From contig NZ_JACGWS010000005.1 in assembly GCF_014397005.1 (NCBI RefSeq), forward strand, positions 1-64,000: a DNA stretch of 64,000 nucleotides, written 5' to 3'. The first letter of the stretch is position 1, and the number at the start of each line of letters is the position of its first letter. Position numbers and translations under genes: made by a program. This document shows positions 1 to 64,000 of this stretch, in pieces. The notes beneath the pieces were generated by a model. That model ran no database searches and was not told the origin of the DNA. It was given only the letters and a program-made list of their open reading frames with translations. The stretch is from Kordia aestuariivivens. GTDB lineage: Bacteria > Bacteroidota > Bacteroidia > Flavobacteriales > Flavobacteriaceae.

Positions 1-128
1 GGGTCGCTTCGCTGTTGGGTCGCTTCGCTGTTGGGTCGCTTCGCTGTTGGGTCGCTTCGCTGTTGGGTCGCTTCGCTGTTGGGTCGCTTCGCTGTTGGGT
101 CGCTTCGCTGTTGGGTCGCTTCGCTGTA
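1..128. repeat. 16-bp tandem repeat array (8 units)
   Basis: The unit GGGTCGCTTCGCTGTT is repeated eight times without a gap, and the array runs off the left edge of the window. Only the last base of the last unit differs. A degenerate array of the same unit lies after the next gene. No open frame uses it. It is much more GC-rich than its surroundings. I infer a replication-slippage repeat; no function is visible. Confidence 0.95.
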
Positions 129-202
129 TATTCTTATGATCCGTCATTACGAACGCTAGTGAAGTAATCTGTTTGTAGTATAACGCGATTGACGGGTTGC
201 TT
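113..202. repeat. 90-bp direct repeat, copy A
   Basis: The last 16-bp unit plus the following 74 bases recur after the 830-residue gene with only three substitutions. It contains the phrase ACGAACGCTAGTGAAGTAAT, which resembles intergenic repeats common in Bacteroidota. The rest of the stretch up to the gene is AT-rich and holds only another short shared phrase, TAGCTTCGCTAGGTA, also seen near 32.1 kb. Confidence 0.9.
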
Positions 203-408
203 TGTAGCTTCGCTAGGTATTTTCTATCATAATGTTGGATTACTTTCATTCCGCATTTAATGAGGTGTTATATAGTTATTTATCAATAAATAAGAATTAT
301 ATTTCAAGTTTGGTAATTTAAACCAAATCCCTAATCAACAAGAGCTTGAATTATTACCACACAGATTATCCATATCTAATAATGCACCCCCTTAAAGCCC
401 TCTAAAAC

Positions 409-2901
409 ATGAAAAAATTAGTATTATTATTTATTATCAATTGCTGCTTCCAAATGAGTGCTTCGGCTCAATGTGGTCAAACAGGAATAGATTCTGGAGT
501 TTGTTACACAAACAATGGTTTACATGCTATTGCGGTTAATATAGGTTCAGACAGTCCTACTGATCTAATTACTGTCAATTTTACAGCAGGCTCCATAGAG
601 CCTATTTTTGATTTCATCGTTGTCTATTCTGGTCCTCTTGGAAGTGGTACTGGAGGAACTGAGATTTACAATGCATCACAAGATTCAGGTAGCTTTGCAG
701 GATTAAGTTTTACAGCAACTGCACCAGGTGAATACTTAAGTATTTATGTGAACGCAGATGGTTCTATAAATTGTGCGGACTCGGGAGGTATAAGTGCAGT
801 ATATAATACATCTTGTTTCGCTCAATGTAACCAAACAGGAGTAGACTCGGGGGTTTGTTATAATAGTACTGATGGTTTACAGGCTATTGTAGTTAATTTG
901 GGCACAGGCAATCCTACTGATGTAATCACGGTCGATTTTACAGCAGGATCCATAGAGGCTTGTTGTGATGAAATCGTGGTCTATTCTGGTCCTCTTGGAA
1001 GTGGTACTGGAGGAACTGAGATTTACAATGCATCACAAGGTTCAGGTAGCTTTGCAGGATTAAGTTTTACAGCTGCTGCACCAGGTGAATATTTGAGTAT
1101 TTATGTGAACGCAAATGGTTCTATTGATTGTAGTTCCAGTGGAAATATAAGTCCTGTATATAATACATCTTGTTCAGTTCAATGTAACCAAACAGGAATA
1201 GACTCGGGAGTTTGTTATAATAGTACTGATGGTATGCAAGCTATTGTAGTTAATATAGGTGCTGACAATCCTACTGATGTAATCACGGTCGATTTTACAG
1301 CAGGATCCATAGAGGCTTGTTGTGATGAAATCGTGGTCTATTCTGGTATTTTTGGAAGTGGCACTGCGGGAACTGAGATTTACAATGCATCACAAAGTTC
1401 AGGTAGCTTTGCTGGATTAAGTTTCACATCAGCACTAGGTGAATATTTGAGTATTTATGTGAACGCTGATAGTTCTGCAGATTGTACTACCGAAGGAAAT
1501 ATAAGCCCTGTATATAATATATCTTGTATAACTCCATCAATTGGATGTGGTCTAACAGGAGTAGACTCTGGAGTTTGTTATAATAGTACTGATGGTATGC
1601 AAGCTATTGTAGTTAATGTAGGCACAGGCAGTCTTTTTGATCTAATCACGGTCGATTTTACAGCAGGCTCCATAGCGCCTGATTTTGATGAAATTGTTGT
1701 CTATTCTGGTGCTTTGGGAAGTGGTACTGGAGGAACAGAGATTTACAATGCAACACAAGCTTCCTCCGGTACCTTTGCGGGATTAAGTTTTACAGCAGCT
1801 GCGCCCGATGAATATTTAAGTATTTATGTGAACGCAAATGGTTCTGGAGATTGTTCGACCCGAGGAAATATAAGCCCTGTATATAATACATCTTGTATAA
1901 CTCTACCAATAGGATGTAATCAAACAGGAGCAGATTCGGGAGTTTGTTACAATAGTACTGATGGTTTACAAGCTATTGCAGTTAATATAGGTACAGGCAA
2001 TCCTTTCGATCTAATCACGGTCGATTTTACAGCAGGATCCATAACGCCTTATTATGATGAAATCGTTGTCTATTCTGGTACTTTTGGAAGTGGCACTGCG
2101 GGAACTGAAATTTACAATGCAATACATACTTCTAGTACCTTTGCAGGATTAAGTTTCACAGCTGCAGCGCCAGGTGAATATTTGAGTATTTATGTGAACG
2201 CAAATGGTATTATTGATTGTACGACCGAAGGAAGTGTTAGTCCAGTATTTAATACATCTTGCACAACTATACCCGTAATTGAATGTAGTCAAACAGGAAT
2301 AGACTCGGGAGTTTGTTACACTAACAATGGTTTACAAGCTATTGCAGTTATAGGCACAGGCAATCCTTTCGATCTAATCACTGTCGATTTTATAGCTGGC
2401 TCCATAGAACCTATTTTTGATTTCATCGTTGTCTATTCTGGTCCTCTTGGAAGTGGTACTGGAGGAACTGAGATTTACAATGCATCACAAATTTCTGGGA
2501 CCTTTGCAGGATTAAGTTTCACAGCAGCTGCGTCTGGTGAATATTTGAGTATTTATGTGAACGCAAATGGTTTTGCTGATTGTAGTTCCAGTGGAAATAT
2601 AAGTCCTGTATATAATACATCTTGCCCAACTTTGGGTATTGATGCTGTTCGTTTTGATACTTCAAGTTTGACGATATATCCTAACCCAACATCAAATTTT
2701 GTGACACTAAAGAATCCAGAAAATATAAAATTAAAAAACATAAGCATACACGATTTAACTGGTCGCTTGATTAAAACATTAGACACAACGAATGTTACTA
2801 ATAATGTACAGATAGACTTGTCAGACTTATCGAGTAATATTTATTTTTTATCTGCTGAAACAGAGAAAAGCAAAACAACTTTTAAAGTGATTAAAGAGTA
2901 A
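409..2901 (+). CDS. Secreted six-repeat CUB-like protein with T9SS sorting domain
   Basis: An 830-residue protein with a clear signal peptide (about residues 1-20, ending SASA-Q). Six tandem domains of about 120 residues start near residues 22, 140, 259, 380, 503 and 626. Each opens with C-x-TG-x-DSGVCY and contains DEIVVYSG or DFIVVYSG, GTEIYNA, FAGLSFT and EYLSIYVNA, a beta-rich pattern that resembles CUB domains. From about residue 745 there is a T9SS type A sorting domain (TIYPNP, ISIHDLTGRLI, IYFLSA). It should be exported by the Sec system, then moved across the outer membrane by T9SS and anchored or released. Repeats are nearly identical at DNA level, implying recent duplication. Ligand unknown; adhesion or matrix binding is a guess. 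Confidence 0.85.
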   Translation: MKKLVLLFIINCCFQMSASAQCGQTGIDSGVCYTNNGLHAIAVNIGSDSPTDLITVNFTAGSIEPIFDFIVVYSGPLGSGTGGTEIYNASQDSGSFAGLSFTATAPGEYLSIYVNADGSINCADSGGISAVYNTSCFAQCNQTGVDSGVCYNSTDGLQAIVVNLGTGNPTDVITVDFTAGSIEACCDEIVVYSGPLGSGTGGTEIYNASQGSGSFAGLSFTAAAPGEYLSIYVNANGSIDCSSSGNISPVYNTSCSVQCNQTGIDSGVCYNSTDGMQAIVVNIGADNPTDVITVDFTAGSIEACCDEIVVYSGIFGSGTAGTEIYNASQSSGSFAGLSFTSALGEYLSIYVNADSSADCTTEGNISPVYNISCITPSIGCGLTGVDSGVCYNSTDGMQAIVVNVGTGSLFDLITVDFTAGSIAPDFDEIVVYSGALGSGTGGTEIYNATQASSGTFAGLSFTAAAPDEYLSIYVNANGSGDCSTRGNISPVYNTSCITLPIGCNQTGADSGVCYNSTDGLQAIAVNIGTGNPFDLITVDFTAGSITPYYDEIVVYSGTFGSGTAGTEIYNAIHTSSTFAGLSFTAAAPGEYLSIYVNANGIIDCTTEGSVSPVFNTSCTTIPVIECSQTGIDSGVCYTNNGLQAIAVIGTGNPFDLITVDFIAGSIEPIFDFIVVYSGPLGSGTGGTEIYNASQISGTFAGLSFTAAASGEYLSIYVNANGFADCSSSGNISPVYNTSCPTLGIDAVRFDTSSLTIYPNPTSNFVTLKNPENIKLKNISIHDLTGRLIKTLDTTNVTNNVQIDLSDLSSNIYFLSAETEKSKTTFKVIKE

Positions 2902-2930
2902 ATCTAATAACAGAAGTGTTTTTTTGTTGA

Positions 2931-3025
2931 TGTCGCTTCGCTTTTGGGTTGCTTTGCTTTTGGATCGCTTCGCTTTTGGATCGCTTAGTTGTTGGGTCGC
3001 TTCGCTTTTGGGTCGCTTCGCTGTA
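2931..3025. repeat. Degenerate 16-bp repeat array (6 units)
   Basis: Six 16-bp units related to the array at the left edge, with variants such as GGGTTGCTTTGCTTTT and GGATCGCTTCGCTTTT. They begin about 30 bases after the stop codon of the repeat protein. Older and more diverged than the left array. Confidence 0.9.
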
Positions 3026-3099
3026 TATTCTTATGATCCGTCATCACGAACGCTAGTGAAGTAATCTGTTTGTAGTGTAACACGATTGACGGGTTGCTT
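3010..3099. repeat. 90-bp direct repeat, copy B
   Basis: Second copy of the 90-bp element, in the same orientation as copy A and differing at three positions. Together they bracket the CUB-like gene, so homologous recombination between them could remove or duplicate that gene. Confidence 0.9.
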
Positions 3100-3139
3100 C
3101 TTTTCAATCAAATTGGAAGTTGAAAAATATTGAATTCAG

Positions 3140-3193
3140 ATCAAAAAGTCTAACCTTCTAATGATCTAAATATGTCTAAAAAGCAACGCTTAC
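3140..3193. repeat. TCTAA-rich direct repeat, copy A
   Basis: A stretch with TCTAA recurring every 8 to 13 bases (GTCTAACCTTCTAATGATCT and on to AAGCAACGCTTA). It matches a copy about 420 bases to the right and overlaps the stop codon of the small membrane protein between them. Confidence 0.8.
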
Positions 3194-3483
3194 ACGTTTT
3201 TTTCTTGTTTCCCGTAAAATTGAATGACTAACTTTCCAAAAACAAAATAGAGTACAAGCACCGTAATTCCTCCAACCAAATATCCGTTTTCTAATAATCC
3301 TTCATATCCATAAGTATAGCAGTATAGTATAATGCATAGGACAAACTGAAGAACTGCATACATGATATTTCCTTTTGGACTATAGCCAAACATTCCAAGA
3401 AAGTGCGTTTTGGTCAATCCAAAAATTAGATGTGGCATTGCATTGGCTAGTAATGCACCAATAATAAAGTCTATGAGATTCAT
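3190..3483 (-). CDS. Small membrane protein, function unknown
   Basis: A 97-residue hydrophobic protein with three likely membrane helices (about residues 4-25, 40-58 and 67-88), with short charged ends (terminus KQEKNV). I do not recognise the family. It is a lone gene between two TCTAA-rich direct repeats. The ATG start gives a normal inner-membrane protein. It could be a conserved integral membrane protein or a transporter-like fragment; nothing in its neighbours points to a role. Confidence 0.6.
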   Translation of the reverse strand: MNLIDFIIGALLANAMPHLIFGLTKTHFLGMFGYSPKGNIMYAVLQFVLCIILYCYTYGYEGLLENGYLVGGITVLVLYFVFGKLVIQFYGKQEKNV

Positions 3484-3560
3484 TTTTTAATATTTTTCTT
3501 TGCGGATGTCGTTAAAACTAGATTAATCTCAACTCATATCAAAGTCAGGCTGAAGTTTTA

Positions 3561-3623
3561 AATCAAAAAAGTCTAACAATCTAAGCTTCTAATGATCTAA
3601 ATATATCTAAAAAACAACGCTTA
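3561..3623. repeat. TCTAA-rich direct repeat, copy B
   Basis: Second copy of the TCTAA-phased element, same orientation as copy A, with one extra TCTAA unit. It lies upstream of the small membrane protein gene, so the two copies flank that gene. Confidence 0.8.
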
Positions 3624-3751
3624 TGAACTATTTACGACGCTTATACATTTGTGCTAGGATTTTTCGTGGATTTTTTAGAGTTTCATGCTGTAAAACGGAG
3701 TTGTGACTCGCTTTCGTTTACTGATGGAAGCTCGTAACATCGCTACAAATA

Positions 3752-4043
3752 TGATGTATCAGTTGTTGGAAAACTGTCGTATGGTTGTAAATAGGTTTCA
3801 ATAGTTGTTAGAAACTAGATACATTGCTGTAAATACGTTGCAACAGTTGTTGGAATCTAGATGTATTACTGTAAACACATTTCAACACTTGTTGGAGGTT
3901 ACTTGTATTGGTTTAATAAGGTTCAACAGTTGTTGGAAACTATTAGCATTGCTGAAAACACGTTTTAACACTTGTTGGAAGTCACTAATATTAGTTTAGC
4001 ATGTTTCAACAGTTGATGGAAGCAATTTACATTGATGTAAATT
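3752..4043. repeat. 42-bp degenerate minisatellite (about 7 units)
   Basis: About seven units of 41-42 bases. Each carries a conserved block like GTTTCAACAGTTGTTGGAAAC followed by a looser half ending in TGTAAATAC. Unit starts near 3752, 3795, 3837, 3879, 3921, 3962 and 4003. Divergence between units is high, so the array is old. The rest of the gap between the neighbouring genes (3624-3751, 4044-4129) shows nothing else. A short open frame across it is only a by-product of the 42-base (14-codon) period. Confidence 0.85.
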
Positions 4044-4129
4044 CAATCCAACAATAGTTTTCTTTAAAATAATTGAATAAAATTACCTGAAAAGGTAAAA
4101 AGATTGTGAAATCTTCAAAAACGAGTATA

Positions 4130-4831
4130 ATGAATAAACCCAGATTAGGAAACTATCGAAACAGTGAGTTCCTTCAATATCTGAAAGATGTGTTGGAATT
4201 GGTAAATCAGTATGATGTGCAACTGTTAGGAGTAACCGAACAGCGTAATGCATTGGCAACAAGTACAGCAGCATTGGATGCTGTGTTTCAACACGATCAA
4301 AGCAATAAAGTTACCCAAGTATTACTCGATTTGGATACGAAACGCGGCAGTATGTACAGCGGAATTAAAAGTATTTTGGAAGGAAATACACATCATTTTG
4401 ACCTTGTAAAGCAAGAAGCTGCAAAACGTTTGTTGTTCAACTTTACTAGTTATGGTAAAAATGTGACACGCATGAATTACCAGGCAGAAACAGCGACCAT
4501 AGATAGCATGCTTGCCGATTGGAATACTGATCCTACGATGCAGGAAGCCGTTGTACTGTTACAACTTTCGGAATGGGTTGTAGAATTGCAGCGGATCAAT
4601 ACGTTGTTTAACGAACGTTATTTAGCCAGCATATCGGAAACGGCTGCCAATCCAAGAATAAGCTTTTCCACGCTGCGCAATGATGGTATTGTAGCGTATC
4701 GTGCCTTGGTAGCACGTATAAAAGCTTTTATGACCTTGGAAGCGAATGAAGCATACACACAAGTTTATTCCGAAATTTATGAATTGGCAAGGCAGTATAA
4801 TCAGGTAGTGAAGTTTAGACAAACTAAGTAG
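4130..4831 (+). CDS. DUF6261-like protein
   Basis: A 233-residue soluble, mainly helical protein from the ATG start; a GTG eight codons upstream is possible. The opening (PRLGNYRNSEFLQYLKDVLELV) and the long helices resemble the Bacteroidota family DUF6261, whose function is unknown. No signal peptide or membrane segment. It stands alone after the 42-bp minisatellite. Family assignment is from memory of the pattern. Confidence 0.55.
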   Translation: MNKPRLGNYRNSEFLQYLKDVLELVNQYDVQLLGVTEQRNALATSTAALDAVFQHDQSNKVTQVLLDLDTKRGSMYSGIKSILEGNTHHFDLVKQEAAKRLLFNFTSYGKNVTRMNYQAETATIDSMLADWNTDPTMQEAVVLLQLSEWVVELQRINTLFNERYLASISETAANPRISFSTLRNDGIVAYRALVARIKAFMTLEANEAYTQVYSEIYELARQYNQVVKFRQTK

Positions 4832-5040
4832 TCTGAGGCACTTAAAGACTAATTGGATTGCTTTTTAGTAGGTTCGTAATTTAATGATATGACAAAAACA
4901 TAAAATTTTTATAGACATTTACTTCATCTAATCAAGTGTATACATATTCAATTGATAAATACCGTTTATCGACTCATTATATTTTTAGGTTGTATTCTTA
5001 ACAATCTTTGTTTTCAATTAAAATTATAAATCATATAATT

Positions 5041-7680
5041 ATGGAAACAAAAAAAAAGTTACTTGCTTTTTTAAAGCAAGACCCACAACTAAAGTTTAAG
5101 TACAATGAGCAACAACAAACGGTACAATACCTAAATGGAAAACTCGCTACTTTGTCGAAAGATTCGAAAAGTTGGGAAAAGGAATTATGGGAATTTGCAA
5201 ACAAGCATGCTGATTTGTTTGGGAAGATTGACCCAGAATCGACCAAGCTAATTAATGAAGCAAAAGATACGGAAAAAGGAACAACATTTACGTATCAACA
5301 ATACCATGAAGGTATTAAAATTGAAGGAGCTGTCGTTCAATTCAATGTAAATAAAAAAGGGAAGTTAAAAAGAGTGAAAAACTTATTACAATCAAAAATT
5401 CCCATTTCTGCAAAGCCTAAACTAAAGGCCGATGTGGCTTTTAAAAACATTAAAAAAGTAATTCATAATACGGAAGGTACTTATGATAAGCCAGCGTTAT
5501 TGTTTCATATCGATAAAGAACAGACATTGCGCTTAAGTTATTTATTCACCTTAAAAAGAGAACGCAATTGCTCAGAAAAAGAATATCCTATGTTGGCAGA
5601 ACATCATGGAGGTTCACATATATGGAAAGTATATGTAGATGCACATACAGGAGCGATTATCAATTATTACGATAATATGCAAACAATTTCTACTGTAGGA
5701 AATGGTACAGGCGTATATTCTGGTACGAATACTGTTAATGCTTGGGACGACGGAACTACTTTCTCGCTAAGAGACACCACACGAACTGGTGGCTTAGGTC
5801 CAGTAATTAATACCAATGACGGATCTACTATTTCTGTGGATGCTGATAATAATTGGAATAATAATACGACAACGCCAAGAGGCGCTAATCAAGGAGCAGA
5901 AGTAGATTCTCATATCTATACTTCGGATGTGATTGATTATTTTAATACAGTACACGCTAGAAACAGTATTGATGGTTTGGGTGGAAATGTATTATCCGTA
6001 GCACATTTCGGCACTAACACCGATAATGCCTATTGGAACGGAACTCAAATGCTAATTGGTGACGGATCAGGAGCTGCTCCAGGATTTGATTATTTATGTA
6101 CTGATGATGTAATTGCACACGAATTTGTACACGGAGTAACACAATATACGTGTGGACTTATCTATCAAAATGAATCGGGAGCGTTAAATGAAGCTTTTTC
6201 CGATATTTTCGCTGCCTTTATTACTAATAATTGGCTTATAGGTGAATCGTGCTGGCTAAAAACGACTGCTCCTGCATTGCGAAATATGATTGAGCCTACT
6301 AATGGAGGACTTTGGAATGTTGCTGATCCTATTAATAGCGTTATTAACGGACACCAACCTTCTCATTATTCGCAACGTTATATTGGATCTGCTGATAATG
6401 GTGGCGTGCATATTAATAGTGGTATTATTAATCACTTATTCTATCTATTAACGATAGGAGGAACACATACTATTAGTGGTATTACTGTAAATGCAATTGG
6501 TCAAAATATTGCCGAAACATTATTGTATAGATGCATGACTGTTAATTTAGTAGGACAGCCAAATGCTACTTTCTTAGATTTTAGAGCTGCCATGTTAGAT
6601 GCTTGTCTTGATTTATTCCCTACTGATTTGAATGTGTTAACACAGGTGAAAAACGGATTTAACGCTGTGGGTATTGGTCCTGATTTATATGTTAGAGACA
6701 ATATTTCTGATACAGGCGTAGAACCTTATCCAGGAGGAGCTCTTTGGAACAGTCCAGATATTATAAATCGTCAAAATATTGTTAGCAATCCAGCAGGTAC
6801 TTTAGGTAATATGAGCAATGCTAATTTATCGCAAAATATTGAAAGAGGGCAAGATAATTTTGTGTACATACGATTACAAAACCGAGGAGCTGCAAGTGGT
6901 GATGTAACTATCAATGTATTCTTGTCGCCAGCTACGACCTTTGGCTCTCCCGCTTTATGGATTCCTGTGGGATCTGATGTGCAGTTGGGAATTGCTCCAG
7001 GAACGAGTAGAGTATCGAATACGATTGTTTTTCCAGCTGCCATGATTCCGGCAACAGGACACTATTGTATGATTGCTGTAATAAGTGATGCTTTAGATCC
7101 TGCGCCAGATCATACATTAATATCCAATTTATCAGAATATCTCAATTATGTTAGAAATACAAATAATATAGCGTACAAAAATATGAATGTGGTCGATGTG
7201 CTTCCTAATCTTGTAGGTAATGTGTCTGTACTTATTGAAAGGTTTCAAAGTTCAAAAGATATTTATGACATTGAATTGGATTTGGAAAATTTCATACCCG
7301 GAGCGAAACTCGATTTAAAAGCAAATAGAAAGGCATTTAAATACGCCAATTTTAAAGGATTAAAGCTTGACCGCAGATTAAAAAGAAAATCTGTTCTAAA
7401 AGTGCTTGACGTTGGTGAACTTAAGGAGAACTTAATTTTTAATACGATGACTCCAGCAACCATACAAACTGCAGGTATTGCTGGCGACTTTGTAAAAAAA
7501 GAAGTGCATGCAATAAAAAATATTAAGTTAGTGAGAGATGCAGCTTTAAAATTATCGTATAAGTTGCCATCAAAAGAAGTACTAGACAAACTACCTAAAA
7601 AAGAGTATTCATTAGTAGTGAAACAATTATGGGAAGGAGAAGTTCTTGGAGCCTTTACGGTAGTATTTAGGCATAAATAG
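5041..7680 (+). CDS. Thermolysin-like M4 metallopeptidase with extra C-terminal region
   Basis: An 879-residue protein from the ATG (a start 11 codons upstream only adds a weak extension). The N-terminal part (about residues 35-215) resembles the FTP/PepSY propeptide of M4 peptidases. The catalytic domain has HEFVH at residues 360-364, the third zinc ligand in NEAFSD (E384, 20 residues after H364 as in thermolysin), and GGVHINSGI carrying the second catalytic histidine. Residues about 545-700 look like a CARDB/Ig-type beta domain (NFVYIRLQNRGAASGDVTI). The last 180 residues are lysine-rich and unrecognised. The N-terminus METKKKLLAFLKQD lacks a usual signal peptide, odd for this secreted family. 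No T9SS domain is seen. Confidence 0.88.
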   Translation: METKKKLLAFLKQDPQLKFKYNEQQQTVQYLNGKLATLSKDSKSWEKELWEFANKHADLFGKIDPESTKLINEAKDTEKGTTFTYQQYHEGIKIEGAVVQFNVNKKGKLKRVKNLLQSKIPISAKPKLKADVAFKNIKKVIHNTEGTYDKPALLFHIDKEQTLRLSYLFTLKRERNCSEKEYPMLAEHHGGSHIWKVYVDAHTGAIINYYDNMQTISTVGNGTGVYSGTNTVNAWDDGTTFSLRDTTRTGGLGPVINTNDGSTISVDADNNWNNNTTTPRGANQGAEVDSHIYTSDVIDYFNTVHARNSIDGLGGNVLSVAHFGTNTDNAYWNGTQMLIGDGSGAAPGFDYLCTDDVIAHEFVHGVTQYTCGLIYQNESGALNEAFSDIFAAFITNNWLIGESCWLKTTAPALRNMIEPTNGGLWNVADPINSVINGHQPSHYSQRYIGSADNGGVHINSGIINHLFYLLTIGGTHTISGITVNAIGQNIAETLLYRCMTVNLVGQPNATFLDFRAAMLDACLDLFPTDLNVLTQVKNGFNAVGIGPDLYVRDNISDTGVEPYPGGALWNSPDIINRQNIVSNPAGTLGNMSNANLSQNIERGQDNFVYIRLQNRGAASGDVTINVFLSPATTFGSPALWIPVGSDVQLGIAPGTSRVSNTIVFPAAMIPATGHYCMIAVISDALDPAPDHTLISNLSEYLNYVRNTNNIAYKNMNVVDVLPNLVGNVSVLIERFQSSKDIYDIELDLENFIPGAKLDLKANRKAFKYANFKGLKLDRRLKRKSVLKVLDVGELKENLIFNTMTPATIQTAGIAGDFVKKEVHAIKNIKLVRDAALKLSYKLPSKEVLDKLPKKEYSLVVKQLWEGEVLGAFTVVFRHK

Positions 7681-7693
7681 TAAGTATACATAC

Positions 7694-7739
7694 CGACTCT
7701 GCTCAAACTACTTCAATTGTAGCATATTGAGCAGAGTCG
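7694..7739. repeat. 13-bp perfect inverted repeat
   Basis: CGACTCTGCTCAA and its exact complement TTGAGCAGAGTCG are separated by 20 bases, just after the M4 protease stop codon. There is no T-tract, so it is not a standard terminator. It looks like one of the dispersed palindromic intergenic elements of Flavobacteriia; it might still protect the 3' end of the mRNA. Confidence 0.75.
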
Positions 7740-7930
7740 AAATGTTGGACTTGTTCCCGCGGAGGTGGAAATCTAGACTTTGAAACAAGAGTAGCGCAAA
7801 ACAGCAGAAATATATACATAAGTTGCAGGGAAGAATTTTAAGTTCATCGAAAATCCATTAGATTTGTAGCGAAACATACATTAACTATAAAGGAAATAGA
7901 TCCTTTATTCTATTGTTAGCAAGAATTAAA

Positions 7931-8494
7931 ATGATGCATCCTCTGAGACAACATATTGAAGAAATAATCAGCCTTACTGATGAAGAGTTTGATTTTGTTT
8001 TGAGTCATTTTGAGCAAATCAAAAAACGGAAGCATCAATATATAGTGCAAGAAGGAGAAATTGTCAATAAAGAATATTGGATCATAAAAGGGTGTCTAAA
8101 AAGTTATTTTATTGACGATACAGGAAAAGAACATATTCTTCAATTTGGAATGGAAAATTGGTGGATTACAGATTATGAATCTTTTGTAAAACAAACCAAG
8201 TCTAAAACCGCTATTGATTGTATTGAAGATAGTGAGTTACTATATATTTCTTTTGAAAATAGAGATAAACTGACTGCTCAAATGCACAAAATGGAACGCT
8301 TTTGGGCTAAAAAAAGTAAAATTGGTCGTATTGCACTTCAAAATAGAATTCTATCCTTATTGAAAAACTCTTCGAAAGAACGGTACAACTTACTTTTAGA
8401 ACAATATCCAAAACTTTCCCAACGTGTTCCTAAAAAAATGATTGCTGCCTATTTAGGTGTTTCTAGAGAAACACTTAGCCGATTAAACTCATAA
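7931..8494 (+). CDS. Crp/Fnr-family transcriptional regulator
   Basis: A 187-residue protein from an ATG-ATG pair; an upstream TTG would add six residues. Residues about 20-120 form a cyclic-nucleotide-binding-like beta barrel (YIVQEGEIVNKEYWIIKGCLKSYFIDDTGKE), and the C-terminus carries a winged helix-turn-helix with the signature MIAAYLGVSRETLSRL. This is the usual Bacteroidota single-protein Crp/Fnr type. The effector cannot be told; no Fnr-type cysteine cluster is seen. It lies just upstream of, and in line with, a tautomerase-DoxX pair, which it probably controls. Confidence 0.9.
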   Translation: MMHPLRQHIEEIISLTDEEFDFVLSHFEQIKKRKHQYIVQEGEIVNKEYWIIKGCLKSYFIDDTGKEHILQFGMENWWITDYESFVKQTKSKTAIDCIEDSELLYISFENRDKLTAQMHKMERFWAKKSKIGRIALQNRILSLLKNSSKERYNLLLEQYPKLSQRVPKKMIAAYLGVSRETLSRLNS

Positions 8495-8509
8495 CTTTAT
8501 TTCTTTCAA

Positions 8510-8551
8510 TTGTCACTACATGTGACGTATATCACTTCAACGAAGTGACAA
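8510..8551. promoter_or_regulatory. Candidate Crp/Fnr operator before the tautomerase gene
   Basis: Two nested palindromes lie between the regulator and the tautomerase gene. TTGTCACT at the left is matched by AGTGACAA at the right; inside are GTCAC-TACAT-GTGAC and CACTT-CAACG-AAGTG. GTGAC/GTCAC half-sites are typical of Crp-type operators. A weak Bacteroidota -7-like element (CACCTTTG) follows near 8581-8588, 27 bases before the ATG. Assignment to the adjacent regulator is inference. Confidence 0.5.
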
Positions 8552-8614
8552 ACCTCCTTTCTGAAACTTCAGGTTCTTAGCACCTTTGTACGGTAATTAA
8601 TTTAATAAAAAGTT

Positions 8615-8809
8615 ATGCCATACATTAATATTAGAGTTACTGACGAACAAGTAACACAAAAACAAAAACGTCAATTAATAGAAGGTGCTACACAACTAGT
8701 TGTAGACATACTTGACAAAAACCCAGAAACAACCCATGTCGTTATTGATGAAATTCCATTAGGGAATTGGGGAGCGAATGGAAAACAGTATTTAGGAACT
8801 AAAAAATAA
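8615..8809 (+). CDS. 4-oxalocrotonate tautomerase-family protein
   Basis: A 64-residue protein of the usual size for this family. The start MPYINIRV puts a proline right after the initiator methionine; after Met removal this N-terminal proline is the catalytic base of the tautomerase superfamily. The second half has the expected pattern ending in a short basic tail. The native substrate is unknown, since many members are promiscuous keto-enol tautomerases. It is five bases from the DoxX gene, so the two form an operon, probably under the Crp/Fnr regulator. Confidence 0.88.
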   Translation: MPYINIRVTDEQVTQKQKRQLIEGATQLVVDILDKNPETTHVVIDEIPLGNWGANGKQYLGTKK

Positions 8810-8814
8810 AGAGA

Positions 8815-9231
8815 ATGAAAAGTTTACAAAGAATTCAAAATAAAGACACAGGACTCCTAATTCATCGAGTGAGTATAAGCGTACTAATACTATTTCATGG
8901 TATTGCGAATATGTCTTCTAACTATTCCTTCATCAAAACCTTATTAAGTGGTGTAGGCTTGCCAGCGTTTATTGCCTACTTTGTGTTTATTGGAGAAATA
9001 GTGGCACCACTATTAATTATAGTAGGCTATAGAGCAAGATTAGCCAGTTTGATAGTAGCGTTTAATATGCTAATAGCAATTTTGATGGCGCATACATCTG
9101 ATATCTTTTCCTTAAATCAATTCGGAGGTTGGGCTATAGAATTACAAGGGCTGTATTTATTTGGTGCAGTTTCACTTGTTTTCTTGGGAGCAGGAAAATA
9201 CGCAGGATCATCAAGTTCAATTTGGGATTAA
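8815..9231 (+). CDS. DoxX-family membrane protein
   Basis: A 138-residue protein with four membrane helices, matching DoxX/DoxD proteins (RVSISVLILFHGIANM at the first helix, GEIVAPLLIIVGYRARLAS in the second-third region). DoxX proteins are inner-membrane proteins linked to quinone or thiosulfate redox chemistry and oxidative stress, but most have no proven reaction. It follows the tautomerase by five bases and is followed by an inverted-repeat element that may end the transcript. Confidence 0.85.
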   Translation: MKSLQRIQNKDTGLLIHRVSISVLILFHGIANMSSNYSFIKTLLSGVGLPAFIAYFVFIGEIVAPLLIIVGYRARLASLIVAFNMLIAILMAHTSDIFSLNQFGGWAIELQGLYLFGAVSLVFLGAGKYAGSSSSIWD

Positions 9232-9238
9232 ACTAAAA

Positions 9239-9371
9239 TAACGTGAGCTCGATATAATAAACCACTATTACAAACCCAAAACTCCATAAAATCAGCACTT
9301 TGTCACTTCGAGCGCAGTCGAGAAGCTAAGAAACAAAACATTGAAAGTGAAGTTATATCGAACTCACGTTA
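9239..9371. repeat. MITE-like element with 19-bp inverted ends
   Basis: TAACGTGAGCTCGATATAA at the left and TTATATCGAACTCACGTTA at the right are inverted copies with one mismatch. They enclose about 95 bases with an inner hairpin phrase CACTTCGAGCGCAGTCGAGA. The whole would fold into one long stem. There is no coding capacity. The rest of the gap before the next gene shows nothing else. Confidence 0.7.
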
Positions 9372-9525
9372 AAATAGTAAAACAAATCCAACAACGATTA
9401 TAATTAATTGTTGGTGCAAACTGAATAGAAAATCTGCAAGGGCTTTCTATTCAGTTTGTATTTACTAAATTAGCTACTTAACCATACGGAAACACGTTTA
9501 CTCCATTGTTGTAAGCAAGCTAAAA

Positions 9526-10647
9526 ATGGAAAACCAAAGAAAAAAGCGCATGAGTTTAAAGATGATACCATTTAAAATACTTCTAATCATGGGGATTTTA
9601 GCTGCATTTTCTTCATGCAACGGACAAAGTAAATCAAAAAACGATCATACTTCTGAAAAAGCGATTCCGCTTGGGAACGTTGTTTCGGAAATTGGGCAAA
9701 AAATTGGGCTTATCTTCCAAGATTCTAAAAATAATATTTGGTTTGTTGGAACTGATCAAGGAGCTTATAAGTATGACGGGGAAAATCTGGTTCTTTATAC
9801 TGTTAAAGATGGATTTATTGGAAGTACTGTTTTGGGAATCCAAGAAGACAACTTTGGAAATATCTATTTCGACACCACAACAGGTGTAAGCAAATTTGAT
9901 GGAAAACAGTTTACAACTTTAGAGATCGTAGAGAATAGTGCTGTTAAGAATGAATGGAAGTTAACACCGAACGATTTATGGTTTAGAATGGGTTGGGAGC
10001 ATAGTGGTCCTTATCGATATGACGGAGAACGTTTATACCATTTACAGTTTCCAAAGAATAAAATGGAAGACGAATTTAATTCGAAATATCCGAATGCGAG
10101 TTTCAATCCTTATGGCGTTTATTATATCTATAAAGACACGAAAGGAACAATGTGGTTTGGCACTTCTAGTTTAGGGATCTATCAATATGATGGAAATGAT
10201 ATTCGTTGGATGTATGAAAAGCAGTTAACCGAAACACCTGAAGGCGGTTCTTTTGGGATTCGTTCCATTGTAGAAGATACAGCTGGATATATCTGGATTT
10301 GCAACCCAAAATACAAATACAAAATACTACCCGATAGCATACAAACGGATGCGCTCAAACCACTACACTATCAACGAGTGCTTGGAATTGAACGTAAAGA
10401 AGTAGAAAGTTCGTATTTTATGTCAATGACTTTAGATGATACTGGCGATTTATGGATGGTAACCTACAATAATGGTGTTTGGAGACATACTGGAACGGAA
10501 CTCATTCATTACCCAATGAAAGAGGGCGATGCGGATGTTTTACTATTTTCAATATACAAAGACAATCAAGGAGTGCTCTGGCTAGGAACACATAACGCCG
10601 GAGTGTATACGTTTACAGGGAAATCATTTGAGAAATTTAAACTATAA
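9526..10647 (+). CDS. Lipoprotein with two-component-regulator propeller repeats
   Basis: A 373-residue protein. A basic N-terminus and hydrophobic stretch end in the lipobox FSSC, so it should be a lipoprotein. The mature part has repeats of the Reg_prop beta-propeller type (NIWFVGTDQGAYKYDGE, TMWFGTSSLGIYQYDGND, GVLWLGTHNAGVYTFTG). These normally form the sensor domain of hybrid histidine kinases. Here no kinase or DNA-binding domain follows, so it is a free sensor-like propeller. The stop codon is seven bases from the symporter start, so the genes are probably co-transcribed. A start at codon 9 is also possible. Confidence 0.82.
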   Translation: MENQRKKRMSLKMIPFKILLIMGILAAFSSCNGQSKSKNDHTSEKAIPLGNVVSEIGQKIGLIFQDSKNNIWFVGTDQGAYKYDGENLVLYTVKDGFIGSTVLGIQEDNFGNIYFDTTTGVSKFDGKQFTTLEIVENSAVKNEWKLTPNDLWFRMGWEHSGPYRYDGERLYHLQFPKNKMEDEFNSKYPNASFNPYGVYYIYKDTKGTMWFGTSSLGIYQYDGNDIRWMYEKQLTETPEGGSFGIRSIVEDTAGYIWICNPKYKYKILPDSIQTDALKPLHYQRVLGIERKEVESSYFMSMTLDDTGDLWMVTYNNGVWRHTGTELIHYPMKEGDADVLLFSIYKDNQGVLWLGTHNAGVYTFTGKSFEKFKL

Positions 10648-10654
10648 ACCCACC

Positions 10655-11983
10655 ATGTTAGAAATTACATCGCTTAATAGTTTAGCAGTCCATTTAGATC
10701 GCCTTATAAAAGGGCGTTTATGGCTTAAGGTAATTATTGGATTGGTTTTAGGTGTTGGGTTTGGAATGTTAATCAATCCGTCTACAGGACTTGTTTCAGA
10801 AGATTTTAGTTTGTCCTTAGCCAATTGGCTCGATTTACCGGGTCAAATATTTATGAGGTTAGTTCAAATGATTATGATTCCGTTGATATTTGCGTCTATT
10901 ATTTCGGGAATTGTAGCCAACACCTCCGAGAACTTAAAATCCTTTGGATTACGACTGTTGTTATATTTCGTTTTTACGACAGTGATTGCCATCACTATTG
11001 GTTTGTTCGTCACACTCATTATGAAACCCGGTGAATATTTTTTTAAGTTGGGAGGATTTCCAGACAATGGAGAAAAGCTACCCACAGAAGCTACTGAACA
11101 AACAAGCTTGATGGAAAACATTCCAGAGACTATTTCTAAGCTCATTCCAAACAATCCATTGGAATCCATTTTAACGGGAGAAATGCTCGGTGTCGTCATA
11201 TTTACCATCATCATTGGTGTTGCGATTACCCAGCTCAAACACGATACTGCAAGACCTATCATTCGTTTTACCGAAGCAATTCAAAAGATTTGCATGATTG
11301 TCGTTTCATGGGCAATGCGGCTTGTGCCGTATGCTGTATTTGGTTTAATAGCTGCCTTGTTATCCAAAATTGGCATTGAAATATTTCTTGGTTTGGGATA
11401 TTATATGATCGTTGTTATTATAGGGTTGATCCTCTTAATGATCTTTTATTTGATACTCGTCTTTGTTTTCACGCAGAAGAATCCTTTTCGATTTTTGAGC
11501 TTAATCCGCGAACCGCAGCTCTTGGCATTTTCTACCGCCAGTTCCGCAGCTGTGATGCCAGTATCGATGAAAACAGCAGATGAGAAATTAGGCGTATCTT
11601 CTAACATTAGTGATTTTGTGATTCCAGTTGGGGCAACCATAAACATGGATGGTACGGCTTTGTTTCAATGTGTGACTACCTTGTTCATGGCGCAAGCGTA
11701 TGGCATTGAGCTTACCATGATAAACTTAATATTAATCACCGCTACAGTTGTGGCCGCGTCCATCGGAACGCCTGCCATTCCGGGTGGTGGAGTCATTATT
11801 CTTGCATCCGTACTACAGAGTGCAGGAATTCCAATAGATGGACTTATTATCATTATTGGAATCGATAGAATTTTAGGAATGTTTAGAACAGCCGTGAATG
11901 TAACCGGAGACCTAACGGCAAGCGTCATTTTTAATAAGTTTTATGGATCGGATACGGAAGTAGTGGTTGCTAAGGAAGAATAG
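10655..11983 (+). CDS. Dicarboxylate/amino acid:cation symporter (DAACS family)
   Basis: A 442-residue inner-membrane transporter; the ATG after the previous stop was chosen over an overlapping upstream start. It has the glutamate/aspartate transporter fold: about eight membrane helices, two re-entrant loops, a serine-rich loop (STASSAAVMP), the NMDGT motif (TINMDGTALFQ) and the C-terminal motif DRILGMFRTAVNVTGD. These place it with GltP/DctA/SLC1. It imports C4-dicarboxylates or acidic amino acids with Na+ or H+. Substrate cannot be fixed by eye. Pairing with the propeller lipoprotein may mean substrate sensing or capture. Confidence 0.92.
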   Translation: MLEITSLNSLAVHLDRLIKGRLWLKVIIGLVLGVGFGMLINPSTGLVSEDFSLSLANWLDLPGQIFMRLVQMIMIPLIFASIISGIVANTSENLKSFGLRLLLYFVFTTVIAITIGLFVTLIMKPGEYFFKLGGFPDNGEKLPTEATEQTSLMENIPETISKLIPNNPLESILTGEMLGVVIFTIIIGVAITQLKHDTARPIIRFTEAIQKICMIVVSWAMRLVPYAVFGLIAALLSKIGIEIFLGLGYYMIVVIIGLILLMIFYLILVFVFTQKNPFRFLSLIREPQLLAFSTASSAAVMPVSMKTADEKLGVSSNISDFVIPVGATINMDGTALFQCVTTLFMAQAYGIELTMINLILITATVVAASIGTPAIPGGGVIILASVLQSAGIPIDGLIIIIGIDRILGMFRTAVNVTGDLTASVIFNKFYGSDTEVVVAKEE

Positions 11984-12026
11984 GGTTTCAAAATAAATTC
12001 TAATCATTTTAATAATCTAATATTAT

Positions 12027-12965
12027 TCATGATTTTAATTTTTTAATTGCATCTTTCATTGATTTAATTTCAGATTTTTCTTCTTGTATCTTTCTAATCG
12101 TAAATTCAAGAATGATTTCAATGCTATTAGCTCTTTTTAAACATTCTTCCTCCGAAATTGAATGTAATCCACCAGAGGTTTGTTTATATAATAATTTAAT
12201 AGGATTTTCACCAAGTTCTTTAAGAGAATTTGGCAAATACGCGTATATGTTCTCGTAGATAGTACTTGTAGTTTTATTAGCATGATATTTGTCAAGCAAT
12301 TTTTGGATTTCATTGGATTCTGAATCAGGAAGTTCCTTGATCTCATTAATTATATTAATTAGTTCTTTTTCTATTATTCTTCTAAAGTATGCAAATGCCC
12401 CTATACCCATTCTTAATTTCAACAAACTCTTTGCTTTAAACAACCAATTATTACTTTCTCTATCGAAATGTTTAGAAATTGCTTTGTCAACTTCAACCTT
12501 TTTAATATCAGAACAACCAATTTTTCTTATATAAATGTTTGTATTAGGAAAATTATTTTCATGCCTTTTATCTAATCTAATATTCCTAATATTATCACGA
12601 ATGTTAGAAATTGGTTTATTACTAAATACATTTAATAAAAAATGAATTTTATGTTTATTACAAGATTGACAATTACCTAATATCCAAAAAGTATAATCTA
12701 ACTTTTCATCAATAAAATTTTCCTCAGGAATTGTATTATATTCATGGTTAAACATATTAGGACTAACTCTAGACTTTAAAGTATTTAATATACTATTTGG
12801 AAACTCTAACTCAAAAGGTCTATTAGAACGTTCTTTAGGGCAGAAATATTCAAACCTCTGTGATCTAAATTCACTGTAATCAGTATAATGTTCATTGTTT
12901 AGAGTATAACCTTCTAATAATAAATACTCTTCATAAAGTTCATAATTTTCTAAAAAATCTCTCAT
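12027..12965 (-). CDS. Hypothetical protein with C-x2-C motif and helical C-terminal domain
   Basis: A 312-residue soluble protein that I do not recognise. The middle has GNCQSCNKHKIHF, a C-x2-C/H-x-H pattern that could bind zinc. The C-terminal third (GAFAYFRRIIEKELINIINE, then TSGGLHSISEEECLKRAN) resembles the all-helical DUF4145/HEPN-like domains often found in defence or toxin contexts. That link is weak. It belongs to an AT-rich, same-strand group with two membrane protein paralogs, 45 bases downstream of the nearest one. Confidence 0.6.
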   Translation of the reverse strand: MRDFLENYELYEEYLLLEGYTLNNEHYTDYSEFRSQRFEYFCPKERSNRPFELEFPNSILNTLKSRVSPNMFNHEYNTIPEENFIDEKLDYTFWILGNCQSCNKHKIHFLLNVFSNKPISNIRDNIRNIRLDKRHENNFPNTNIYIRKIGCSDIKKVEVDKAISKHFDRESNNWLFKAKSLLKLRMGIGAFAYFRRIIEKELINIINEIKELPDSESNEIQKLLDKYHANKTTSTIYENIYAYLPNSLKELGENPIKLLYKQTSGGLHSISEEECLKRANSIEIILEFTIRKIQEEKSEIKSMKDAIKKLKS

Positions 12966-13010
12966 TTACAGTGTATTATCTTAATTTATTAAACTTATAC
13001 TTCTATTAAT

Positions 13011-13583
13011 TTATCTACTCAATCCAGCGTTAAAAGCGGCTGCAACTAAAACTGCAATAATTGGGATTATGATTGGCCACAGTAGTATCATTTTTTCTTT
13101 TTTATTCAAGCTTGTAATTTTTAAAAAATAACCTAAAAACAATACAGGAGCAAAGAAAGCAATAAAATTTATAGGATAAATAACTATTCTATACGCAAAT
13201 GTAGCTAACCAAAAATTAAAAGCTATAATAAAAACAATAGGTAGTGAGTCTTTTAAATTATTTGATTTGATGGGTTTTTCCTCCCAAAATAATAATCTTA
13301 ATAGAGAACCATAAATCATTGTATTCACAATAATTAAATTAATCAACGTTTCACTAAGATTTAGATGGAAAAATTCTAATAATGTTTTTATCGGTTCTAT
13401 TATTGTAGAATTATAAAATTCAATCCCAACTAAAATAAAGCTTTTCCATTTAAAAATTGTTTCCGATAAAGAGGCAATAGCATTTAGATTAATAAAAGAT
13501 GTTAAAATGACTAAAATTTTTAACGATAAGGAAGCATTTTTCCATTTATTTTTTAATTCATCTATGTCTCCGAGTAGTCCCAT
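13011..13583 (-). CDS. Membrane protein, tandem paralog B
   Basis: A 190-residue protein with four or more membrane segments. It begins MGLLGDIDELKNKW and contains FILVGIEFYNSTIIEPIK, both shared with the neighbouring upstream gene, and ends in AFNAGLSR against AISAGWSR in the paralog. Family not recognised. The duplicated pair and the downstream soluble gene lie on the same strand with gaps of 45-85 bases and form a likely unit. AT content is higher than in the flanking genes. Confidence 0.65.
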   Translation of the reverse strand: MGLLGDIDELKNKWKNASLSLKILVILTSFINLNAIASLSETIFKWKSFILVGIEFYNSTIIEPIKTLLEFFHLNLSETLINLIIVNTMIYGSLLRLLFWEEKPIKSNNLKDSLPIVFIIAFNFWLATFAYRIVIYPINFIAFFAPVLFLGYFLKITSLNKKEKMILLWPIIIPIIAVLVAAAFNAGLSR

Positions 13584-13667
13584 TTATATTTGATTTAGCG
13601 ATTTTACTTTGCTGAAAAAAGAGTTTATTGCTTGCATTTGTTAGTGTTAGGTAATTTTCTTGTTATT

Positions 13668-14243
13668 TTATCTACTCCATCCAGCGCTAATTGCTGCTAA
13701 AACGAGAACTAAAAGAATCGAAATTATTATTGGTAGAAATATTATAATTTTTTCTTTCCTAGTTGATCTTCTTAATAAAATATATAATGCAAATAAAAAA
13801 ATGAGCATGAAGCAAATATCAAATAATATATTTTGACTACTTCCTTCTAGAACTATTAAAAGTACTATTACAGGGAAAAAAGAGTAACAGAAAGAAAAAA
13901 TAATATGTGTAAAATTTAATGTACCTCTATTAGTTTTAAATTTATACAATAAATATCGTAACAATGATCCACAAATTATATTACATATAAAAATAAGATT
14001 TATTGATTGTATAGAATACTGTAGATTTAAAAATTCAAATAGTCTTTTTATTGGATCGACTATAGTTGAGTTATAAAACTCAATTCCAACAAGAAAAAAA
14101 CCTTTCCATGCGAAAACTGTATCTGATATTGAGGCTATAGGACTAAACGTGAAGAATACAATGAAGAGAAAAATAACTTTTGAACTCTTAGAGGATTTTT
14201 CCCAATATTTTTTTAATTCATCTATGTCACCTAGTAATCCCAT
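13668..14243 (-). CDS. Membrane protein, tandem paralog A
   Basis: A 191-residue protein, paralogous along its whole length to the next gene (shared MGLLGDIDELK start, GFFLVGIEFYNSTIVDPIK, SLLR, C-terminal SAGWSR). Several membrane helices; the conserved segment after the first helix (VGIEFYNST) may be periplasmic. The divergence is well beyond recent duplication, so both copies are likely kept by selection. Function unknown. Confidence 0.65.
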   Translation of the reverse strand: MGLLGDIDELKKYWEKSSKSSKVIFLFIVFFTFSPIASISDTVFAWKGFFLVGIEFYNSTIVDPIKRLFEFLNLQYSIQSINLIFICNIICGSLLRYLLYKFKTNRGTLNFTHIIFSFCYSFFPVIVLLIVLEGSSQNILFDICFMLIFLFALYILLRRSTRKEKIIIFLPIIISILLVLVLAAISAGWSR

Positions 14244-14453
14244 TTATATTTGATATGGTTATAACAATAGTATCTTTTGCCACTTCTTTCACACAGTTAT
14301 CAATTTATTTGATAATAGTACTAAAAAACAGTGCACCATTCTTACGGGTTTCCGTAAAAAAAACAAAAGATTTGTTATAAGCGTAATCACAAACAGTCTA
14401 AGTTCGAACTTTTGATTTAAGAGTTAAAGATGCTTCATGAATTTATCTAAGCA

Positions 14454-16973
14454 TCAAAAAAACAATCGAAACGATACATTAGGCGTCATTCCTAAAGAAA
14501 ATTGTGTGGTTTCATCAATACGGTCGTCAGTCACATCAAAAAACTGCTCTATTTGGTTTTCTCTATCTAGTATGTTCCAAACGGCGAAGGCGACATCGGC
14601 TTTTAGTTTGGGACTGATTTTTATTTTATATGCTGCCGATAGATCTAAGCGCATATAATCATCCAACCGTGAACTATTGGTGGTATTGAAGTTTATTTCC
14701 TGATTGATGAGTTCGTTTCCTAAAACGGGTTCGGTAATCGGTTTTCCAAAGCGCCAATTGAATCCCAAACCAACTTTTAAATTCTTTTGCGTATACGTTA
14801 TTCCTGAGGTAAACGCATGCGTAATGTCAAAATTACTTGGAAAACGAGCACTTTCTAGTTCTTTAAATTCATAGTCGTTCTTCATGAACGAATAACTAAT
14901 CCAGGTGTTGATGTTGGCGATTTTTTTTCTGACTAAAACACCCAATCCAAGCACTTGATAGTTTCCTTGACTCTTGGTAAATTCAAATTGATTTTGAAAT
15001 CCTTGACTTTGTGACGTAATTCCTGTTACTTTTTTGTGATAGGCTTCAACACTCGCTAACCATCCGTGATCGTTGTAACTAATGCCTGTGGAAACTTGTT
15101 GACTCTTAATCACAGGAATATCTTGATCGTTGGACAGTTGCCATCTTCGTTTTTCGATGCCTAAGAAATCATTTTGAAAGTTGATGATTTGTGAGGTGTT
15201 TTGATGCTTTAATTCTCCTAAAACTTCCACCGTAAATTTGTCTGCAACGATTTGAGTAAAACTAAAACGCGGTTCCGTAAGGTGCTTTTTGAATTTGTCT
15301 ATATAATTGTGGCGAACGCCTAGTTTTAGATATGTATTCTGATCATGAGAAGTATAGGTTGCCTGAGAGAATACACCATGTGTTCGGACTACTTCTGAAA
15401 CGAGAAAACGAAATACAGGTTCGTCAACATCATCTAAATTCGTGACTTCGGTTTCTACAAAATGATAGCCGCCAAGCACGGTTAGTTTGTCATTCAGCAA
15501 ATATTCAACTTGTAATTTTGCGCTTGTTTCTGAAACGCTGTTTTCTTGTAAAAACCGTTGCGCATCTAAGATATTTACATTGATGGCTTTGAGTCTGTAA
15601 TCGGTTTCATAGACTTCTAGCGTTGTGATGAACTTATCGCGCCAGATATTTCTATAAAATAATCCCGCAGCAAAACTATTCTGCGTTAAGCTACTTTCCC
15701 GCGATTCCTCCATCATATCAATGGTTGCCGTTTCATTAAAATTTAATTTATTAGAAACCAGTATCGCGTTTAAACGTATTTCATTCGTATCATTTATTTT
15801 GTAGAGCCAACGAAACGATGCATCATAAAAATCAAAGGTCTTGTCCGAATTTATAATATTTGGCTGATTTTCTTCCACTTCGGTATTTTCTTCTATGCGT
15901 TCAAAATAGGCTTTGTACGTTGGTGTTTCTACAAAGTCGTTCAGCGATTTTCGGGCAGCCACCTGAATGGACGATTTCTTTCCCAATGGCGCATCTACAA
16001 AAGCATTCACATCTGTAAAATTAGCTCCAATACTCGCTTTTAATGTCTGATTGAGACTTTTGTCCGTTTGCATGCTGATGGTTCCGGAAACACCATCTGT
16101 ATAGCTGGGATCGCTTCCGTTTTTGAGTAATGAGACTTGCTGTGTAATTTGCGGATTGTACATAGAGATCAATCCGAAGAAATGTCCCGATTGATACATT
16201 TTGATGCCATCCCAAAGCAATAAGTTTTGATCGTGTGTGCCACCGCGAATGTTAATGTTAGAAACGGTTTCATTCGTACTTTGGATTCCTGGAAACGCTT
16301 GAACGGCTTGCAATACATCATTTTCAATCATGCCCGGTAGCATGTCAAAACTTTTAAAGTTGATGTTAAACGAACCGTCAGTCATTTTATGAATTCCAGA
16401 AGTTATATAATTTGAAATGGTAATTTGTGAAAGACTTTCTGCTTGTGAACGCATGTAAATAAATCCGCAATCACTTTTAAAAAAACGCTCGTAGCTTCTC
16501 AAAATCGTTTTATAGCCGATGTGTCGGATGCTAATCTGTTCTTTTAGACTCCGAATGCGCAACTGAAAAAAGCCGTTTTCATCCGTTATTGTTGCAGATT
16601 TATCACCTTGTACCGTTGCGGATACGATGGGTTTGAGATTGTCTTTATCTTTGAGATAGCCACACAACAGCAATTCGTCTCTAAGCTTTACAAGAATGAA
16701 CTTTTCATCGACTCGTGTAAACGTCAGTGCTGTATTTTTTTCTAAATAGGAGATGATTTCGGAAAGCGACGTATATGCTGGCGGAGTTGTAACAGAAACA
16801 TCCGCAACTTGATCTTCTGCATAGTTAAATTGTACATTAAACTGCGCTTGAAGTTCTTGTAATATAATCACGAGTTTTTTTGTTCCTTGGTCGTTCACTT
16901 GTGCGTGAATCGAAAAAGAAAGGCTCAACACCAACGTTAAGAAAATCGTTCGTATGTTATGGCTGTTTGTCAT
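14454..16973 (-). CDS. TonB-dependent outer-membrane receptor with STN domain
   Basis: An 839-residue protein. A signal peptide (about 1-24) is followed by a secretin/TonB N-terminal (STN) signalling domain (about 40-96), a carboxypeptidase-regulatory-like beta domain (about 103-190), a plug with VLQAVQAFPGIQS and NINIRGG, and a C-terminal 22-strand barrel that ends in an aromatic residue (VSFRLFF). The STN domain links ligand uptake to the FecR/FecI pair encoded just upstream. It overlaps fecR by 17 bases, so translation is probably coupled. There is no SusD partner, so a siderophore, vitamin or protein-derived ligand is more likely than a glycan, but the substrate is not known. Confidence 0.88.
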   Translation of the reverse strand: MTNSHNIRTIFLTLVLSLSFSIHAQVNDQGTKKLVIILQELQAQFNVQFNYAEDQVADVSVTTPPAYTSLSEIISYLEKNTALTFTRVDEKFILVKLRDELLLCGYLKDKDNLKPIVSATVQGDKSATITDENGFFQLRIRSLKEQISIRHIGYKTILRSYERFFKSDCGFIYMRSQAESLSQITISNYITSGIHKMTDGSFNINFKSFDMLPGMIENDVLQAVQAFPGIQSTNETVSNINIRGGTHDQNLLLWDGIKMYQSGHFFGLISMYNPQITQQVSLLKNGSDPSYTDGVSGTISMQTDKSLNQTLKASIGANFTDVNAFVDAPLGKKSSIQVAARKSLNDFVETPTYKAYFERIEENTEVEENQPNIINSDKTFDFYDASFRWLYKINDTNEIRLNAILVSNKLNFNETATIDMMEESRESSLTQNSFAAGLFYRNIWRDKFITTLEVYETDYRLKAINVNILDAQRFLQENSVSETSAKLQVEYLLNDKLTVLGGYHFVETEVTNLDDVDEPVFRFLVSEVVRTHGVFSQATYTSHDQNTYLKLGVRHNYIDKFKKHLTEPRFSFTQIVADKFTVEVLGELKHQNTSQIINFQNDFLGIEKRRWQLSNDQDIPVIKSQQVSTGISYNDHGWLASVEAYHKKVTGITSQSQGFQNQFEFTKSQGNYQVLGLGVLVRKKIANINTWISYSFMKNDYEFKELESARFPSNFDITHAFTSGITYTQKNLKVGLGFNWRFGKPITEPVLGNELINQEINFNTTNSSRLDDYMRLDLSAAYKIKISPKLKADVAFAVWNILDRENQIEQFFDVTDDRIDETTQFSLGMTPNVSFRLFF

Positions 16974-17871
16974 AAATTATGACGCTGTTGGTTGCTTGTA
17001 GTTCATATTGCAAGTTCATAGGTTCTGCGATGGTCATGAGTGCATTTTGCAGGTTTTCATGACTAAATCCTCCTGTAAACAAGCGATTTTCATTCGTATT
17101 TTTGAATGAGACTTTAATATCAAATTGACGTTCGAGTTCCACGAAAACTTCTTTTATTGGAACTGCTGTAAACGAACTATAGTTTTGTGTCCAACTCGGT
17201 GCTTTTGCTGCGATCTTTTTCTCTGTAAACTTTCCATCATAAATTCGATAACTATCACCAACAGTAAGTTGCCGTACAATCGTATCAGAAACTACTTTTA
17301 CAATTCCTTCATAACAAACCACTTCAAAGTAATTTGCACGTTGTTTTACATTAAACTGAGTTCCTAATACGGTTACCGTTCCGTCCTCGGTCACGACATC
17401 AAACTTTTTTCCTTTGGCTACTTTAAAAAAAGCTTCCCCCGAAAGTTCTATTGTTCTGTTGGAATCCCAATCTTTCTTGGTATAGGCAATGGATGAAAGT
17501 GCATTTAGCGAAACTTCGGAAGCATCAGGAAGTTCTATCGTTGTTTTTTCTCCCGCAAGGGTAATAATTGTTGAGGTTGTATTTAAAAAGAGTGTAAAGT
17601 AAATTCCAAACGCAAAGACTAAAATAGCAGCTACACGCAGTATTGGATATAGCGCGCGTACTTTTTTAGCAGGTTTTTGTTGCTGCTGCTGATAGCGTTC
17701 TTTAAATGTATTAAAATCAGCAACCGTATTGACTTCCGAAGCTTTGAATTGAGTCGCACTTTCTATGATTTTCTTATTGAATTCATAATCGTCCTGTGCT
17801 TTTAATTCAGCTGCTTCAGCGTCAGTCAAATCATTATTTAACCATTTTTGTAATAAATTATCTTTGTCCAT
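16957..17871 (-). CDS. FecR-family anti-sigma factor
   Basis: A 304-residue protein with a cytoplasmic N-terminal part (MDKDNLLQKWLNNDLTDAEA), one membrane helix near residues 73-93, a periplasmic FecR domain (ITLAGEKTTIELPDASEVSLNALS; VTVLGTQFNVK) and a C-terminal DUF4974-like region (IKEVFVELERQFDIKV). It should hold the ECF sigma factor inactive and pass a signal from the STN domain of the receptor. It sits between the sigma and receptor genes in one operon. Confidence 0.92.
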   Translation of the reverse strand: MDKDNLLQKWLNNDLTDAEAAELKAQDDYEFNKKIIESATQFKASEVNTVADFNTFKERYQQQQQKPAKKVRALYPILRVAAILVFAFGIYFTLFLNTTSTIITLAGEKTTIELPDASEVSLNALSSIAYTKKDWDSNRTIELSGEAFFKVAKGKKFDVVTEDGTVTVLGTQFNVKQRANYFEVVCYEGIVKVVSDTIVRQLTVGDSYRIYDGKFTEKKIAAKAPSWTQNYSSFTAVPIKEVFVELERQFDIKVSFKNTNENRLFTGGFSHENLQNALMTIAEPMNLQYELQATNSVIIYDKQP

Positions 17872-17924
17872 GAATCTCGCTCTTTACTATTAGTATAACA
17901 ACCGTACTTCGTTTTCTCCTGAAA

Positions 17925-18449
17925 TTATTTTAATTTGAATCCTTCTAATTCTTTTTTAAGGATGGCAAATGCCGAATACACTCTGTATTCTACCACTTTT
18001 GTAGTAACGCCTAAAAGCTCCGCAATTTCTCTGTGTTTCTTGTTTTCAGCTTTGCTTAATAGAAACGCAACTCGGAATTCTTCCTTCATATTTGCCAATA
18101 CTGCATTGTATCGTTCCAAAAACTGATTTTCTTCCATCAAAAATTCAGGCGTTTCGTTGGTATGATTTTTAGGAACAATTTGCCGATGTTTTAAGACTAT
18201 TTTCTGATGTTTTATTTGGTTTAATACCAGATTGTTTGCGACGGTAAATAAAAAAGATTTTGCTTTCGCGAAGGATACCTTTTTGCAATTATCCCATAGT
18301 TTAATAAATGCTTCTTGCGTCGTATCGTTCGGATTGCAAAGGTTTCCGTATTTATAATATAGGTAGTCGTGTAAACTTTTTGAAAAGCTATGGTACGTTT
18401 TTTCAAAAACGCTTTCTTCACATATATGGTCTTCGGGTATTTTTGGCAA
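17925..18449 (-). CDS. ECF RNA polymerase sigma factor, FecI-like
   Basis: A 174-residue sigma-70 family protein with region 2 (DTTQEAFIKLWDN, then KAKSFLFTVANNLVLNQIK) and region 4 (HREIAELLGVTTKVVEYRVYSAFAILKKEL). First gene of the sigma-FecR-receptor operon, 53 bases before fecR. Divergent from the acidic lipoprotein genes, with a shared intergenic space of 113 bases. The set is the usual cell-surface signalling arrangement in Bacteroidota. Confidence 0.92.
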   Translation of the reverse strand: MPKIPEDHICEESVFEKTYHSFSKSLHDYLYYKYGNLCNPNDTTQEAFIKLWDNCKKVSFAKAKSFLFTVANNLVLNQIKHQKIVLKHRQIVPKNHTNETPEFLMEENQFLERYNAVLANMKEEFRVAFLLSKAENKKHREIAELLGVTTKVVEYRVYSAFAILKKELEGFKLK

Positions 18450-18562
18450 AGCAGTTGGTTTATAAATGTAATGTACACAAAAAAAAATAAAATAAAAATC
18501 AGGAGTTTTGCAAAATGGGTTGTTCTATTAGCAAAAGAAAGAACTAATTAAATAATACAACT

Positions 18563-20341
18563 ATGAAAATTATACAAAACCTTTTAGCAGTAAGCATTCT
18601 ATTTGCGATGCTGACATTTACTTCTTGCAGAACAGAAGAAGTTGAAATTATTGAAGCGCCTCAAGAAGAGGTACTCGTAGCAAATTCACCAGCCGCTATA
18701 CTTATGAAGAACATCGCCACCAATGATGGTTCAGCGGATAATATTATAGACAACTCAAACTGCTTTAATATTCTATTGCCAGTTACGGTGTTTGTAAACG
18801 GATTGGAAATTATTGTAGATTCTGAAGACGATTTTAATACGATAGAAGCTATTTTTGATGAATTTGAAGACGATAACGATGATTTGCAAATCCAATTCCC
18901 AATTGTGATTGTTGCTGCAGATTATACACAAATCACCATTAATAATTTAGCAGAATTTACAGCCTTATCAGCCAATTGTAATGGCCCGAATGTGAGTGAT
19001 GATGATATTGAGTGTTTGGACTTTCAATATCCGATTATAGCATCTATCTTCAATGCAAACAATGAATTGTTAGACACCATTACGATTCAAACGGATGAGC
19101 AGATGTATAATTTTATAGACACTATAAATGTCAATGATATTATTAATATTCAGTTTCCGATTACGGTGACAACTTTTGATGGCTTGACAATTACCGTAAA
19201 TGATTTTAACGAACTAGTATCGACCATTAATGATTATGCAGATGCTTGTGATGAAGATGATGATAATGATTATAATGATGATGATTGTAATGATTGTACA
19301 GACAATCAACTCACAAATATCCTTACGCAATGTACTGACTGGACTGTTGATAAACTAGAGAGAAACGACATTGATTTAGAAGATAATTTCACAGGCTATA
19401 CCTTTAATTTTACGGCAAATGGAACAATCAATATTACTTCGGTAGGCGGAAATTACACCGGAACTTGGGCAGCTTCAGGCTCAGGAAATAATATCTCGGT
19501 AACCGTTACCGTTCCTGACTTCACAGACTTAAATAATACTTGGATTTTACACGAAATAGAGCAGGACGGCGAAACAAAAGTTGATTTGAGACTTGGCGAT
19601 GATCGTTTGCGTTTTGAAAGTGATTGTACAGGTACTGGCGGCGGAAATGTTGATGATACAGCCTTAACGAATGCACTTACCATGGGCGATTGGTACATTA
19701 CGTATTACTTTGATGATGCAGATGAGACTGCAAATTATAACGGCTATGTTTTCAATTTTGCATCAGATGGAAATGCTACAACAACTATTTCTGGAACAGC
19801 AACTCCTGGATTTTGGACAACTTCTGCGGGTGATCAAACTGCATTGGAATTGAATTTGAATTTTGGTACTTCGGTTCCTTTAGATGAATTAGCGGAAGAT
19901 TGGGACGTATTGGAAGTTACAAATGATATCATACGCTTGAAAGATATTAGTGGCGGCAATGGTTCTAATGATTATTTAACCTTTGAACGCAATCCTTCTG
20001 GAGGTGGTCCAAATAACCTGTCTATCGTATTAGGTAGTGGCAATTGGGTTGTAAGTTCATATACAGATGATGGAGTCGATGAAACTGCTGATTACAACGG
20101 ATATCAATTAAATTTTGATAGCAATGGAACTGTTATCGCTGACAACGGAACACCTATAAACGGTACATGGACAACGCAAAGTTCAGGAAGCGTATTGATA
20201 TTAGATTTTGGAACGTCAATGCCTTTTGATGAGTTGAATGATGATTGGGATGTGGTTTCTATTACTTCCACACAAGTCAAAGTACAAGATGTAAGCGGCG
20301 GAAACGGCGGAACAGACATCTTAATATTAGATAAACTATAA
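18563..20341 (+). CDS. Acidic repeat lipoprotein
   Basis: A 592-residue protein with lipobox TSCR at about residue 22. The mature part is very rich in Asp, Asn and Glu (runs such as DEDDDNDYNDDD near 230). Two related N-terminal domains contain LPVTVFVNGLEI/IQFPITVTTFDG motifs. They are followed by three copies of a lipocalin-like module of about 115 residues (WTVDKLERNDIDLEDNFTGY; WYITYYFDDADETANYNGY; WVVSSYTDDGVDETADYNGY) that end in a GGNG motif. Probably surface exposed; the acidic loops could bind calcium. Transcribed away from the FecI-type sigma gene. Function unknown. Confidence 0.72.
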   Translation: MKIIQNLLAVSILFAMLTFTSCRTEEVEIIEAPQEEVLVANSPAAILMKNIATNDGSADNIIDNSNCFNILLPVTVFVNGLEIIVDSEDDFNTIEAIFDEFEDDNDDLQIQFPIVIVAADYTQITINNLAEFTALSANCNGPNVSDDDIECLDFQYPIIASIFNANNELLDTITIQTDEQMYNFIDTINVNDIINIQFPITVTTFDGLTITVNDFNELVSTINDYADACDEDDDNDYNDDDCNDCTDNQLTNILTQCTDWTVDKLERNDIDLEDNFTGYTFNFTANGTINITSVGGNYTGTWAASGSGNNISVTVTVPDFTDLNNTWILHEIEQDGETKVDLRLGDDRLRFESDCTGTGGGNVDDTALTNALTMGDWYITYYFDDADETANYNGYVFNFASDGNATTTISGTATPGFWTTSAGDQTALELNLNFGTSVPLDELAEDWDVLEVTNDIIRLKDISGGNGSNDYLTFERNPSGGGPNNLSIVLGSGNWVVSSYTDDGVDETADYNGYQLNFDSNGTVIADNGTPINGTWTTQSSGSVLILDFGTSMPFDELNDDWDVVSITSTQVKVQDVSGGNGGTDILILDKL

Positions 20342-20353
20342 AAACTTTATATC

Positions 20354-20830
20354 ATGAAAACAACAATTTATTATGTCTTTTTAGTAATGATTAGCTTTTC
20401 ATTAATGTCTACTACGTGTGATACTGATGATATGATAATAACTGATAACTCCATGATTATTAATGAAGTCATCAACATTGCCGAAACGGACTCGTGGAGA
20501 ATTACAAGCTATATTGATTCTGGACAAGATGAAACCACCGATTTTACCAACTATGACTTTACGTTTCAGTCAGATGGAACACTCATTGCTACAAATAGCA
20601 CAGATCAAGTTGCAGGTATATGGTCGGTAACGGATAGTAACAGTAATGACGATAGCTCAAGTGACGATGATATTGATTTTAATATAAATTTCAATGTAGC
20701 CACGACAAGCGTATTCTTTGATTTGAATGACGATTGGGATATTGTAAGTTATACGTCCACGACCATTAGTTTACAAGATGTCAGTGGTGGAAATGGCGGA
20801 ACAGATACCTTGGTTTTTCAGAAAAATTAA
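20354..20830 (+). CDS. Single-module acidic lipoprotein
   Basis: A 158-residue protein with a signal sequence and a Cys at MSTTCDTDD that fits a lipobox loosely. It is one copy of the C-terminal module of the preceding gene (WRITSYIDSGQDETTDFTNY ... LNDDWDIVSYTSTTISLQD, VSGGNGGTDTLVFQ). It lies 12 bases downstream of that gene and before a strong terminator, so both share a transcript. It probably arose by duplication of one module. Confidence 0.72.
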   Translation: MKTTIYYVFLVMISFSLMSTTCDTDDMIITDNSMIINEVINIAETDSWRITSYIDSGQDETTDFTNYDFTFQSDGTLIATNSTDQVAGIWSVTDSNSNDDSSSDDDIDFNINFNVATTSVFFDLNDDWDIVSYTSTTISLQDVSGGNGGTDTLVFQKN

Positions 20831-20876
20831 TATTCTAAAAATAGATTTTTTTTGCCCCCACAGTTGGTTAGTTAGC

Positions 20877-20911
20877 AAACTGCCCTTTATATTTTTAAAG
20901 GGCAGTTTTTT
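20877..20911 (+). terminator. Rho-independent terminator
   Basis: AACTGCCCTTT and AAAGGGCAGTT form an 11-bp stem around an AT-rich loop, followed by a run of T. It ends the acidic lipoprotein operon. Confidence 0.9.
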
Positions 20912-21082
20912 GTTTGTGTCCTTGTTTGAAAGCTGAATTCAGATACATCACTTAAAAATGTCCGTTTGGCGTAAACTGTCAAAACATTGTCCTGTACGGT
21001 CAAATAGAACGCATGACTTTTCATCAATTTTGCAGTATCGCAACACTACTAGTTGACGATGCTAACACAAAATTATAAAGAC

Positions 21083-21481
21083 ATGAAAACAAAACGCGCC
21101 ATTTTATTAGGCATCGCCATTTGGGTAATTGGCATCCTATTTTATTCTATTTCTTATGCAATACCTATTTTAGAACCTGCAGATACACAAGCAAATATTG
21201 TTTTGTTTGTTGTTGTAATGCCATTAGTTTGGTTCGCTTGTGCATTTTATTACAAAAAAGATCACAAAACGCATGGTTTCAAAGTTGGTCAAACAATGTT
21301 ACTTACGGCTGTTGCTTTAGATGCATTCATCACAGTACCATTTTTTGTGATGCCAAATGGAGGAAATCATTATAGTTTTTTCACATCCATAGGATTCTGG
21401 ATCATTGCTGCTGAATTTTTACTCGTAGCAAGTTTATATTGGTATGCACGTGTGTATACTAAACATTCTGTTTTAAATTAG
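21083..21481 (+). CDS. DUF5367-like membrane protein
   Basis: A 132-residue inner-membrane protein with four helices, starting at the ATG of MKTKRAILLGIAIWVIG; upstream TTG or ATG starts would add 8-10 residues. The pattern FYSISYAIPILE and the arrangement of helices match DUF5367, a small Bacteroidota family of unknown function. It starts a short same-strand group with the isomerase and glycine-zipper genes. Confidence 0.6.
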   Translation: MKTKRAILLGIAIWVIGILFYSISYAIPILEPADTQANIVLFVVVMPLVWFACAFYYKKDHKTHGFKVGQTMLLTAVALDAFITVPFFVMPNGGNHYSFFTSIGFWIIAAEFLLVASLYWYARVYTKHSVLN

Positions 21482-21490
21482 TAGTTTTGA

Positions 21491-21589
21491 GGATTATTAA
21501 AATTAACAGATCACGCTATTGTAATAGTCTTATTAACAGGATTATGTTTTGCATGGACTAATGCAATAACACTAGGAATTGAGAACTAA
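21491..21589 (+). pseudogene. Possible gene remnant (hydrophobic tail)
   Basis: A 32-codon open stretch without a usual start codon encodes a plausible hydrophobic C-terminus (HAIVIVLLTGLCFAWTNAIT, ending LGIEN). It begins right after an in-frame TGA. It reads like the last helix of a lost membrane protein, but could be chance. Confidence 0.25.
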
Positions 21590-21609
21590 AAATAAATTCA
21601 AATAACAAT

Positions 21610-21957
21610 ATGCCACACTTTGTAATAGATTGTTCAGAAGACATTATTGCCATGAAATCAGCAGAGGAAATAATGCAAAATGTATATAATACAGCAGAAT
21701 CCACTCAACTTTTTGACAAAGTAGATATTAAAGTAAGAATCAATTCTTTTAAGCATTATAATATTGGAAATTCCAAGGATGATTTCATTCACATTTTTGC
21801 CAATATCATGGAAGGAAGAACGACCTCTCAAAAAGCAAACCTTTCCAAATTAATAGTAACAGAACTGAAACAAATGTTCCCAGAAGTTCCAATTATTTCT
21901 ATGAACATAAGAGATTTTGAAAAAGCTACATATTGTAACAAATCAATGGTTAGTTAA
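21610..21957 (+). CDS. 5-carboxymethyl-2-hydroxymuconate isomerase-like tautomerase
   Basis: A 115-residue protein of the CHMI branch of the tautomerase superfamily. MPHFVIDCSE gives the catalytic N-terminal proline, and the later segment DFIHIFANIMEGRTTSQKANLSKLI matches the second half of CHMI proteins (isomerases of homoprotocatechuate breakdown). No other aromatic-degradation gene is nearby, so the in vivo substrate is open. Second tautomerase-fold protein in the window. Confidence 0.8.
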   Translation: MPHFVIDCSEDIIAMKSAEEIMQNVYNTAESTQLFDKVDIKVRINSFKHYNIGNSKDDFIHIFANIMEGRTTSQKANLSKLIVTELKQMFPEVPIISMNIRDFEKATYCNKSMVS

Positions 21958-21983
21958 ATTTTAAACTCATTAAAACACATACT

Positions 21984-22148
21984 ATGAAAAATAAATATAG
22001 TGCCATAGGTTTAGTTTTTGGAACCGGAATTGGTCTTTGTGTTGGTATCCTGACAGATACTATTGCAATTGCAATTTCTTTAGGAGCAGGCATTGGTTTA
22101 GTTCTTGGAGTTGCACTTGGAACTGAAGTTAAAAAAGAAAATGAATAG
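21984..22148 (+). CDS. Small glycine-zipper membrane peptide
   Basis: A 54-residue peptide directly after the isomerase gene. Two glycine-rich hydrophobic segments (IGLVFGTGIGLCVGIL and ISLGAGIGLVLGVALGT) are followed by a charged tail (EVKKENE). The spacing of glycines is of the glycine-zipper type that packs helices in a membrane. The same pattern ends the 163-residue protein near 58.7 kb. It is 26 bases from the isomerase stop codon and likely co-transcribed. Confidence 0.65.
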   Translation: MKNKYSAIGLVFGTGIGLCVGILTDTIAIAISLGAGIGLVLGVALGTEVKKENE

Positions 22149-22267
22149 TAACAACAACTAACAATTGCCGAAATTATAATCTTATGAAGGTCGCCTCGAA
22201 CTCTAGTTAATTAATAATTAAGAGTTGATTTTCGGTGAGTTTTGCCTCTTTTACGATTTGAGACGCC

Positions 22268-23437
22268 TTATTCTGCTTGCGATTGCAAGTATTGGGTAGG
22301 AGAGAAGCTGGTGAGTTTTTTGAAAACTCGATTGAAAGTCGCTTTGCTATTGAATCCACATTCATAGGCAATTCCGAGTAAGGAAAGTTGTTTGTGTTTG
22401 CCTTCTTTGAGCATACTTTTGAACGCATTGATCCGATAGGAATTTACAAAGTCATTGAAATTCATTTGAAAACCACTGTTGATGATTTCTGATAATTGTC
22501 CGCGCGTTAAGTTTGCCTGACTTGCCAATTCGGATAAGTTTAAATCAGGATTTAGGAATGGCTTTTCGCGTTGCATTAATGCCGCAATTGCTTCAATAGA
22601 AGTCTCTGAGATTTCTTTTTTGGCTGTTTTCGCATCTTCTGGAATTGAGATTTGCTTTGGCGAAAAACTAAAATCTAGTTTGTTGAGTTTGGTAGTATCG
22701 GTAAAATAGCCTTTCAAGCCGACGTAAATGGTGCAAATTGCCATTGCAAGATTCAGCCACCAACGTTCTTGATACCCCAAATCAACAATTACACTACCAA
22801 TCACCGTTTGCAAGGAACTGTATAGAAATAAGAACGTAAATACGAGGAGGAAGTTCCGAATCCAATTCAGCTCTAGCTTAAACACATTAGAGAAATATTG
22901 TTTTATTTTTTGTCTGTAATTTATGTAAAGTTGAATGGTGAATGCCAAGTAGAGTAGCATCACCGCAAAATCAAAAATATTTAAAATTGGAAGTACAATA
23001 GCTTCATCTACCGTAATTTTCAGGATTCCATTTTGTGTTTCTGCAAATCCAGGTTGCATGGCATCATAGGTGAAAATTGTCAAGCGATACAACACAAGAA
23101 CGATTGGAATGATAAAATGATATAGATGCGCTCTCTGAAACTTAAAATTCGATTTCGTAATAGACCTTACATATAAGTAAATCAGCGGAGAAATCGCTGT
23201 TGCCGCAGGAATCAGGAAGTAATTGATCTTCGTGTTCCGAAACACATCATACCAACCCATAAAACCAACGGTGTAACAAATTTGTTGGTAAGAGGTAATC
23301 AGTAGTAGAATTGCCAGTATAGCGTCGGAAGTGTTTTTCTTTTCAACATATCTTTTTAACAATAAAGCAACTAATATTAACCCTTGTATGACAAGAATTA
23401 ATAGTGGCGTACTGTACATATTGAAGTTTGGAAACAT
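22268..23437 (-). CDS. Membrane-anchored AraC-family transcriptional regulator
   Basis: A 389-residue protein. The first 240 residues hold about seven membrane helices. The C-terminus (about 285-389) is an AraC-type DNA-binding domain with two helix-turn-helix motifs (LSELASQANLTRGQLSEIIN; SLLGIAYECGFNSKATFNRVFK). Such 7TM-AraC regulators are common in Flavobacteriia. It faces the isomerase group end to end, and its promoter side faces the RiPP array, from which it is separated by about 300 bases. Confidence 0.92.
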   Translation of the reverse strand: MFPNFNMYSTPLLILVIQGLILVALLLKRYVEKKNTSDAILAILLLITSYQQICYTVGFMGWYDVFRNTKINYFLIPAATAISPLIYLYVRSITKSNFKFQRAHLYHFIIPIVLVLYRLTIFTYDAMQPGFAETQNGILKITVDEAIVLPILNIFDFAVMLLYLAFTIQLYINYRQKIKQYFSNVFKLELNWIRNFLLVFTFLFLYSSLQTVIGSVIVDLGYQERWWLNLAMAICTIYVGLKGYFTDTTKLNKLDFSFSPKQISIPEDAKTAKKEISETSIEAIAALMQREKPFLNPDLNLSELASQANLTRGQLSEIINSGFQMNFNDFVNSYRINAFKSMLKEGKHKQLSLLGIAYECGFNSKATFNRVFKKLTSFSPTQYLQSQAE

Positions 23438-23745
23438 TTACTGCTATCTTTTATGATTCCAAAACTACTAAACTTTTTCAGTTTTTACGGACGTATATCG
23501 ACTCATGATACGATTTGAGACCTTCTTTGGTAGAATTTGAACGTTGAGGTGGAGATATTTGTTGAATTGCGTCTAAGTAAAGTATATAAATATAGAATCT
23601 TACACTTGGGCTCCACAAGTCCCTTAAGATATTGATAGATGTACTCTCCTGTAAAAGAAATCTATTACATCTTATTTAAAATTCAAGAAACCCTTTCAAA
23701 ATACGTACATCTCAAAATAGTTTTTTTTAAATATAAAAAAGGAAA
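23438..23745. other. Intergenic region upstream of the AraC regulator gene
   Basis: About 300 AT-rich bases between the regulator start and the last terminator of the RiPP array. It must hold the regulator promoter. I see no further gene; an open frame on the plus strand across this part and the first precursor is antisense and without family features. Confidence 0.5.
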
Positions 23746-23763
23746 AGCGAACCGAAGTTCGCT
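23746..23763 (-). terminator. RiPP array terminator 1 (UUCG hairpin)
   Basis: On the minus strand AGCGAAC-TTCG-GTTCGCT: a 7-bp stem closed by a C(UUCG)G tetraloop, followed by TTTTCC and TTTTTT. It ends the precursor gene that stops seven bases upstream. Confidence 0.9.
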
Positions 23764-23769
23764 TACATC

Positions 23770-23982
23770 TTACCAGCCAATGGTACATAATAGTGACCAA
23801 GTGCAACTATCATCGCCTATTGTGTCCACACAATCTCCTTTAGTAAAATTTATAATTGATGTGGCAGGAGTTATTGAAGTTCCACAGCCAGTTGAACCAG
23901 CACCTCCATTAATTGACTTGTTGTCAAATCGAACAATAGAGGACTTGTTAAGTTTTAACGATTTAATGTCCTTTTTTTTCAT
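23770..23982 (-). CDS. Class I lanthipeptide-type precursor, array member 1
   Basis: A 70-residue peptide. The leader MKKKDIKSLKLNKSSIVRF matches the Bacteroidota class I lanthipeptide leader (K-rich, LKLNK-x2-I). GG at residues 26-27 (SINGG) is a likely cleavage point. The core is rich in Ser, Thr and Cys (4 Cys) and ends FTKGDCVDTIGDDSCTWSLL...GW. Known family chemistry: Ser/Thr dehydration by LanB, then thioether rings by LanC. No such enzyme is in the window. The core end is shared with array member 6. Confidence 0.8.
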   Translation of the reverse strand: MKKKDIKSLKLNKSSIVRFDNKSINGGAGSTGCGTSITPATSIINFTKGDCVDTIGDDSCTWSLLCTIGW

Positions 23983-24041
23983 AATGTGAAGTTTTAAAAT
24001 TAATAGTGATTCAATTTAAGAAAATAATTATAAATCAATAA

Positions 24042-24054
24042 AACAGTAGTTATG
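24042..24054 (-). promoter_or_regulatory. Shared promoter-proximal block of the RiPP array
   Basis: Minus-strand CATAACTACTGTT lies upstream of member 1, just after the terminator of the next upstream unit. Exact copies are at 24449-24461 and 25367-25379; weaker copies are near 24773-24785 and 25037-25050. A second shared block, TTATTAATTTTAAA, lies 5-15 bases before most start codons. Role (UP element, activator site or duplication relic) is unknown. Confidence 0.55.
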
Positions 24055-24077
24055 GAAATAAAGAGCAAAAAAAAAAA

Positions 24078-24091
24078 CGAACCGAAGTTCG
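24078..24091 (-). terminator. RiPP array terminator 2 (UUCG hairpin)
   Basis: Minus-strand CGAAC-TTCG-GTTCG followed by ten T. The outer two pairs of the 7-bp stem seen in the other copies are partly lost. It terminates the frameshifted member 2. Confidence 0.88.
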
Positions 24092-24110
24092 CTTAATCTA
24101 CTATATAAAT

Positions 24111-24337
24111 TTAAACATCTGAAGGACATATATGGTCACAAATTGCAGCACTTGTAGGACAACCAAAACTCCCAGTAGGAGGGCAATTATCTGAAGCTCC
24201 GCAGCCTAACCATTTAGTCATTATAGTAGTAGTGTTATCAGTACATGCTAGGCTAACTCCTCCTTTAATATATGAAGGATGTAGTTTAGAATAGACTGCT
24301 TATTGAGTTTAAGAGATTTAAGATTTCTTTTTTTCAT
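24111..24337 (-). pseudogene. Frameshifted lanthipeptide precursor, array member 2
   Basis: Starts MKKRNLKSLKLNKQSILN, the same leader as members 1, 5 and 6, but the frame closes at codon 30. In a frame offset by one base deletion near 24284-24287 the sequence continues as LHPSYIKGGVSLACTDNTTT and on to a Cys-rich core with CGASDNC, CPTSAAICDHIC and a stop. The total of 227 bases is one short of 76 codons. The repaired product would have a KGG cleavage site and 6 Cys in the core. Either a real single-base deletion or a sequencing/assembly error. Confidence 0.8.
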
Positions 24338-24481
24338 GATTAAATGATTTTAAAATTAATAAAGAACTAAGGTATCAAATGAAGAATGCATTAAAAAAGG
24401 GTAGTAGCTTAAATCATGCAATTTAAGCGAGTAAAATTACTTTAAACTAACAGTAGTTATGAAAACGATGAACAAAAGAAA

Positions 24482-24499
24482 AGCGAACCGAAGTTCGCT
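24482..24499 (-). terminator. RiPP array terminator 3 (UUCG hairpin)
   Basis: Exact copy of the 18-nt hairpin AGCGAACTTCGGTTCGCT on the minus strand, followed by TTTTCTTTTG. It lies 10 bases after the stop of member 3. Confidence 0.92.
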
Positions 24500-24509
24500 T
24501 TACAAAACC

Positions 24510-24689
24510 TTAAGAAGTAGGGTTTGAGTTACATATTTGGACAAGTTTACAAAGTACTGTATCCACATAACATACACATCCAGGTGGGCACCATAAATAA
24601 TTTAAAGTACAACTAGCTTTTCCTCCATTAATAGATTTTTGCTCAGATTTATTCAAGACAGAACCCAATTTTGAAATGTTTTTTAACAT
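24510..24689 (-). CDS. Double-glycine-leader Cys-rich peptide, array member 3
   Basis: A 59-residue peptide too short for routine calling. The leader MLKNISKLGSVLNKSEQKSINGG is of a different type from members 1, 2, 5 and 6. It is the bacteriocin-like double-glycine leader common in Flavobacteriia, normally cut by C39-peptidase ABC exporters. The core has 7 Cys (SC, WC, PPGCVCY, LC, IC). It uses the same terminator and 5' block as its neighbours. Modification unknown; disulfides or thioethers are both possible. Confidence 0.75.
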   Translation of the reverse strand: MLKNISKLGSVLNKSEQKSINGGKASCTLNYLWCPPGCVCYVDTVLCKLVQICNSNPTS

Positions 24690-24806
24690 GATATAGAATT
24701 TAAAATTAATAAAGAATAAACTTACGTAACTAAATTATTTATCATTTACGGTAAGACCTTAATTAACATTTAATACTGTAGGTATGAAATAATGTAACAA
24801 AAGAAA

Positions 24807-24824
24807 AGCGAACCGAAGTTCGCT
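24807..24824 (-). terminator. RiPP array terminator 4 (UUCG hairpin)
   Basis: Exact copy of the array hairpin on the minus strand, followed by TTTTCTTTTG, eight bases after the stop codon of the small member 4. Confidence 0.92.
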
Positions 24825-24831
24825 TTAAGAT

Positions 24832-24927
24832 TTAATCTTCACTTAAAGGTAAACCTGTTCCACCTTGCCCACCACCAAGAATTAGTTGAAGATTTTCGGT
24901 CTTGTACTGTTCAAATTTTTCTAACAT
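24832..24927 (-). CDS. Short double-glycine peptide, array member 4
   Basis: A 31-residue peptide. MLEKFEQYKTENLQLILGG is a third leader type, like the Bacteroidota GG-leader precursor family (TIGR04149-like). The predicted core is only GQGGTGLPLSED, with no Cys and one Thr and one Ser, so lanthionine formation is not possible. It may be a signal peptide, a truncated precursor or a peptide matured in another way. It is flanked by the standard array terminator and upstream spacer, which argues that it is a real unit. Confidence 0.65.
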   Translation of the reverse strand: MLEKFEQYKTENLQLILGGGQGGTGLPLSED

Positions 24928-25061
24928 AACGTATTGTTTTAAAGATTAATAATACTCTAATCTAGAAAATAAAGGAGAGATTAAAAAAAGGTAAAAGCCT
25001 AAATCATCTAATTTATGTCAGCGGATTTGATCAATAAACTTGTAGTTGTAAAGCATAAAAA

Positions 25062-25079
25062 AGCGAACCGAAGTTCGCT
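25062..25079 (-). terminator. RiPP array terminator 5 (UUCG hairpin)
   Basis: Exact hairpin copy on the minus strand, followed by a T6 run; it ends member 5, whose stop codon is 28 bases upstream. Confidence 0.92.
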
Positions 25080-25107
25080 CATAAATTTGTGTTATGTATG
25101 TTTTAGC

Positions 25108-25287
25108 TTATTCCCAACAAAGAAGCGTCCAAGTAATGACAATAGGACCACGATCATCACTTGATGGATTAGGACATGTTTGGCATATTGAAGGACTATC
25201 CGAAGCGCCGCCTTTTAGACTGTTACCAGAGAGACTTGAAATTGACTTTTTGTTAAGCTTTAATGATTTTAAGTTTCTTTTCTTCAT
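25108..25287 (-). CDS. Class I lanthipeptide-type precursor, array member 5
   Basis: A 59-residue peptide with the leader MKKRNLKSLKLNKKSISSLS and the cleavage-like motif SLKGG at residues 23-27. The core (SDSPSICQTCPNPSSDDRGP then IVITWTLLCWE) has three Cys and six Ser/Thr before or between them, which suits thioether rings. The leader is nearly identical to that of member 2. An overlapping plus-strand open frame is antisense. Confidence 0.78.
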   Translation of the reverse strand: MKKRNLKSLKLNKKSISSLSGNSLKGGASDSPSICQTCPNPSSDDRGPIVITWTLLCWE

Positions 25288-25399
25288 GATTTAAAATTTT
25301 ATGATTTATATCCTAGAGTTCAGAAAATGAAAAAATGTTACCTGAAAAATGAAAAATACTTTTTAAAACAGTAGTTATGAAAGCAAGAAGCAAAAAAAT

Positions 25400-25417
25400 A
25401 GCGACCCGAAGATCGCT
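25400..25417 (-). terminator. RiPP array terminator 6 (variant UUCG hairpin)
   Basis: Minus-strand AGCGATC-TTCG-GGTCGCT followed by a T-rich tract. It differs from the other copies at two stem positions but stays paired through a U-G wobble that exists only in the minus-strand RNA. It ends member 6. Confidence 0.88.
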
Positions 25418-25438
25418 AGTATTGTAAAGGTTTATTTT

Positions 25439-25651
25439 CTACCAACCAGTACCAGGAGTTGGTGTCCAACAATGATCATCACCAAGTGTATCGACGCAAT
25501 CACCTTCAGTAAAATGTTTAATAATACAGCACCAAGATGAGGATAAAGACCAATCTGAGATTGCAGCAGCCTGCCCTTTAATACTCATCATTTCAAAATT
25601 TGAAATGGTCTTTTTGTTAAGTTTTAAAGTTTTTAGATCTTTTTTTTTCAT
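25439..25651 (-). CDS. Class I lanthipeptide-type precursor, array member 6
   Basis: A 70-residue peptide with leader MKKKDLKTLKLNKKTISNFE and a MSIKGQAAA junction in place of a GG. The core has SLSSSWCC and FTEGDCVDTLGDDHCWTPTP ending GTGW. It shares its length, leader and the FT-x-GDCVDT-x-GDD-x-C-x-W region with member 1 at the other end of the array, but the part between is different. First gene of the array in transcription order; its upstream region lacks the spacer block of the others. Confidence 0.8.
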   Translation of the reverse strand: MKKKDLKTLKLNKKTISNFEMMSIKGQAAAISDWSLSSSWCCIIKHFTEGDCVDTLGDDHCWTPTPGTGW

Positions 25652-25764
25652 GATGTAAAATTTTAAAGTTAATAAGTAAACAAGATACTAAAATAAATTA
25701 CAACTACCTAAGCAACAGCTGATTGATAGAATGTATATATTTATTTGGGTGACTATTTTTGTTG

Positions 25765-26724
25765 TTAATTTTTTATACTTCCAGAAGAAAAAGTGGTGTT
25801 GCCGTCTTTGTTTGAGATTTCAAAGTATCCTGCGGTTGGTGCTTTTTTAGTTCCCGTTTTTATGATTCCGCGCATATCAACTTGCAAGTTGTAGATTCGG
25901 ATGTTATTATCTTCTTTTTCAACGGTATAGAATCCTTTGGCAAACCAACGCATTTTTTTAGCGACGTTTTTATCAATTAAATCTAAGTATTCTTCATGAA
26001 TCGGAAAGGCTTCAATGGAATCTTCCATATCAGACAAAATTGAATATTTCAGCATATAAATACTATCGCGTCCTTTTGCCACCCCATACCAATTGATATT
26101 TGCAATTCCTACGGGCATGGTTAGTAAGGAATTGTATTCAATATTTTCCTGAGCCATTCGTGTCGAAATTTCAGCTTTTACAAATTCTTTATGTATAAGT
26201 GTAAAGATCAAATACAGTGAACTTATGAGCAATCCATAATTATTGAATGTTGCTCTTTTTAGTTTCGATTTGTAGCTCCATAAACTCAAGATTAAACCAA
26301 TAATTAGCGGAACTGTATACAATGGATCAATTACATTAACACTATCAAAACCAACTCTTTGATCGCTAAATGGTAAAAATAGTTGTGTTCCATACGCCGT
26401 AAAGGTATCTAACAGTACATGCGTAAAAAGACAGAGCCACGTAAATAATAATAGTCTGTTGAATTTGATATTTTGAAGCCATTTTATTTTGCTTAGCGCG
26501 AAAGCAATTAAGAGTGCTCCCAAAATACTGAATAGGATAGAATGACTAAAACCTCTGTGAATGCTAAGCATTTCTAGCTTATCATAGAACAAATAGAAAA
26601 TCACATCAAGGTCAGGAATTGTCGCGATAATTGCGCCTACGACAGCGCCTTTATTCCCGATTTTTTTACCAAGAACGGCTTCTCCAATCGCAGCACCTAA
26701 AACGGCTTGGCTAATACTATCCAT
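25765..26724 (-). CDS. YdjM/DUF457-type membrane-bound metal-dependent hydrolase
   Basis: A 319-residue protein. The first half matches the YdjM family (MDSISQAVLGAAIGEAVLG; PDLDVIF; SIHRGFSHSILFS; HVLLDTFTAYGTQ), with four to five membrane helices and His/Asp motifs for metal. In E. coli YdjM is LexA-regulated; the reaction is unproven. The second half is a longer periplasmic or cytoplasmic domain than usual. Its ATG directly abuts the stop codon of the serine hydrolase gene, so the two are an operon. Confidence 0.85.
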   Translation of the reverse strand: MDSISQAVLGAAIGEAVLGKKIGNKGAVVGAIIATIPDLDVIFYLFYDKLEMLSIHRGFSHSILFSILGALLIAFALSKIKWLQNIKFNRLLLFTWLCLFTHVLLDTFTAYGTQLFLPFSDQRVGFDSVNVIDPLYTVPLIIGLILSLWSYKSKLKRATFNNYGLLISSLYLIFTLIHKEFVKAEISTRMAQENIEYNSLLTMPVGIANINWYGVAKGRDSIYMLKYSILSDMEDSIEAFPIHEEYLDLIDKNVAKKMRWFAKGFYTVEKEDNNIRIYNLQVDMRGIIKTGTKKAPTAGYFEISNKDGNTTFSSGSIKN

Positions 26725-27759
26725 TTATTTTTTATTGCGCACTATTTTTACAATACGGTTAATTACGATTTCCGATAGATTCCATTCGTATCCTTCAAAA
26801 TCAGTTGTATTCATAAATTGAACCACAACAGTATCAATGTCTTTGTGATATTCTGCAAGACTTTGATAGCCAGGAACCAAACCTCCATGTTCATACTCGT
26901 AAATTGAGGAATAAATTTCCTGTTCACCTTCATCAAATACAGAACCATCGTTTAATGCTCGCAAGAAGATACCAACATCCTGTGCTGTAGCTATCATTCC
27001 TACATCTTCATTTTTGAAATCGTCTTCAATGCCAACATAATAGCCACTCATTACTTTGTCTAAATTATCTACTTCATCAAGCGAACCAAACGTATTTTTG
27101 AGTCCAAGCGGGATTAAAATTTCTTCCTTGAAATATTGTTGACGACTATAACCCGTCACTTTCTCAATGATTCTGGAAAGTAACAAATAGTTCGTATTGG
27201 AATACCCATAACCTTTATCAGGTTCAAAGTTTGCAGGCAAATCAAGTGCGTATTCAAGTGCATCTTTACTAGTATCCTCTCGGTTTTTCCAAAAATCAGG
27301 ATTGTCGGTAAAATTGGGAATGCCGCTTCGATGTTGCACCATTAATCGCAATGTAATTTTTTCTGCATTTTTAATTCTACCTACAAGTTCCGGAAAGTAA
27401 TCAGCAAGTGTTTTATCTAAAGATATGCGTTTGTCTTTGGCTAATTTGGTGATGGAAACAGCGACATATAGCTTGCTGATACTAGCAATCTTGAATAAGG
27501 CTTGTGGGTCGGCGGGTATTTTCTTTTTTCGATCATGCCAGCCAGCAGTATAAAATGCAGGCGGTTTCCCAGCTTCGTCCACATATACAATCATTCCATC
27601 AAATCCATGGTCAATGGCTTCATTTACTTGTTCTTGAACCGTATCTGGTAATGGTAAAATCCATGCTTTGACCAAAATCCATGGGACGAAGTATAATGAG
27701 GCTATGCTAGCCATAATAAATAGTACTCGGAGTATGTTTTTTATTTTTTTGGTCATCAT
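26725..27759 (-). CDS. Membrane-anchored serine hydrolase (beta-lactamase/class C fold)
   Basis: A 344-residue protein with one N-terminal membrane helix and a penicillin-binding/class C beta-lactamase-like domain: SISK (S93, K96) is the SxxK active site, YSN at 186-188 the second motif, and EHGGLVPGY near the C-terminus the third (H-x-G form). Likely acts in the periplasm as an esterase, D-aminopeptidase or beta-lactamase-like enzyme; the substrate is unknown. It is upstream of and abuts the YdjM-like gene. Confidence 0.85.
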   Translation of the reverse strand: MMTKKIKNILRVLFIMASIASLYFVPWILVKAWILPLPDTVQEQVNEAIDHGFDGMIVYVDEAGKPPAFYTAGWHDRKKKIPADPQALFKIASISKLYVAVSITKLAKDKRISLDKTLADYFPELVGRIKNAEKITLRLMVQHRSGIPNFTDNPDFWKNREDTSKDALEYALDLPANFEPDKGYGYSNTNYLLLSRIIEKVTGYSRQQYFKEEILIPLGLKNTFGSLDEVDNLDKVMSGYYVGIEDDFKNEDVGMIATAQDVGIFLRALNDGSVFDEGEQEIYSSIYEYEHGGLVPGYQSLAEYHKDIDTVVVQFMNTTDFEGYEWNLSEIVINRIVKIVRNKK

Positions 27760-27779
27760 TTAGATCTTCAGACGCTGTT

Positions 27780-28223
27780 TTATTCAGTTTCTTCTGTGAA
27801 TTTTTTAAATTGATCCATCCACTTTTGACTTTGTTTTTTAAACATTCCTGGAAACAGTTTTGCCATTAATTTTGGCATGATTCCATTGAATTTGGTGTAT
27901 ACTACTTCAGAAATGTACCGCGTTTGGTTTTCGTTGATTTTCTCAAATTTGGTCGTTTGCGTATTGATCATGTGTATGTGTTCATACAATGCTTTTTTCT
28001 CTTCTGGAAGGTTGTTGGAAAGAATTGTTTCTATCAGTTCTAGTTTCCTTTTGCCTTGCTGAAATATTATTTTTGATTTTGCACCAATGGCGTCAGGCTG
28101 TCCTTCAAAGTGTTGAATGGACTGAAAACCGTCTTGCCATTTTTCAAAACTGGCTTCATCTTTCCAAAGCGCAACAACTTTTTCAATGGGCGCATTTATT
28201 GCTACGGAGCATATATACTTCAT
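27780..28223 (-). CDS. SRPBCC-family (START-like) protein
   Basis: A 147-residue soluble protein with the polyketide-cyclase/START-like fold pattern: VAINAPIEKVVALWKDEASFEKW at the N-terminus, a central region of alternating beta strands and a long C-terminal helix (KKQSQKWMDQFKKFTEETE). The family binds hydrophobic ligands in a cavity; the ligand is unknown. It is in a same-strand run with a small membrane protein 20 bases upstream and the serine hydrolase 21 bases downstream. Confidence 0.75.
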   Translation of the reverse strand: MKYICSVAINAPIEKVVALWKDEASFEKWQDGFQSIQHFEGQPDAIGAKSKIIFQQGKRKLELIETILSNNLPEEKKALYEHIHMINTQTTKFEKINENQTRYISEVVYTKFNGIMPKLMAKLFPGMFKKQSQKWMDQFKKFTEETE

Positions 28224-28242
28224 CTTTTTTAGTATATATCAG

Positions 28243-28680
28243 TTATTGTAACCAATTCTTTTTAATACCAAATATTGAAAACCACACAAGGAAGATCCCA
28301 AAGACAACAACCAACGCAGGCATAGTAACTGCTTGTGCAGCGCCAAAAACGTCAATTGATTTTGTGAAAAACAAATTATGGGTCATTTGTGGAATGATAG
28401 CTAATAAGGAAATGATAAAAGCCATTTTGGACCATTTCTTCTTCAAAACTAAGCCGATAGCTCCAAGCGTTCCAGCGAATACGGCAATAGCAAATACAAT
28501 CGTTGTCCATAACGGATATTCGCCATAAAGTGCTTTTTCGTTTGCTGGAAGTGCCGCTAAAGCTTCATCAGAAATAAACGTATGTGCTACAAATGAAAGT
28601 ACGCCCATTATATTCCAAAGAAGTGAAATGATTGATACTACCCAAAACCATGCTGGGATTTTTGTTTTTTCGTGTTCCAT
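28243..28680 (-). CDS. Four-helix membrane protein, unknown function
   Basis: A 145-residue inner-membrane protein with four helices (about 10-32, 58-76, 85-105, 115-138). The pattern PAWFWVVSIISLLWNIMGVLSF and GEYPLWTTIVFAIAVFAGTLGA is widespread in Bacteroidota as an uncharacterised family often found near SRPBCC-domain genes, as here. Probably co-transcribed with the downstream SRPBCC gene. Confidence 0.65.
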   Translation of the reverse strand: MEHEKTKIPAWFWVVSIISLLWNIMGVLSFVAHTFISDEALAALPANEKALYGEYPLWTTIVFAIAVFAGTLGAIGLVLKKKWSKMAFIISLLAIIPQMTHNLFFTKSIDVFGAAQAVTMPALVVVFGIFLVWFSIFGIKKNWLQ

Positions 28681-28784
28681 GATTGTTAGTGTTTAGTTTA
28701 CTATTTTGTTTTCCAATGATGTCTAACGTATTCGAGTATCGTTAGTTGCGCTGGCTAGGTCTAAATTAGTAAAAGAAAACGAAC

Positions 28785-29582
28785 TTACCACCAAACGATA
28801 AAAAAAGTGATGTATAAATCGTTGTGTTTTTGCCAACATAATGGCGCTTGGTTTTCTTTCATGCAGATTCGAATATAGTTTTCTACACCGGCAAAATCTG
28901 TCCAAATTTCGTTTTCAGATGGATCCATTCCCCATTCCTTTTTTGTAGGTACATAATAGGTTTTTGCTGAATTGTCAAGACTTACAAATGTTTCAAAATT
29001 AAAATAGTAGCCTTTGATCGCTTTTTCATAAACTGGACTAAAACTTTCGTTGTATTTGTAGGGAATAAATAATGAAACTAATAAACAAAGTGCTTGGGTA
29101 ACTTTATCAGTTTCTATATCATTAAGGGTTGATTTCGTACAATTGTGGTAGAGTAGTGGGAATTGTTTTCTTTTAAGTTTGTCTAATTTTTCTTTTAAAG
29201 AATCATTTCGGTTCGGACCAATCCAGTTATGCATGGTTTCTTCAGCAATCGTTGGATCGAAAAGATAAAATTTATACGCTAATTCTAAGTGAATTAACTG
29301 TTTAGTAAGTATATTTTCAATGATAAAATCGAGTTCGCCAATAGTGTTTTTATTTTCACGTATTTGAATGTTTTCATACAACACCTTGTAATTAGTTGAT
29401 GATTTAATGAGTTCAGCAACAATCTTTTCTGCTAAATGTCCTAAGCGTAACTTCGTTGGCAATTCAAATTCTAGTTCCGTTGTTAGGTTTAGTTCTGATA
29501 AATGAAACGTTTGTAAACCTGTAATTTCAGCAGCGAGTGTATTTGCTTTTAGGATGGAAGCTATTCGGTGTTTGGAGTTCAT
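28785..29582 (-). CDS. DUF1853-family protein
   Basis: A 265-residue protein. LRLGHLAEKIVAELI, then NTIGELDFIIEN, and HLELAYKFYL carry a D-x(n)-E-x-K-like pattern consistent with the PD-(D/E)XK nuclease fold to which DUF1853 has been related. WIGPNRNDSLKEKLDKLKRK is another hallmark. No target or partner is known. It is followed by no close gene on the same strand for about 100 bases. Confidence 0.75.
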   Translation of the reverse strand: MNSKHRIASILKANTLAAEITGLQTFHLSELNLTTELEFELPTKLRLGHLAEKIVAELIKSSTNYKVLYENIQIRENKNTIGELDFIIENILTKQLIHLELAYKFYLFDPTIAEETMHNWIGPNRNDSLKEKLDKLKRKQFPLLYHNCTKSTLNDIETDKVTQALCLLVSLFIPYKYNESFSPVYEKAIKGYYFNFETFVSLDNSAKTYYVPTKKEWGMDPSENEIWTDFAGVENYIRICMKENQAPLCWQKHNDLYITFFIVWW

Positions 29583-29617
29583 TTATTGGGTTTGGGAATA
29601 ATTATGGATTATGAGTG

Positions 29618-30061
29618 TTAGCTGCAATTACTCTTTACCTTTTCCAGCGCTTTTGGTAATGTGGTTGTCATAAAATTCAAATGCTCATCAAGGACATCTA
29701 TTTCAACAGTAAGTGTATTACTATCTGTTCCTTCCGTAAGTGTATAAGTTTCTGTGGTTCCTGACCATTTTTTTGTCTCATCATCAATAGGTTGTTCCTT
29801 TCCTTTTACCACATTTCCGATGTGTTTAAACGTGATAGTTTTATTGGGAATATGTGTTTCGATGCAGCTGTAAATACCACTTTGATCAGGAGAAAGAAAT
29901 AATACTTTACTGCCTTCTTTCCAATTATCGGTAATGGCATAAGAGCCTTCAAAGAATACGCTTGCCCAGTCACGATATGAGTCCTCGTTCCAAAGTGCAT
30001 TCCAAATCTTGGTTTTCTCTGCCTTAATATCAATTGAAAATTGTAATCTGTTTATCTTCAT
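29618..30061 (-). CDS. SRPBCC/AHSA1-like protein
   Basis: A 147-residue protein with an AHSA1/START-like N-terminus (FSIDIKAEKTKIWNALWNED, WASVFFEGSYAITDNWKEG) and a GTTETYTL strand typical of the Aha1 C-terminal fold. Second SRPBCC-type protein in this part of the window, not closely similar to the first. It lies 35 bases upstream of the DUF1853 gene and could be co-transcribed. Confidence 0.72.
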   Translation of the reverse strand: MKINRLQFSIDIKAEKTKIWNALWNEDSYRDWASVFFEGSYAITDNWKEGSKVLFLSPDQSGIYSCIETHIPNKTITFKHIGNVVKGKEQPIDDETKKWSGTTETYTLTEGTDSNTLTVEIDVLDEHLNFMTTTLPKALEKVKSNCS

Positions 30062-30197
30062 AATTTAAGATAAGGTTTTGAAGTTAATTATTGTAAAGTG
30101 CAAATTACTGCTAATATCTGTATGGCAAACATATATTTAGGATACAGTATCTATATATACAAATCTAAAGGATTTTTAATTAATCAGAAATTAGAAT

Positions 30198-30230
30198 AAA
30201 AAAACACCAACCTCAAAGAAGTTGGCGTTT
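30198..30230 (-). terminator. Rho-independent terminator (copy 1 of a duplicated hairpin)
   Basis: Minus-strand AACGCCAAC and GTTGGTGTT pair over nine positions with one G-U wobble around the loop TTCTTTGAG, followed by T7. It ends the serine hydrolase gene. The hairpin and the following phrase GCATCTCGATAGCTTCG recur near 32.0 kb. Confidence 0.88.
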
Positions 30231-30297
30231 GTATGTTTTTTAGAATACTAGCATCTCGATAGCTTCGTTAGTATTGTTGTCAGCAAACTTTGTTATT

Positions 30298-31749
30298 CTA
30301 GTTCTTACTTAATTCTGTTAGCTTTTTCTGTGAATCTTTATATCCTAATTCAATTGCTTTTTGGTAGCTTTTTATTGCGTCTTCTTTTAGGTTATTTGCC
30401 TTATATCCATCACCTAATGAATCCCAAAGATTGCCATCGTCATCATATAGTTGAACATTTATTTTAAACAATTCTAATGCCCATGCTAAATTTTCATTTG
30501 ACTTCAATACTATATTTCCAATTCTATTTAAAACTCCTGAATGTGTAAAATCATCAGCGTAATTTTCTTGAAGCAGCGCAAGGAGTTTTTTCGATTTATC
30601 TGTTGAATGTTGTTTTATATACTTCATTGTAAATGAGTACACATTATGCTTTATTGGTTTTGGAGAATAGCTTTCGTCCAGAATTATTTTTGCAACAACA
30701 TACGCAACCCATTCTACTTTTGCGCTATTTGCATTTGTTGCATACACAATATATAAATCTTCTTCAGGATACCAGATTATAGAATGTGCAAATGCTCCGT
30801 TAGAGCCATTATGAGATATTCGTAATGTATTGTCTTCGGTATATTTAACTCCCCAACCGTAACCATAGCCAGAAGTGCTTTTAGGATACGTAACATAAAG
30901 TGTAGTTAACTTTTTGAACGATTCGGGTGTCAATATTATATTAGATTTTAATGCTTTATACCAAAGCAACATATCGTTTTGGGTAGAGTTAATTCCGCCA
31001 TTTCCTTTTAAATGCCAATTAACATCATTCGTTTCTTGATAACGTGCAATGGTTGATCCACCATCTAATACATTTCTGTTGTAACCGCGCGAGATTTGTA
31101 ACGTATCCCATTTTGGCAAAAGATATCCAGTTTGCTTCATGCCTGCTGGTATAAAAAGGTGCTCGTTTAAGAAAGTTTCGTATGATTGACCAGAAGTTAA
31201 CTCTATGATTCTTCCTAATATGCTATATCCAGTATTAGAATACGAATATTTTTCTCCGGGCTCAGATAATAATTCACTAGCGAAAAGATTTTTGAAAAAG
31301 TCCTCTTGTGAGATTTCTGAAAAGTCACGTCCAATAGATTCTATAAAGCCTGCAGAATGCGTTAATAATTGATGTATGGTGATGCTTTGCTTGTCAATTG
31401 GTAGCTTTTTGAAAAACGTGCTTAAAGGATCCGTTAATTTTAATTTTCCCAATTCAACAAGTTTTAAAATTGCGGTACTAGTGAATTGTTTTGTGTTAGA
31501 ACCAATATCAAAAATAGTGTTTGGGTTGTTCAGCGTTTTACTGTCCTTGTTTGCTAGCCCATACCCTTTATTTATAATTAACTGACCTTCTTTAATAACT
31601 AGAATTGCTCCTGAAAAGCCATTATCTGTTCCATTACTTAAATAAGTATCGATTTTAGTAAAAGTATCTTTAGGATTTAATTTTTCTTGAGCAGTTGAAG
31701 TTATTACTACGAATGCAATTGTCGAAAAGACAAGAAGTATTTTTTTCAT
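30298..31749 (-). CDS. Secreted serine hydrolase (beta-lactamase fold) with TPR-like tail
   Basis: A 483-residue protein with a signal peptide (about 1-20). The class C beta-lactamase/PBP-like domain has SNTK (S84, K87) as SxxK, YSN at 170-172 and SHNGSNGAF as the third motif. The last 110 residues carry a short tetratricopeptide-like unit (LWDSLGDGYKANNLKEDAIKSYQKAIELG), common in Bacteroidota serine hydrolases. Periplasmic; substrate unknown. Single gene with its own terminator. Confidence 0.87.
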   Translation of the reverse strand: MKKILLVFSTIAFVVITSTAQEKLNPKDTFTKIDTYLSNGTDNGFSGAILVIKEGQLIINKGYGLANKDSKTLNNPNTIFDIGSNTKQFTSTAILKLVELGKLKLTDPLSTFFKKLPIDKQSITIHQLLTHSAGFIESIGRDFSEISQEDFFKNLFASELLSEPGEKYSYSNTGYSILGRIIELTSGQSYETFLNEHLFIPAGMKQTGYLLPKWDTLQISRGYNRNVLDGGSTIARYQETNDVNWHLKGNGGINSTQNDMLLWYKALKSNIILTPESFKKLTTLYVTYPKSTSGYGYGWGVKYTEDNTLRISHNGSNGAFAHSIIWYPEEDLYIVYATNANSAKVEWVAYVVAKIILDESYSPKPIKHNVYSFTMKYIKQHSTDKSKKLLALLQENYADDFTHSGVLNRIGNIVLKSNENLAWALELFKINVQLYDDDGNLWDSLGDGYKANNLKEDAIKSYQKAIELGYKDSQKKLTELSKN

Positions 31750-31839
31750 GATGATTTCTATTTCTTAGTAAGACGAATAAAAATCAAGATAGGTTACACA
31801 ATTTTCATAATTATTGCGAACATCTTAGTGTGCAGTCAT

Positions 31840-32013
31840 TTAATTTAACTCTTTTTTTATTTTGGAAATTAAATCTTCGATATTAGACAAAACTCCAATT
31901 TCATAAGTATTCTTCATACTCGTATGTGAATTTTTTAAATTTAAAAGATTGATTTTTAGGTTGTTAATTGCAGTACTATGTAGGTGTCTATTTATTAATG
32001 AGTTGAAGAATTT
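31840..32013 (-). pseudogene. Possible 3' remnant of a lost gene
   Basis: A 57-codon open stretch lacking a proper start encodes an amphipathic helix-rich tail (NLKINLLNLKNSHTSMKNTY, later IEDLISKIKKELN and stop). An in-frame stop lies just upstream and a terminator copy just beyond that. The best internal ATG would give only 25 residues. It looks like the end of a deleted gene. The remaining bases between the two neighbouring genes hold the duplicated terminator element only. Confidence 0.3.
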
Positions 32014-32019
32014 TTACAT

Positions 32020-32052
32020 AAAAAAACACCAACCTCAAAGAAGCTGGCGTTT
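32020..32052 (-). terminator. Rho-independent terminator (copy 2 of a duplicated hairpin)
   Basis: Same hairpin as near 30.2 kb, with one change in the stem that becomes a G-U wobble in the minus-strand RNA (AACGCCAGC with GTTGGTGTT), followed by T7. The shared phrase continues with GCATCTCGATAGCTTCGCTA. It ends the dehydrogenase E1 gene, whose stop is about 130 bases upstream. Confidence 0.85.
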
Positions 32053-32182
32053 GTATGTTTTTAGAATATTTGCATCTCGATAGCTTCGCTAGGTAGTTGG
32101 AATCAAAATATATTTGATTCCAATAATGCTCGATGTGACATTTCGACCTTGGCTAAGCGTAAAAGTTGAATGTGACGTGTAA

Positions 32183-34594
32183 TTAGTACATCTTAGGAAA
32201 ATCCGTTGGATTTGACTCATGCATCATGCTGTAAATTTTTTCAAATACATCTTCTACAGAAGGTTTAGAGAAGTAATCTCCGTCAGTTCCATAAGCTGGT
32301 CTGTGTGCTTTTGCCGTTAAAGTTTGCGGTTTGCTGTCCAAATGTTTGTACGCATCTTGGTCGTCTATAATATTTTGCATGATAAACGCAGAAGCGCCAC
32401 CAGGCACATCTTCATCAATAACTAATAAACGATTTGTGTTTGAAACACTTTTTACAATATCATGATGAATGTCAAAAGGTAATAAAGATTGACAATCAAT
32501 GATTTCAATGTCTATTCCGACCGCTTGCAATTCTTTGGCAGCTTGTTCTATGATTCTTAGTGTAGAACCATACGAAACAATCGTCATGTCGGTTCCTTCT
32601 TTGATGGTTTCTACAACTCCTAAAGGCGTTTTGAATTCACCTAAATTGGTTGGTAATTTTTCTTTTAAACGATAACCATTCAAACATTCAATCACTAAGG
32701 CTGGTTCATCACTTTCTAGTAATGTGTTATAGAATCCTGCGGCTTTGGTCATGTTTCTTGGCACTAAGACATGAATTCCACGAATGGAGTTGATAATCGC
32801 GCCCATTGGCGAACCAGAATGCCAAATTCCTTCCAAACGATGTCCACGCGTTCTGATAATTACAGGCGCTTTTTGTGTTCCTTTGGTTCTGTATTGTAAG
32901 GTTGCCAAATCATCACTCATGATTTGCAATGCGTATAATAAGTAATCTAAATATTGAATTTCTGCAATAGGGCGTAAGCCACGCATCGCCATTCCAATTC
33001 CTTGTCCAAGAATAGTTGCTTCACGAATTCCGGTATCAGAAACACGCAATTCGCCATATTTCTCTTGCATTCCTTCCAAACCTTGATTTACATCGCCAAT
33101 TTCTCCTGCATCTTCTCCAAAGATTAAAACTTCAGGATATTTTGCAAAAATCGCATCAAAGTTATCTCTCAATATTAAACGTGCGTCTACTTCATCTGCT
33201 GAAGCATCGTAAATTGGTGCATTCGCTTCAATATGATGTACACTTTTATCAGATTCACTGTATAAGTGCGAACTGTATTTTGGTTGAATTTTCTCAAAGT
33301 ATGCTTTGATCCAATTACTTAAAGCTTGTTTTTCGTTAGAAGTTTCTCCAATGACTAAACGCAGTGCTTTGCGTGTATATCCTGCAATTTCTTTGCGAAT
33401 AGGTTCTGCAATAGCAGCTAATTCTTCTTTTAGTTTGTTGATGAAAACTTTGTTAGGACTTGATGGTGCTAAGTTTTCTAATAAAGCAATAGCTTCATCT
33501 CGTTCTTGCTTCATGGGCGCTACAAACGCTGACCAAGCCGCTTTTTTACCGTCGCGAACTTGCTTTTTGATATCTTTTTCTAAGGCAGTTAAACTTTCTT
33601 CAGACTCAATACCATTTTCAATGATCCACTTGCGCATTTGTGCATTACAGTCGTATTCAACTTCCCAAGCTAAGCGTTCTTTACTCTTATAACGTTCGTG
33701 TGAACCCGAAGTAGAATGTCCTTGCGGTTGTGTTACTTGCTGTACGTGAATCAACACAGGAACGTGTTCTGCACGTGAAATATCCGATGCTTTTTGGTAG
33801 GTTGCTATTAAGGAAGGATAATCCCAACCATTTACGGTAAAGATTTCATATCCTTTTTCTGTTTCTGTACGTTGAAACCCTTTTAAGATTTCAGAAATGT
33901 TTTCTTTGGTCGTTTGATGTTTTGCATGTACCGAAATTCCGTACTCATCATCCCAAACACTCATTACCATTGGTACTTGTAAAACACCCGCAGCATTGAT
34001 GGTTTCAAAGAATAAACCTTCACTCGTACTTGCGTTTCCAATAGTTCCCCAAGCAATTTCGTTTCCGTTGTCAGAGAACTTTTCAGTATCAATTCCGTCA
34101 ACCTGTCTGTATATTTTAGAAGCTTGTGCTAATCCTAGTAAGCGTGGCATTTGTCCAGCAGTAGGAGAGATGTCAGCACTTGAGTTTTTTTGTTGTAGTA
34201 AATTTTTCCATTCACCATTTTTATCCAAACTGTGCGTTGCAAAGTGTCCGCCCATTTGTCTTCCCGCAGACATTGGTTCTACTTCAATGTCGGTATGTGC
34301 ATACAATCCTGCAAAAAACTGTTGAATGTCCAATTCGCCAATTGCCATCATAAAGGTTTGATCGCGATAATAACCCGATCTAAAATCACCATTTTGAAAT
34401 GCTTTGGCTAAGGCAAGTTGTGGAACTTCTTTTCCGTCACCGAAAATACCAAACTTGGCTTTTCCTGTCAATACTTCTCTACGACCCAAAAGACTACATT
34501 CTCTGCTGGTTACCGCAATGGTATAATCCTGCATGATTTCTTCTTTGAATTGATCGAATGAAATATCGTGTGTGTTCTCAACTTTTGCTTGCAT
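32183..34594 (-). CDS. Fused alpha/beta 2-oxoacid dehydrogenase E1 component
   Basis: An 803-residue protein from the ATG of MQAKVENTH; a TTG 12 codons upstream is less likely. Residues about 20-350 are the E1 alpha half (GRREVLTGKAKFGI, SAGRQMGGHFATHS, HSTSGSHERYKS) and about 480-800 the E1 beta half (FGEDAGEIGDVNQGLEG, SDTGIREATILGQGIGMAMRG, IEIIDCQSLLPFD). It would decarboxylate a 2-oxoacid with thiamine diphosphate, probably branched-chain, and pass the acyl group to E2. The canonical GDG...NN thiamine motif reads GNASTSEG...WDDEYG, as I recall from Bacteroidota relatives. E2 and E3 are not in the window. Confidence 0.9.
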   Translation of the reverse strand: MQAKVENTHDISFDQFKEEIMQDYTIAVTSRECSLLGRREVLTGKAKFGIFGDGKEVPQLALAKAFQNGDFRSGYYRDQTFMMAIGELDIQQFFAGLYAHTDIEVEPMSAGRQMGGHFATHSLDKNGEWKNLLQQKNSSADISPTAGQMPRLLGLAQASKIYRQVDGIDTEKFSDNGNEIAWGTIGNASTSEGLFFETINAAGVLQVPMVMSVWDDEYGISVHAKHQTTKENISEILKGFQRTETEKGYEIFTVNGWDYPSLIATYQKASDISRAEHVPVLIHVQQVTQPQGHSTSGSHERYKSKERLAWEVEYDCNAQMRKWIIENGIESEESLTALEKDIKKQVRDGKKAAWSAFVAPMKQERDEAIALLENLAPSSPNKVFINKLKEELAAIAEPIRKEIAGYTRKALRLVIGETSNEKQALSNWIKAYFEKIQPKYSSHLYSESDKSVHHIEANAPIYDASADEVDARLILRDNFDAIFAKYPEVLIFGEDAGEIGDVNQGLEGMQEKYGELRVSDTGIREATILGQGIGMAMRGLRPIAEIQYLDYLLYALQIMSDDLATLQYRTKGTQKAPVIIRTRGHRLEGIWHSGSPMGAIINSIRGIHVLVPRNMTKAAGFYNTLLESDEPALVIECLNGYRLKEKLPTNLGEFKTPLGVVETIKEGTDMTIVSYGSTLRIIEQAAKELQAVGIDIEIIDCQSLLPFDIHHDIVKSVSNTNRLLVIDEDVPGGASAFIMQNIIDDQDAYKHLDSKPQTLTAKAHRPAYGTDGDYFSKPSVEDVFEKIYSMMHESNPTDFPKMY

Positions 34595-34879
34595 AGAGTA
34601 TCGTGAATTGAAGTCTTGCAAACTTAACAAAAAGTGAGCGGATTTGCAATAGCGAAGAGTATTAAAAAAATGATAATAATGTAATGAAATGTTATTTTTA
34701 TTACGATTTATTCAATTTTTGTGAGAAAATCACTTTTTGACTGACAATTGTCTAATATTTTAAACGTAAAATTGAATATTTTTTTACCATTGAAAATGAA
34801 GCGATTAGAGCTTTTCTAATGAACTAAATTTCAAAAGAAATCTCGCTCGTAAAGACATATTAGATTAATGATTTTTAAT
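34595..34879. other. AT-rich intergenic region
   Basis: Upstream region of the E1 gene, very AT-rich. It should carry that promoter; I see no gene, RNA or strong hairpin in it. The right end of the gap is filled by the 7-bp tandem array. Confidence 0.5.
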
Positions 34880-34973
34880 TTACCTATTACCTATTACCTA
34901 TTACCTATTACCTATTACCTATTACCTATTACCTATTACCTATTACCTATTACCTATTACCTATTACCTAATA
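34880..34973. repeat. 7-bp tandem repeat (TTACCTA, about 13 units)
   Basis: About 13 perfect units of TTACCTA end nine bases from the stop codon of the M1-like gene. A shorter array of the related unit CTAATAC follows the stop codon of the thioredoxin gene near 62.8 kb. Confidence 0.95.
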
Positions 34974-34982
34974 CCTAAAATC

Positions 34983-37799
34983 TTAAAACCACTTCCGTGT
35001 GAATAATTTCGTCAACGTTTTTGGGCTTAACGTAACAATAAATCGAATGCGTTGATCAAAACCTGGTTGTGCAATTTCCCAGCCATTGTTAGAATATACA
35101 GGAATGTACAATTCAAAATAATCAGGTACTAAGTTCAAGCGAATTCCGGAGTCGTATACAAATCGAGCATTTACATCTGTATTTTTGATGATTCCGATAT
35201 CGGCATAACCTTCAATCCATTTCCAAATACTGTAACTCGCATTTGCCGTTCCAATCCAATCGTTAGAGAACGGATTTTCTAGTTTAGACTTAAATCCACC
35301 TTCTGCAACGACTAATTGCTGACTGAACAATCCGGTGTCTTCTGAACGTCCGTAATAGTTGTAATCGAATAAATAATCCGTTGGCCTATCTAGCGCAAAG
35401 CTAAAGAAATCAGAGTTTGTATCATTAAATAAGAACTTCCCAAAGAAGAAACGCACATTTAATTGTCGGTTGTCTTGGAATAGTTTTCTATAGTTTAAAT
35501 TGAATGAAATTTTAGAGAATCGTTTTGCTAATTGAAAGTCCGTAAACCAGGTAAAATGACGAATTGGATCAGGGTTTGAATATACGTAACGCGCATTGAA
35601 AACGTTGTAATTTGGTTCATTTTCAACCGCTATATCCGTAGATTGTTCGCGTTGTACAATAATATATCTAAAGTCTAAAAATGCTTTTTGATTTGATCTG
35701 AAATCTGGATTTCTAAAACCAAACGTTACTTTAGGCACTAATCGCGTATACGTTAAACCTTCTTCGTAATTATAGTAATTTCCAGACATGGAAAAACGCG
35801 CAAAGTATAAGTCACTTTTACTTTCAATATCATGACGATACGAGATGCTTCCCGAACCTACCAATTGTTTTGAACGCAATCCGTACGATGGTTTAAAATC
35901 ATACAATAAACGCTTTGTTAGGAATGTTTTGTTGTAGAAACGCATTCCTGGCGTGAATCCGTCATATAAGTTGAATTGTGCAATTGGCACAAAGAATATT
36001 TGATTGTAATGCGGGTTTTCGGCATCTTTAAAGAAGGTGAATTTTAATTTTTTGTTGTTGGCAAAAAATCCGTTGAGCGATTTCCAGTTGTCTCTTTGGT
36101 TGAATTCTGGAATGATTTTATCATAGTTCAATACCAAACGGTCAATGCCTTCACGTGGAATGGTCACCGTTTTCTTTTCGCCAACATCCGTAATCCAATA
36201 TTTTGAAACTACTGAATCATTTTTGATTCCGAATAACGAAATAGGGAAGTTGCCATCATATTTGTTTTTGATGGTAACTTGTAATGAATCATCTGTTTTT
36301 TCAACGGTTCTAATCTTGTAATCAATTCGTTTTCTTGAATCTACATAGTTGTCAAAGTACCAATCAATATCTTTTGGTGCTTTTGATTTTAACAAGTTTT
36401 CAAAGTCAGCACGATTCGATTTTTTTAAACGATTCGTCGTGTAGAATTCTTTGACAAAATCATCAATTATGGTTTCATCAAAATAGGATTTTAAGTATTT
36501 CAATCCAACACCAGCTTTGTATTTGTTGGCGATGTTATTGTTAAATTTTGTCAGTGAGTCTTTTGGAGTGCTTAACGGTTGATCAATGTTTTTACGCGCC
36601 ATGAGCATGTACAGAAACGGATATTGATCGTTGAATTCTAGTTTTGCAAATTCGTATGAACGAACGCCCCAAACTTTTGACAATCCACCTGTTAGCTTCA
36701 TATTTGGATAGTACGTTTCCGCATATACCATTAACATATACGTTTCGAGCGCATCAGAAATCCACTTTTCTTTTCGCGTGTCCATCCACATAGATTCTTC
36801 TAAGTTTTTGGTTAAGACAGCTTTTAATACTTTAATTTCATATTGAAAATCATCTGTAAACGGTCTGATGAATGACGGCAATTGACCCAATCCGTATACA
36901 GGATTTTTTTTGTTGTCAATTTTTGAGATCATCATGTTTTCTCTCGGAAATTCGCCCAACTTCTCATAGATAAATTGTACTACTTTATCAATGGCAATTG
37001 CACGTTGTTTTTCATCCAATCCAAAAGCATCTAAGTTTGTTGTAATGTTTACTTTATCAGTTTGATAAGTTTTAAATTCAGCGTTTTGACGCAATAGAAT
37101 GGTAATGTCTTTTACGTTTTTTCCTGTAAGTTGCACAATGCCTTCTTCATCATTTACAACCGTATCTGCAGTTGATATTACATTGAATTTCTTTGGGAAA
37201 ATTAGTGTAATGTTGTGCTCTGATTGCTCTGTATATAAATCATCTAAGTTTTTGTTGCTGTATAATTTCCAACCATCATTATAAGCGGCAGGCGTGATAT
37301 ACCAATATCTTAGACTAAAATCGCCATCATCTTTGTAACCGTAGCGTGTAAATTCGTCACTTGGTAATTTTACTTCGTAAATTAAATCGAATGCAACACT
37401 TTCGTTGGGTTGCAATGGTTTATCAAGCGTTACTTTTATAATGTCTATTTGCTTTTCTAATCGTTCCCAATTAGCAGATGTTCCGTTTGTGGAAATTCCT
37501 TCAATTGTAGTATTTCCCTTTTTTTTCTTTCGAGATAAGTGAAAATTTCTACGGTATTCTTCGGCAAATCGTTTTGCTAAAGGTGTGTCTTTTCCAGAGA
37601 ATGCATGATTCCAATCGTTCAGATAGATTTCATTGAGCACTTTGCCCGTTTCATTTTGGTATGTGATTTTTTGAACAACCTTAATCCTTTTAGCTTCCGC
37701 ATATACAGTTGCTGTAAGCGTATTTTTATGTTGCCCAAAAGCTGAAATGCTTAAGAGTAGGAGTAGGTATAATGCGAAATGGCGGCGTATTGTATTCAA
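34983..37799 (-). CDS. M1 peptidase-like outer-membrane protein without zinc motif
   Basis: A 938-residue protein with a signal peptide (about 1-22). The N-terminal 250 residues resemble the beta domain of M1 (gluzincin) aminopeptidases. Where HExxH...NE should be, it reads LTKNLEESMW ... KEKWISDALETYMLM, so the metal ligands are missing. The C-terminal 400 residues have the alternating strands of an outer-membrane barrel (PSYGLRSKQLVGSGSISYRHD, FGFRNPDF, end RFIVTLSPKTLTKLFTRKWF). Probably a non-catalytic surface protein. It is two bases from the upstream nuclease/phosphatase gene, so both are one operon. Confidence 0.75.
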   Translation of the reverse strand: MNTIRRHFALYLLLLLSISAFGQHKNTLTATVYAEAKRIKVVQKITYQNETGKVLNEIYLNDWNHAFSGKDTPLAKRFAEEYRRNFHLSRKKKKGNTTIEGISTNGTSANWERLEKQIDIIKVTLDKPLQPNESVAFDLIYEVKLPSDEFTRYGYKDDGDFSLRYWYITPAAYNDGWKLYSNKNLDDLYTEQSEHNITLIFPKKFNVISTADTVVNDEEGIVQLTGKNVKDITILLRQNAEFKTYQTDKVNITTNLDAFGLDEKQRAIAIDKVVQFIYEKLGEFPRENMMISKIDNKKNPVYGLGQLPSFIRPFTDDFQYEIKVLKAVLTKNLEESMWMDTRKEKWISDALETYMLMVYAETYYPNMKLTGGLSKVWGVRSYEFAKLEFNDQYPFLYMLMARKNIDQPLSTPKDSLTKFNNNIANKYKAGVGLKYLKSYFDETIIDDFVKEFYTTNRLKKSNRADFENLLKSKAPKDIDWYFDNYVDSRKRIDYKIRTVEKTDDSLQVTIKNKYDGNFPISLFGIKNDSVVSKYWITDVGEKKTVTIPREGIDRLVLNYDKIIPEFNQRDNWKSLNGFFANNKKLKFTFFKDAENPHYNQIFFVPIAQFNLYDGFTPGMRFYNKTFLTKRLLYDFKPSYGLRSKQLVGSGSISYRHDIESKSDLYFARFSMSGNYYNYEEGLTYTRLVPKVTFGFRNPDFRSNQKAFLDFRYIIVQREQSTDIAVENEPNYNVFNARYVYSNPDPIRHFTWFTDFQLAKRFSKISFNLNYRKLFQDNRQLNVRFFFGKFLFNDTNSDFFSFALDRPTDYLFDYNYYGRSEDTGLFSQQLVVAEGGFKSKLENPFSNDWIGTANASYSIWKWIEGYADIGIIKNTDVNARFVYDSGIRLNLVPDYFELYIPVYSNNGWEIAQPGFDQRIRFIVTLSPKTLTKLFTRKWF

Positions 37800-37801
37800 T
37801 T

Positions 37802-39064
37802 TTATTTTTTGATAAATTTTTGAGTTTCTGTATAGTTTTTGATTTTCAAATAATAGATGCCTTTCGGTAGGTACGAAACATCTACGTTTGTAATATCATT
37901 ATTATTCATCTTTCCAGATGTCAATTTACGCGCTAAAACGTCATATATCGCGTATTCATTGTTTTTTTGTGTAGAATTTAACATAAATGACAATTGATCT
38001 TCCACAACATTTCCTCGAATAAAGTTGAAGGTTGCCGCTTCTGCAAATTGAGAAGTATTAAGTAATTGCTCGTTTGTTTCTAATTCCATTACAACTGGCA
38101 AATGATCGCTCATGTCATGCAATGCATTGCGAAGCGCTTGTGAGTAAATCGTTGTTGCACCAGGTAATGGCGCACAATCTGTTGAGTTGATAGCACTATT
38201 GTAACAGCTTGGATTTAAATTGTTTCCAAACGATTTGTATGAGTTTGGTACGTAATATAAATCCGGATTTGTCAAGATGTTTCCAGAAGTTAAGATGAAA
38301 TCAAAACGATCATCAAAACCACCAGATGCGCCACCTAAACCACTTTGTGTACGCGTTGATTGTGTAAGTACATCAATGAAACTACTGTTGTTGTGCCAAT
38401 CGCCCAAACGGTTGATAGGATCTATTAAAGGAATGTGTTCTGTAGGATCCGTTAATTTATTAAAAGTAATGTCATTGCTCGTGTATAGGTTTAAATCTCC
38501 TGCAAATAGCACGTAAGTATTCGCGTCAAGCGTAGAAAGATACGAAGTGAGTTGTTCGGCCATTAAAAAACGTTTTATTTCGTCTTCGGGAGAATTTCCA
38601 GCTTTTAAGTGTCCAACAAAGACTTCTAAACGAATTGGATTCGCAACTTGGTTTACTGTATTTAATTTTAAGGTATATCTATTAAAATCGCGAATCGTAG
38701 TTTGTACAATGTCTTGCGCTTCTAATATGAATTTGCTGCTATCGTAATAAATTAGGTTTTGTAAATCGTCAAAATCTCCAAAAGCATCATCGGAAGTGTT
38801 TGTAAAGAATGTTGCTTGCGCATAATTTGGATTGATGGTTTGTAATCGTGTTAAAATTACGCCAGCACCAAATACATCATTTAATTCACACACCATGAGT
38901 AAATCTGGTTGATAGTCAGTAATGATCAGTTCCAAATCATCAATTCGATCTGGAGAAATATCTGGAAAATTCAAGAGATTGTAAAACATCGTCTTGATAT
39001 TTTCCTGTGCATTTATTTGTAGTAATCCTAAACCGAAGCAAAGGATAATGAGTAACTTTTTCAT
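37802..39064 (-). CDS. Secreted endonuclease/exonuclease/phosphatase-family protein with T9SS domain
   Basis: A 420-residue protein from the ATG of MKKLLIILCFG; a start six codons upstream is possible. After the signal peptide comes an EEP-fold domain (TMFYNLLNFPD, LLMVCELNDV, FAGDLNLYTSND, SDHLPVVMELE with the catalytic Asp-His pair). The last 80 residues form a T9SS sorting domain (YAIYDVLARKL, YLPKGIYYLKIKNY, QKFIKK). It should act outside the cell as a DNase or phosphodiesterase. 18 bases separate this start from the LOG-protein gene stop. Confidence 0.85.
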   Translation of the reverse strand: MKKLLIILCFGLGLLQINAQENIKTMFYNLLNFPDISPDRIDDLELIITDYQPDLLMVCELNDVFGAGVILTRLQTINPNYAQATFFTNTSDDAFGDFDDLQNLIYYDSSKFILEAQDIVQTTIRDFNRYTLKLNTVNQVANPIRLEVFVGHLKAGNSPEDEIKRFLMAEQLTSYLSTLDANTYVLFAGDLNLYTSNDITFNKLTDPTEHIPLIDPINRLGDWHNNSSFIDVLTQSTRTQSGLGGASGGFDDRFDFILTSGNILTNPDLYYVPNSYKSFGNNLNPSCYNSAINSTDCAPLPGATTIYSQALRNALHDMSDHLPVVMELETNEQLLNTSQFAEAATFNFIRGNVVEDQLSFMLNSTQKNNEYAIYDVLARKLTSGKMNNNDITNVDVSYLPKGIYYLKIKNYTETQKFIKK

Positions 39065-39101
39065 TTTCTTTTTTGGGAGCAATTATTCTACGGTACTTTT
39101 T

Positions 39102-39797
39102 TTAGAAGTTTGGACTTAGCGCTGACTTTCTGTAGAAAGCATCTAAGATGTCCAATACTTCGTCTTCATTATCTACGATATGAATTAGGTCTAAATCGCC
39201 TTCACTGATGTTAGCGAACTTGTCTAATAATGTAGCTTTTACCCAATCCATTAAGCCAGACCAAAATTCGGTTCCAACCAAAATAATCGGGAATTTGTCA
39301 ATTTTTTTTGTTTGAATTAGTGTGATTGCTTCAAATAGTTCATCCAAGGTTCCGAATCCACCAGGCATTACAACAAATCCTTGCGAATATTTTACAAACA
39401 TTACTTTACGAACAAAGAAGTAATCAAAGTTGATACTTTTATCTGCATCAATATATGGATTGTCATGTTGCTCAAACGGTAATACAATGTTTAATCCAAC
39501 GGAAGTTCCGCCACCTAAATGTGCACCTTTGTTACCAGCTTCCATAATACCTGGACCACCGCCAGTAATGACTCCATAACCGTGATCAACGATTGTATGC
39601 GCAATTTTTTGTGCTAATTTGTAGTATTTATTGTCTGGTTTTGTTCGTGCAGATCCAAAGATGGAAACACATGGGCCAATTTGACTCATTTTTTCGAATC
39701 CGTTTACGAATTCGCCCATTATTTTAAAAAGTGCCCAAGAATCGTTCGTTTTTATTTCGTTCCAACCCTTGTTGTTCTTTTCTTTTCTCATGTTCAT
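39102..39797 (-). CDS. LOG-family (TIGR00730) Rossmann-fold protein
   Basis: A 231-residue cytosolic protein with the LOG/lysine-decarboxylase-like motifs GVITGGGPGIMEAGNKGA and VMPGGFGTLDELFE (PGGxGTxxE). Members hydrolyse cytokinin riboside phosphates or other nucleotide 5'-monophosphates to base and ribose phosphate. The start is ATG; a second ATG two codons later is also possible. It heads a same-strand run with the nuclease/phosphatase and M1-like genes. Confidence 0.92.
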   Translation of the reverse strand: MNMRKEKNNKGWNEIKTNDSWALFKIMGEFVNGFEKMSQIGPCVSIFGSARTKPDNKYYKLAQKIAHTIVDHGYGVITGGGPGIMEAGNKGAHLGGGTSVGLNIVLPFEQHDNPYIDADKSINFDYFFVRKVMFVKYSQGFVVMPGGFGTLDELFEAITLIQTKKIDKFPIILVGTEFWSGLMDWVKATLLDKFANISEGDLDLIHIVDNEDEVLDILDAFYRKSALSPNF

Positions 39798-39936
39798 TTA
39801 TTTTTTATCAAAGCGTGCTAAGATACTACTTTCTCTATAAAAATGAATCAAACTTTTTTTTAAAAATATCTTAAAGTATTTTAAACTTCAAACACTAAAA
39901 GAATTTACTGATATAGGGAATTATGTTTGGGGATAA

Positions 39937-40089
39937 AAAACGGTTTCTTGTTTTTACACTTCATTTGGGATAGTGTATTTCTTGAGCTTTAAAGGAATGA
40001 AAGACGGAGGCATCAAATTATACTTTAGAGGAAATCCTTTTGGACAAGTTGACGCAGGTGTTGCGCAAGGGAAATTAGATAAGTTATAG
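39937..40089 (+). pseudogene. Possible 3' gene remnant before a terminator copy
   Basis: A 50-codon open stretch without an early start ends in a protein-like tail (GGIKLYFRGNPFGQVDAGVA, then QGKLDKL). From its ATG at 39997 it would be a 30-residue peptide. It is followed after 25 bases by a terminator-like hairpin. I do not recognise it. It may be the tail of a deleted gene. The remaining gap up to the precursor gene is AT-rich and shows nothing else. Confidence 0.35.
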
Positions 40090-40114
40090 ATTGCAATAGG
40101 ATTATTGCATAGCT

Positions 40115-40155
40115 AAAAAGCAGTCTGGAAGTAATTTCTAGACAGTTTTATTTTT
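40115..40155 (+). terminator. Degenerate terminator hairpin
   Basis: GCAGTCTGGAA and TTTCTAGACAG form an imperfect stem around GTAA and are followed by TTTTATTTTT. It is a diverged copy of the terminator after the solitary RiPP precursor (40.7 kb), about 585 bases away. Confidence 0.65.
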
Positions 40156-40399
40156 ATGGTAATTCCTTTTTTAATCAAAGCATACCAAGGTATTATTTGA
40201 TCTAAAAACACAATCTATCTAAAATTAAATATTGTTTCAAAATAGGGACTATGTTATCGTTTTTCAAATTTTTTTATATAAAAAAGCAAGTTAAAAACTT
40301 AGTTTTCAATGGTTTAACGTATTTAAAATACGGTATTTACTTACCAAAATGTTAATGAAATATTATATCTTATTGGGATTAATCTAAACTTTGGTAATC

Positions 40400-40675
40400 A
40401 TGAAAAAAAAGAAATTAACTAAATTAAAACTTAACAAAAAACGTATTTCAAATTTAGAGAGTTCTAAACAATTTGGTGGAGGATTTACTGATACTTGTTT
40501 TTGCTTTATTAGTGATAATTTACCATGTATCACAAAAGATATTGAAATATGTCCATCAGAGCAAATTTGTTTAAGCTCTCAGAATGGTGCTACTGTATGC
40601 GTAGGACTACAATCATGTAATTGCGATCCACATAATCCACATGATCCATATCACTCACAACAAGCGTTTTGTTAA
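40400..40675 (+). CDS. Solitary Cys-rich RiPP precursor
   Basis: A 91-residue peptide from the ATG; an upstream TTG would add three residues. The leader MKKKKLTKLKLNKKRISNLE is of the class I lanthipeptide type, and FGGGFTD near residue 27 is a likely cleavage region. The long core has nine Cys (TDTCFCF, LPC, EIC, QIC, TVC, SCNC, AFC) and an odd Pro/His/Asp tail (DPHNPHDPYHSQQAFC) that could bind metal. It is on the opposite strand and about 15 kb from the array, with its own terminator. No processing gene is adjacent. Confidence 0.78.
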   Translation: MKKKKLTKLKLNKKRISNLESSKQFGGGFTDTCFCFISDNLPCITKDIEICPSEQICLSSQNGATVCVGLQSCNCDPHNPHDPYHSQQAFC

Positions 40676-40697
40676 AGATTTGAGTCATTTTTTATCT

Positions 40698-40737
40698 TGA
40701 AAAAGCTGTCTGGAATTAATTTCTAGACAGCTTTTTT
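40698..40737 (+). terminator. Rho-independent terminator (bidirectional)
   Basis: AAAGCTGTCTGGAA and TTTCTAGACAGCTTT form a 13-14 bp stem around TTAA with a T6 tail; the left side has A5, so it can also act on the minus strand. It separates the precursor gene from the convergent lipoprotein gene. The single wobble is G-U in the plus-strand RNA. Confidence 0.92.
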
Positions 40738-40777
40738 AGGTATAATCTTCAACTCAAATAGTGAGCGAAACGTAATT

Positions 40778-41137
40778 TTATTTCTTTCTGAGTAATGTCA
40801 ATATTTCTTTTGATCCAGCTCTGCTCATGATAAATTGCAAGGTATCATTATTCAGTTTATTAATTTCAACGCCAATTTCTAATTTTCCTTTTGGCGTAGA
40901 GTAGAGTAATCCGTTTGCTAATTTATAAACTCCAGTTTCTTCTTCTCCAGTTATTTTGGAAGCGTATGTTTTATCGCGTTTGAAATTGAAGTATACATTA
41001 TCGTTGCATCTATCTTCTCCTGTCGATTCTACAATCCATTGTGTACAATTCCATTCTCCTGCAATTTTATCGTATTCTTCAGTATTATCACATGAAATTA
41101 GGAATAATCCAACAACAACTACTATCAATTTTTTCAT
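40778..41137 (-). CDS. Small lipocalin-like lipoprotein
   Basis: A 119-residue protein with signal and lipobox LISC (Cys16). The mature part begins with GEWNCTQWIVESTGEDRC and continues as an alternating beta pattern (TYASKITGEEETGVYKLANG) like lipocalin-like domains of Bacteroidota lipoproteins. Function unknown. Its start is 17 bases from the uvrA stop codon, so it may be read through from uvrA. Confidence 0.7.
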   Translation of the reverse strand: MKKLIVVVVGLFLISCDNTEEYDKIAGEWNCTQWIVESTGEDRCNDNVYFNFKRDKTYASKITGEEETGVYKLANGLLYSTPKGKLEIGVEINKLNNDTLQFIMSRAGSKEILTLLRKK

Positions 41138-41154
41138 AACATTTTTTGTTTTTA

Positions 41155-44001
41155 TTAGTTCGTTTGTAAGGCTAATTCCTTCTTTAAGAAACGCGCTGTA
41201 TGACTTTTTTTATGTTTGGCAACTTCTTCTGGAGTTCCCGTAGTGATGACTTGTCCGCCGCCTCTTCCGCCTTCGTAACCAATATCAATGATATAATCGG
41301 TCGTTTTGATGACGTCCATATTATGCTCAATAACCACAATAGTATTTCCTTTGTCTACTAATTTATTTAATACATCCATCAAGACTCTAATGTCTTCAAA
41401 ATGTAGTCCAGTTGTGGGTTCATCTAAGATATAGAATGTATTTCCGGTATCTCTTTTAGAAAGTTCTGTTGCCAGTTTGATACGTTGTGCTTCGCCACCA
41501 GAAAGCGTTGTACTTTGCTGTCCAAGCGTAATATAACCTAAACCAACATCTTTGATGGTTTTTAGTTTGCGATGAATTTTTGGAATCGGTTCAAAGAATT
41601 TTACGGCTTCGTTCATCGTCATGCTTAATACATCGGCAATTGATTTTCCTTTGTATCGAATTTCTAGTGTTTCTCTATTGAATCGTTTCCCATTACAGGT
41701 TTCACATTCTACATATACATCTGGCAAAAAGTTCATTTCTATCACGCGCAATCCTCCACCTTGACAGGTTTCGCAACGTCCGCCTTTTACATTGAAACTG
41801 AATCTTCCTGGTTTGTATCCACGAATCATCGATTCGGATGTTTTTGCATAGAGACTTCTTATTTCGCTAAAAACACCTGTATATGTTGCAGGATTTGAAC
41901 GCGGCGTACGTCCAATTGGCGATTGGTTGATGTCTATTACTTTGTCAATATGCTCTAAACCTTTGATGCTTTTGTATGACATTGGTTCTTTTACAGCGTT
42001 GAAAAAGTGCGCATTTAGAATAGGGTAGAGTGTTTCATTTACTAAAGTAGATTTTCCACTACCAGAAACGCCCGTAACGCCAATCATTTGTCCTAATGGA
42101 AATTCAACGGAAACATTTTTTAAGTTATTTCCTGTGGCACCTTTTAATACTAATTTATTACCATTTCCTTTTCTGCGTTCAGTTGGAATTGCAATTTGTT
42201 TGTTTCCGTTGAGATAGGCAGCCGTTAGTGTATCATGTTTTAATACTTCTTGTGGCGTTCCTTCTGAGATAATTTCACCTCCATGTCGTCCTGCATGCGG
42301 ACCAATGTCAATAACATGATCGGCGCGTTCTATCATATCTTTATCGTGTTCAACCACAATGACAGAGTTTCCAATATCCCGTAAGGATTCAAGCGAATTG
42401 ATTAGTTTTTCGTTATCTCTTTGGTGTAAACCGATACTTGGCTCATCTAAAATGTATAAAACACCTACTAATTGTGAGCCAATTTGTGTTGCCAATCGGA
42501 TGCGTTGTGCTTCCCCACCAGATAATGATTTTGAACTTCTGCTTAATGAAAGATAATTTAGACCAACATCTAATAAAAAGCGTAATCGTGTGGCGATTTC
42601 TTTAACAACTTCCGTAGCAATGGCGCGTTGTTTTTCCGAAAGTTTTTCATCTAAACCATCAAACCAAGCCGCTAATTCTACAACATCCATAGTTGCCAAT
42701 TCCGAAATGTTTTTTTCGTTGACTTTAAAGTATAAAGATTCTTTGCGCAGTCGTGAACCTTCACATTCAGGACAGTTTACTTTGTCCATGTAATTTTTTG
42801 CCCAACGTTTGATGGAAGCCGAATCGCTGTCTTCGTATTGATTTTTGATGAAACTTACGATGCCTTCAAAGTCAATTTTATAGTCACGCGTAACACCTAG
42901 CGTTTTGCTAATAATCGAGAATTTTTCGTTGCCACCATTCAAAATTACGTCCATTGCTTCCTGCGGAATTTTGCTAATTGGATCTGTTAGTTTGAATTCG
43001 TATCGTTCTGCTATGATTTCCAATTGTTTGAAAATCCATGATTTTTTATATTCGCCCAAAGGCGCAATTCCACCAGCATTAATCGTTGCTTTCGCATCAG
43101 GAATTACTTTGTTTTGATTTACTTCGTGAAGCGTTCCTAGTCCGTTGCAATTTGGACACATTCCTTTTGGAGAGTTGAACGAGAATGTATTCGGTTCAGG
43201 ATTCGGATAGGAAATTCCTGAAGTCGGACACATGAGATTCCGACTGAAATAGCGTGCTTCTTTTGGCGCATCTTGATCAATGACCATTAATACATCATCA
43301 CCGTGATACATTGCCGTTTTGATCGTTTCTGTTAAGCGTTTGTCATTGTCAACTTCATCATCAATAACTAAACGATCAATAACGATTTCAATTTCGTGTG
43401 TTTTGTAACGGTCAACGCGCATTCCCTTTTCAATGTCTACAATTTCACCATCGACACGTACTTTTACAAATCCTTGTTTGGCAATGTTTTCGAATAATTC
43501 GCGGTAATGTCCTTTACGGGAACGGATAACTGGCGCGAGAATGTTGACACGTTTGTCTTTGAAATCGTTGAGAATTAAGCTTTTGATTTGTTCATCACTA
43601 TAACTCACCATTTTTTCACCAGAGTTGTAACTGTATGCATCTGAAGCTCTTGCAAATAGTAAGCGTAAAAAATCGTAGATTTCTGTAATGGTTCCAACCG
43701 TAGATCGTGGACTTTTGCTCGTTGTTTTTTGTTCTATGGCGATTACGGGCGATAAACCATCAATTTTATCAACATCTGGACGTTCGAGTCCGCCGAGAAA
43801 TTGGCGCGCATACGCAGAAAATGTTTCGATATATCTTCGTTGTCCTTCGGCATAAATCGTATCAAAAGCTAAGGATGATTTTCCACTTCCTGAAAGTCCA
43901 GTGATGACCACTAATTTTTCTCTAGGAATCGTAACATCAATATTTTTTAGGTTGTGAACTCTTGCACCTTGCACTTCTATATTTTCTTCGTATTTCGTCA
44001 T
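41155..44001 (-). CDS. uvrA: Excinuclease ABC subunit UvrA
   Basis: A 948-residue protein (usual about 940) from the ATG of [19 protein letters not shown]; a TTG four codons upstream was rejected. It has two ABC ATPase modules: Walker [10 protein letters not shown] (residues 35-43) and GVSGSGKST; two [24 protein letters not shown] signatures; LDEPSIGLH and LDEPTTGLH Walker B regions; and zinc-finger cysteine pairs ([35 protein letters not shown]). It finds DNA damage with UvrB in nucleotide excision repair. A lipoprotein gene follows closely. Confidence 0.98.
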
Positions 44002-44143
44002 AGTTTTTTGCAAAACGCAAAGGTACGAATTTTAGAAGCAGTATATCACAATGTGTAATCTCAATTTTTCATCAGTATTGAATTTATAATCAATGGTGTA
44101 TTTCCTTTATTTTAGTAGTATATTTAGTACTTAATTTAATTTT

Positions 44144-45403
44144 ATGAATGAAGAAGGTTTTGACGCTGAAGTTACTAAAACTAAAAAGGCAATTATAATA
44201 TTTAAAATTTTTGGTTGGTTATTTGTCGCGCTAGGTTTTATCGTTTTTATTATTGGTCTTTATTATTGGATTTTGAAAAGAGATGATTTTAATGAGGTTG
44301 GAGATTTTGTTGGCGGAGTTTCTGGTTCATTATGGGCATTAGCAGGATTATTCTTTATCTACATAGCTTTTCTTGGACAGAAGATTGAAATTAAATATCA
44401 ACAAGCAGATTTAAAGCTGAATAGAGAAGAACTAAGAGAATCAAAAGAAGTATTTAAAGCGCAAGCAAGTATTATGCTTGATCAGAAACTAGATACAACT
44501 TTTTTTAATTTGTTGGATAATCATAGAAAATTAGTAAATAGTTTTAAAGATAGAGAACGAATTAGAGAAAATATTACTGGTTATGATGCTTTAGAAAGTA
44601 TTCACGGTAGTTTAAAATGGTATTTGAAGAAATATTCAAGTTTTTTAAAAACTAGAAATATCTTTGATTCAGATATAACTAACTCAAATCCAATTGATGA
44701 AATAGAACGATATCATATTATCAAGATTTTATATGATGAAGTTTCAGGGATTATTGCCTTTATTTCAAAGAAAATAAGAGAGGAAAATAAAGAGTTTTAT
44801 TTCAATACACTTTTTAATAATTTATCAACTCAGGAAAAGTTTTTATTGACTGCCTATAATATTAATATGAGTAATAATTATAAAGCAGAACTTGATTTCA
44901 AGGGTTATTTAAAATATAATTTTAGAGATTTTTCTAAAGAAGAAAAATTTTTAACTCAGAAAAATATATTCTTGCATAATTGTTATCCAAAAGATGATTA
45001 TGAAGAAGATATTATAATCAAAATAGTAGATGATAATCCTAATGATTACGATGAATTTAATTTGTATTTAGTGGATAAAGAGAAAAAGTTAGTAACTCAT
45101 GTGAAAAGAATTAATAAAATTCATCAAGAAATCCCACTTACTAAAATCATAACAGATATAACAGAAAAATATTTCTCTAACAAAATTGAAAAAATAAAAA
45201 ATGACCCTAGAAAGAACGAAGACTATTATATTCTTTTAGAAGGGAAAAATTCAAAATATAATTTTATAATGTATTCAATTTGTAAAATTCAAATTGAGAT
45301 AAGAACTACAAAAGTTAAGTTATCTGCATATCGAGATAGTAATAATCATATTAACGATTGGATCCAAAATTATTTTAATAACTTAGAAAATCAACAATCC
45401 TAA
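44144..45403 (+). CDS. Putative phage abortive infection protein (putAbiC-like)
   Basis: A 419-residue protein with two N-terminal membrane helices (about 17-44 and 57-79) and a long cytoplasmic helical domain. The motif GDFVGGVSGSLWALAGLFFIYIAFLGQ followed by a coiled region and FFNLLDNHRKLVNSF matches my memory of the putAbiC family (putative phage abortive infection protein). Such proteins are thought to act in antiphage defence by cell arrest, but most are untested. It is AT-rich and sits alone between uvrA and a convergent membrane protein gene, with which it overlaps by four bases at the 3' end. Confidence 0.72.
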   Translation: MNEEGFDAEVTKTKKAIIIFKIFGWLFVALGFIVFIIGLYYWILKRDDFNEVGDFVGGVSGSLWALAGLFFIYIAFLGQKIEIKYQQADLKLNREELRESKEVFKAQASIMLDQKLDTTFFNLLDNHRKLVNSFKDRERIRENITGYDALESIHGSLKWYLKKYSSFLKTRNIFDSDITNSNPIDEIERYHIIKILYDEVSGIIAFISKKIREENKEFYFNTLFNNLSTQEKFLLTAYNINMSNNYKAELDFKGYLKYNFRDFSKEEKFLTQKNIFLHNCYPKDDYEEDIIIKIVDDNPNDYDEFNLYLVDKEKKLVTHVKRINKIHQEIPLTKIITDITEKYFSNKIEKIKNDPRKNEDYYILLEGKNSKYNFIMYSICKIQIEIRTTKVKLSAYRDSNNHINDWIQNYFNNLENQQS

Positions 45404-45777
45404 TTATTTATTTTTTTAAAGAAAGCCTTCCGAATCAAAACTACATAAATTCCTATGGGAATGAAAAGACAAATAATCACGGAAGAAGCGACATAGTTAC
45501 TTCCGAAGGTGTTGAAAAGATTCAGGAAATCTACTGATTTTTGAAAGAGCCAATCACTGAATTTTGTAAAATCGGGAATGAATAGGAGTGACGCGATAAC
45601 GAGCACACTAAAGCCAATGGTGAATTTTCGCTGCTTATAAATTTTGTCCAAGAGACACATCCACGAAAGTGGAATGATAATAAACCATATAATGATATTG
45701 ATTTCTTTGTACGTGAAGCCAGTATGCTCAGAAATCCACATTAAGATATCGTATGTGTACTCGAATAGTGTATTCAT
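45400..45777 (-). CDS. Small membrane protein, unknown function
   Basis: A 125-residue protein with three membrane helices (about 22-40, 50-68, 92-115) and a basic C-terminus (RKAFFKKINN). Not recognised, but similar short proteins are frequent in Flavobacteriaceae. Its stop codon overlaps the 3' end of the putAbiC-like gene. Confidence 0.55.
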   Translation of the reverse strand: MNTLFEYTYDILMWISEHTGFTYKEINIIIWFIIIPLSWMCLLDKIYKQRKFTIGFSVLVIASLLFIPDFTKFSDWLFQKSVDFLNLFNTFGSNYVASSVIICLFIPIGIYVVLIRKAFFKKINN

Positions 45778-45880
45778 ATAGTATGATAAAATATGAGAGA
45801 TATCACTTTTCAGTGAGATTTGTTCAGCTTACAATTTGAGGTTCGCCTTCGCAGGCTTCCTAAAATTGAGTTTCACAAAA

Positions 45881-45914
45881 AAAAAGCTCCGAAACATACA
45901 TTTCGGAGCTTTTT
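45881..45914. terminator. Bidirectional rho-independent terminator
   Basis: AAAAAGCTCCGAAA and TTTCGGAGCTTTTT form a 14-bp perfect stem around CATACA. It lies 20 bases after the stop codon of the metallopeptidase gene. Confidence 0.95.
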
Positions 45915-45933
45915 ATATGATTGAGAAATATGA

Positions 45934-48657
45934 TTATTCGATAATCAATTTCTTAGTTACTGTTTTATCTTGATCAGTCACAGAGATTAAATACATACCT
46001 GAGCTTACATTCTTTAATGAAATGTTTTCATTGAAAGTTGAAGTTGCGTTGTAGTTTTTAGTGTGTACTAATCTTCCAGAGATATCATATACATTGACAT
46101 CAATGTTTTCTCCAGAAGTTGAGTTGAATGATAATGAGAAATCACCTTTGTTTGGGTTTGGATATAAAGCGAAGTTTTCTAAAGTGAATTCTTCATTGCT
46201 TAGTGTAACAGTTGTCGAAGTAGTACATAGTTCAACAGACCACTCATTTACAACTCCAGTATCTCCATTGAAGAAATCAACAAATACTAAGTTCCAAGTT
46301 CCAGAAGGATTATTTCCTAAAAATCCAGTCATTGGATTCGCTGGCGCATATAATCCAGTAGTTGGATTTGCACACATAATTGCAGCTTCACCGTCTTTAA
46401 ACGTTACGTCTATATTTCCAAATTGAGCAGTATTACATGTTCTTGCCCAGATATTTGAGAAACCTCCACCATTTGGTGTTTGTAATTGCATGATTAAATC
46501 TCCAATGTATGAATGCGTAACGTCAGCACGTACTCTAAGATCTGTAATTGGAGTTGACTCGGTAACTGTTACAGGAATAAAAACTGGTGTTCCTTGTACG
46601 TTTGCGCCACCACCATCAGGAATTGCAGTTGCAATAGCTCCCGTTGTGTATGTATTACAAACAGTCGCATCTACTACGGTAGCTCCAATTGAGAATGATT
46701 TTGAGATTGCAAAGAAAATGTTTCCAACCGCTTCAATTTTAATTCTACAATATGGTTCAAAAACGATAGGAAATGTAATTGATTCTGTTCCATCATTTGC
46801 AGTGTTTGCAGCTAATGTAGTTGGAAAAGTAAGTCCACCATCCGTAGATAATAAGATATTTACATTACTCGTATTGATTCCGTTTGCAGTTGTTCCAGCA
46901 ACGTCCCAAGTAACATTTGTACTAGTTCCAGTTGAGAAACTTTCGTTTGTTGTATCTGGAGCTGTTACTCTAAAAGGACCTGTATTTGCAGTTGTAACAG
47001 TCATGTTAGCTCTATTTGTCTGTCCACCATTTGGAGAACCATTGTCTCTTACTGTTAAAGCAAAATCCATTGTTCTAGCTACACTTGGCATTACTTCCCA
47101 AGCAGGTGTTAAGTTATTATCAAGGATATCGCTTAATTGTGGAAATGTACGATCGCCAGTTGTCATAGGTGAGTATGATCTAAATTGTGGGTCTGTAGTG
47201 CTTGTTGTAGAAGGTACGTTTGTTGTAACTCCTACATCAGTTTGTTCCCAGCAGTATGATAATACATCACCAGCGTTTGCATCTGTTGCAGTTCCGCTTA
47301 ATGTGAATGCTGTTCCGTAAGGAATTGTATAGTCAGCACCAGCATTTACAACTGGAGCTGTATTTCCGTTTGGTGTATTTGTAGAACATGTTGGTTCTCC
47401 AGGAGGCGTAATACGTTCCCACATTTCGGCAATACTAATTGCGTGAAAGTGATCATCACTGTTTCCTTGTACATTGTCTGAACCACAAATTCCAGCATAC
47501 GCCATGATTGTTGTTCCACTTCCTGGTTCTACAGCAGTTGTTGCACTTCTGTTTCCACCAGAACAAGATCCTTGTCCACCATTGAATGTATGGTTTGCAC
47601 CATATTGGTGCCCCATTTCGTGTGCTACGAAGTCAATATCAAAAGGATCACCTACAGGATTTGGAGATCCTGTTACACCTCTTGCTTTTGCATTACTGTA
47701 ACAAATACCACCACGTGCAGCTAATCCACCACCACCAGTAGTAAATACATGACCGATGTCATAATTTGCTGTTCCAATGTTTGCATCAATGATTGCTTGA
47801 TTTTCATTAATTAATAACGTAGCATCACTATCCGTGAATCCATCATTTTCCGCTAAGAAAATAATACTTGTGTTGTCTACTAAGGTCATTGTTAATGACA
47901 TGTCTCTTTCAAAAACAGCATTAACTCTTGTCATAGTTACGTTCATTGCAGCTAAAACGGTTGCTCTTTTTACAGCGTCCGTTGCAGCACCTTGTCCAGC
48001 AGCATTGATATGATAGTTAGCGTATTCTTGTGTACATGATAATGCCAAACGGAATGTTCTTAAGGTTCCATCATTTGCATTTTCTGGAGCGAAAGCTGCA
48101 TCAGCATTTGTTCTGTTTTCTGTTGATTCATCTACAAGACATCCAATTCTATCTTCAAAGTTTGAGTATAGATTTTCTTTTTCATACATGATGTATGTTT
48201 GTAAATCATTTGTTAATGGATCAATGTAGAGTGTTTTTCCAATAGCTTGTACCGTTGCATGAAAACCTAAAACTGTTGTAGAAAAGCGAATGATTGTTCC
48301 TGTGTTTTCTCTACTGACAGCAACATACGATTGAATTTCTGGGTAGTTAGCAGCAAACGTTGGCTCCATTACAGAAGCGTTGTATACTTCAAAGTCTTCC
48401 ATTTTTCCTTCTGCATTTGGAAACTGAACAACAATTTCAGACCCAATGTTAAGATCTCTATCAGGAGCTGCAGCTAATAGCTGTTTTAAACTATTGATAT
48501 CTAATGTGTACACATCGTAAGCAATAGGAGTAGAAGCTCTTTCTAGCAACTCACTCTGTTGAAAGCTTACGTTGTCTGTTTTTTTCCAAAAAGATTTTCC
48601 TTGTGAAAAAGCAAAAAGGGGAAGTAATAGTAATATAAAAAAGTAATTCTTTCTCAT
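45934..48657 (-). CDS. Secreted reprolysin-like (M12B) metallopeptidase with P-domain and T9SS domain
   Basis: A 907-residue protein with a signal peptide (about 1-19). The catalytic domain (about 190-420) has the full metzincin zinc motif HEMGHQYGANH (from H346). An Ig/cadherin-like region follows (GNTAPVVNAGADYTIPYGTA). Next is a proprotein convertase P-domain (about 665-800: ITDLRVRADVTHSYIGDLIM ... GTWNLVFVD). The C-terminal T9SS type A domain starts near residue 830 (NFALYPNPNKGDFSL ... VYDISGRLVHT ... KLIIE). It should be an exported, cell-surface or released protease for protein breakdown outside the cell. Single gene with strong terminator. Confidence 0.93.
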   Translation of the reverse strand: MRKNYFFILLLLPLFAFSQGKSFWKKTDNVSFQQSELLERASTPIAYDVYTLDINSLKQLLAAAPDRDLNIGSEIVVQFPNAEGKMEDFEVYNASVMEPTFAANYPEIQSYVAVSRENTGTIIRFSTTVLGFHATVQAIGKTLYIDPLTNDLQTYIMYEKENLYSNFEDRIGCLVDESTENRTNADAAFAPENANDGTLRTFRLALSCTQEYANYHINAAGQGAATDAVKRATVLAAMNVTMTRVNAVFERDMSLTMTLVDNTSIIFLAENDGFTDSDATLLINENQAIIDANIGTANYDIGHVFTTGGGGLAARGGICYSNAKARGVTGSPNPVGDPFDIDFVAHEMGHQYGANHTFNGGQGSCSGGNRSATTAVEPGSGTTIMAYAGICGSDNVQGNSDDHFHAISIAEMWERITPPGEPTCSTNTPNGNTAPVVNAGADYTIPYGTAFTLSGTATDANAGDVLSYCWEQTDVGVTTNVPSTTSTTDPQFRSYSPMTTGDRTFPQLSDILDNNLTPAWEVMPSVARTMDFALTVRDNGSPNGGQTNRANMTVTTANTGPFRVTAPDTTNESFSTGTSTNVTWDVAGTTANGINTSNVNILLSTDGGLTFPTTLAANTANDGTESITFPIVFEPYCRIKIEAVGNIFFAISKSFSIGATVVDATVCNTYTTGAIATAIPDGGGANVQGTPVFIPVTVTESTPITDLRVRADVTHSYIGDLIMQLQTPNGGGFSNIWARTCNTAQFGNIDVTFKDGEAAIMCANPTTGLYAPANPMTGFLGNNPSGTWNLVFVDFFNGDTGVVNEWSVELCTTSTTVTLSNEEFTLENFALYPNPNKGDFSLSFNSTSGENIDVNVYDISGRLVHTKNYNATSTFNENISLKNVSSGMYLISVTDQDKTVTKKLIIE

Positions 48658-48778
48658 AATTTTTAGTTAATTAGTTTAGTGAAAAGTACGGTAAAGTTAA
48701 TTCTTTTTTTAAAATACGATAAAAATCATTCAATATTTATAAGCTTTTTGTGTTAAAATTTAGCAGATTCGCAATGAT

Positions 48779-49489
48779 TCAATTCCAAGCCTTGACATTT
48801 TTCATAGGAATATCCATAATTAATAAGGTGTGCATGCTTGGTAATGAAACGCCACTTTCCATCGTTTTCCAATCCTCCCAAGAAGCATATAATCCACCAA
48901 TAGGAATAATACTTACCCACATTTGATAGCCTTTTGGAAATCCTTTTTCATCTAAAATCCATAAATAAGAATCGCCCGGAGTTGTGCCTCCGTTTGTATA
49001 GGTTACTAATAGTGCTTTTTCGTTGTTTTCTTGTGTGACAATACTACGCGTAACACCTTCATCAAATACCTTATGTGGCGCAACCAACCAAAAAGAGTCA
49101 TTGTTAAAGTAGGAAAGTGCTTTTTCAATGTGTATTGATGCTTCATTTGCTTCAACTTGCTGATCATTAATAGTAACAGTACTCGCTTTGGGTTGTTTTA
49201 AGTTTAAAGCAACTTTTGTATCACTCCAAGAAACATCAACCTTGTGTTGATCTTTATCCCAAACATAGTGATGTCCACCACGAAATGTCCAACTTAAATA
49301 GCGTGTGTTTTTATAGGCTTCATGATCTACCGCTGTTAGCATTTTTGTGGCCAATGCATCAGCTTCTGCACCAACGACACCTTTTGGCAAGGGTTCGTTG
49401 TATTTTATATAGACAAAAGCAAGTAGCAATAATAGAATGGTGATAATGACTAAGACGAGTTTTCCTAGAATTTTGAATGTTTTTTTCAT
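48779..49489 (-). CDS. Membrane-anchored conserved protein, unknown function
   Basis: A 236-residue protein with one N-terminal membrane helix (about 8-28) and a periplasmic domain of beta character (RYLSWTFRGGHHYVWDKDQHKVDVSW; FWLVAPHKVFDEG; YLWILDEKGFPKGYQMW). It seems a conserved Bacteroidota family, perhaps with an outer-membrane lipoprotein carrier-type fold, but I cannot name it. It is 33 bases downstream of the DUF4846 gene and likely in one operon with it. Confidence 0.6.
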   Translation of the reverse strand: MKKTFKILGKLVLVIITILLLLLAFVYIKYNEPLPKGVVGAEADALATKMLTAVDHEAYKNTRYLSWTFRGGHHYVWDKDQHKVDVSWSDTKVALNLKQPKASTVTINDQQVEANEASIHIEKALSYFNNDSFWLVAPHKVFDEGVTRSIVTQENNEKALLVTYTNGGTTPGDSYLWILDEKGFPKGYQMWVSIIPIGGLYASWEDWKTMESGVSLPSMHTLLIMDIPMKNVKAWN

Positions 49490-49522
49490 TGGTTTGGTTT
49501 TAGTTTTTGGGTAGCATCGTTT

Positions 49523-50377
49523 TTATTCTTTAAATCGTCTTAAATCAGTACTTTCAAAAGTCCATTCGGGAGTGTGTAATGTGCCTTTTTTGGCTTTATA
49601 CCAAGGACTTAACTTTGAATTTTGTTTGTTGACTAAGATTTGAGTTTCCTGCGCTGGCATGTAACTTTGCGCCAGCATGAATATTTTTTCACCCAATTCA
49701 TTTTTTGCCACATCAACTACAATAACGGCATGTCCGAACGGATTTCCTTGTTGAATGAATACATCGCCAACTTGAATATCCTTAATGTCAGTTACCTTTG
49801 AGAGTTCTTTTCGTAAGGAAGCTGTGTTCGCATACGCGAAGATATAATTCATGTATTTTCTAAATTTTTTATACGAATGATCGCCATTTGCATATTTCTT
49901 GAAATATCTTGGTTTGCCATCCGATAGAAAGTTGAAGTGAATATCGTTTAATCGTTTTTGTGCAAATAAGTATTCGCCGCGTAAACGCATAACTGCATCT
50001 GCGCATTGTTGCAAATCGCGTGTGCCAATTTCCATATCGACCACTGAGATGTAGACATTGTTATTGTATTTTTCGCGACCGTCAAAGTATTTTACGGTAC
50101 TGTTGAATGCTTTCAGCGGTAAATTTCGCAAATAGGTTCCGAAATGAGTTGCTTCAAGCGGAATTCTTGTGTAGTTTTTTGGTGTGTTGAAACGTGCAAG
50201 AATGGTTTTTCCTTCGGGATTTATCAAACTTTCTGTAACGATCGTTTCTTCTTGTAATGCGAGTTCGTTTGTTTTTGGAGTTTCCTGTTTTTGTTCTTTC
50301 GCGCAAGCGAGATATATCAAACTAATGAAAAAAAGAAAAGCTATATTTTTTATCGAAAATATTGTCTGGTTTCGCAT
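49523..50377 (-). CDS. DUF4846 lipoprotein
   Basis: A 284-residue protein with lipobox LACA. The mature part matches DUF4846 (RIPLEATHFGTYLRNLPLKA, then VVDMEIGTRDLQQCADAVMRLRGEYL, and FIQQGNPFGHAVIVVDVA near residue 210). The C-terminal part with a conserved Cys upstream and GHAVIV is reminiscent of NlpC/P60-like folds. Function unknown; probably envelope located. Upstream of and close to the membrane-anchored protein gene. Confidence 0.8.
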   Translation of the reverse strand: MRNQTIFSIKNIAFLFFISLIYLACAKEQKQETPKTNELALQEETIVTESLINPEGKTILARFNTPKNYTRIPLEATHFGTYLRNLPLKAFNSTVKYFDGREKYNNNVYISVVDMEIGTRDLQQCADAVMRLRGEYLFAQKRLNDIHFNFLSDGKPRYFKKYANGDHSYKKFRKYMNYIFAYANTASLRKELSKVTDIKDIQVGDVFIQQGNPFGHAVIVVDVAKNELGEKIFMLAQSYMPAQETQILVNKQNSKLSPWYKAKKGTLHTPEWTFESTDLRRFKE

Positions 50378-50520
50378 GTGATGTTTGTTTTTACTTTTAA
50401 ATATTAAATTTACAATAATTACTAGGAATTAGTAGTCAATTCAAAAACAATACCAACAATCGAACGGTTTCTAGACTTTTTAGCTATTCAGTTTGATGAA
50501 AGTAAAAATCAATTGCATAA

Positions 50521-50553
50521 AAAAAGGGAACAGCTTTTAGAAACTATTCCCTT
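50521..50553 (-). terminator. Rho-independent terminator
   Basis: Minus-strand AAGGGAATAG pairs with CTGTTCCCTT (one U-G wobble) followed by T6. It ends the fasciclin gene. Confidence 0.92.
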
Positions 50554-50573
50554 CATTGTAAAACTAACTAACA

Positions 50574-51089
50574 CTATTTAGGCATCACTACGCTATCGAT
50601 TACGTGGATTACTCCATTACTAGCCATGACATCTGTACTAGAAATCATGCTGTAGTTTCCGTTAGCATCTTTCAACCAAATTCCTTTGTCGTTTTGAACA
50701 ACTGTTATTTCTGCTCCGCTAAGTGTTGTGAGCGTCACTTTTCCTTTTCCAGCTTTCAAAGCAGCAACTACGTCTTTTGCAGTTAATTTTCCTTGAATTA
50801 CGTGGTACGTTAAAATGCTTGTTAATTTTGATTTGTTTTCAGGTTTTAGTAATGAACCTAAAGTAGCCGCATCAATTTTAGCAAATGCATCGTTTGTTGG
50901 TGCAAATACTGTAAACGGTCCTTCACCTTTTAATGCTTCTACCAATCCGGCAGCTTTTACAGCAGTAACTAATGTTGAAAAACTGTCGTTAGAAGCTGCT
51001 ACATCAACAACATCTTGGTTTTGAGCGTTTACATTCGCAGTAAATAAAAATAGAGCTGCAGTTGTAATTGTTAGGATTAATTTTTTCAT
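50574..51089 (-). CDS. Secreted fasciclin-domain protein
   Basis: A 171-residue protein with a signal peptide (about 1-22, ANVNAQ) and one fasciclin domain (FSTLVTAVKAAGLVEALKGEGPFTVFAPTNDAF; LTSILTYHVIQGKLTAKDVV; SNGVIHVIDSVVMPK). Such domains mediate adhesion or protein contacts at the cell surface. It is divergent from a SigK-type sigma/anti-sigma operon, with 153 bases between, an arrangement that suggests control by that sigma factor. Confidence 0.93.
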   Translation of the reverse strand: MKKLILTITTAALFLFTANVNAQNQDVVDVAASNDSFSTLVTAVKAAGLVEALKGEGPFTVFAPTNDAFAKIDAATLGSLLKPENKSKLTSILTYHVIQGKLTAKDVVAALKAGKGKVTLTTLSGAEITVVQNDKGIWLKDANGNYSMISSTDVMASNGVIHVIDSVVMPK

Positions 51090-51215
51090 AATTCTTTGTT
51101 TTTGTTTTTAGATTCTTTTTGTTTGACGTTTAAATTTTTTTATGAATACTTAAACGCTTTCAATTTTATATACACATGTTTTTAGTGTTTGGATGAGCTT
51201 GGTTAATTTTTTTCT

Positions 51216-51223
51216 TAAATTTG
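51216..51223 (+). promoter_or_regulatory. Candidate -7 promoter element of the sigma factor gene
   Basis: TAAATTTG fits the Bacteroidota sigma-A -7 consensus TAnnTTTG exactly and lies 20 bases before the GTG start. TTG triplets stand 14 and 25 bases upstream, neither ideally spaced, so the -33 part is unclear. Confidence 0.45.
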
Positions 51224-51242
51224 ACAAGATTTATTCTGAGAA

Positions 51243-51797
51243 GTGAAAAACGATACCTTATTTATTGAGCGATTTCAAAATCGTGACGAAGCTGCGTTGT
51301 CAAAGTTATATGACAACTATTCGGGTGCTATATATGGTGTCATTATTCGTATGTGTAGAAATGAAGAAGCTGCACAAGAAATTTTGCAAGAAACTTTTAT
51401 GAAAGCTTGGGATAAATCACATCTATATGATGCATCGAAGGGAAAATTTTACACATGGTTGTATAGAATAGCTCGAAATACAACCTTAAATTTTTTAAGA
51501 AAACAGGATAAACTCATCCAACTAGAAGATTTAAGTGTATATGAAGATGAAGGCGTAGAAGACAATCAAGAATTGCATACAGAATTAAAAGGAGCATTGT
51601 CTAAATTAGATGCACATCATCAAAAAGCATTACGACTCGTATATTTTAACGGACTTACACACAAAGAAGCACATGAAGAAATGGGCGTTCCGTTGGGAAC
51701 TTTTAAATCGTATGTACGTCAAGCGTTAGAAAAGTTGCGTGTTGTATATGGAAAAGAATTGTTGCTATTGATCTGTATATTAGAATTATTGACATGA
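51243..51797 (+). CDS. ECF RNA polymerase sigma factor (SigK-like)
   Basis: A 184-residue sigma-70 protein with region 2 (DEAALSKLYDNYSGAIYGVI, QEILQETFMKAWDK) and region 4 (HHQKALRLVYFNGLTHKEAHEEMGVPLGTFKSYVRQALEKLR). The start is GTG: an in-frame stop lies two codons before it and no ATG is near. Its stop codon overlaps the anti-sigma ATG (ATGA), so translation is coupled. Region 4 is of the SigK type. Confidence 0.93.
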   Translation: MKNDTLFIERFQNRDEAALSKLYDNYSGAIYGVIIRMCRNEEAAQEILQETFMKAWDKSHLYDASKGKFYTWLYRIARNTTLNFLRKQDKLIQLEDLSVYEDEGVEDNQELHTELKGALSKLDAHHQKALRLVYFNGLTHKEAHEEMGVPLGTFKSYVRQALEKLRVVYGKELLLLICILELLT

Positions 51798-52591
51798 AAG
51801 ATAGAGATACTATCATACAAAGCGGAATGCTAGAACAATACTTTTTGGGTACTTTACCTAAAGAGCAAATTGCTGCGCTCGAAAAAATGTTAGCCGAAGA
51901 TGAAATTTTAGCTGTAAAGTATTCGGAAATTGAAACCGATTTTGAAAATATCGCTTTTGAAAATGCGGTGCAACCACCCAATTTTATTAAAAACAATCTA
52001 TTTGTTGCGATACAAGATGATGATCCAAAAGTAAAAACACTTCCAAAAGAAGAACCGCCAGCACCTAAAAGTGTGAACCCTAAAGTATTGATGTGGATTG
52101 CTGCCGGAATTGCCGCTATATTCATGGTAAGTTCATTGTGGATGTTTACGCAATGGAATACTGCACAAGACAATTTACAAGTAACACAACAAGAATTAAA
52201 TACGATAAAACAGCAGATCGCGAATCTGGAAGGAAACCTTAAAGATTCTCAATTATTGGCAGAAGTTGTCAAAGATCCAAATACGTTACAATACGCATTA
52301 AAAGGAAACGATAAAATTCCTGGCGGATTGGCTACAGCGTACATCAATCACGAAAGTAAATCGGCGGTTGTAAACGCTCAAAAACTTCCTGCATTGCCTG
52401 CGGACAAAACCTATCAAATGTGGGCAGATGTTGATGGTGAAATGATCAATATGGGAATTATTGATAAAAGCAAAGATGTTGTTATCTTACAATACATTGA
52501 TGAAGCTGCTTCACTAAACATTACCATTGAACCTGCTGGCGGAAGCGATCATGCTACAGTAGCGCAGTTGGTTACGAATGTGTATTTGTAA
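51794..52591 (+). CDS. RskA-like anti-sigma factor
   Basis: A 265-residue protein. The cytoplasmic N-terminal part has an anti-sigma helix bundle (LEQYFLGTLPKEQIAALEKML), one membrane helix spans about residues 98-118, a coiled coil follows (about 125-155), and the periplasmic RskA C-terminal domain has KLPALPADKTYQMWADVDGEM and TIEPAGGSDHAT. It should bind the sigma factor encoded in the overlapping gene and release it on regulated proteolysis. Confidence 0.92.
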   Translation: MKDRDTIIQSGMLEQYFLGTLPKEQIAALEKMLAEDEILAVKYSEIETDFENIAFENAVQPPNFIKNNLFVAIQDDDPKVKTLPKEEPPAPKSVNPKVLMWIAAGIAAIFMVSSLWMFTQWNTAQDNLQVTQQELNTIKQQIANLEGNLKDSQLLAEVVKDPNTLQYALKGNDKIPGGLATAYINHESKSAVVNAQKLPALPADKTYQMWADVDGEMINMGIIDKSKDVVILQYIDEAASLNITIEPAGGSDHATVAQLVTNVYL

Positions 52592-52664
52592 TAATTATAG
52601 TACTACCATAAAATATTCGTGGATTCGTGGCAAAATACTCCAATACTCTAACAATCTAAAATAT

Positions 52665-52718
52665 CTAAGTAAGTCTAAGTAAGTCTAAGTAAGTCTAAGT
52701 AAGTCCAAGTAAGTCTAA
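52665..52718. repeat. 10-bp tandem repeat (CTAAGTAAGT, about 5 units)
   Basis: Five units of CTAAGTAAGT, one with a T-to-C change; the last partial unit supplies the stop codon of the AlkD gene. The bases just left of it (TCTAACAATCTAA) belong to the same TCTAA-rich theme seen at 3.1, 3.6 and 53.5 kb. Confidence 0.92.
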
Positions 52719-53383
52719 ATCAACCTCCGAATCGCTTCCCGTTCACTCAATTCTTTCAATTTTGTCGTTTTCACGAAATTTAAAACAGCTTCTGGTTGCA
52801 CCTTTCCATATTCGCGCAACGCCCAACCAATCGCTTTCTGAATAAAAAACTCTTCAGATTCCTTATGTACTATACATTGTTTGAATAATTCCGCTTGGTC
52901 AGTTTCGTTCTTATAACTCAATTGGTGCAAAATCGCAGCGCGATTCAACCACATATTATCACTTTTTGAATAAAAATCAAGCATCTTTCGTTTCTGTTCA
53001 GGAAACTGTAGCAAATATTTCCCAAACACATGTTTTGCCAAGAAATCCACAGAATCCCACCAAGAATGTGTGGTAATCATGCGTGTAAAAAAGCGTCCAT
53101 CTTTCAATTCATATTTCTTATTAGAAAACTTTTGATACAATTCCATTGCGGTATAATGATACTCACGTTGCGGTAAATTATACAATTCAGTCACAACCGC
53201 ACGAATATTTTCTTGTAAAAACGATTTATAATCGGGTAGGAGTTCTTTAATCAATTGCTTCCGAATTGGTGCTTTAATGCCATGAAACCGAAACAAATAA
53301 CGCATATAAACTTCCATTTGTTTCTGGTTGTCAATATTGGCGTTTGCCTGAAACGCTTCTTGTAGTTTTGTTACGAATTCCAT
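52715..53383 (-). CDS. DNA alkylation repair protein (AlkD-like)
   Basis: A 222-residue all-helical protein of the AlkD/HEAT-repeat glycosylase family (MRYLFRFHGIKAPIRKQLIKELLPDY; WWDSVDFLAKHVFGKYL; WLNRAAILHQLSYKNETDQAELF; FIQKAIGWALREYGK). Such proteins remove positively charged alkylated bases. Single gene; its stop codon lies in a short tandem repeat. Confidence 0.92.
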   Translation of the reverse strand: MEFVTKLQEAFQANANIDNQKQMEVYMRYLFRFHGIKAPIRKQLIKELLPDYKSFLQENIRAVVTELYNLPQREYHYTAMELYQKFSNKKYELKDGRFFTRMITTHSWWDSVDFLAKHVFGKYLLQFPEQKRKMLDFYSKSDNMWLNRAAILHQLSYKNETDQAELFKQCIVHKESEEFFIQKAIGWALREYGKVQPEAVLNFVKTTKLKELSEREAIRRLI

Positions 53384-53494
53384 GATAAAAAATAGTATTT
53401 AGATATTAGTCTTGAGTATTGAAAACTAAAACACTTTTACATTTAAAATTTCAAAACCCAATGGCTAAAAGCAAAAGGCTAAAATTTAATTTTG

Positions 53495-53606
53495 TCTAAC
53501 AGTCTAACAGTCTAACAGTCTAACAGTCTAACAGTCTAACAGTCTAACAGTCTAACAGTCTAACAGTCTAACAGTCTAACAGTCTAACAGTCTAACAGTC
53601 TAACAA
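53495..53606. repeat. 8-bp tandem repeat (TCTAACAG, about 14 units)
   Basis: About 14 nearly perfect units of TCTAACAG. They lie 38 bases after the stop codon of the gamma-glutamyltransferase gene. Between array and gene is the palindromic phrase TTCCCGCCTACGCGGAA. No spacers differ between units, so this is not CRISPR. Confidence 0.97.
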
Positions 53607-53643
53607 GTCTAAGAGAAGAGATTCCCGCCTACGCGGAACGAGT

Positions 53644-55326
53644 CTAAAACCCAACCGCTTTATCATCTCCACGAGGATCTGCGCCGCCTTCTAACTTCCC
53701 ATCAGGCAAGATCAAAATTCCTTCTACTTTTCCAATAATCGGAGTTCTTTCGGTATTGATTATATATCCAAGATTCTCTAATTTCTTTTGCAACTTTTCA
53801 TCAAATTTATTCGGTTCCATTCGTATTTCGTCGGGCAACCATTGATGGTGAAATCGTGGTTGATTGATGGCTTCTTGCATGCCCATATTGTATTCATGAA
53901 CATTCAAAATAGTTTGTAAAACAGATGTAATAATGGTGGATCCGCCGGGCGTTCCGACAACCATATATAAATTACCATTTTTCTCTACAATTGTAGGTGT
54001 CATAGAGCTTAACATGCGTTTCTCGGGCGCAATACTATTCGCTTCAGCGCCAATCAAGCCATAACTATTTGCGACACCGGGTTTAGAACTAAAATCGTCC
54101 ATTTCATTATTCAAAAAGAAACCTAATTCTTCACAATACAACTTAGAACCATACGCGCCATTAATCGTTGTGGTTACAGAAACCGCGTTTCCAAACGGAT
54201 CTACAATAGAATAATGTGTAGTTTCGTCACTTTCCACAATTTCAATGTTACCATGCGAAACTTCCGTTGAAGGCGTTGCTTTCTCAAAAGAAAACGAAGA
54301 CATTCGTTCTTTAATATAATCATCACTTAATAAGGTTTCTGTCGGAATCGTCACAAAATCAGGATCGCCCAAAAAGAAACTTCGATCTGCATACGCTCTG
54401 CGTTCTGCTTCTGTAATCAATTGAATCGATTTTACGGTATTATGTCCAAATTTGTCCAACTCATACGGTTCAATCGCTTTCATAATTTCTGCCAAGCAAA
54501 TTCCTCCACTTGATGGTGGCGACATTGAAATCACGCGTAAATCATCATACATAAACGTAATTGGTGTTCGCCATTTTACATCGTACGCAGCCAAATCTTC
54601 CAGTGTCATAATTCCGCCAGATTTCTGCATAAAATCCACTAAAATCTGAGCCGATTCTCCTTTATAAAATTCATCACGACCATTAAGTTTAATACGTTCT
54701 AATGTTTTTGCTAATTGAACACGTTTAATGGTGTCGTTTGCTTTCCATGCTTTCGCGAGAAAGAAATTGGAGTCATTCACCTTCAAAAAACCATCCCGAT
54801 ACTTCTCTAGGCGTTTCTGTTGTTTTTCGGTCACAATCACACCTTTCTTTGCCAAAGCAATCACTGGAGTTAAAATTTCGGACATTGGCAACTTTCCAAA
54901 TTTTTCATGTGAGGCAAAAATTCCCGCAATATTTCCAGGAATTCCAACCGCCATCGCGCCAAGCGTACTTTTATCAGGAATAATATTTCCAGTAATGGAA
55001 TCTATATACATGTTTTTGGTTGCAGCCAACGGCGCTTTTTCTCTATAATCTAACGAACCAATAGTACCATCTTCCAAACGATACACCATAAATCCGCCGC
55101 CACCCAAACTTCCTGCATACGGATAGGCAACTGCGAGTGCTAATTCCATTCCTGCCATGGCATCAAAGGCATTTCCGCCTTTTTTAAGAATTAAATTACC
55201 AATATTTGAAACTTCTTCACGTGCCGAAACAACCATGGCTGTTTCAGAAATGACACCTATTACTTTTTCTTTTTTACAAGAGAAGAAGAGTATGCAAAAG
55301 ATGCTAAAAAGCAATGTTTTTTTCAT
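53644..55326 (-). CDS. ggt: Gamma-glutamyltransferase lipoprotein
   Basis: A 560-residue protein with lipobox FFSC (Cys17), so membrane-anchored on the outside. The Ntn-hydrolase pattern is complete: GGNAFDAM near 53, large subunit up to about residue 368, then the autocleavage Thr of TTHYSIVDPFGNAVSVTTTI (about residue 369), FLNNEMDDFSSKPG and MLSSMTPTIV, GTPGGSTI. It cleaves or transfers the gamma-glutamyl group of glutathione and related peptides in the periplasm. Followed by a TCTAACAG array. Its start is 10 bases from the stop of the AcpH-like gene. Confidence 0.95.
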   Translation of the reverse strand: MKKTLLFSIFCILFFSCKKEKVIGVISETAMVVSAREEVSNIGNLILKKGGNAFDAMAGMELALAVAYPYAGSLGGGGFMVYRLEDGTIGSLDYREKAPLAATKNMYIDSITGNIIPDKSTLGAMAVGIPGNIAGIFASHEKFGKLPMSEILTPVIALAKKGVIVTEKQQKRLEKYRDGFLKVNDSNFFLAKAWKANDTIKRVQLAKTLERIKLNGRDEFYKGESAQILVDFMQKSGGIMTLEDLAAYDVKWRTPITFMYDDLRVISMSPPSSGGICLAEIMKAIEPYELDKFGHNTVKSIQLITEAERRAYADRSFFLGDPDFVTIPTETLLSDDYIKERMSSFSFEKATPSTEVSHGNIEIVESDETTHYSIVDPFGNAVSVTTTINGAYGSKLYCEELGFFLNNEMDDFSSKPGVANSYGLIGAEANSIAPEKRMLSSMTPTIVEKNGNLYMVVGTPGGSTIITSVLQTILNVHEYNMGMQEAINQPRFHHQWLPDEIRMEPNKFDEKLQKKLENLGYIINTERTPIIGKVEGILILPDGKLEGGADPRGDDKAVGF

Positions 55327-55336
55327 GTATGTATTT

Positions 55337-55921
55337 TTATAATTCTTTTAATTTTTGTTTTGAAAATTCGATCAATTCGTCAAAGAAAGAAGTAAATTCT
55401 GCTTCAAATTCAGTATAAAATTCTTGAAGTTCTACAACTGCCAAATTCATCTTGGAACGATTTTGTGTTCGCCGATTCATACCTTCCAAAACCTTTGTAA
55501 TTCCTTCAATAGATGCATAACTCAACAACCAATTGTCTTGAATCATGTGTGGGAGTAAGCGTTGTACATTCAGCGGAAGCAAATCATAATTATCTTCTAG
55601 TAAATTGTAAAAATCATCCACATACGTTTCTAGCGGAACATCGGAATAGTTTTTCCAGTTTTTCGCCAAAAAATGATCGTACAGAATATCTACAATCACG
55701 CCACTATAATGGCTGTAATTTTTATGCAAGCGTTTGGTGCTTTGTCGCACTGTTGGATGCGCATCTGTAAATGTATCAATATGTCTGTGCAATAGAATAC
55801 CACGTTGAATTTCGGGCGGATAATTTTTATACTTTTTTCCACGAATACTATCCGCAATAAAATTTCCAATTGTTATTTCGTCATCATTATGCGATAGATA
55901 AATATGTGCTAAGAAGTTCAT
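55337..55921 (-). CDS. ACP phosphodiesterase-like protein (AcpH/DUF479)
   Basis: A 194-residue helical protein starting MNFLAHIYLS and containing IGNFIADSIRG, LLHRHIDTFTDAHP and VDILYDHFLAKNW, which match the AcpH family. AcpH removes phosphopantetheine from holo-acyl carrier protein. It is 10 bases upstream of the gamma-glutamyltransferase gene and probably co-transcribed. Confidence 0.88.
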   Translation of the reverse strand: MNFLAHIYLSHNDDEITIGNFIADSIRGKKYKNYPPEIQRGILLHRHIDTFTDAHPTVRQSTKRLHKNYSHYSGVIVDILYDHFLAKNWKNYSDVPLETYVDDFYNLLEDNYDLLPLNVQRLLPHMIQDNWLLSYASIEGITKVLEGMNRRTQNRSKMNLAVVELQEFYTEFEAEFTSFFDELIEFSKQKLKEL

Positions 55922-55978
55922 TTGTTAAATTTAGTGAGAATATTTTTCTAAGAATATTATATTTGTAAAAAAACATAC

Positions 55979-57040
55979 TTGATACTTCCAAATTTAAACC
56001 CATTACGTTTTCTATTAGCGTTCACTGTAATGATTTTTCATATTCCTCAATTTTTTAAGAATAGAGGTTTGCCATATTTTGATGATTTCTCAGTATTTCA
56101 TAAAGGAACAGAAGCTGTGTATGTATTTTTCGTATTAAGTGGTTTTTTAATCATTCGTTTATTATATCGAGAACGAGAAAATACAGGAAAAGTAGGTATT
56201 AGAAAATTTTATATGAGAAGAATACTCAGGATTTATCCATTGTATTTTTTAATTATGATCGTCGGCTTTTTATATTACAATGTAGTGTTGGAATATTTGG
56301 GAATTCCGTATGCAAACGATTATGACATTGTAAACGCTGTGTTATTGTATACTTTTTTCTTACCGAATGTGGCTTCAGGCTTGTATCAACCTGGTGGCGC
56401 TATTGAGATATTGTGGTCAATAGGAATTGAAGAACAGTTTTATTTATTCATTGCGCCAACATTAGCGTATTTAAATAAAAGATTTTTCAGTACATTTTTG
56501 ATCATTTTTACGCTTGGATACTTTGTCCTTTTTGCGACTGATATTTTTCCGTTCTTACGTAAGTTTGACTTTTTATATTTTTATTTCTCAACAGGCGGAT
56601 TGTTTGCCATTCTTCATGAAAAATACGACATTGGAAATCGCATACATAAATATTTTAAAGTATTGATATTATTAGTATTTACATTGTATTTTTGCACGAA
56701 TATTTTACAAGGAATTAACCTAAATTTATATCACTTTATAGGAATGATATTGTTTAGTTTTGTAATATTGACGTTGAGTTACAGTCCTGTGATTAATATT
56801 CGAAATTCCTTTGTGAATTATTTAGGGAGAATATCATACGGAATATACATGTATCATGCGCTTGTTATGCAATTGATAGGATTGGTACTGCTAAAATTGG
56901 TTGACAAAATACAAATGCCAGACTTTGTAGTTATCCTACTTTCGTACGGACTTGTATTTGGTGTAACCATCATTGTATCGCATTTTTCGTATGTATATTT
57001 TGAAAAACCGTTTTTAAAATTAAAAAATAAATTTAGATAA
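55979..57040 (+). CDS. Acyltransferase-3 family membrane protein
   Basis: A 353-residue inner-membrane protein with about ten helices. It has the acyltransferase-3 hallmarks: RFLLAFTVMIFHIP at the start, TEAVYVFFVLSGFLI, RRILRIYPLYF and WSIGIEEQFYLF. It would O-acylate a surface glycan or similar acceptor. The start is a TTG or other rare codon: an in-frame stop lies about nine codons upstream and the first ATG (codon 18) would cut into the first conserved helix. Six bases separate it from glmM. Confidence 0.87.
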   Translation: MILPNLNPLRFLLAFTVMIFHIPQFFKNRGLPYFDDFSVFHKGTEAVYVFFVLSGFLIIRLLYRERENTGKVGIRKFYMRRILRIYPLYFLIMIVGFLYYNVVLEYLGIPYANDYDIVNAVLLYTFFLPNVASGLYQPGGAIEILWSIGIEEQFYLFIAPTLAYLNKRFFSTFLIIFTLGYFVLFATDIFPFLRKFDFLYFYFSTGGLFAILHEKYDIGNRIHKYFKVLILLVFTLYFCTNILQGINLNLYHFIGMILFSFVILTLSYSPVINIRNSFVNYLGRISYGIYMYHALVMQLIGLVLLKLVDKIQMPDFVVILLSYGLVFGVTIIVSHFSYVYFEKPFLKLKNKFR

Positions 57041-57046
57041 TATATT

Positions 57047-58435
57047 ATGACTTTAATCAAATCAATTTCAGGAATTCGTGGAACTATAGGAGGAAAAGTT
57101 GGTGACAATTTAACACCAATCGATGCTGTAAAATTTGCAAGTGCTTACGGAACTTGGTTGAAAAAAGAATATAACAAATCTGAACTTACAGTAGTTATTG
57201 GTAGAGATGCCAGAATTTCTGGAGCGATGATTCAAAATTTAGTAGTAAATACCTTGGTTGGTTTAGGAATTGACGTGATCGATTTAGATTTGTCAACAAC
57301 ACCAACGGTAGAAATAGCAGTTCCTTTGGAGAAAGCTGATGGTGGAATCATTTTGACAGCAAGTCACAATCCAAAACAATGGAACGCTTTAAAATTACTA
57401 AATCATAAAGGAGAATTTTTAAATGGTGCTGATGGCGCGAAAATTTTAGAAATTGCAGAAAGTGATGCGTTTGACTTTGCTGAAGTTGACGATTTAGGAA
57501 CAGTAACGCGAAATGATGCCTACATTGATATTCATATTGATGAAGTGCTAAACCTTTCGTTAGTGGATGCAGAAATCATCAAAAAAGCAAACTTTAAAGT
57601 AGTGGTTGATGGTGTAAATTCTACGGGAGGAATTGCCATTCCAAAGTTATTACGCGCATTAAACGTGGATGTGGTAGAATTATATTGTGATCCAACCGGA
57701 CATTTTCCGCACAATCCAGAACCATTGAAAGAGCATTTAACGGATATTTCTGAATTGGTTGTCAAAGAAAAAGCAGATTTAGGTGTTGTCGTTGATCCAG
57801 ATGTAGATCGTTTGGCATTTATTTGTGATGATGGCGAAATGTTTGGCGAAGAATATACCTTAGTTGCTTGCGCAGATTTTGTGTTAGGTAAAACAAAAGG
57901 AAATACAGTTTCAAACTTATCATCTTCAAGAGCGTTACGCGATGTTACTGAAAAGCACGGCGGAATGTATCAAGCGAGTGCTGTTGGTGAAGTAAACGTG
58001 GTTACGTTAATGAAAGCAAACAATGCTGTCATTGGTGGTGAAGGAAATGGTGGAATCATTTATCCTGAATCACATTACGGAAGAGATTCGTTAGTTGGCG
58101 TTGCGTTATTCTTGACACATTTGGCAGAGAAAAAAATGACTGTTCGCGCATTGCGAGATAGCTATCCAAGTTATTTTATGAGTAAAAATAAAATTCAATT
58201 AACACCAGAATTAGATGTTGATGGAATTTTAAAAGCGATGGCTGAAAAGTACGTAAACGAAGACGTTTCTACGATTGATGGTGTAAAAATTGATTTCCCA
58301 GAAAACTGGGTTCATTTACGTAAATCTAATACAGAACCTATTATCCGAATTTACACGGAAGCGCAGTCACAGTCAGCAGCAGATGAGTTAGCACAACGAA
58401 TCATTAAAGAAATTGAAGCAATTGCAAATTTGTAA
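57047..58435 (+). CDS. glmM: Phosphoglucosamine mutase
   Basis: A 462-residue phosphohexomutase. Motifs in order: SGIRGTIGG near the start, GRDARISG, active-site serine loop TASHNPKQWNALK, metal loop DPDVDRLAF, sugar loop GGEGNGGII, and phosphate loop RKSNTEPIIRIYTEA. Family members of this type convert glucosamine-6-phosphate to glucosamine-1-phosphate for UDP-GlcNAc; a general phosphomannomutase role is also possible. It follows the acyltransferase gene by six bases and ends in a terminator. Confidence 0.9.
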   Translation: MTLIKSISGIRGTIGGKVGDNLTPIDAVKFASAYGTWLKKEYNKSELTVVIGRDARISGAMIQNLVVNTLVGLGIDVIDLDLSTTPTVEIAVPLEKADGGIILTASHNPKQWNALKLLNHKGEFLNGADGAKILEIAESDAFDFAEVDDLGTVTRNDAYIDIHIDEVLNLSLVDAEIIKKANFKVVVDGVNSTGGIAIPKLLRALNVDVVELYCDPTGHFPHNPEPLKEHLTDISELVVKEKADLGVVVDPDVDRLAFICDDGEMFGEEYTLVACADFVLGKTKGNTVSNLSSSRALRDVTEKHGGMYQASAVGEVNVVTLMKANNAVIGGEGNGGIIYPESHYGRDSLVGVALFLTHLAEKKMTVRALRDSYPSYFMSKNKIQLTPELDVDGILKAMAEKYVNEDVSTIDGVKIDFPENWVHLRKSNTEPIIRIYTEAQSQSAADELAQRIIKEIEAIANL

Positions 58436-58459
58436 GCATAAGTGTTAAAGTATACTAAG

Positions 58460-58487
58460 AAAGCTGTCCATTTGGATGGCTTTTTTT
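58460..58487 (+). terminator. Rho-independent terminator
   Basis: AAAGCTGTCC and GGATGGCTTT pair around ATTT (two G-U wobbles valid in the plus-strand RNA), with a T7 tail, 25 bases after glmM. Confidence 0.85.
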
Positions 58488-58676
58488 ATTTTAGTGAAAT
58501 AAATTTTTAAGAAGCCAGTTTTGGCGAACTCAAAATTGTATGTTGAACTAACTCCGTTGTAGAACGGAGTCTTGGATGTCTTAAAAAGAATGATTAGAGG
58601 ACGCTACGAAAATTCTATGTACTAGTTAGGTAGACCATAAATGTAACAAAATACACAAACACACTACTTATTTAGT

Positions 58677-59168
58677 ATGCTTACAAAACAAACCATTATG
58701 GAAACTACATATACTATTTGGAAAAACGAAACGATTCATACAATTGAGGAAAAAACAGCTTCTTTTACAGAGGCACTTCACAAAAAAGCTGAAACAGATT
58801 ATTTAAAACGATTGCTAGAAAAAATGGCAACACATGCTTCTTCTTCTGAAGCTTTGCACGATTTTCAAGAACAAATGGATGTGCTTGTTTTGGCAATTCC
58901 GACAGTAGCAGGTTTTAGTGATAAACAACTTCGTCGTGATTTTATGAAAAAGAAAAGTAAAATCAAAAATACGGCAACGATCAAACATAAATTAGTGCAC
59001 AAAGGCTATTACATGAGTATATGGATGGCTTTGGGAATGGCATTTGGTATGCCTTGGGGCGTTGCTTTTGGTAACATTGCATTGGGTTTACCAATTGGTT
59101 TGGCGGTTGGACTTGCTATTGGAACTTCGTTAGATAGTAAAGCAGCGAAAGAAGGTAGAGTAGTGTAA
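58677..59168 (+). CDS. Glycine-zipper membrane-associated protein
   Basis: A 163-residue protein (156 from the second ATG, METTYTIW). The first 110 residues are helical and charged. The end holds glycine-zipper helices (WMALGMAFGMPWGVAFGNIA, LGLPIGLAVGLAIGTSLDSK) and a short charged tail. The C-terminus resembles the 54-residue peptide near 22.0 kb. Function unknown. Confidence 0.65.
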   Translation: MLTKQTIMETTYTIWKNETIHTIEEKTASFTEALHKKAETDYLKRLLEKMATHASSSEALHDFQEQMDVLVLAIPTVAGFSDKQLRRDFMKKKSKIKNTATIKHKLVHKGYYMSIWMALGMAFGMPWGVAFGNIALGLPIGLAVGLAIGTSLDSKAAKEGRVV

Positions 59169-59660
59169 TTATGTTAACTTTCGATAGTAATCTGTAATCT
59201 TACTTTCCAGTTTTCGCATATTGTGTATTGAAATTGGCAATACATTCTCAATCAATTCTGGTACTGCATCACAAATAATAAAAGTTTGAGTCTCTTTTTC
59301 CATTTCAATGTACGTAAATTCTAAATCTTTTCCAGAAATAGCAACTTTTGCGCCTTTAAATAATTTGTAATCAGCTTCGTATTCAATAAACTCAGGAGTT
59401 AATGTAATGATTTCTTTTCCGAACGAATTCCATAAAATTGTTCTCAAAAAAAAGTATGCAAATGCCCAAGTAAAAGCGGCTATTAGTACTATTGAGAAAT
59501 GAAGCCCTAAACCTTCTGAAACTCTATATATTGCAACAAATATTGGGATTAGTAAAAATATAACCATCAAAATTCCCAAAACGATTCGTATAATCATTGG
59601 AGATTTTGCCCCAACAATTACAATTTCATTTTCTTTAAATTCTACTGTGGAAGCTTTCAT
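59169..59660 (-). CDS. Hypothetical protein with two membrane helices
   Basis: A 163-residue protein with helices at about 23-43 and 52-75, then a soluble C-terminal part of PH-like beta character (EIITLTPEFIEYEADYKLFKGAKVAI). Not recognised. It is convergent with the glycine-zipper gene, whose stop codon abuts it, and lies 16 bases downstream of the acyltransferase gene. Confidence 0.6.
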   Translation of the reverse strand: MKASTVEFKENEIVIVGAKSPMIIRIVLGILMVIFLLIPIFVAIYRVSEGLGLHFSIVLIAAFTWAFAYFFLRTILWNSFGKEIITLTPEFIEYEADYKLFKGAKVAISGKDLEFTYIEMEKETQTFIICDAVPELIENVLPISIHNMRKLESKITDYYRKLT

Positions 59661-59676
59661 GAAAACTATAAATTAA

Positions 59677-60597
59677 CTATTTCTGATACTCAGGCGGTAC
59701 TTTATCGCGGTGTTTCCAGCGTTTATGAACCCAATAATAATATTCTGGAGCTTCGTATAATTGCTTTTCTAATTCTCTGTAAAACAACTCTGTAGGTTCG
59801 TTTTCAGGATAATTTTTAATTCCTTCTGGTGTTAATGGAATGAAAGTTCCTTGATAATGTCCGCGCTTTACTTTTTCAATCTTAAAATAAATAAAAGGCA
59901 TATCAACTTTACGCGCTAAAACCTCAGAACCGTTAAAACACGGAACCGTAATATTCATAAAATCAGTCCAATAATAATGCGGTAATGGTTTTGGTGATTG
60001 ATCACTTACCATATAATAAATGGCTAATTTTCCATCAATTTGATTCTGTTTGATGGTTCTAAATGTATCTTTAGTGGTAATTAAGGTAGAATTTCGCTTC
60101 TCGCGAATATCACGGACTAATTTATCAAAATACTTGTTTGTCAATCTTTTATAAACTCCATATCCGTGTAGCGAAACATATTCCTTTACAATATTCATCC
60201 ATTCCCAATTGGCATAATGTCCAGAAATTAAAATAATGCTTTGTCCTTGTCGCTCATATTCGTTGAGTACTTCAATATTTGGAAATACGAATCGTTTCCG
60301 TAAAGATGCATCAGAAATTGTCAATGATTTGATCATTTCCAAAAACATATCACACAAATGATGGTAAAACTTCTTCTCAATCTTCAAGCGTTCTGCATCG
60401 CTTTTCTCAGGAAATACCAAGGCTAAATTTTCACGTACAACTTTCTTCCGATATCCTACAACATAATAGACAAGTACATAACAAAAATCAGAGAACAGAT
60501 ATAATAACCGGAATGGAAGAATAGAAATCAACCAAAGTATTGGGTAAATAAGAATGAACGCGATAAGCTGCATAATAAGTGTACAAAATTTAGGCAA
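59677..60597 (-). CDS. Lysophospholipid/lipid A acyltransferase (LpxL/HtrB-like)
   Basis: A 306-residue protein with an N-terminal membrane helix (about 8-25), the catalytic motif ISGHYANWEW (H-x4-E) and the later YYMVSDQSPKPLPHYYWTDFM and FIPLTPEG segments of the LpxL/HtrB family. It should add a secondary acyl chain to lipid A, or acylate a similar lipid such as an ornithine or aminolipid, at the inner membrane. Start chosen at MPKFCTLIMQ; a second ATG at codon 9 is possible. Confidence 0.9.
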   Translation of the reverse strand: MPKFCTLIMQLIAFILIYPILWLISILPFRLLYLFSDFCYVLVYYVVGYRKKVVRENLALVFPEKSDAERLKIEKKFYHHLCDMFLEMIKSLTISDASLRKRFVFPNIEVLNEYERQGQSIILISGHYANWEWMNIVKEYVSLHGYGVYKRLTNKYFDKLVRDIREKRNSTLITTKDTFRTIKQNQIDGKLAIYYMVSDQSPKPLPHYYWTDFMNITVPCFNGSEVLARKVDMPFIYFKIEKVKRGHYQGTFIPLTPEGIKNYPENEPTELFYRELEKQLYEAPEYYYWVHKRWKHRDKVPPEYQK

Positions 60598-60636
60598 ATA
60601 TAGCTATATTTGGCACTTAATAAAGGCTAAAATAAG

Positions 60637-61269
60637 ATGAATTTAGAACTCGTAACTATTGGAGTAATTGTGGGGAACGTTTTGATATCACTCAAAGGGT
60701 TTGATGATTATGCTTTTCGAAGCACATATATGTTCAATGTTGGCGCCATTCATCGCGGAGAATATTTGCGCATGATTACGTCAGGATTTTTGCATGCAGA
60801 CATACAACATTTAGCATTTAACATGATTACACTGTACTTTTTTGCGGGTGGCGTTGTCCATTCATTAGGTGCTACAAATTTCTTATTAATCTATCTTGCG
60901 AGCTTACTATTGGGAAGTTTACTTTCATTTTACTTTCATAAAGATGAACATCATTACAACGCTTTAGGTGCAAGTGGCGCCGTTTCCGGAATTTTATTTT
61001 CGGCAATTCTCTTACGACCAAATATGATGATAAACATTGTTATTCCTGGATATCTATTCGCAGTCGGATACTTATTATTTTCCATCTATGGAATGAAAAA
61101 AAGATCAGGAAACATTGGTCATGATGCGCATTTTGGTGGCGCTGTCGCGGGATTTGTCATTACGTTGGCACTTCGCAAAGAAATACTCTATCAAGATACA
61201 TGGATTGTGATTGCAATGGCAGTTCCGATCATTATTTTATTTGTCATGAATAAACTTGGGAAGATTTAA
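60637..61269 (+). CDS. Rhomboid-family intramembrane serine protease
   Basis: A 210-residue protein with six membrane helices. It has the catalytic serine in NALGASGAVSG, the catalytic histidine in HDAHFGGAVAGF, and HLAFNMITLYFF in helix 2 (H-x3-N). It cleaves membrane proteins within the bilayer; substrate unknown. Divergent from the lipid A acyltransferase gene with 39 bases between. Confidence 0.93.
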   Translation: MNLELVTIGVIVGNVLISLKGFDDYAFRSTYMFNVGAIHRGEYLRMITSGFLHADIQHLAFNMITLYFFAGGVVHSLGATNFLLIYLASLLLGSLLSFYFHKDEHHYNALGASGAVSGILFSAILLRPNMMINIVIPGYLFAVGYLLFSIYGMKKRSGNIGHDAHFGGAVAGFVITLALRKEILYQDTWIVIAMAVPIIILFVMNKLGKI

Positions 61270-61318
61270 TGCGAATCTTCAAAGAGCAATCAAATTAAAC
61301 AGTAAAATAGCAACGAAT

Positions 61319-62467
61319 ATGAAGAAGTTCCTGAAAAATCTAAAAAAGTATTTGATCATCTTTGTAATTACGCTGATTTTCTTAGAAATTGGTTCGTATC
61401 TCGTATTGCGATTTACAGGTTCTTCAAGTTCAAAAACGACTGAAACAAATACTTCATACACGCACATTCCGTTAACAATCTATAAAAAACAGACCGAAAG
61501 TGGCGCTATTCAAACGGTAAAAACAGCTGTTGTTCCCGTAAAAGAAAACTATTCTTCACGTTGGGCATACAGAGAATTCAATGTATCTGTCAAAACGAAT
61601 GCAAAAGGATTGCGCGAAAACACTACGTATGACAACAAAGATGTTCAGGTTGCTTTCTTTGGCGATTCGTTCACGTTTGGTCATGGTGTAGAAGTAGAAG
61701 AACGCTATTCGAATGTATTTGCAGATTCACTTCAAAATTACAACGTTGCAAACTATGCGTATTTAAGTGGTTTTCAACCAGAACATTACGAGTATTTTGT
61801 ACGAAACAATACCGATTTACGCCCAAAACATGTAATTGTTGGAATGTACATCGGAAATGATATGAGTTCTGACGTTTTAGAAACAAATTACGACAGAGCA
61901 GCAAACACGCTAGAAATTCCATTGCGAATGATTTCGGATGATGGTTCTATTTACAATGCACCAAAATTATATGTATTTCCAATTAACAAACTAATCAAAT
62001 ACAGCTATTTCACGAAATTGGTCGTAAAAACTGTAAATCGTACGCATTACCGTGACATGTTGTTTGAAAACCTCTTGCCGAATGCGCCCAATAGTGTTGC
62101 GTTAGAAACGGGAAAAGAAGATTTAACCGAAAATAGAGGAATTGTCGCTTTGCAAGAATTAGACAAAATTGTCAAAGAACGCGGTGGAAAATTGACGGTA
62201 GTTTTAATTCCTCAGAATTATTTCTTCTCCAAGAAAAATCCACACATTCATGATGAATTAAAAGATAAACTTCAAGAAGTCATCAATGGTGATAATAGTT
62301 ACAAAGCCATTAAAAGACAATTAACAACTTTCCATATAGATTACTTAGACCCAATGCCTGTATTGGACGAATCTTCTTATTTTGATGAAGATGCTCACTG
62401 GAACAAAAAAGGGCATAAGCAAGTAGGTGAGGCGTTGGCGAAGCATATTAAAGCGATGCAAGAGTAG
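61319..62467 (+). CDS. Membrane-anchored SGNH/GDSL hydrolase-family protein
   Basis: A 382-residue protein from the ATG of MKKFLKNLKKYLII; a longer form overlapping the rhomboid gene is less likely. One N-terminal membrane helix, then an SGNH domain with block I FFGDSFTFGHGVE, block III-like VGMYIGNDM and block V DEDAHWNKKGH (Asp-x2-His-like). It could act as an O-acetylhydrolase or acetyltransferase on an envelope glycan, like AlgX/AlgJ relatives. Follows the rhomboid gene by about 50 bases. Confidence 0.82.
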   Translation: MKKFLKNLKKYLIIFVITLIFLEIGSYLVLRFTGSSSSKTTETNTSYTHIPLTIYKKQTESGAIQTVKTAVVPVKENYSSRWAYREFNVSVKTNAKGLRENTTYDNKDVQVAFFGDSFTFGHGVEVEERYSNVFADSLQNYNVANYAYLSGFQPEHYEYFVRNNTDLRPKHVIVGMYIGNDMSSDVLETNYDRAANTLEIPLRMISDDGSIYNAPKLYVFPINKLIKYSYFTKLVVKTVNRTHYRDMLFENLLPNAPNSVALETGKEDLTENRGIVALQELDKIVKERGGKLTVVLIPQNYFFSKKNPHIHDELKDKLQEVINGDNSYKAIKRQLTTFHIDYLDPMPVLDESSYFDEDAHWNKKGHKQVGEALAKHIKAMQE

Positions 62468-62502
62468 CTTCATAACAACGTTTATTAGAAAGTATTAAAA
62501 CC

Positions 62503-62534
62503 AAAAAAACCGATCAAATTTTGATCGGTTTTTT
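62503..62534. terminator. Bidirectional rho-independent terminator
   Basis: AAAAAACCGATCAAA and TTTGATCGGTTTTTT form a long perfect stem. It serves the SGNH hydrolase gene on the plus strand and tRNA-Tyr on the minus strand. Confidence 0.95.
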
Positions 62535-62540
62535 GTTTCG

Positions 62541-62622
<82 letters not shown>

Positions 62623-62785
62623 AACACGTACGATTTGTTTTTAAATCGGTTGCAAATATACTATTGTTTTTGAACCATGCAAATAAAAAATATACGTTTT
62701 TTTAAGTAAAAAAGTAACTTGCTGAAAATCAGATTTTGAAATGTTGAATTAATGAATGTTAAATTTTAAATTAAAAAATAATTTC

Positions 62786-62818
62786 ACCTAATACCTAATA
62801 CCTAATACCTAATACCCG
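62786..62818. repeat. 7-bp tandem repeat (CTAATAC, 4-5 units)
   Basis: Four to five units of CTAATAC end a few bases from the stop codon of the thioredoxin-like gene. Related in sequence and position to the TTACCTA array near 34.9 kb. Confidence 0.88.
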
Positions 62819-62823
62819 AAAAA

Positions 62824-63978
62824 CTACTTTCCAAGCAACTCTTTAATCTTCGCTTCTAATTGAGCGCCACGTAAATTCTTTGCTACAATCTCTCCTTTTT
62901 CATTCAAAATAAAAGTTGAAGGAATAGAGCGAACATTATAACTACGTGCAATTCCGTCTTTAAAACCAGCTAAATTTGAAACTTGGTGCCAAGGCAATCC
63001 ATCTTGTTCAATAGCGCGAATCCAATCTTCTCTTGCATTTCTCTGATTTACACGACCATCTAAAGAAACACCAATAATTTCCAATCCATCAGCATGATAC
63101 TTATTGTAGATTTTCACCACATTCGGATTCTCTTTACGGCAAGGTCCACACCAAGCTGCCCAAAAATCAATAACGGTTACTTTTCCTTTAATATCATTCA
63201 AAGAAATCGTTTTTCCTTCCGGATTTGGCGCTGAAAAGTTTGTGGCAACTGAACCAACTGAAGCTCTTAATAATTCAGTAATTTTAATAAATAAATCTTC
63301 CGAAACTTTGGCTTTTTTCATGTCATTCGGAAGTCCATCATAAAATACTTTAGCTTTTGGCGCAGTTGTCAATTTGTTTCTCAACAAACGATTCACGATT
63401 AACACAGAAATATAGGATGTAGGATGCTTTTTTACATAGTCTTCCTGGTAGGTAAGTCCTTCTTTTTGTAAATCAGACATCTGCTTTCGAGCAATTACAA
63501 CAGAATCGGTCAATTTTAACTTTATGAATTCTCCATAACGTTCCCTAGCTTTAATAATCTTAGCGCTTAATATTCTAGAACCTGAAATAAAATCAGTATA
63601 TTCTTGGTTGTGCTTACCGCCAGATACTTTTGATTGCGACAAGCTGTCTTTATAGGCTTCAACTTTTACATCACCTTCTTCTAAAATAACAGAAAAACTT
63701 CCTTGAGCACCATTTACAAACACATAGCCCATTTGTGGATACTCAACTTCTCCAGTAAATATAAACTTGCCATTTTGTACAATTGCAGTATCTTTTGGTA
63801 CTGGTTTTCCATTTTCATTATGAACTTTTAAAAATGCACGAACACCGTCAGGAGTACCGATAATAGTTGTTTCTACTGCAAATTTTTGAGGTTTACTTTC
63901 TGTTTCCGCACAGGAAGTAAATAGTAACATACTAGCAATACATGCGATTAAAAATACTTTTTTCACGTTTGTATACAT
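62824..63978 (-). CDS. TlpA/ResA-type thioredoxin lipoprotein with DUF4369 domain
   Basis: A 384-residue protein with lipobox FTSC (Cys23). An N-terminal DUF4369-like beta domain (about 35-130: VRAFLKVHNENGKPVPKDTA, VQNGKFIFTGEVEYPQMGYV) is followed by a helical linker and a C-terminal AhpC/TSA-type thioredoxin domain (about 245-384) with the redox motif AAWCGPCRKE and the cis-proline region RSIPSTFILNEKG. It should act in the periplasm in disulfide reduction or cytochrome c maturation. Complete at the right edge. Confidence 0.93.
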   Translation of the reverse strand: MYTNVKKVFLIACIASMLLFTSCAETESKPQKFAVETTIIGTPDGVRAFLKVHNENGKPVPKDTAIVQNGKFIFTGEVEYPQMGYVFVNGAQGSFSVILEEGDVKVEAYKDSLSQSKVSGGKHNQEYTDFISGSRILSAKIIKARERYGEFIKLKLTDSVVIARKQMSDLQKEGLTYQEDYVKKHPTSYISVLIVNRLLRNKLTTAPKAKVFYDGLPNDMKKAKVSEDLFIKITELLRASVGSVATNFSAPNPEGKTISLNDIKGKVTVIDFWAAWCGPCRKENPNVVKIYNKYHADGLEIIGVSLDGRVNQRNAREDWIRAIEQDGLPWHQVSNLAGFKDGIARSYNVRSIPSTFILNEKGEIVAKNLRGAQLEAKIKELLGK

Positions 63979-64000
63979 TTTATATTGAATAATTTAATTG

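Follow-up and report, generated by a model that had tools for sequence, protein, structure and literature searches.

A mixed array of small precursor genes in Kordia aestuariivivens, apparently part of a peptide library mostly served by one lanthipeptide enzyme set encoded elsewhere

The closest described precedents for the genes reported here are the prochlorosins and synechococsins of marine picocyanobacteria. In these systems, one synthetase (ProcM or SyncM) acts on precursors encoded singly or in tandem at scattered sites, and the GG leader is conserved, the core less so; the part of PMC10783134 used here gives 29 substrates for ProcM and 79 putative precursors for SyncM. Their enzyme is of the class II LanM type, and their leaders belong to the Nif11 family. 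In Bacteroidota, class I precursors with an LxLxKx5L motif and a GG end, frequently with a C39 protease in the cluster, are described in the part of PMC7268733 used here, whose survey covers a range of seven genes from LanC. Up to 176 RiPP precursors per Bacteroidota genome have been predicted, and lanthipeptides and rSAM peptides are described as plentiful in Kordia (PMC11118758, in part); Kordia is a genus abundant in biosynthetic clusters (PMC10734526 and PMC9248904, in part). However, the seen parts of these surveys of RiPP-rich Kordia do not contain scattered cassettes with one LanB, mixed leaders or common terminators. Our search of the open-access literature found no description of a scattered class I lanthipeptide library. 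Pinensins and the Pedobacter lusitanus lanthipeptides are likewise class I products of Bacteroidota, but their precursors are clustered.

We analyzed an array of six small genes on the minus strand of Kordia aestuariivivens, at positions 23770-25651 of a window of 64,000 nucleotides. Reading the open reading frames bears out the first-pass annotation, which had proposed six small same-strand genes, each with its own terminator, and three leader types: LKLNK in four genes, SEQKSINGG in one and LQLILGG in one (here types A, B and C). The distance from stop codon to hairpin is 5-27 nt in all six cases. Gene 1 (23770..23982) encodes a type A precursor of 70 aa with the leader MKKKDIKSLKLNKSSIVRFDNKSINGG and four Cys in the core. 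When cores are grouped by similarity, its relatives are the cores of gene 6 and of a gene at C12:242445. Gene 6 (25439..25651) is also a type A precursor of 70 aa with four core Cys; it has the motif LKLNKKTISNF, and its expected cleavage site is GQ, not GG. The remaining intact type A gene, gene 5 (25108..25287, 59 aa), has LKLNKKSISSL, a GG site and three core Cys. Gene 3 (24510..24689, 59 aa) is the type B precursor, with the leader MLKNISKLGSVLNKSEQKSINGG and six Cys in the core, and gene 4 (24832..24927) encodes a type C short peptide of 31 aa with a MLEKFEQYKTENLQLILGG leader and no Cys. Gene 2 (24111..24337) is a broken type A gene, in which a leader ORF (24248-24337) is out of frame with a Cys-rich ORF (24111-24221). 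The leader ORF encodes 29 aa and stops without a GG site, although an assembly error is possible. Thus, six genes are present, but gene 2 is frameshifted, so only three LKLNK genes are intact.

The genome contains at least 250 precursor-like genes in at least 133 places. By leader, they comprise 207 genes of type A (LKLNK-type, included at a profile score of at least 12, the top reversed decoy scoring 9.7), 36 of type B (SEQK..INGG-type, from a genome-wide scan in which 37 of the 40 matches at E <= 1 fell below 1e-4) and seven of the short type C. The motif L.L.[KR]x5[LIFM] occurs in 170 of the 207 type A genes, in none of the 36 type B or seven type C genes, and in 11 of 729 other small ORFs; with a strict final L (LxLxKx5L), the counts are 125/207 for type A versus 4/729 for other small ORFs. 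Within the array, gene 5 has this kind of motif with L at the last position and genes 1 and 6 have it with F, and it is absent from the gene 2 remnant. The type A genes share the motif, the GG end and the C39 protease with the Bacteroidota precursors of PMC7268733 (as far as its part used here goes). Mean identity among type A precursors is 43% in the leader and 16% in the core, compared with 15% for shuffled cores. The cores are thus largely unrelated, their similarity being barely above chance. Cys makes up 11.6% of type A cores versus 2.1% of other small ORFs, and 203 of 204 parsed cores contain Cys plus Ser/Thr, as do genes 1, 5 and 6.

Curated profiles match the array genes at low scores. 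Genes 1, 5 and 6 score 9.4, 11.6 and 12.7 bits against NF038153, short of the curated cut-off of 22; in the whole genome, 33 of the 147 matches listed pass this cut-off, with 150 of 235 candidates scored. Gene 4 likewise remains under the cut-offs of the ComC models (PF03047, 14.5 of 20.4 bits; NF033214, 10.7 of 50), and we assign type C to no family. Type B precursors resemble double-glycine bacteriocins in their GG leader and Cys-rich core, and gene 3 has a weak match to NF047798 (bacteriocin-like protein), but this score is under the cut-off (11.7 of 23.5 bits). With its GG leader and the presence of a C39 exporter in the genome, gene 3 is a candidate double-glycine bacteriocin gene.

These features raise the question of whether types A and B are both unmodified, disulfide-containing double-glycine bacteriocins released by C39 transporters, in which case the orphan genes would yield no lanthionine. 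A GG is found in 194 of 207 type A leaders (203 if A, Q or K is also allowed after the first G) and at the leader end of the majority of type B genes, and C39 exporters are encoded in the genome. However, an even number of Cys, counted over whole proteins, is preferred in type B (30/36) and not in type A (106/207; p = 3e-4), and Ser/Thr is abundant in type A cores (19.7%; other small ORFs, 13.7%; the 14 type B cores for which it was determined, 12.9%). We therefore regard this explanation as highly improbable. For type B, the mostly even Cys counts, which type A does not share, suggest disulfide peptides. The first-pass annotation had stated that leaders of different classes normally go with different maturation enzymes; here, type B products look like disulfide peptides and not like substrates of a second RiPP enzyme. 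Types A and B are also found together: 16 of the 36 type B genes lie within 1 kb of a type A gene in the genome-wide scan, where 1.9 are expected (p = 8e-12).

Where the enzymes for type A are encoded is a separate matter. No LanB, LanC or C39 match fell within the window when the genome was searched for these domains, in agreement with the first-pass annotation, which had called the array an orphan and advised looking for this machinery elsewhere. The array is an orphan locally, but the genome has a single LanB-LanC-exporter locus, on contig C16. It contains the only LanB match in the genome, with LanC, a split LanB C-terminal partner, and exporter and HlyD-like genes as neighbors, and the top-scoring of three C39 matches. 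The LanB gene lies at 8.1-10.4 kb of this contig and five type A genes at 11.4-16.7 kb. By contrast with the seven-gene range of the PMC7268733 survey, 202 of the 207 type A genes are on contigs other than that of LanB. One such orphan (C4, 131350-131598) has a leader nearly that of the LanB-side genes, and its core groups with theirs by similarity. A second C39 exporter, at C1:570281, could serve type B or type C. Separately, we observed that the type B gene at C44:9244 precedes a protein containing a C39-like stretch.

Three further LanC-type proteins are encoded on contigs C44, C34 and C17, and LanM-like and class V-like systems occur in the same genome; another enzyme could therefore act on some type A peptides. 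In the fullest form of this alternative, type A precursors would be matured by a radical SAM/SPASM, LanM-like or class V-like system, and LanB would serve its adjacent genes only. Besides the total of four LanC-type proteins, it draws on the scores of the window genes below the lanthipeptide leader cut-off, on a weak match of gene 5 to TIGR04149 (rSAM-RiPP; 8.7 of 25 bits), and on the ambiguity of rSAM versus lanthipeptide calls for such precursors (PMC11118758, in the part used here). Yet the DNA read around these further LanC-type loci (12 kb each for C44 and C34, 10 kb for C17) contains no type A, B or C gene, and one leader motif is common to the LanB-side and orphan genes. Together with the co-occurrence of leader and LanB described next, this makes maturation by another system unlikely in our view.

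All 11 genus genomes searched have one LanB and at least 45-98 leader matches at E <= 0.1, the counts in 10 of the 11 being lower bounds from 150 scored candidates. Among 149 genomes of the family, nine have the leader, 15 have LanB and seven have both (p = 7e-7; 6e-6 omitting this genome). Leader matches at E <= 0.02 are absent from eight of the 15 LanB-carrying genomes. The two leader genomes without a LanB match, G088 (where the leader match lies within a 500-aa frame) and G140 (where it spans 13 residues), were retained in this count. At each of the eight Kordia LanB loci fetched from identified genomes (L185-L191, L200), a MKKQKLGLNKLSLTKSRIAELN-type A gene follows LanB by roughly 3-6 kb. 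A type A gene is within 10 kb of LanB at 19 of 20 loci fetched, the exception (L203) being 8 kb long, and three Aquimarina LanB loci have type B genes too.

The three types are linked by their terminators. Each array gene is followed by the hairpin AGCGAAC-UUCG-GUUCGCU or a near variant, then a T-run. A scan of 2.6 kb found seven terminator-like sites, where shuffled sequence gives 0.9 on average; all but one of the seven are the array gene terminators. These lie, on the minus strand, at 23745..23764 (gene 1), 24075..24094 (gene 2), 24480..24501 (gene 3), 24805..24826 (gene 4), 25061..25080 (gene 5) and 25399..25418 (gene 6, with variant arms and one G-U pair), and the folding energies of the six hairpins are between -8.9 and -11.5 kcal/mol, with z between -3.2 and -4.7. 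We also looked for the same terminator next to other small genes, as had been suggested. In a 532-kb sample, which is biased because it was picked around leaders and terminators, 52 of 68 sites are directly 3' of type A, B or C genes. The terminator is not exclusive to these genes: 16 of the 68 sites do not follow a listed one. Upstream of these are in some cases C-like genes or remnants and in others ordinary genes, such as a GTPase-like gene (C42:294017) and a 189-aa gene (C34:164453).

The upstream blocks that most of the genes were said to share are a more complicated case. Blocks in the start region are real (families D2, D3, D6 and D7), but the CATAACTACTGTT block, which follows terminators in the array, is mostly local to it. 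As a candidate genome-wide promoter, it was rejected: with at most one mismatch, it occurs within 350 bp upstream of 6 of 207 type A genes. Since it is mostly limited to the array, we do not take it as a common promoter. A scan for sigma-70-type promoters gave 12 sites versus 12.8 in shuffles, that is, no excess. Enrichment of the AT-rich words from the TTATTAATTTTAAA start-side box is modest.

The first-pass annotation had viewed the genes as exchangeable cassettes served in trans. The cassette reading is supported by a 295-bp block, consisting of gene 3 with its terminator and some 80 bp of 5' DNA (24480..24771, minus strand), which recurs in the relative G004 at a different locus (C1:233437-233731, 85% identity); service in trans by LanB is proposed here for type A. 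The hydrolase gene to the right of the array (25765-26724) has homologues in G006 (66%) and G004 (55%), with no type A, B or C genes beside them in the 10-11 kb fetched. The argument from empty sites is confined to these two genomes, because the best longer matches in eight other relatives are at 34-43%.

Such empty sites might also be expected if the arrays were largely silent, decaying debris of gene birth and death and the LanB-side genes were the only ones used. The frameshift in gene 2 is in line with this, and remnants before terminators elsewhere in the genome suggest more broken members, so some cassettes are decaying. However, dS exceeds dN in leader and core alike for the gene 3 pair, and pooled pN/pS over 30 pairs is 0.28 for leaders and 0.24 for cores, values that are lowered by the selection of pairs with similar cores. 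Moreover, a single profile still fits 207 leaders, and almost all cores retain Cys and Ser/Thr. Of the alternatives considered, general decay appears to us the least probable, by a little.

Our preferred explanation, which we consider probable from the sequence comparisons above, is that the array forms a small part of a library of cassettes for exported peptides that extends over the genome, with type A served in trans by the single LanB set and type B forming disulfides. Each short gene, together with a 5' region and a hairpin terminator of its own, would form one cassette that could therefore be copied, moved and transcribed independently. The products of type A genes would be class I lanthipeptide precursors of the LxLxKx5L/GG kind found in Bacteroidota, with a leader recognized in trans by LanB, acting by glutamylation, and a separate elimination partner. 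After dehydration of core Ser/Thr, LanC would close the thioether rings with Cys; cleavage after GG and export of the product would fall to the C39 exporter adjoining LanB. We infer these steps, and also a biological role, most likely competition or signaling. Type B peptides would undergo the same kind of GG-cutting export without being LanB substrates, and type C would be very short peptides with a GG leader.

The genome apparently works like a prochlorosin library in which the enzyme is of class I, the precursors are more numerous and the leaders are mixed. The principle of one enzyme, many scattered precursors, a conserved leader and a variable core is found here, but with a split class I LanB plus LanC, an LxLxK leader, at least 207 type A genes, and two additional leader types using common arrays and terminators. 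The array genes do not belong to the prochlorosin family itself, because their likely partner is a class I LanB, their leaders fit LxLxK, and a Pfam search of genes 1-6 gave no match to Nif11.

More tentatively, and with slightly less than an even chance, every Kordia may have one conserved class I LanB/LanC/C39 station, supplied by 100-200 or more mobile, self-contained cassettes across the genome, each a 5' region, gene and UUCG terminator, shared by three chemistries with the same export: thioether (A), disulfide (B) and a third, short kind (C). Since cassettes would duplicate and jump as transcription units, the unit of evolution would be the cassette. If this is true, we know of no larger precursor set for a single enzyme.

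More than 200 precursor genes are apparently served, for the most part, by one lanthipeptide enzyme set encoded elsewhere. If so, class I synthesis would have a strong natural example of substrate tolerance in one LanB that accepts over 200 cores with little relation to each other; comparable libraries are known for class II enzymes. The type A genes would provide a ready substrate set for studying what LanB requires beyond the leader. Most precursors are distant from the enzymes, and mining based on clusters would therefore overlook them. Finally, mixed arrays with common terminators would offer a tractable case of the spread of peptide genes within a genome.

The array in the window consists of six small genes on the reverse strand (positions 23770-25651). 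The first-pass annotation had proposed that each of these same-strand genes has its own terminator, and this is borne out: a hairpin with a UUCG loop, followed by a T-run, occurs 5-27 nt after each of the six. Per terminator, only 0-2 of 200 shuffled sequences fold as well or better, and six of the seven terminator-like sites seen (shuffle mean 0.9) belong to array genes. Four of the genes had been assigned a leader of the LKLNK type (type A). All four are of this type, but only genes 1, 5 and 6 are intact; gene 2 (24111-24337) is broken by a frameshift, with its leader and Cys-rich part in different frames. Gene 3 has a type B leader (SEQKSINGG), and gene 4, which encodes 31 aa, a type C leader (LQLILGG). 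The start regions of the four LKLNK genes share a 69-nt block, D2, with 65-71% identity, and a shorter block, D7, is common to the start regions of gene 3 and two LKLNK genes. Against curated models, the array genes give sub-threshold matches only.

The array is one of many. When 150 of 235 candidates were scored, the curated lanthipeptide leader model NF038153 had at least 147 matches in this genome at E <= 10, of which at least 33 exceeded its cut-off; among 14 control genomes, five had matches at E <= 10 and none above the cut-off. We read 532 kb, later 572 kb, of DNA around NF038153 matches and terminators. A type A profile built from 173 seeds detected at least 207 type A genes at its threshold of 12 bits, a lower bound because only about one-tenth of the genome was read. 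The best reversed decoy scored 9.7; such decoys are the sole control, since this genome itself supplied the training sequences. Scanning the entire genome with 15 leaders of type B as queries gave 40 type B matches, and 36 type B genes qualify as small genes within the DNA read. Type C was looked for within that DNA only (seven genes). The resulting 250 genes occupy 133 places on 24 contigs; 73 of these places hold a single gene and 60 an array of two to six. Neighbouring genes share a strand in 110 of 117 pairs. Classes are mixed in 15 arrays, and three arrays, including that of the window, have all three. Four closely similar type B genes occur in tandem on contig C3 (20733-22228).

The first-pass annotation suggested looking for LanB/LanC and C39 exporter genes elsewhere in the genome, and contig C16 has them. 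In the complete sequence of 5.46 Mb on 46 contigs, Pfam searches detected a single LanB N-terminal domain (C16:8242-10203), four LanC-type proteins and three matches to C39, of which one is partial. On C16, genes for LanC (6867-8102), LanB (8113-10368) and a LanB C-terminal partner (10361-11269) precede regulators and precursors (11358-16717); past these, on the opposite strand, are HlyD-like and ABC exporter genes with a C39 match at 20013-20375. The sequences WCYGD and VCHG in this LanC match the Cys and Cys-His pattern that PMC10352776 leads one to expect for the zinc site. The LanB is 87-91% identical to the LanBs in eight Kordia records, and this assigns the window to Kordia. Most type A genes (202 of 207) lie off this contig. 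Another C39 ABC exporter and its HlyD-like partner are encoded at C1:570266-573749; no type A or B gene was seen near it (locus L178, 5 kb).

Leader motif, locus content and co-occurrence link type A to the LanB. The motif L.L.[KR]x5[LIFM] is present in 170 of 207 type A genes, in none of the 36 type B or seven type C genes, and in 11 of 729 other small ORFs. LxLxKx5L, often with GG, is described as a class I motif in Bacteroidetes in PMC7268733. Type A genes come after LanB in all eight Kordia loci from named genomes and likewise in Lacinutrix and Leptobacterium, and before it in Psychroserpens, Aquimarina and one further Flavobacteriaceae locus; three Aquimarina loci have type B genes among the type A. 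Only one of 20 LanB loci, on an 8-kb Aminicenantes contig (L203), has no type A genes, and none were seen within the 1.5-kb flanks of 11 LanB loci from the family search (L094-L104). Each of 11 Kordia genomes has one LanB, with between at least 45 and at least 98 leader matches (E <= 0.1). Among 149 family genomes, the leader (E <= 0.02) occurs in nine, LanB in 15 and both in seven (p = 7e-7; 6e-6 without the present genome); the exceptions are eight LanB genomes without a leader match and two leader genomes without LanB.

For 16 of 36 type B genes, a type A gene is found within 1 kb, versus 1.9 expected (p = 8e-12). In a sample biased to such places, 52 of 68 terminator sites (<= 3 mismatches, 532 kb) are directly 3′ of a type A, B or C gene, and the remaining 16 include remnants and ordinary genes. 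Across the whole genome, the hairpin pattern has 70 sites (<= 2 mismatches) versus three for the reversed pattern. Across 60 genomes, the present one excepted, the array's best match at the DNA level is one cassette, window 24480-24771 (from the terminator through about 80 bp 5′ of gene 3), at 85% in a relative, G004. The G004 copy adjoins a type A gene whose relative (67% in the core) sits on C23 of the present genome. At another G004 locus (L208), the genes are arranged C-A-B-C-B and four such hairpins are present. Two homologues of the array's right-hand hydrolase neighbour have no array beside them. Further remnants precede terminators at C4:130146 and C3:176681; together with the frameshift in gene 2, they suggest cassette turnover. 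Leaders have a pN/pS of 0.28 and cores one of 0.24 across 30 similar pairs, which shows coding function but not its strength, because the pairs were chosen for similar cores.

Cores could be parsed in 204 of the 207 type A genes; the other three, with no parsable site, were dropped. Cys occurs together with Ser/Thr in 203 of the 204 and makes up 11.6% of core residues, versus 2.1% in other small ORFs. Random type A pairs have a mean identity of 43% in leaders and 16% in cores, compared with 15% for shuffled cores. All 246 parsable cores form 184 similarity groups: 154 have a single member and 30 are larger, with 18 of the latter spread over different loci. Counted over the whole protein, the number of Cys is even for 106 of 207 type A versus 30 of 36 type B proteins (p = 3e-4). 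The type A value is the level expected without pairing, while the type B excess is consistent with disulfides. One type B peptide (C14:55428-55625) has a core with a CC...GWC pattern, which we take to be reminiscent of hevein-like chitin-binding peptides.

Two loci on contig C44 deserve mention. At C44:9244-9405 (L073), a type B gene that shares the array's terminator precedes a gene for a product of about 500 aa, which includes a partial C39-like domain. Judged by eye, the remainder of this protein resembles a membrane protein whose end is thioredoxin-like; it is perhaps an oxidative folding partner of B peptides. A second lanthipeptide-like locus, L180 (C44:56000-68000; 1446-8350 within it), encodes a subtilase-type protease, a 137-aa product, a 414-aa repeat protein, an APH-type kinase, a HopA1-domain protein and a LanC. 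Having the kinase, HopA1 and LanC together is reminiscent of class V lanthipeptides. The 414-aa protein has many xPTGTQGC-like repeats and no Pfam match, and could be a giant precursor.

Earlier work (PMC11118758) describes Kordia as RiPP-rich and gives up to 176 predicted precursors for one Bacteroidota genome. In the open-access literature searched, we found no description of one LanB serving many precursors, of mixed leader classes within a single array or of cassette-sized movement. The likely working principle is like that of the prochlorosins; however, the enzyme class and the leader differ, so the Kordia set is not in the prochlorosin family. Judging from sequence, the array and its relatives are most likely a library of self-contained cassettes for putative export peptides. 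One LanB/LanC pair would act in trans to modify type A peptides, which would then be exported through C39, and type B peptides would be exported and oxidized.
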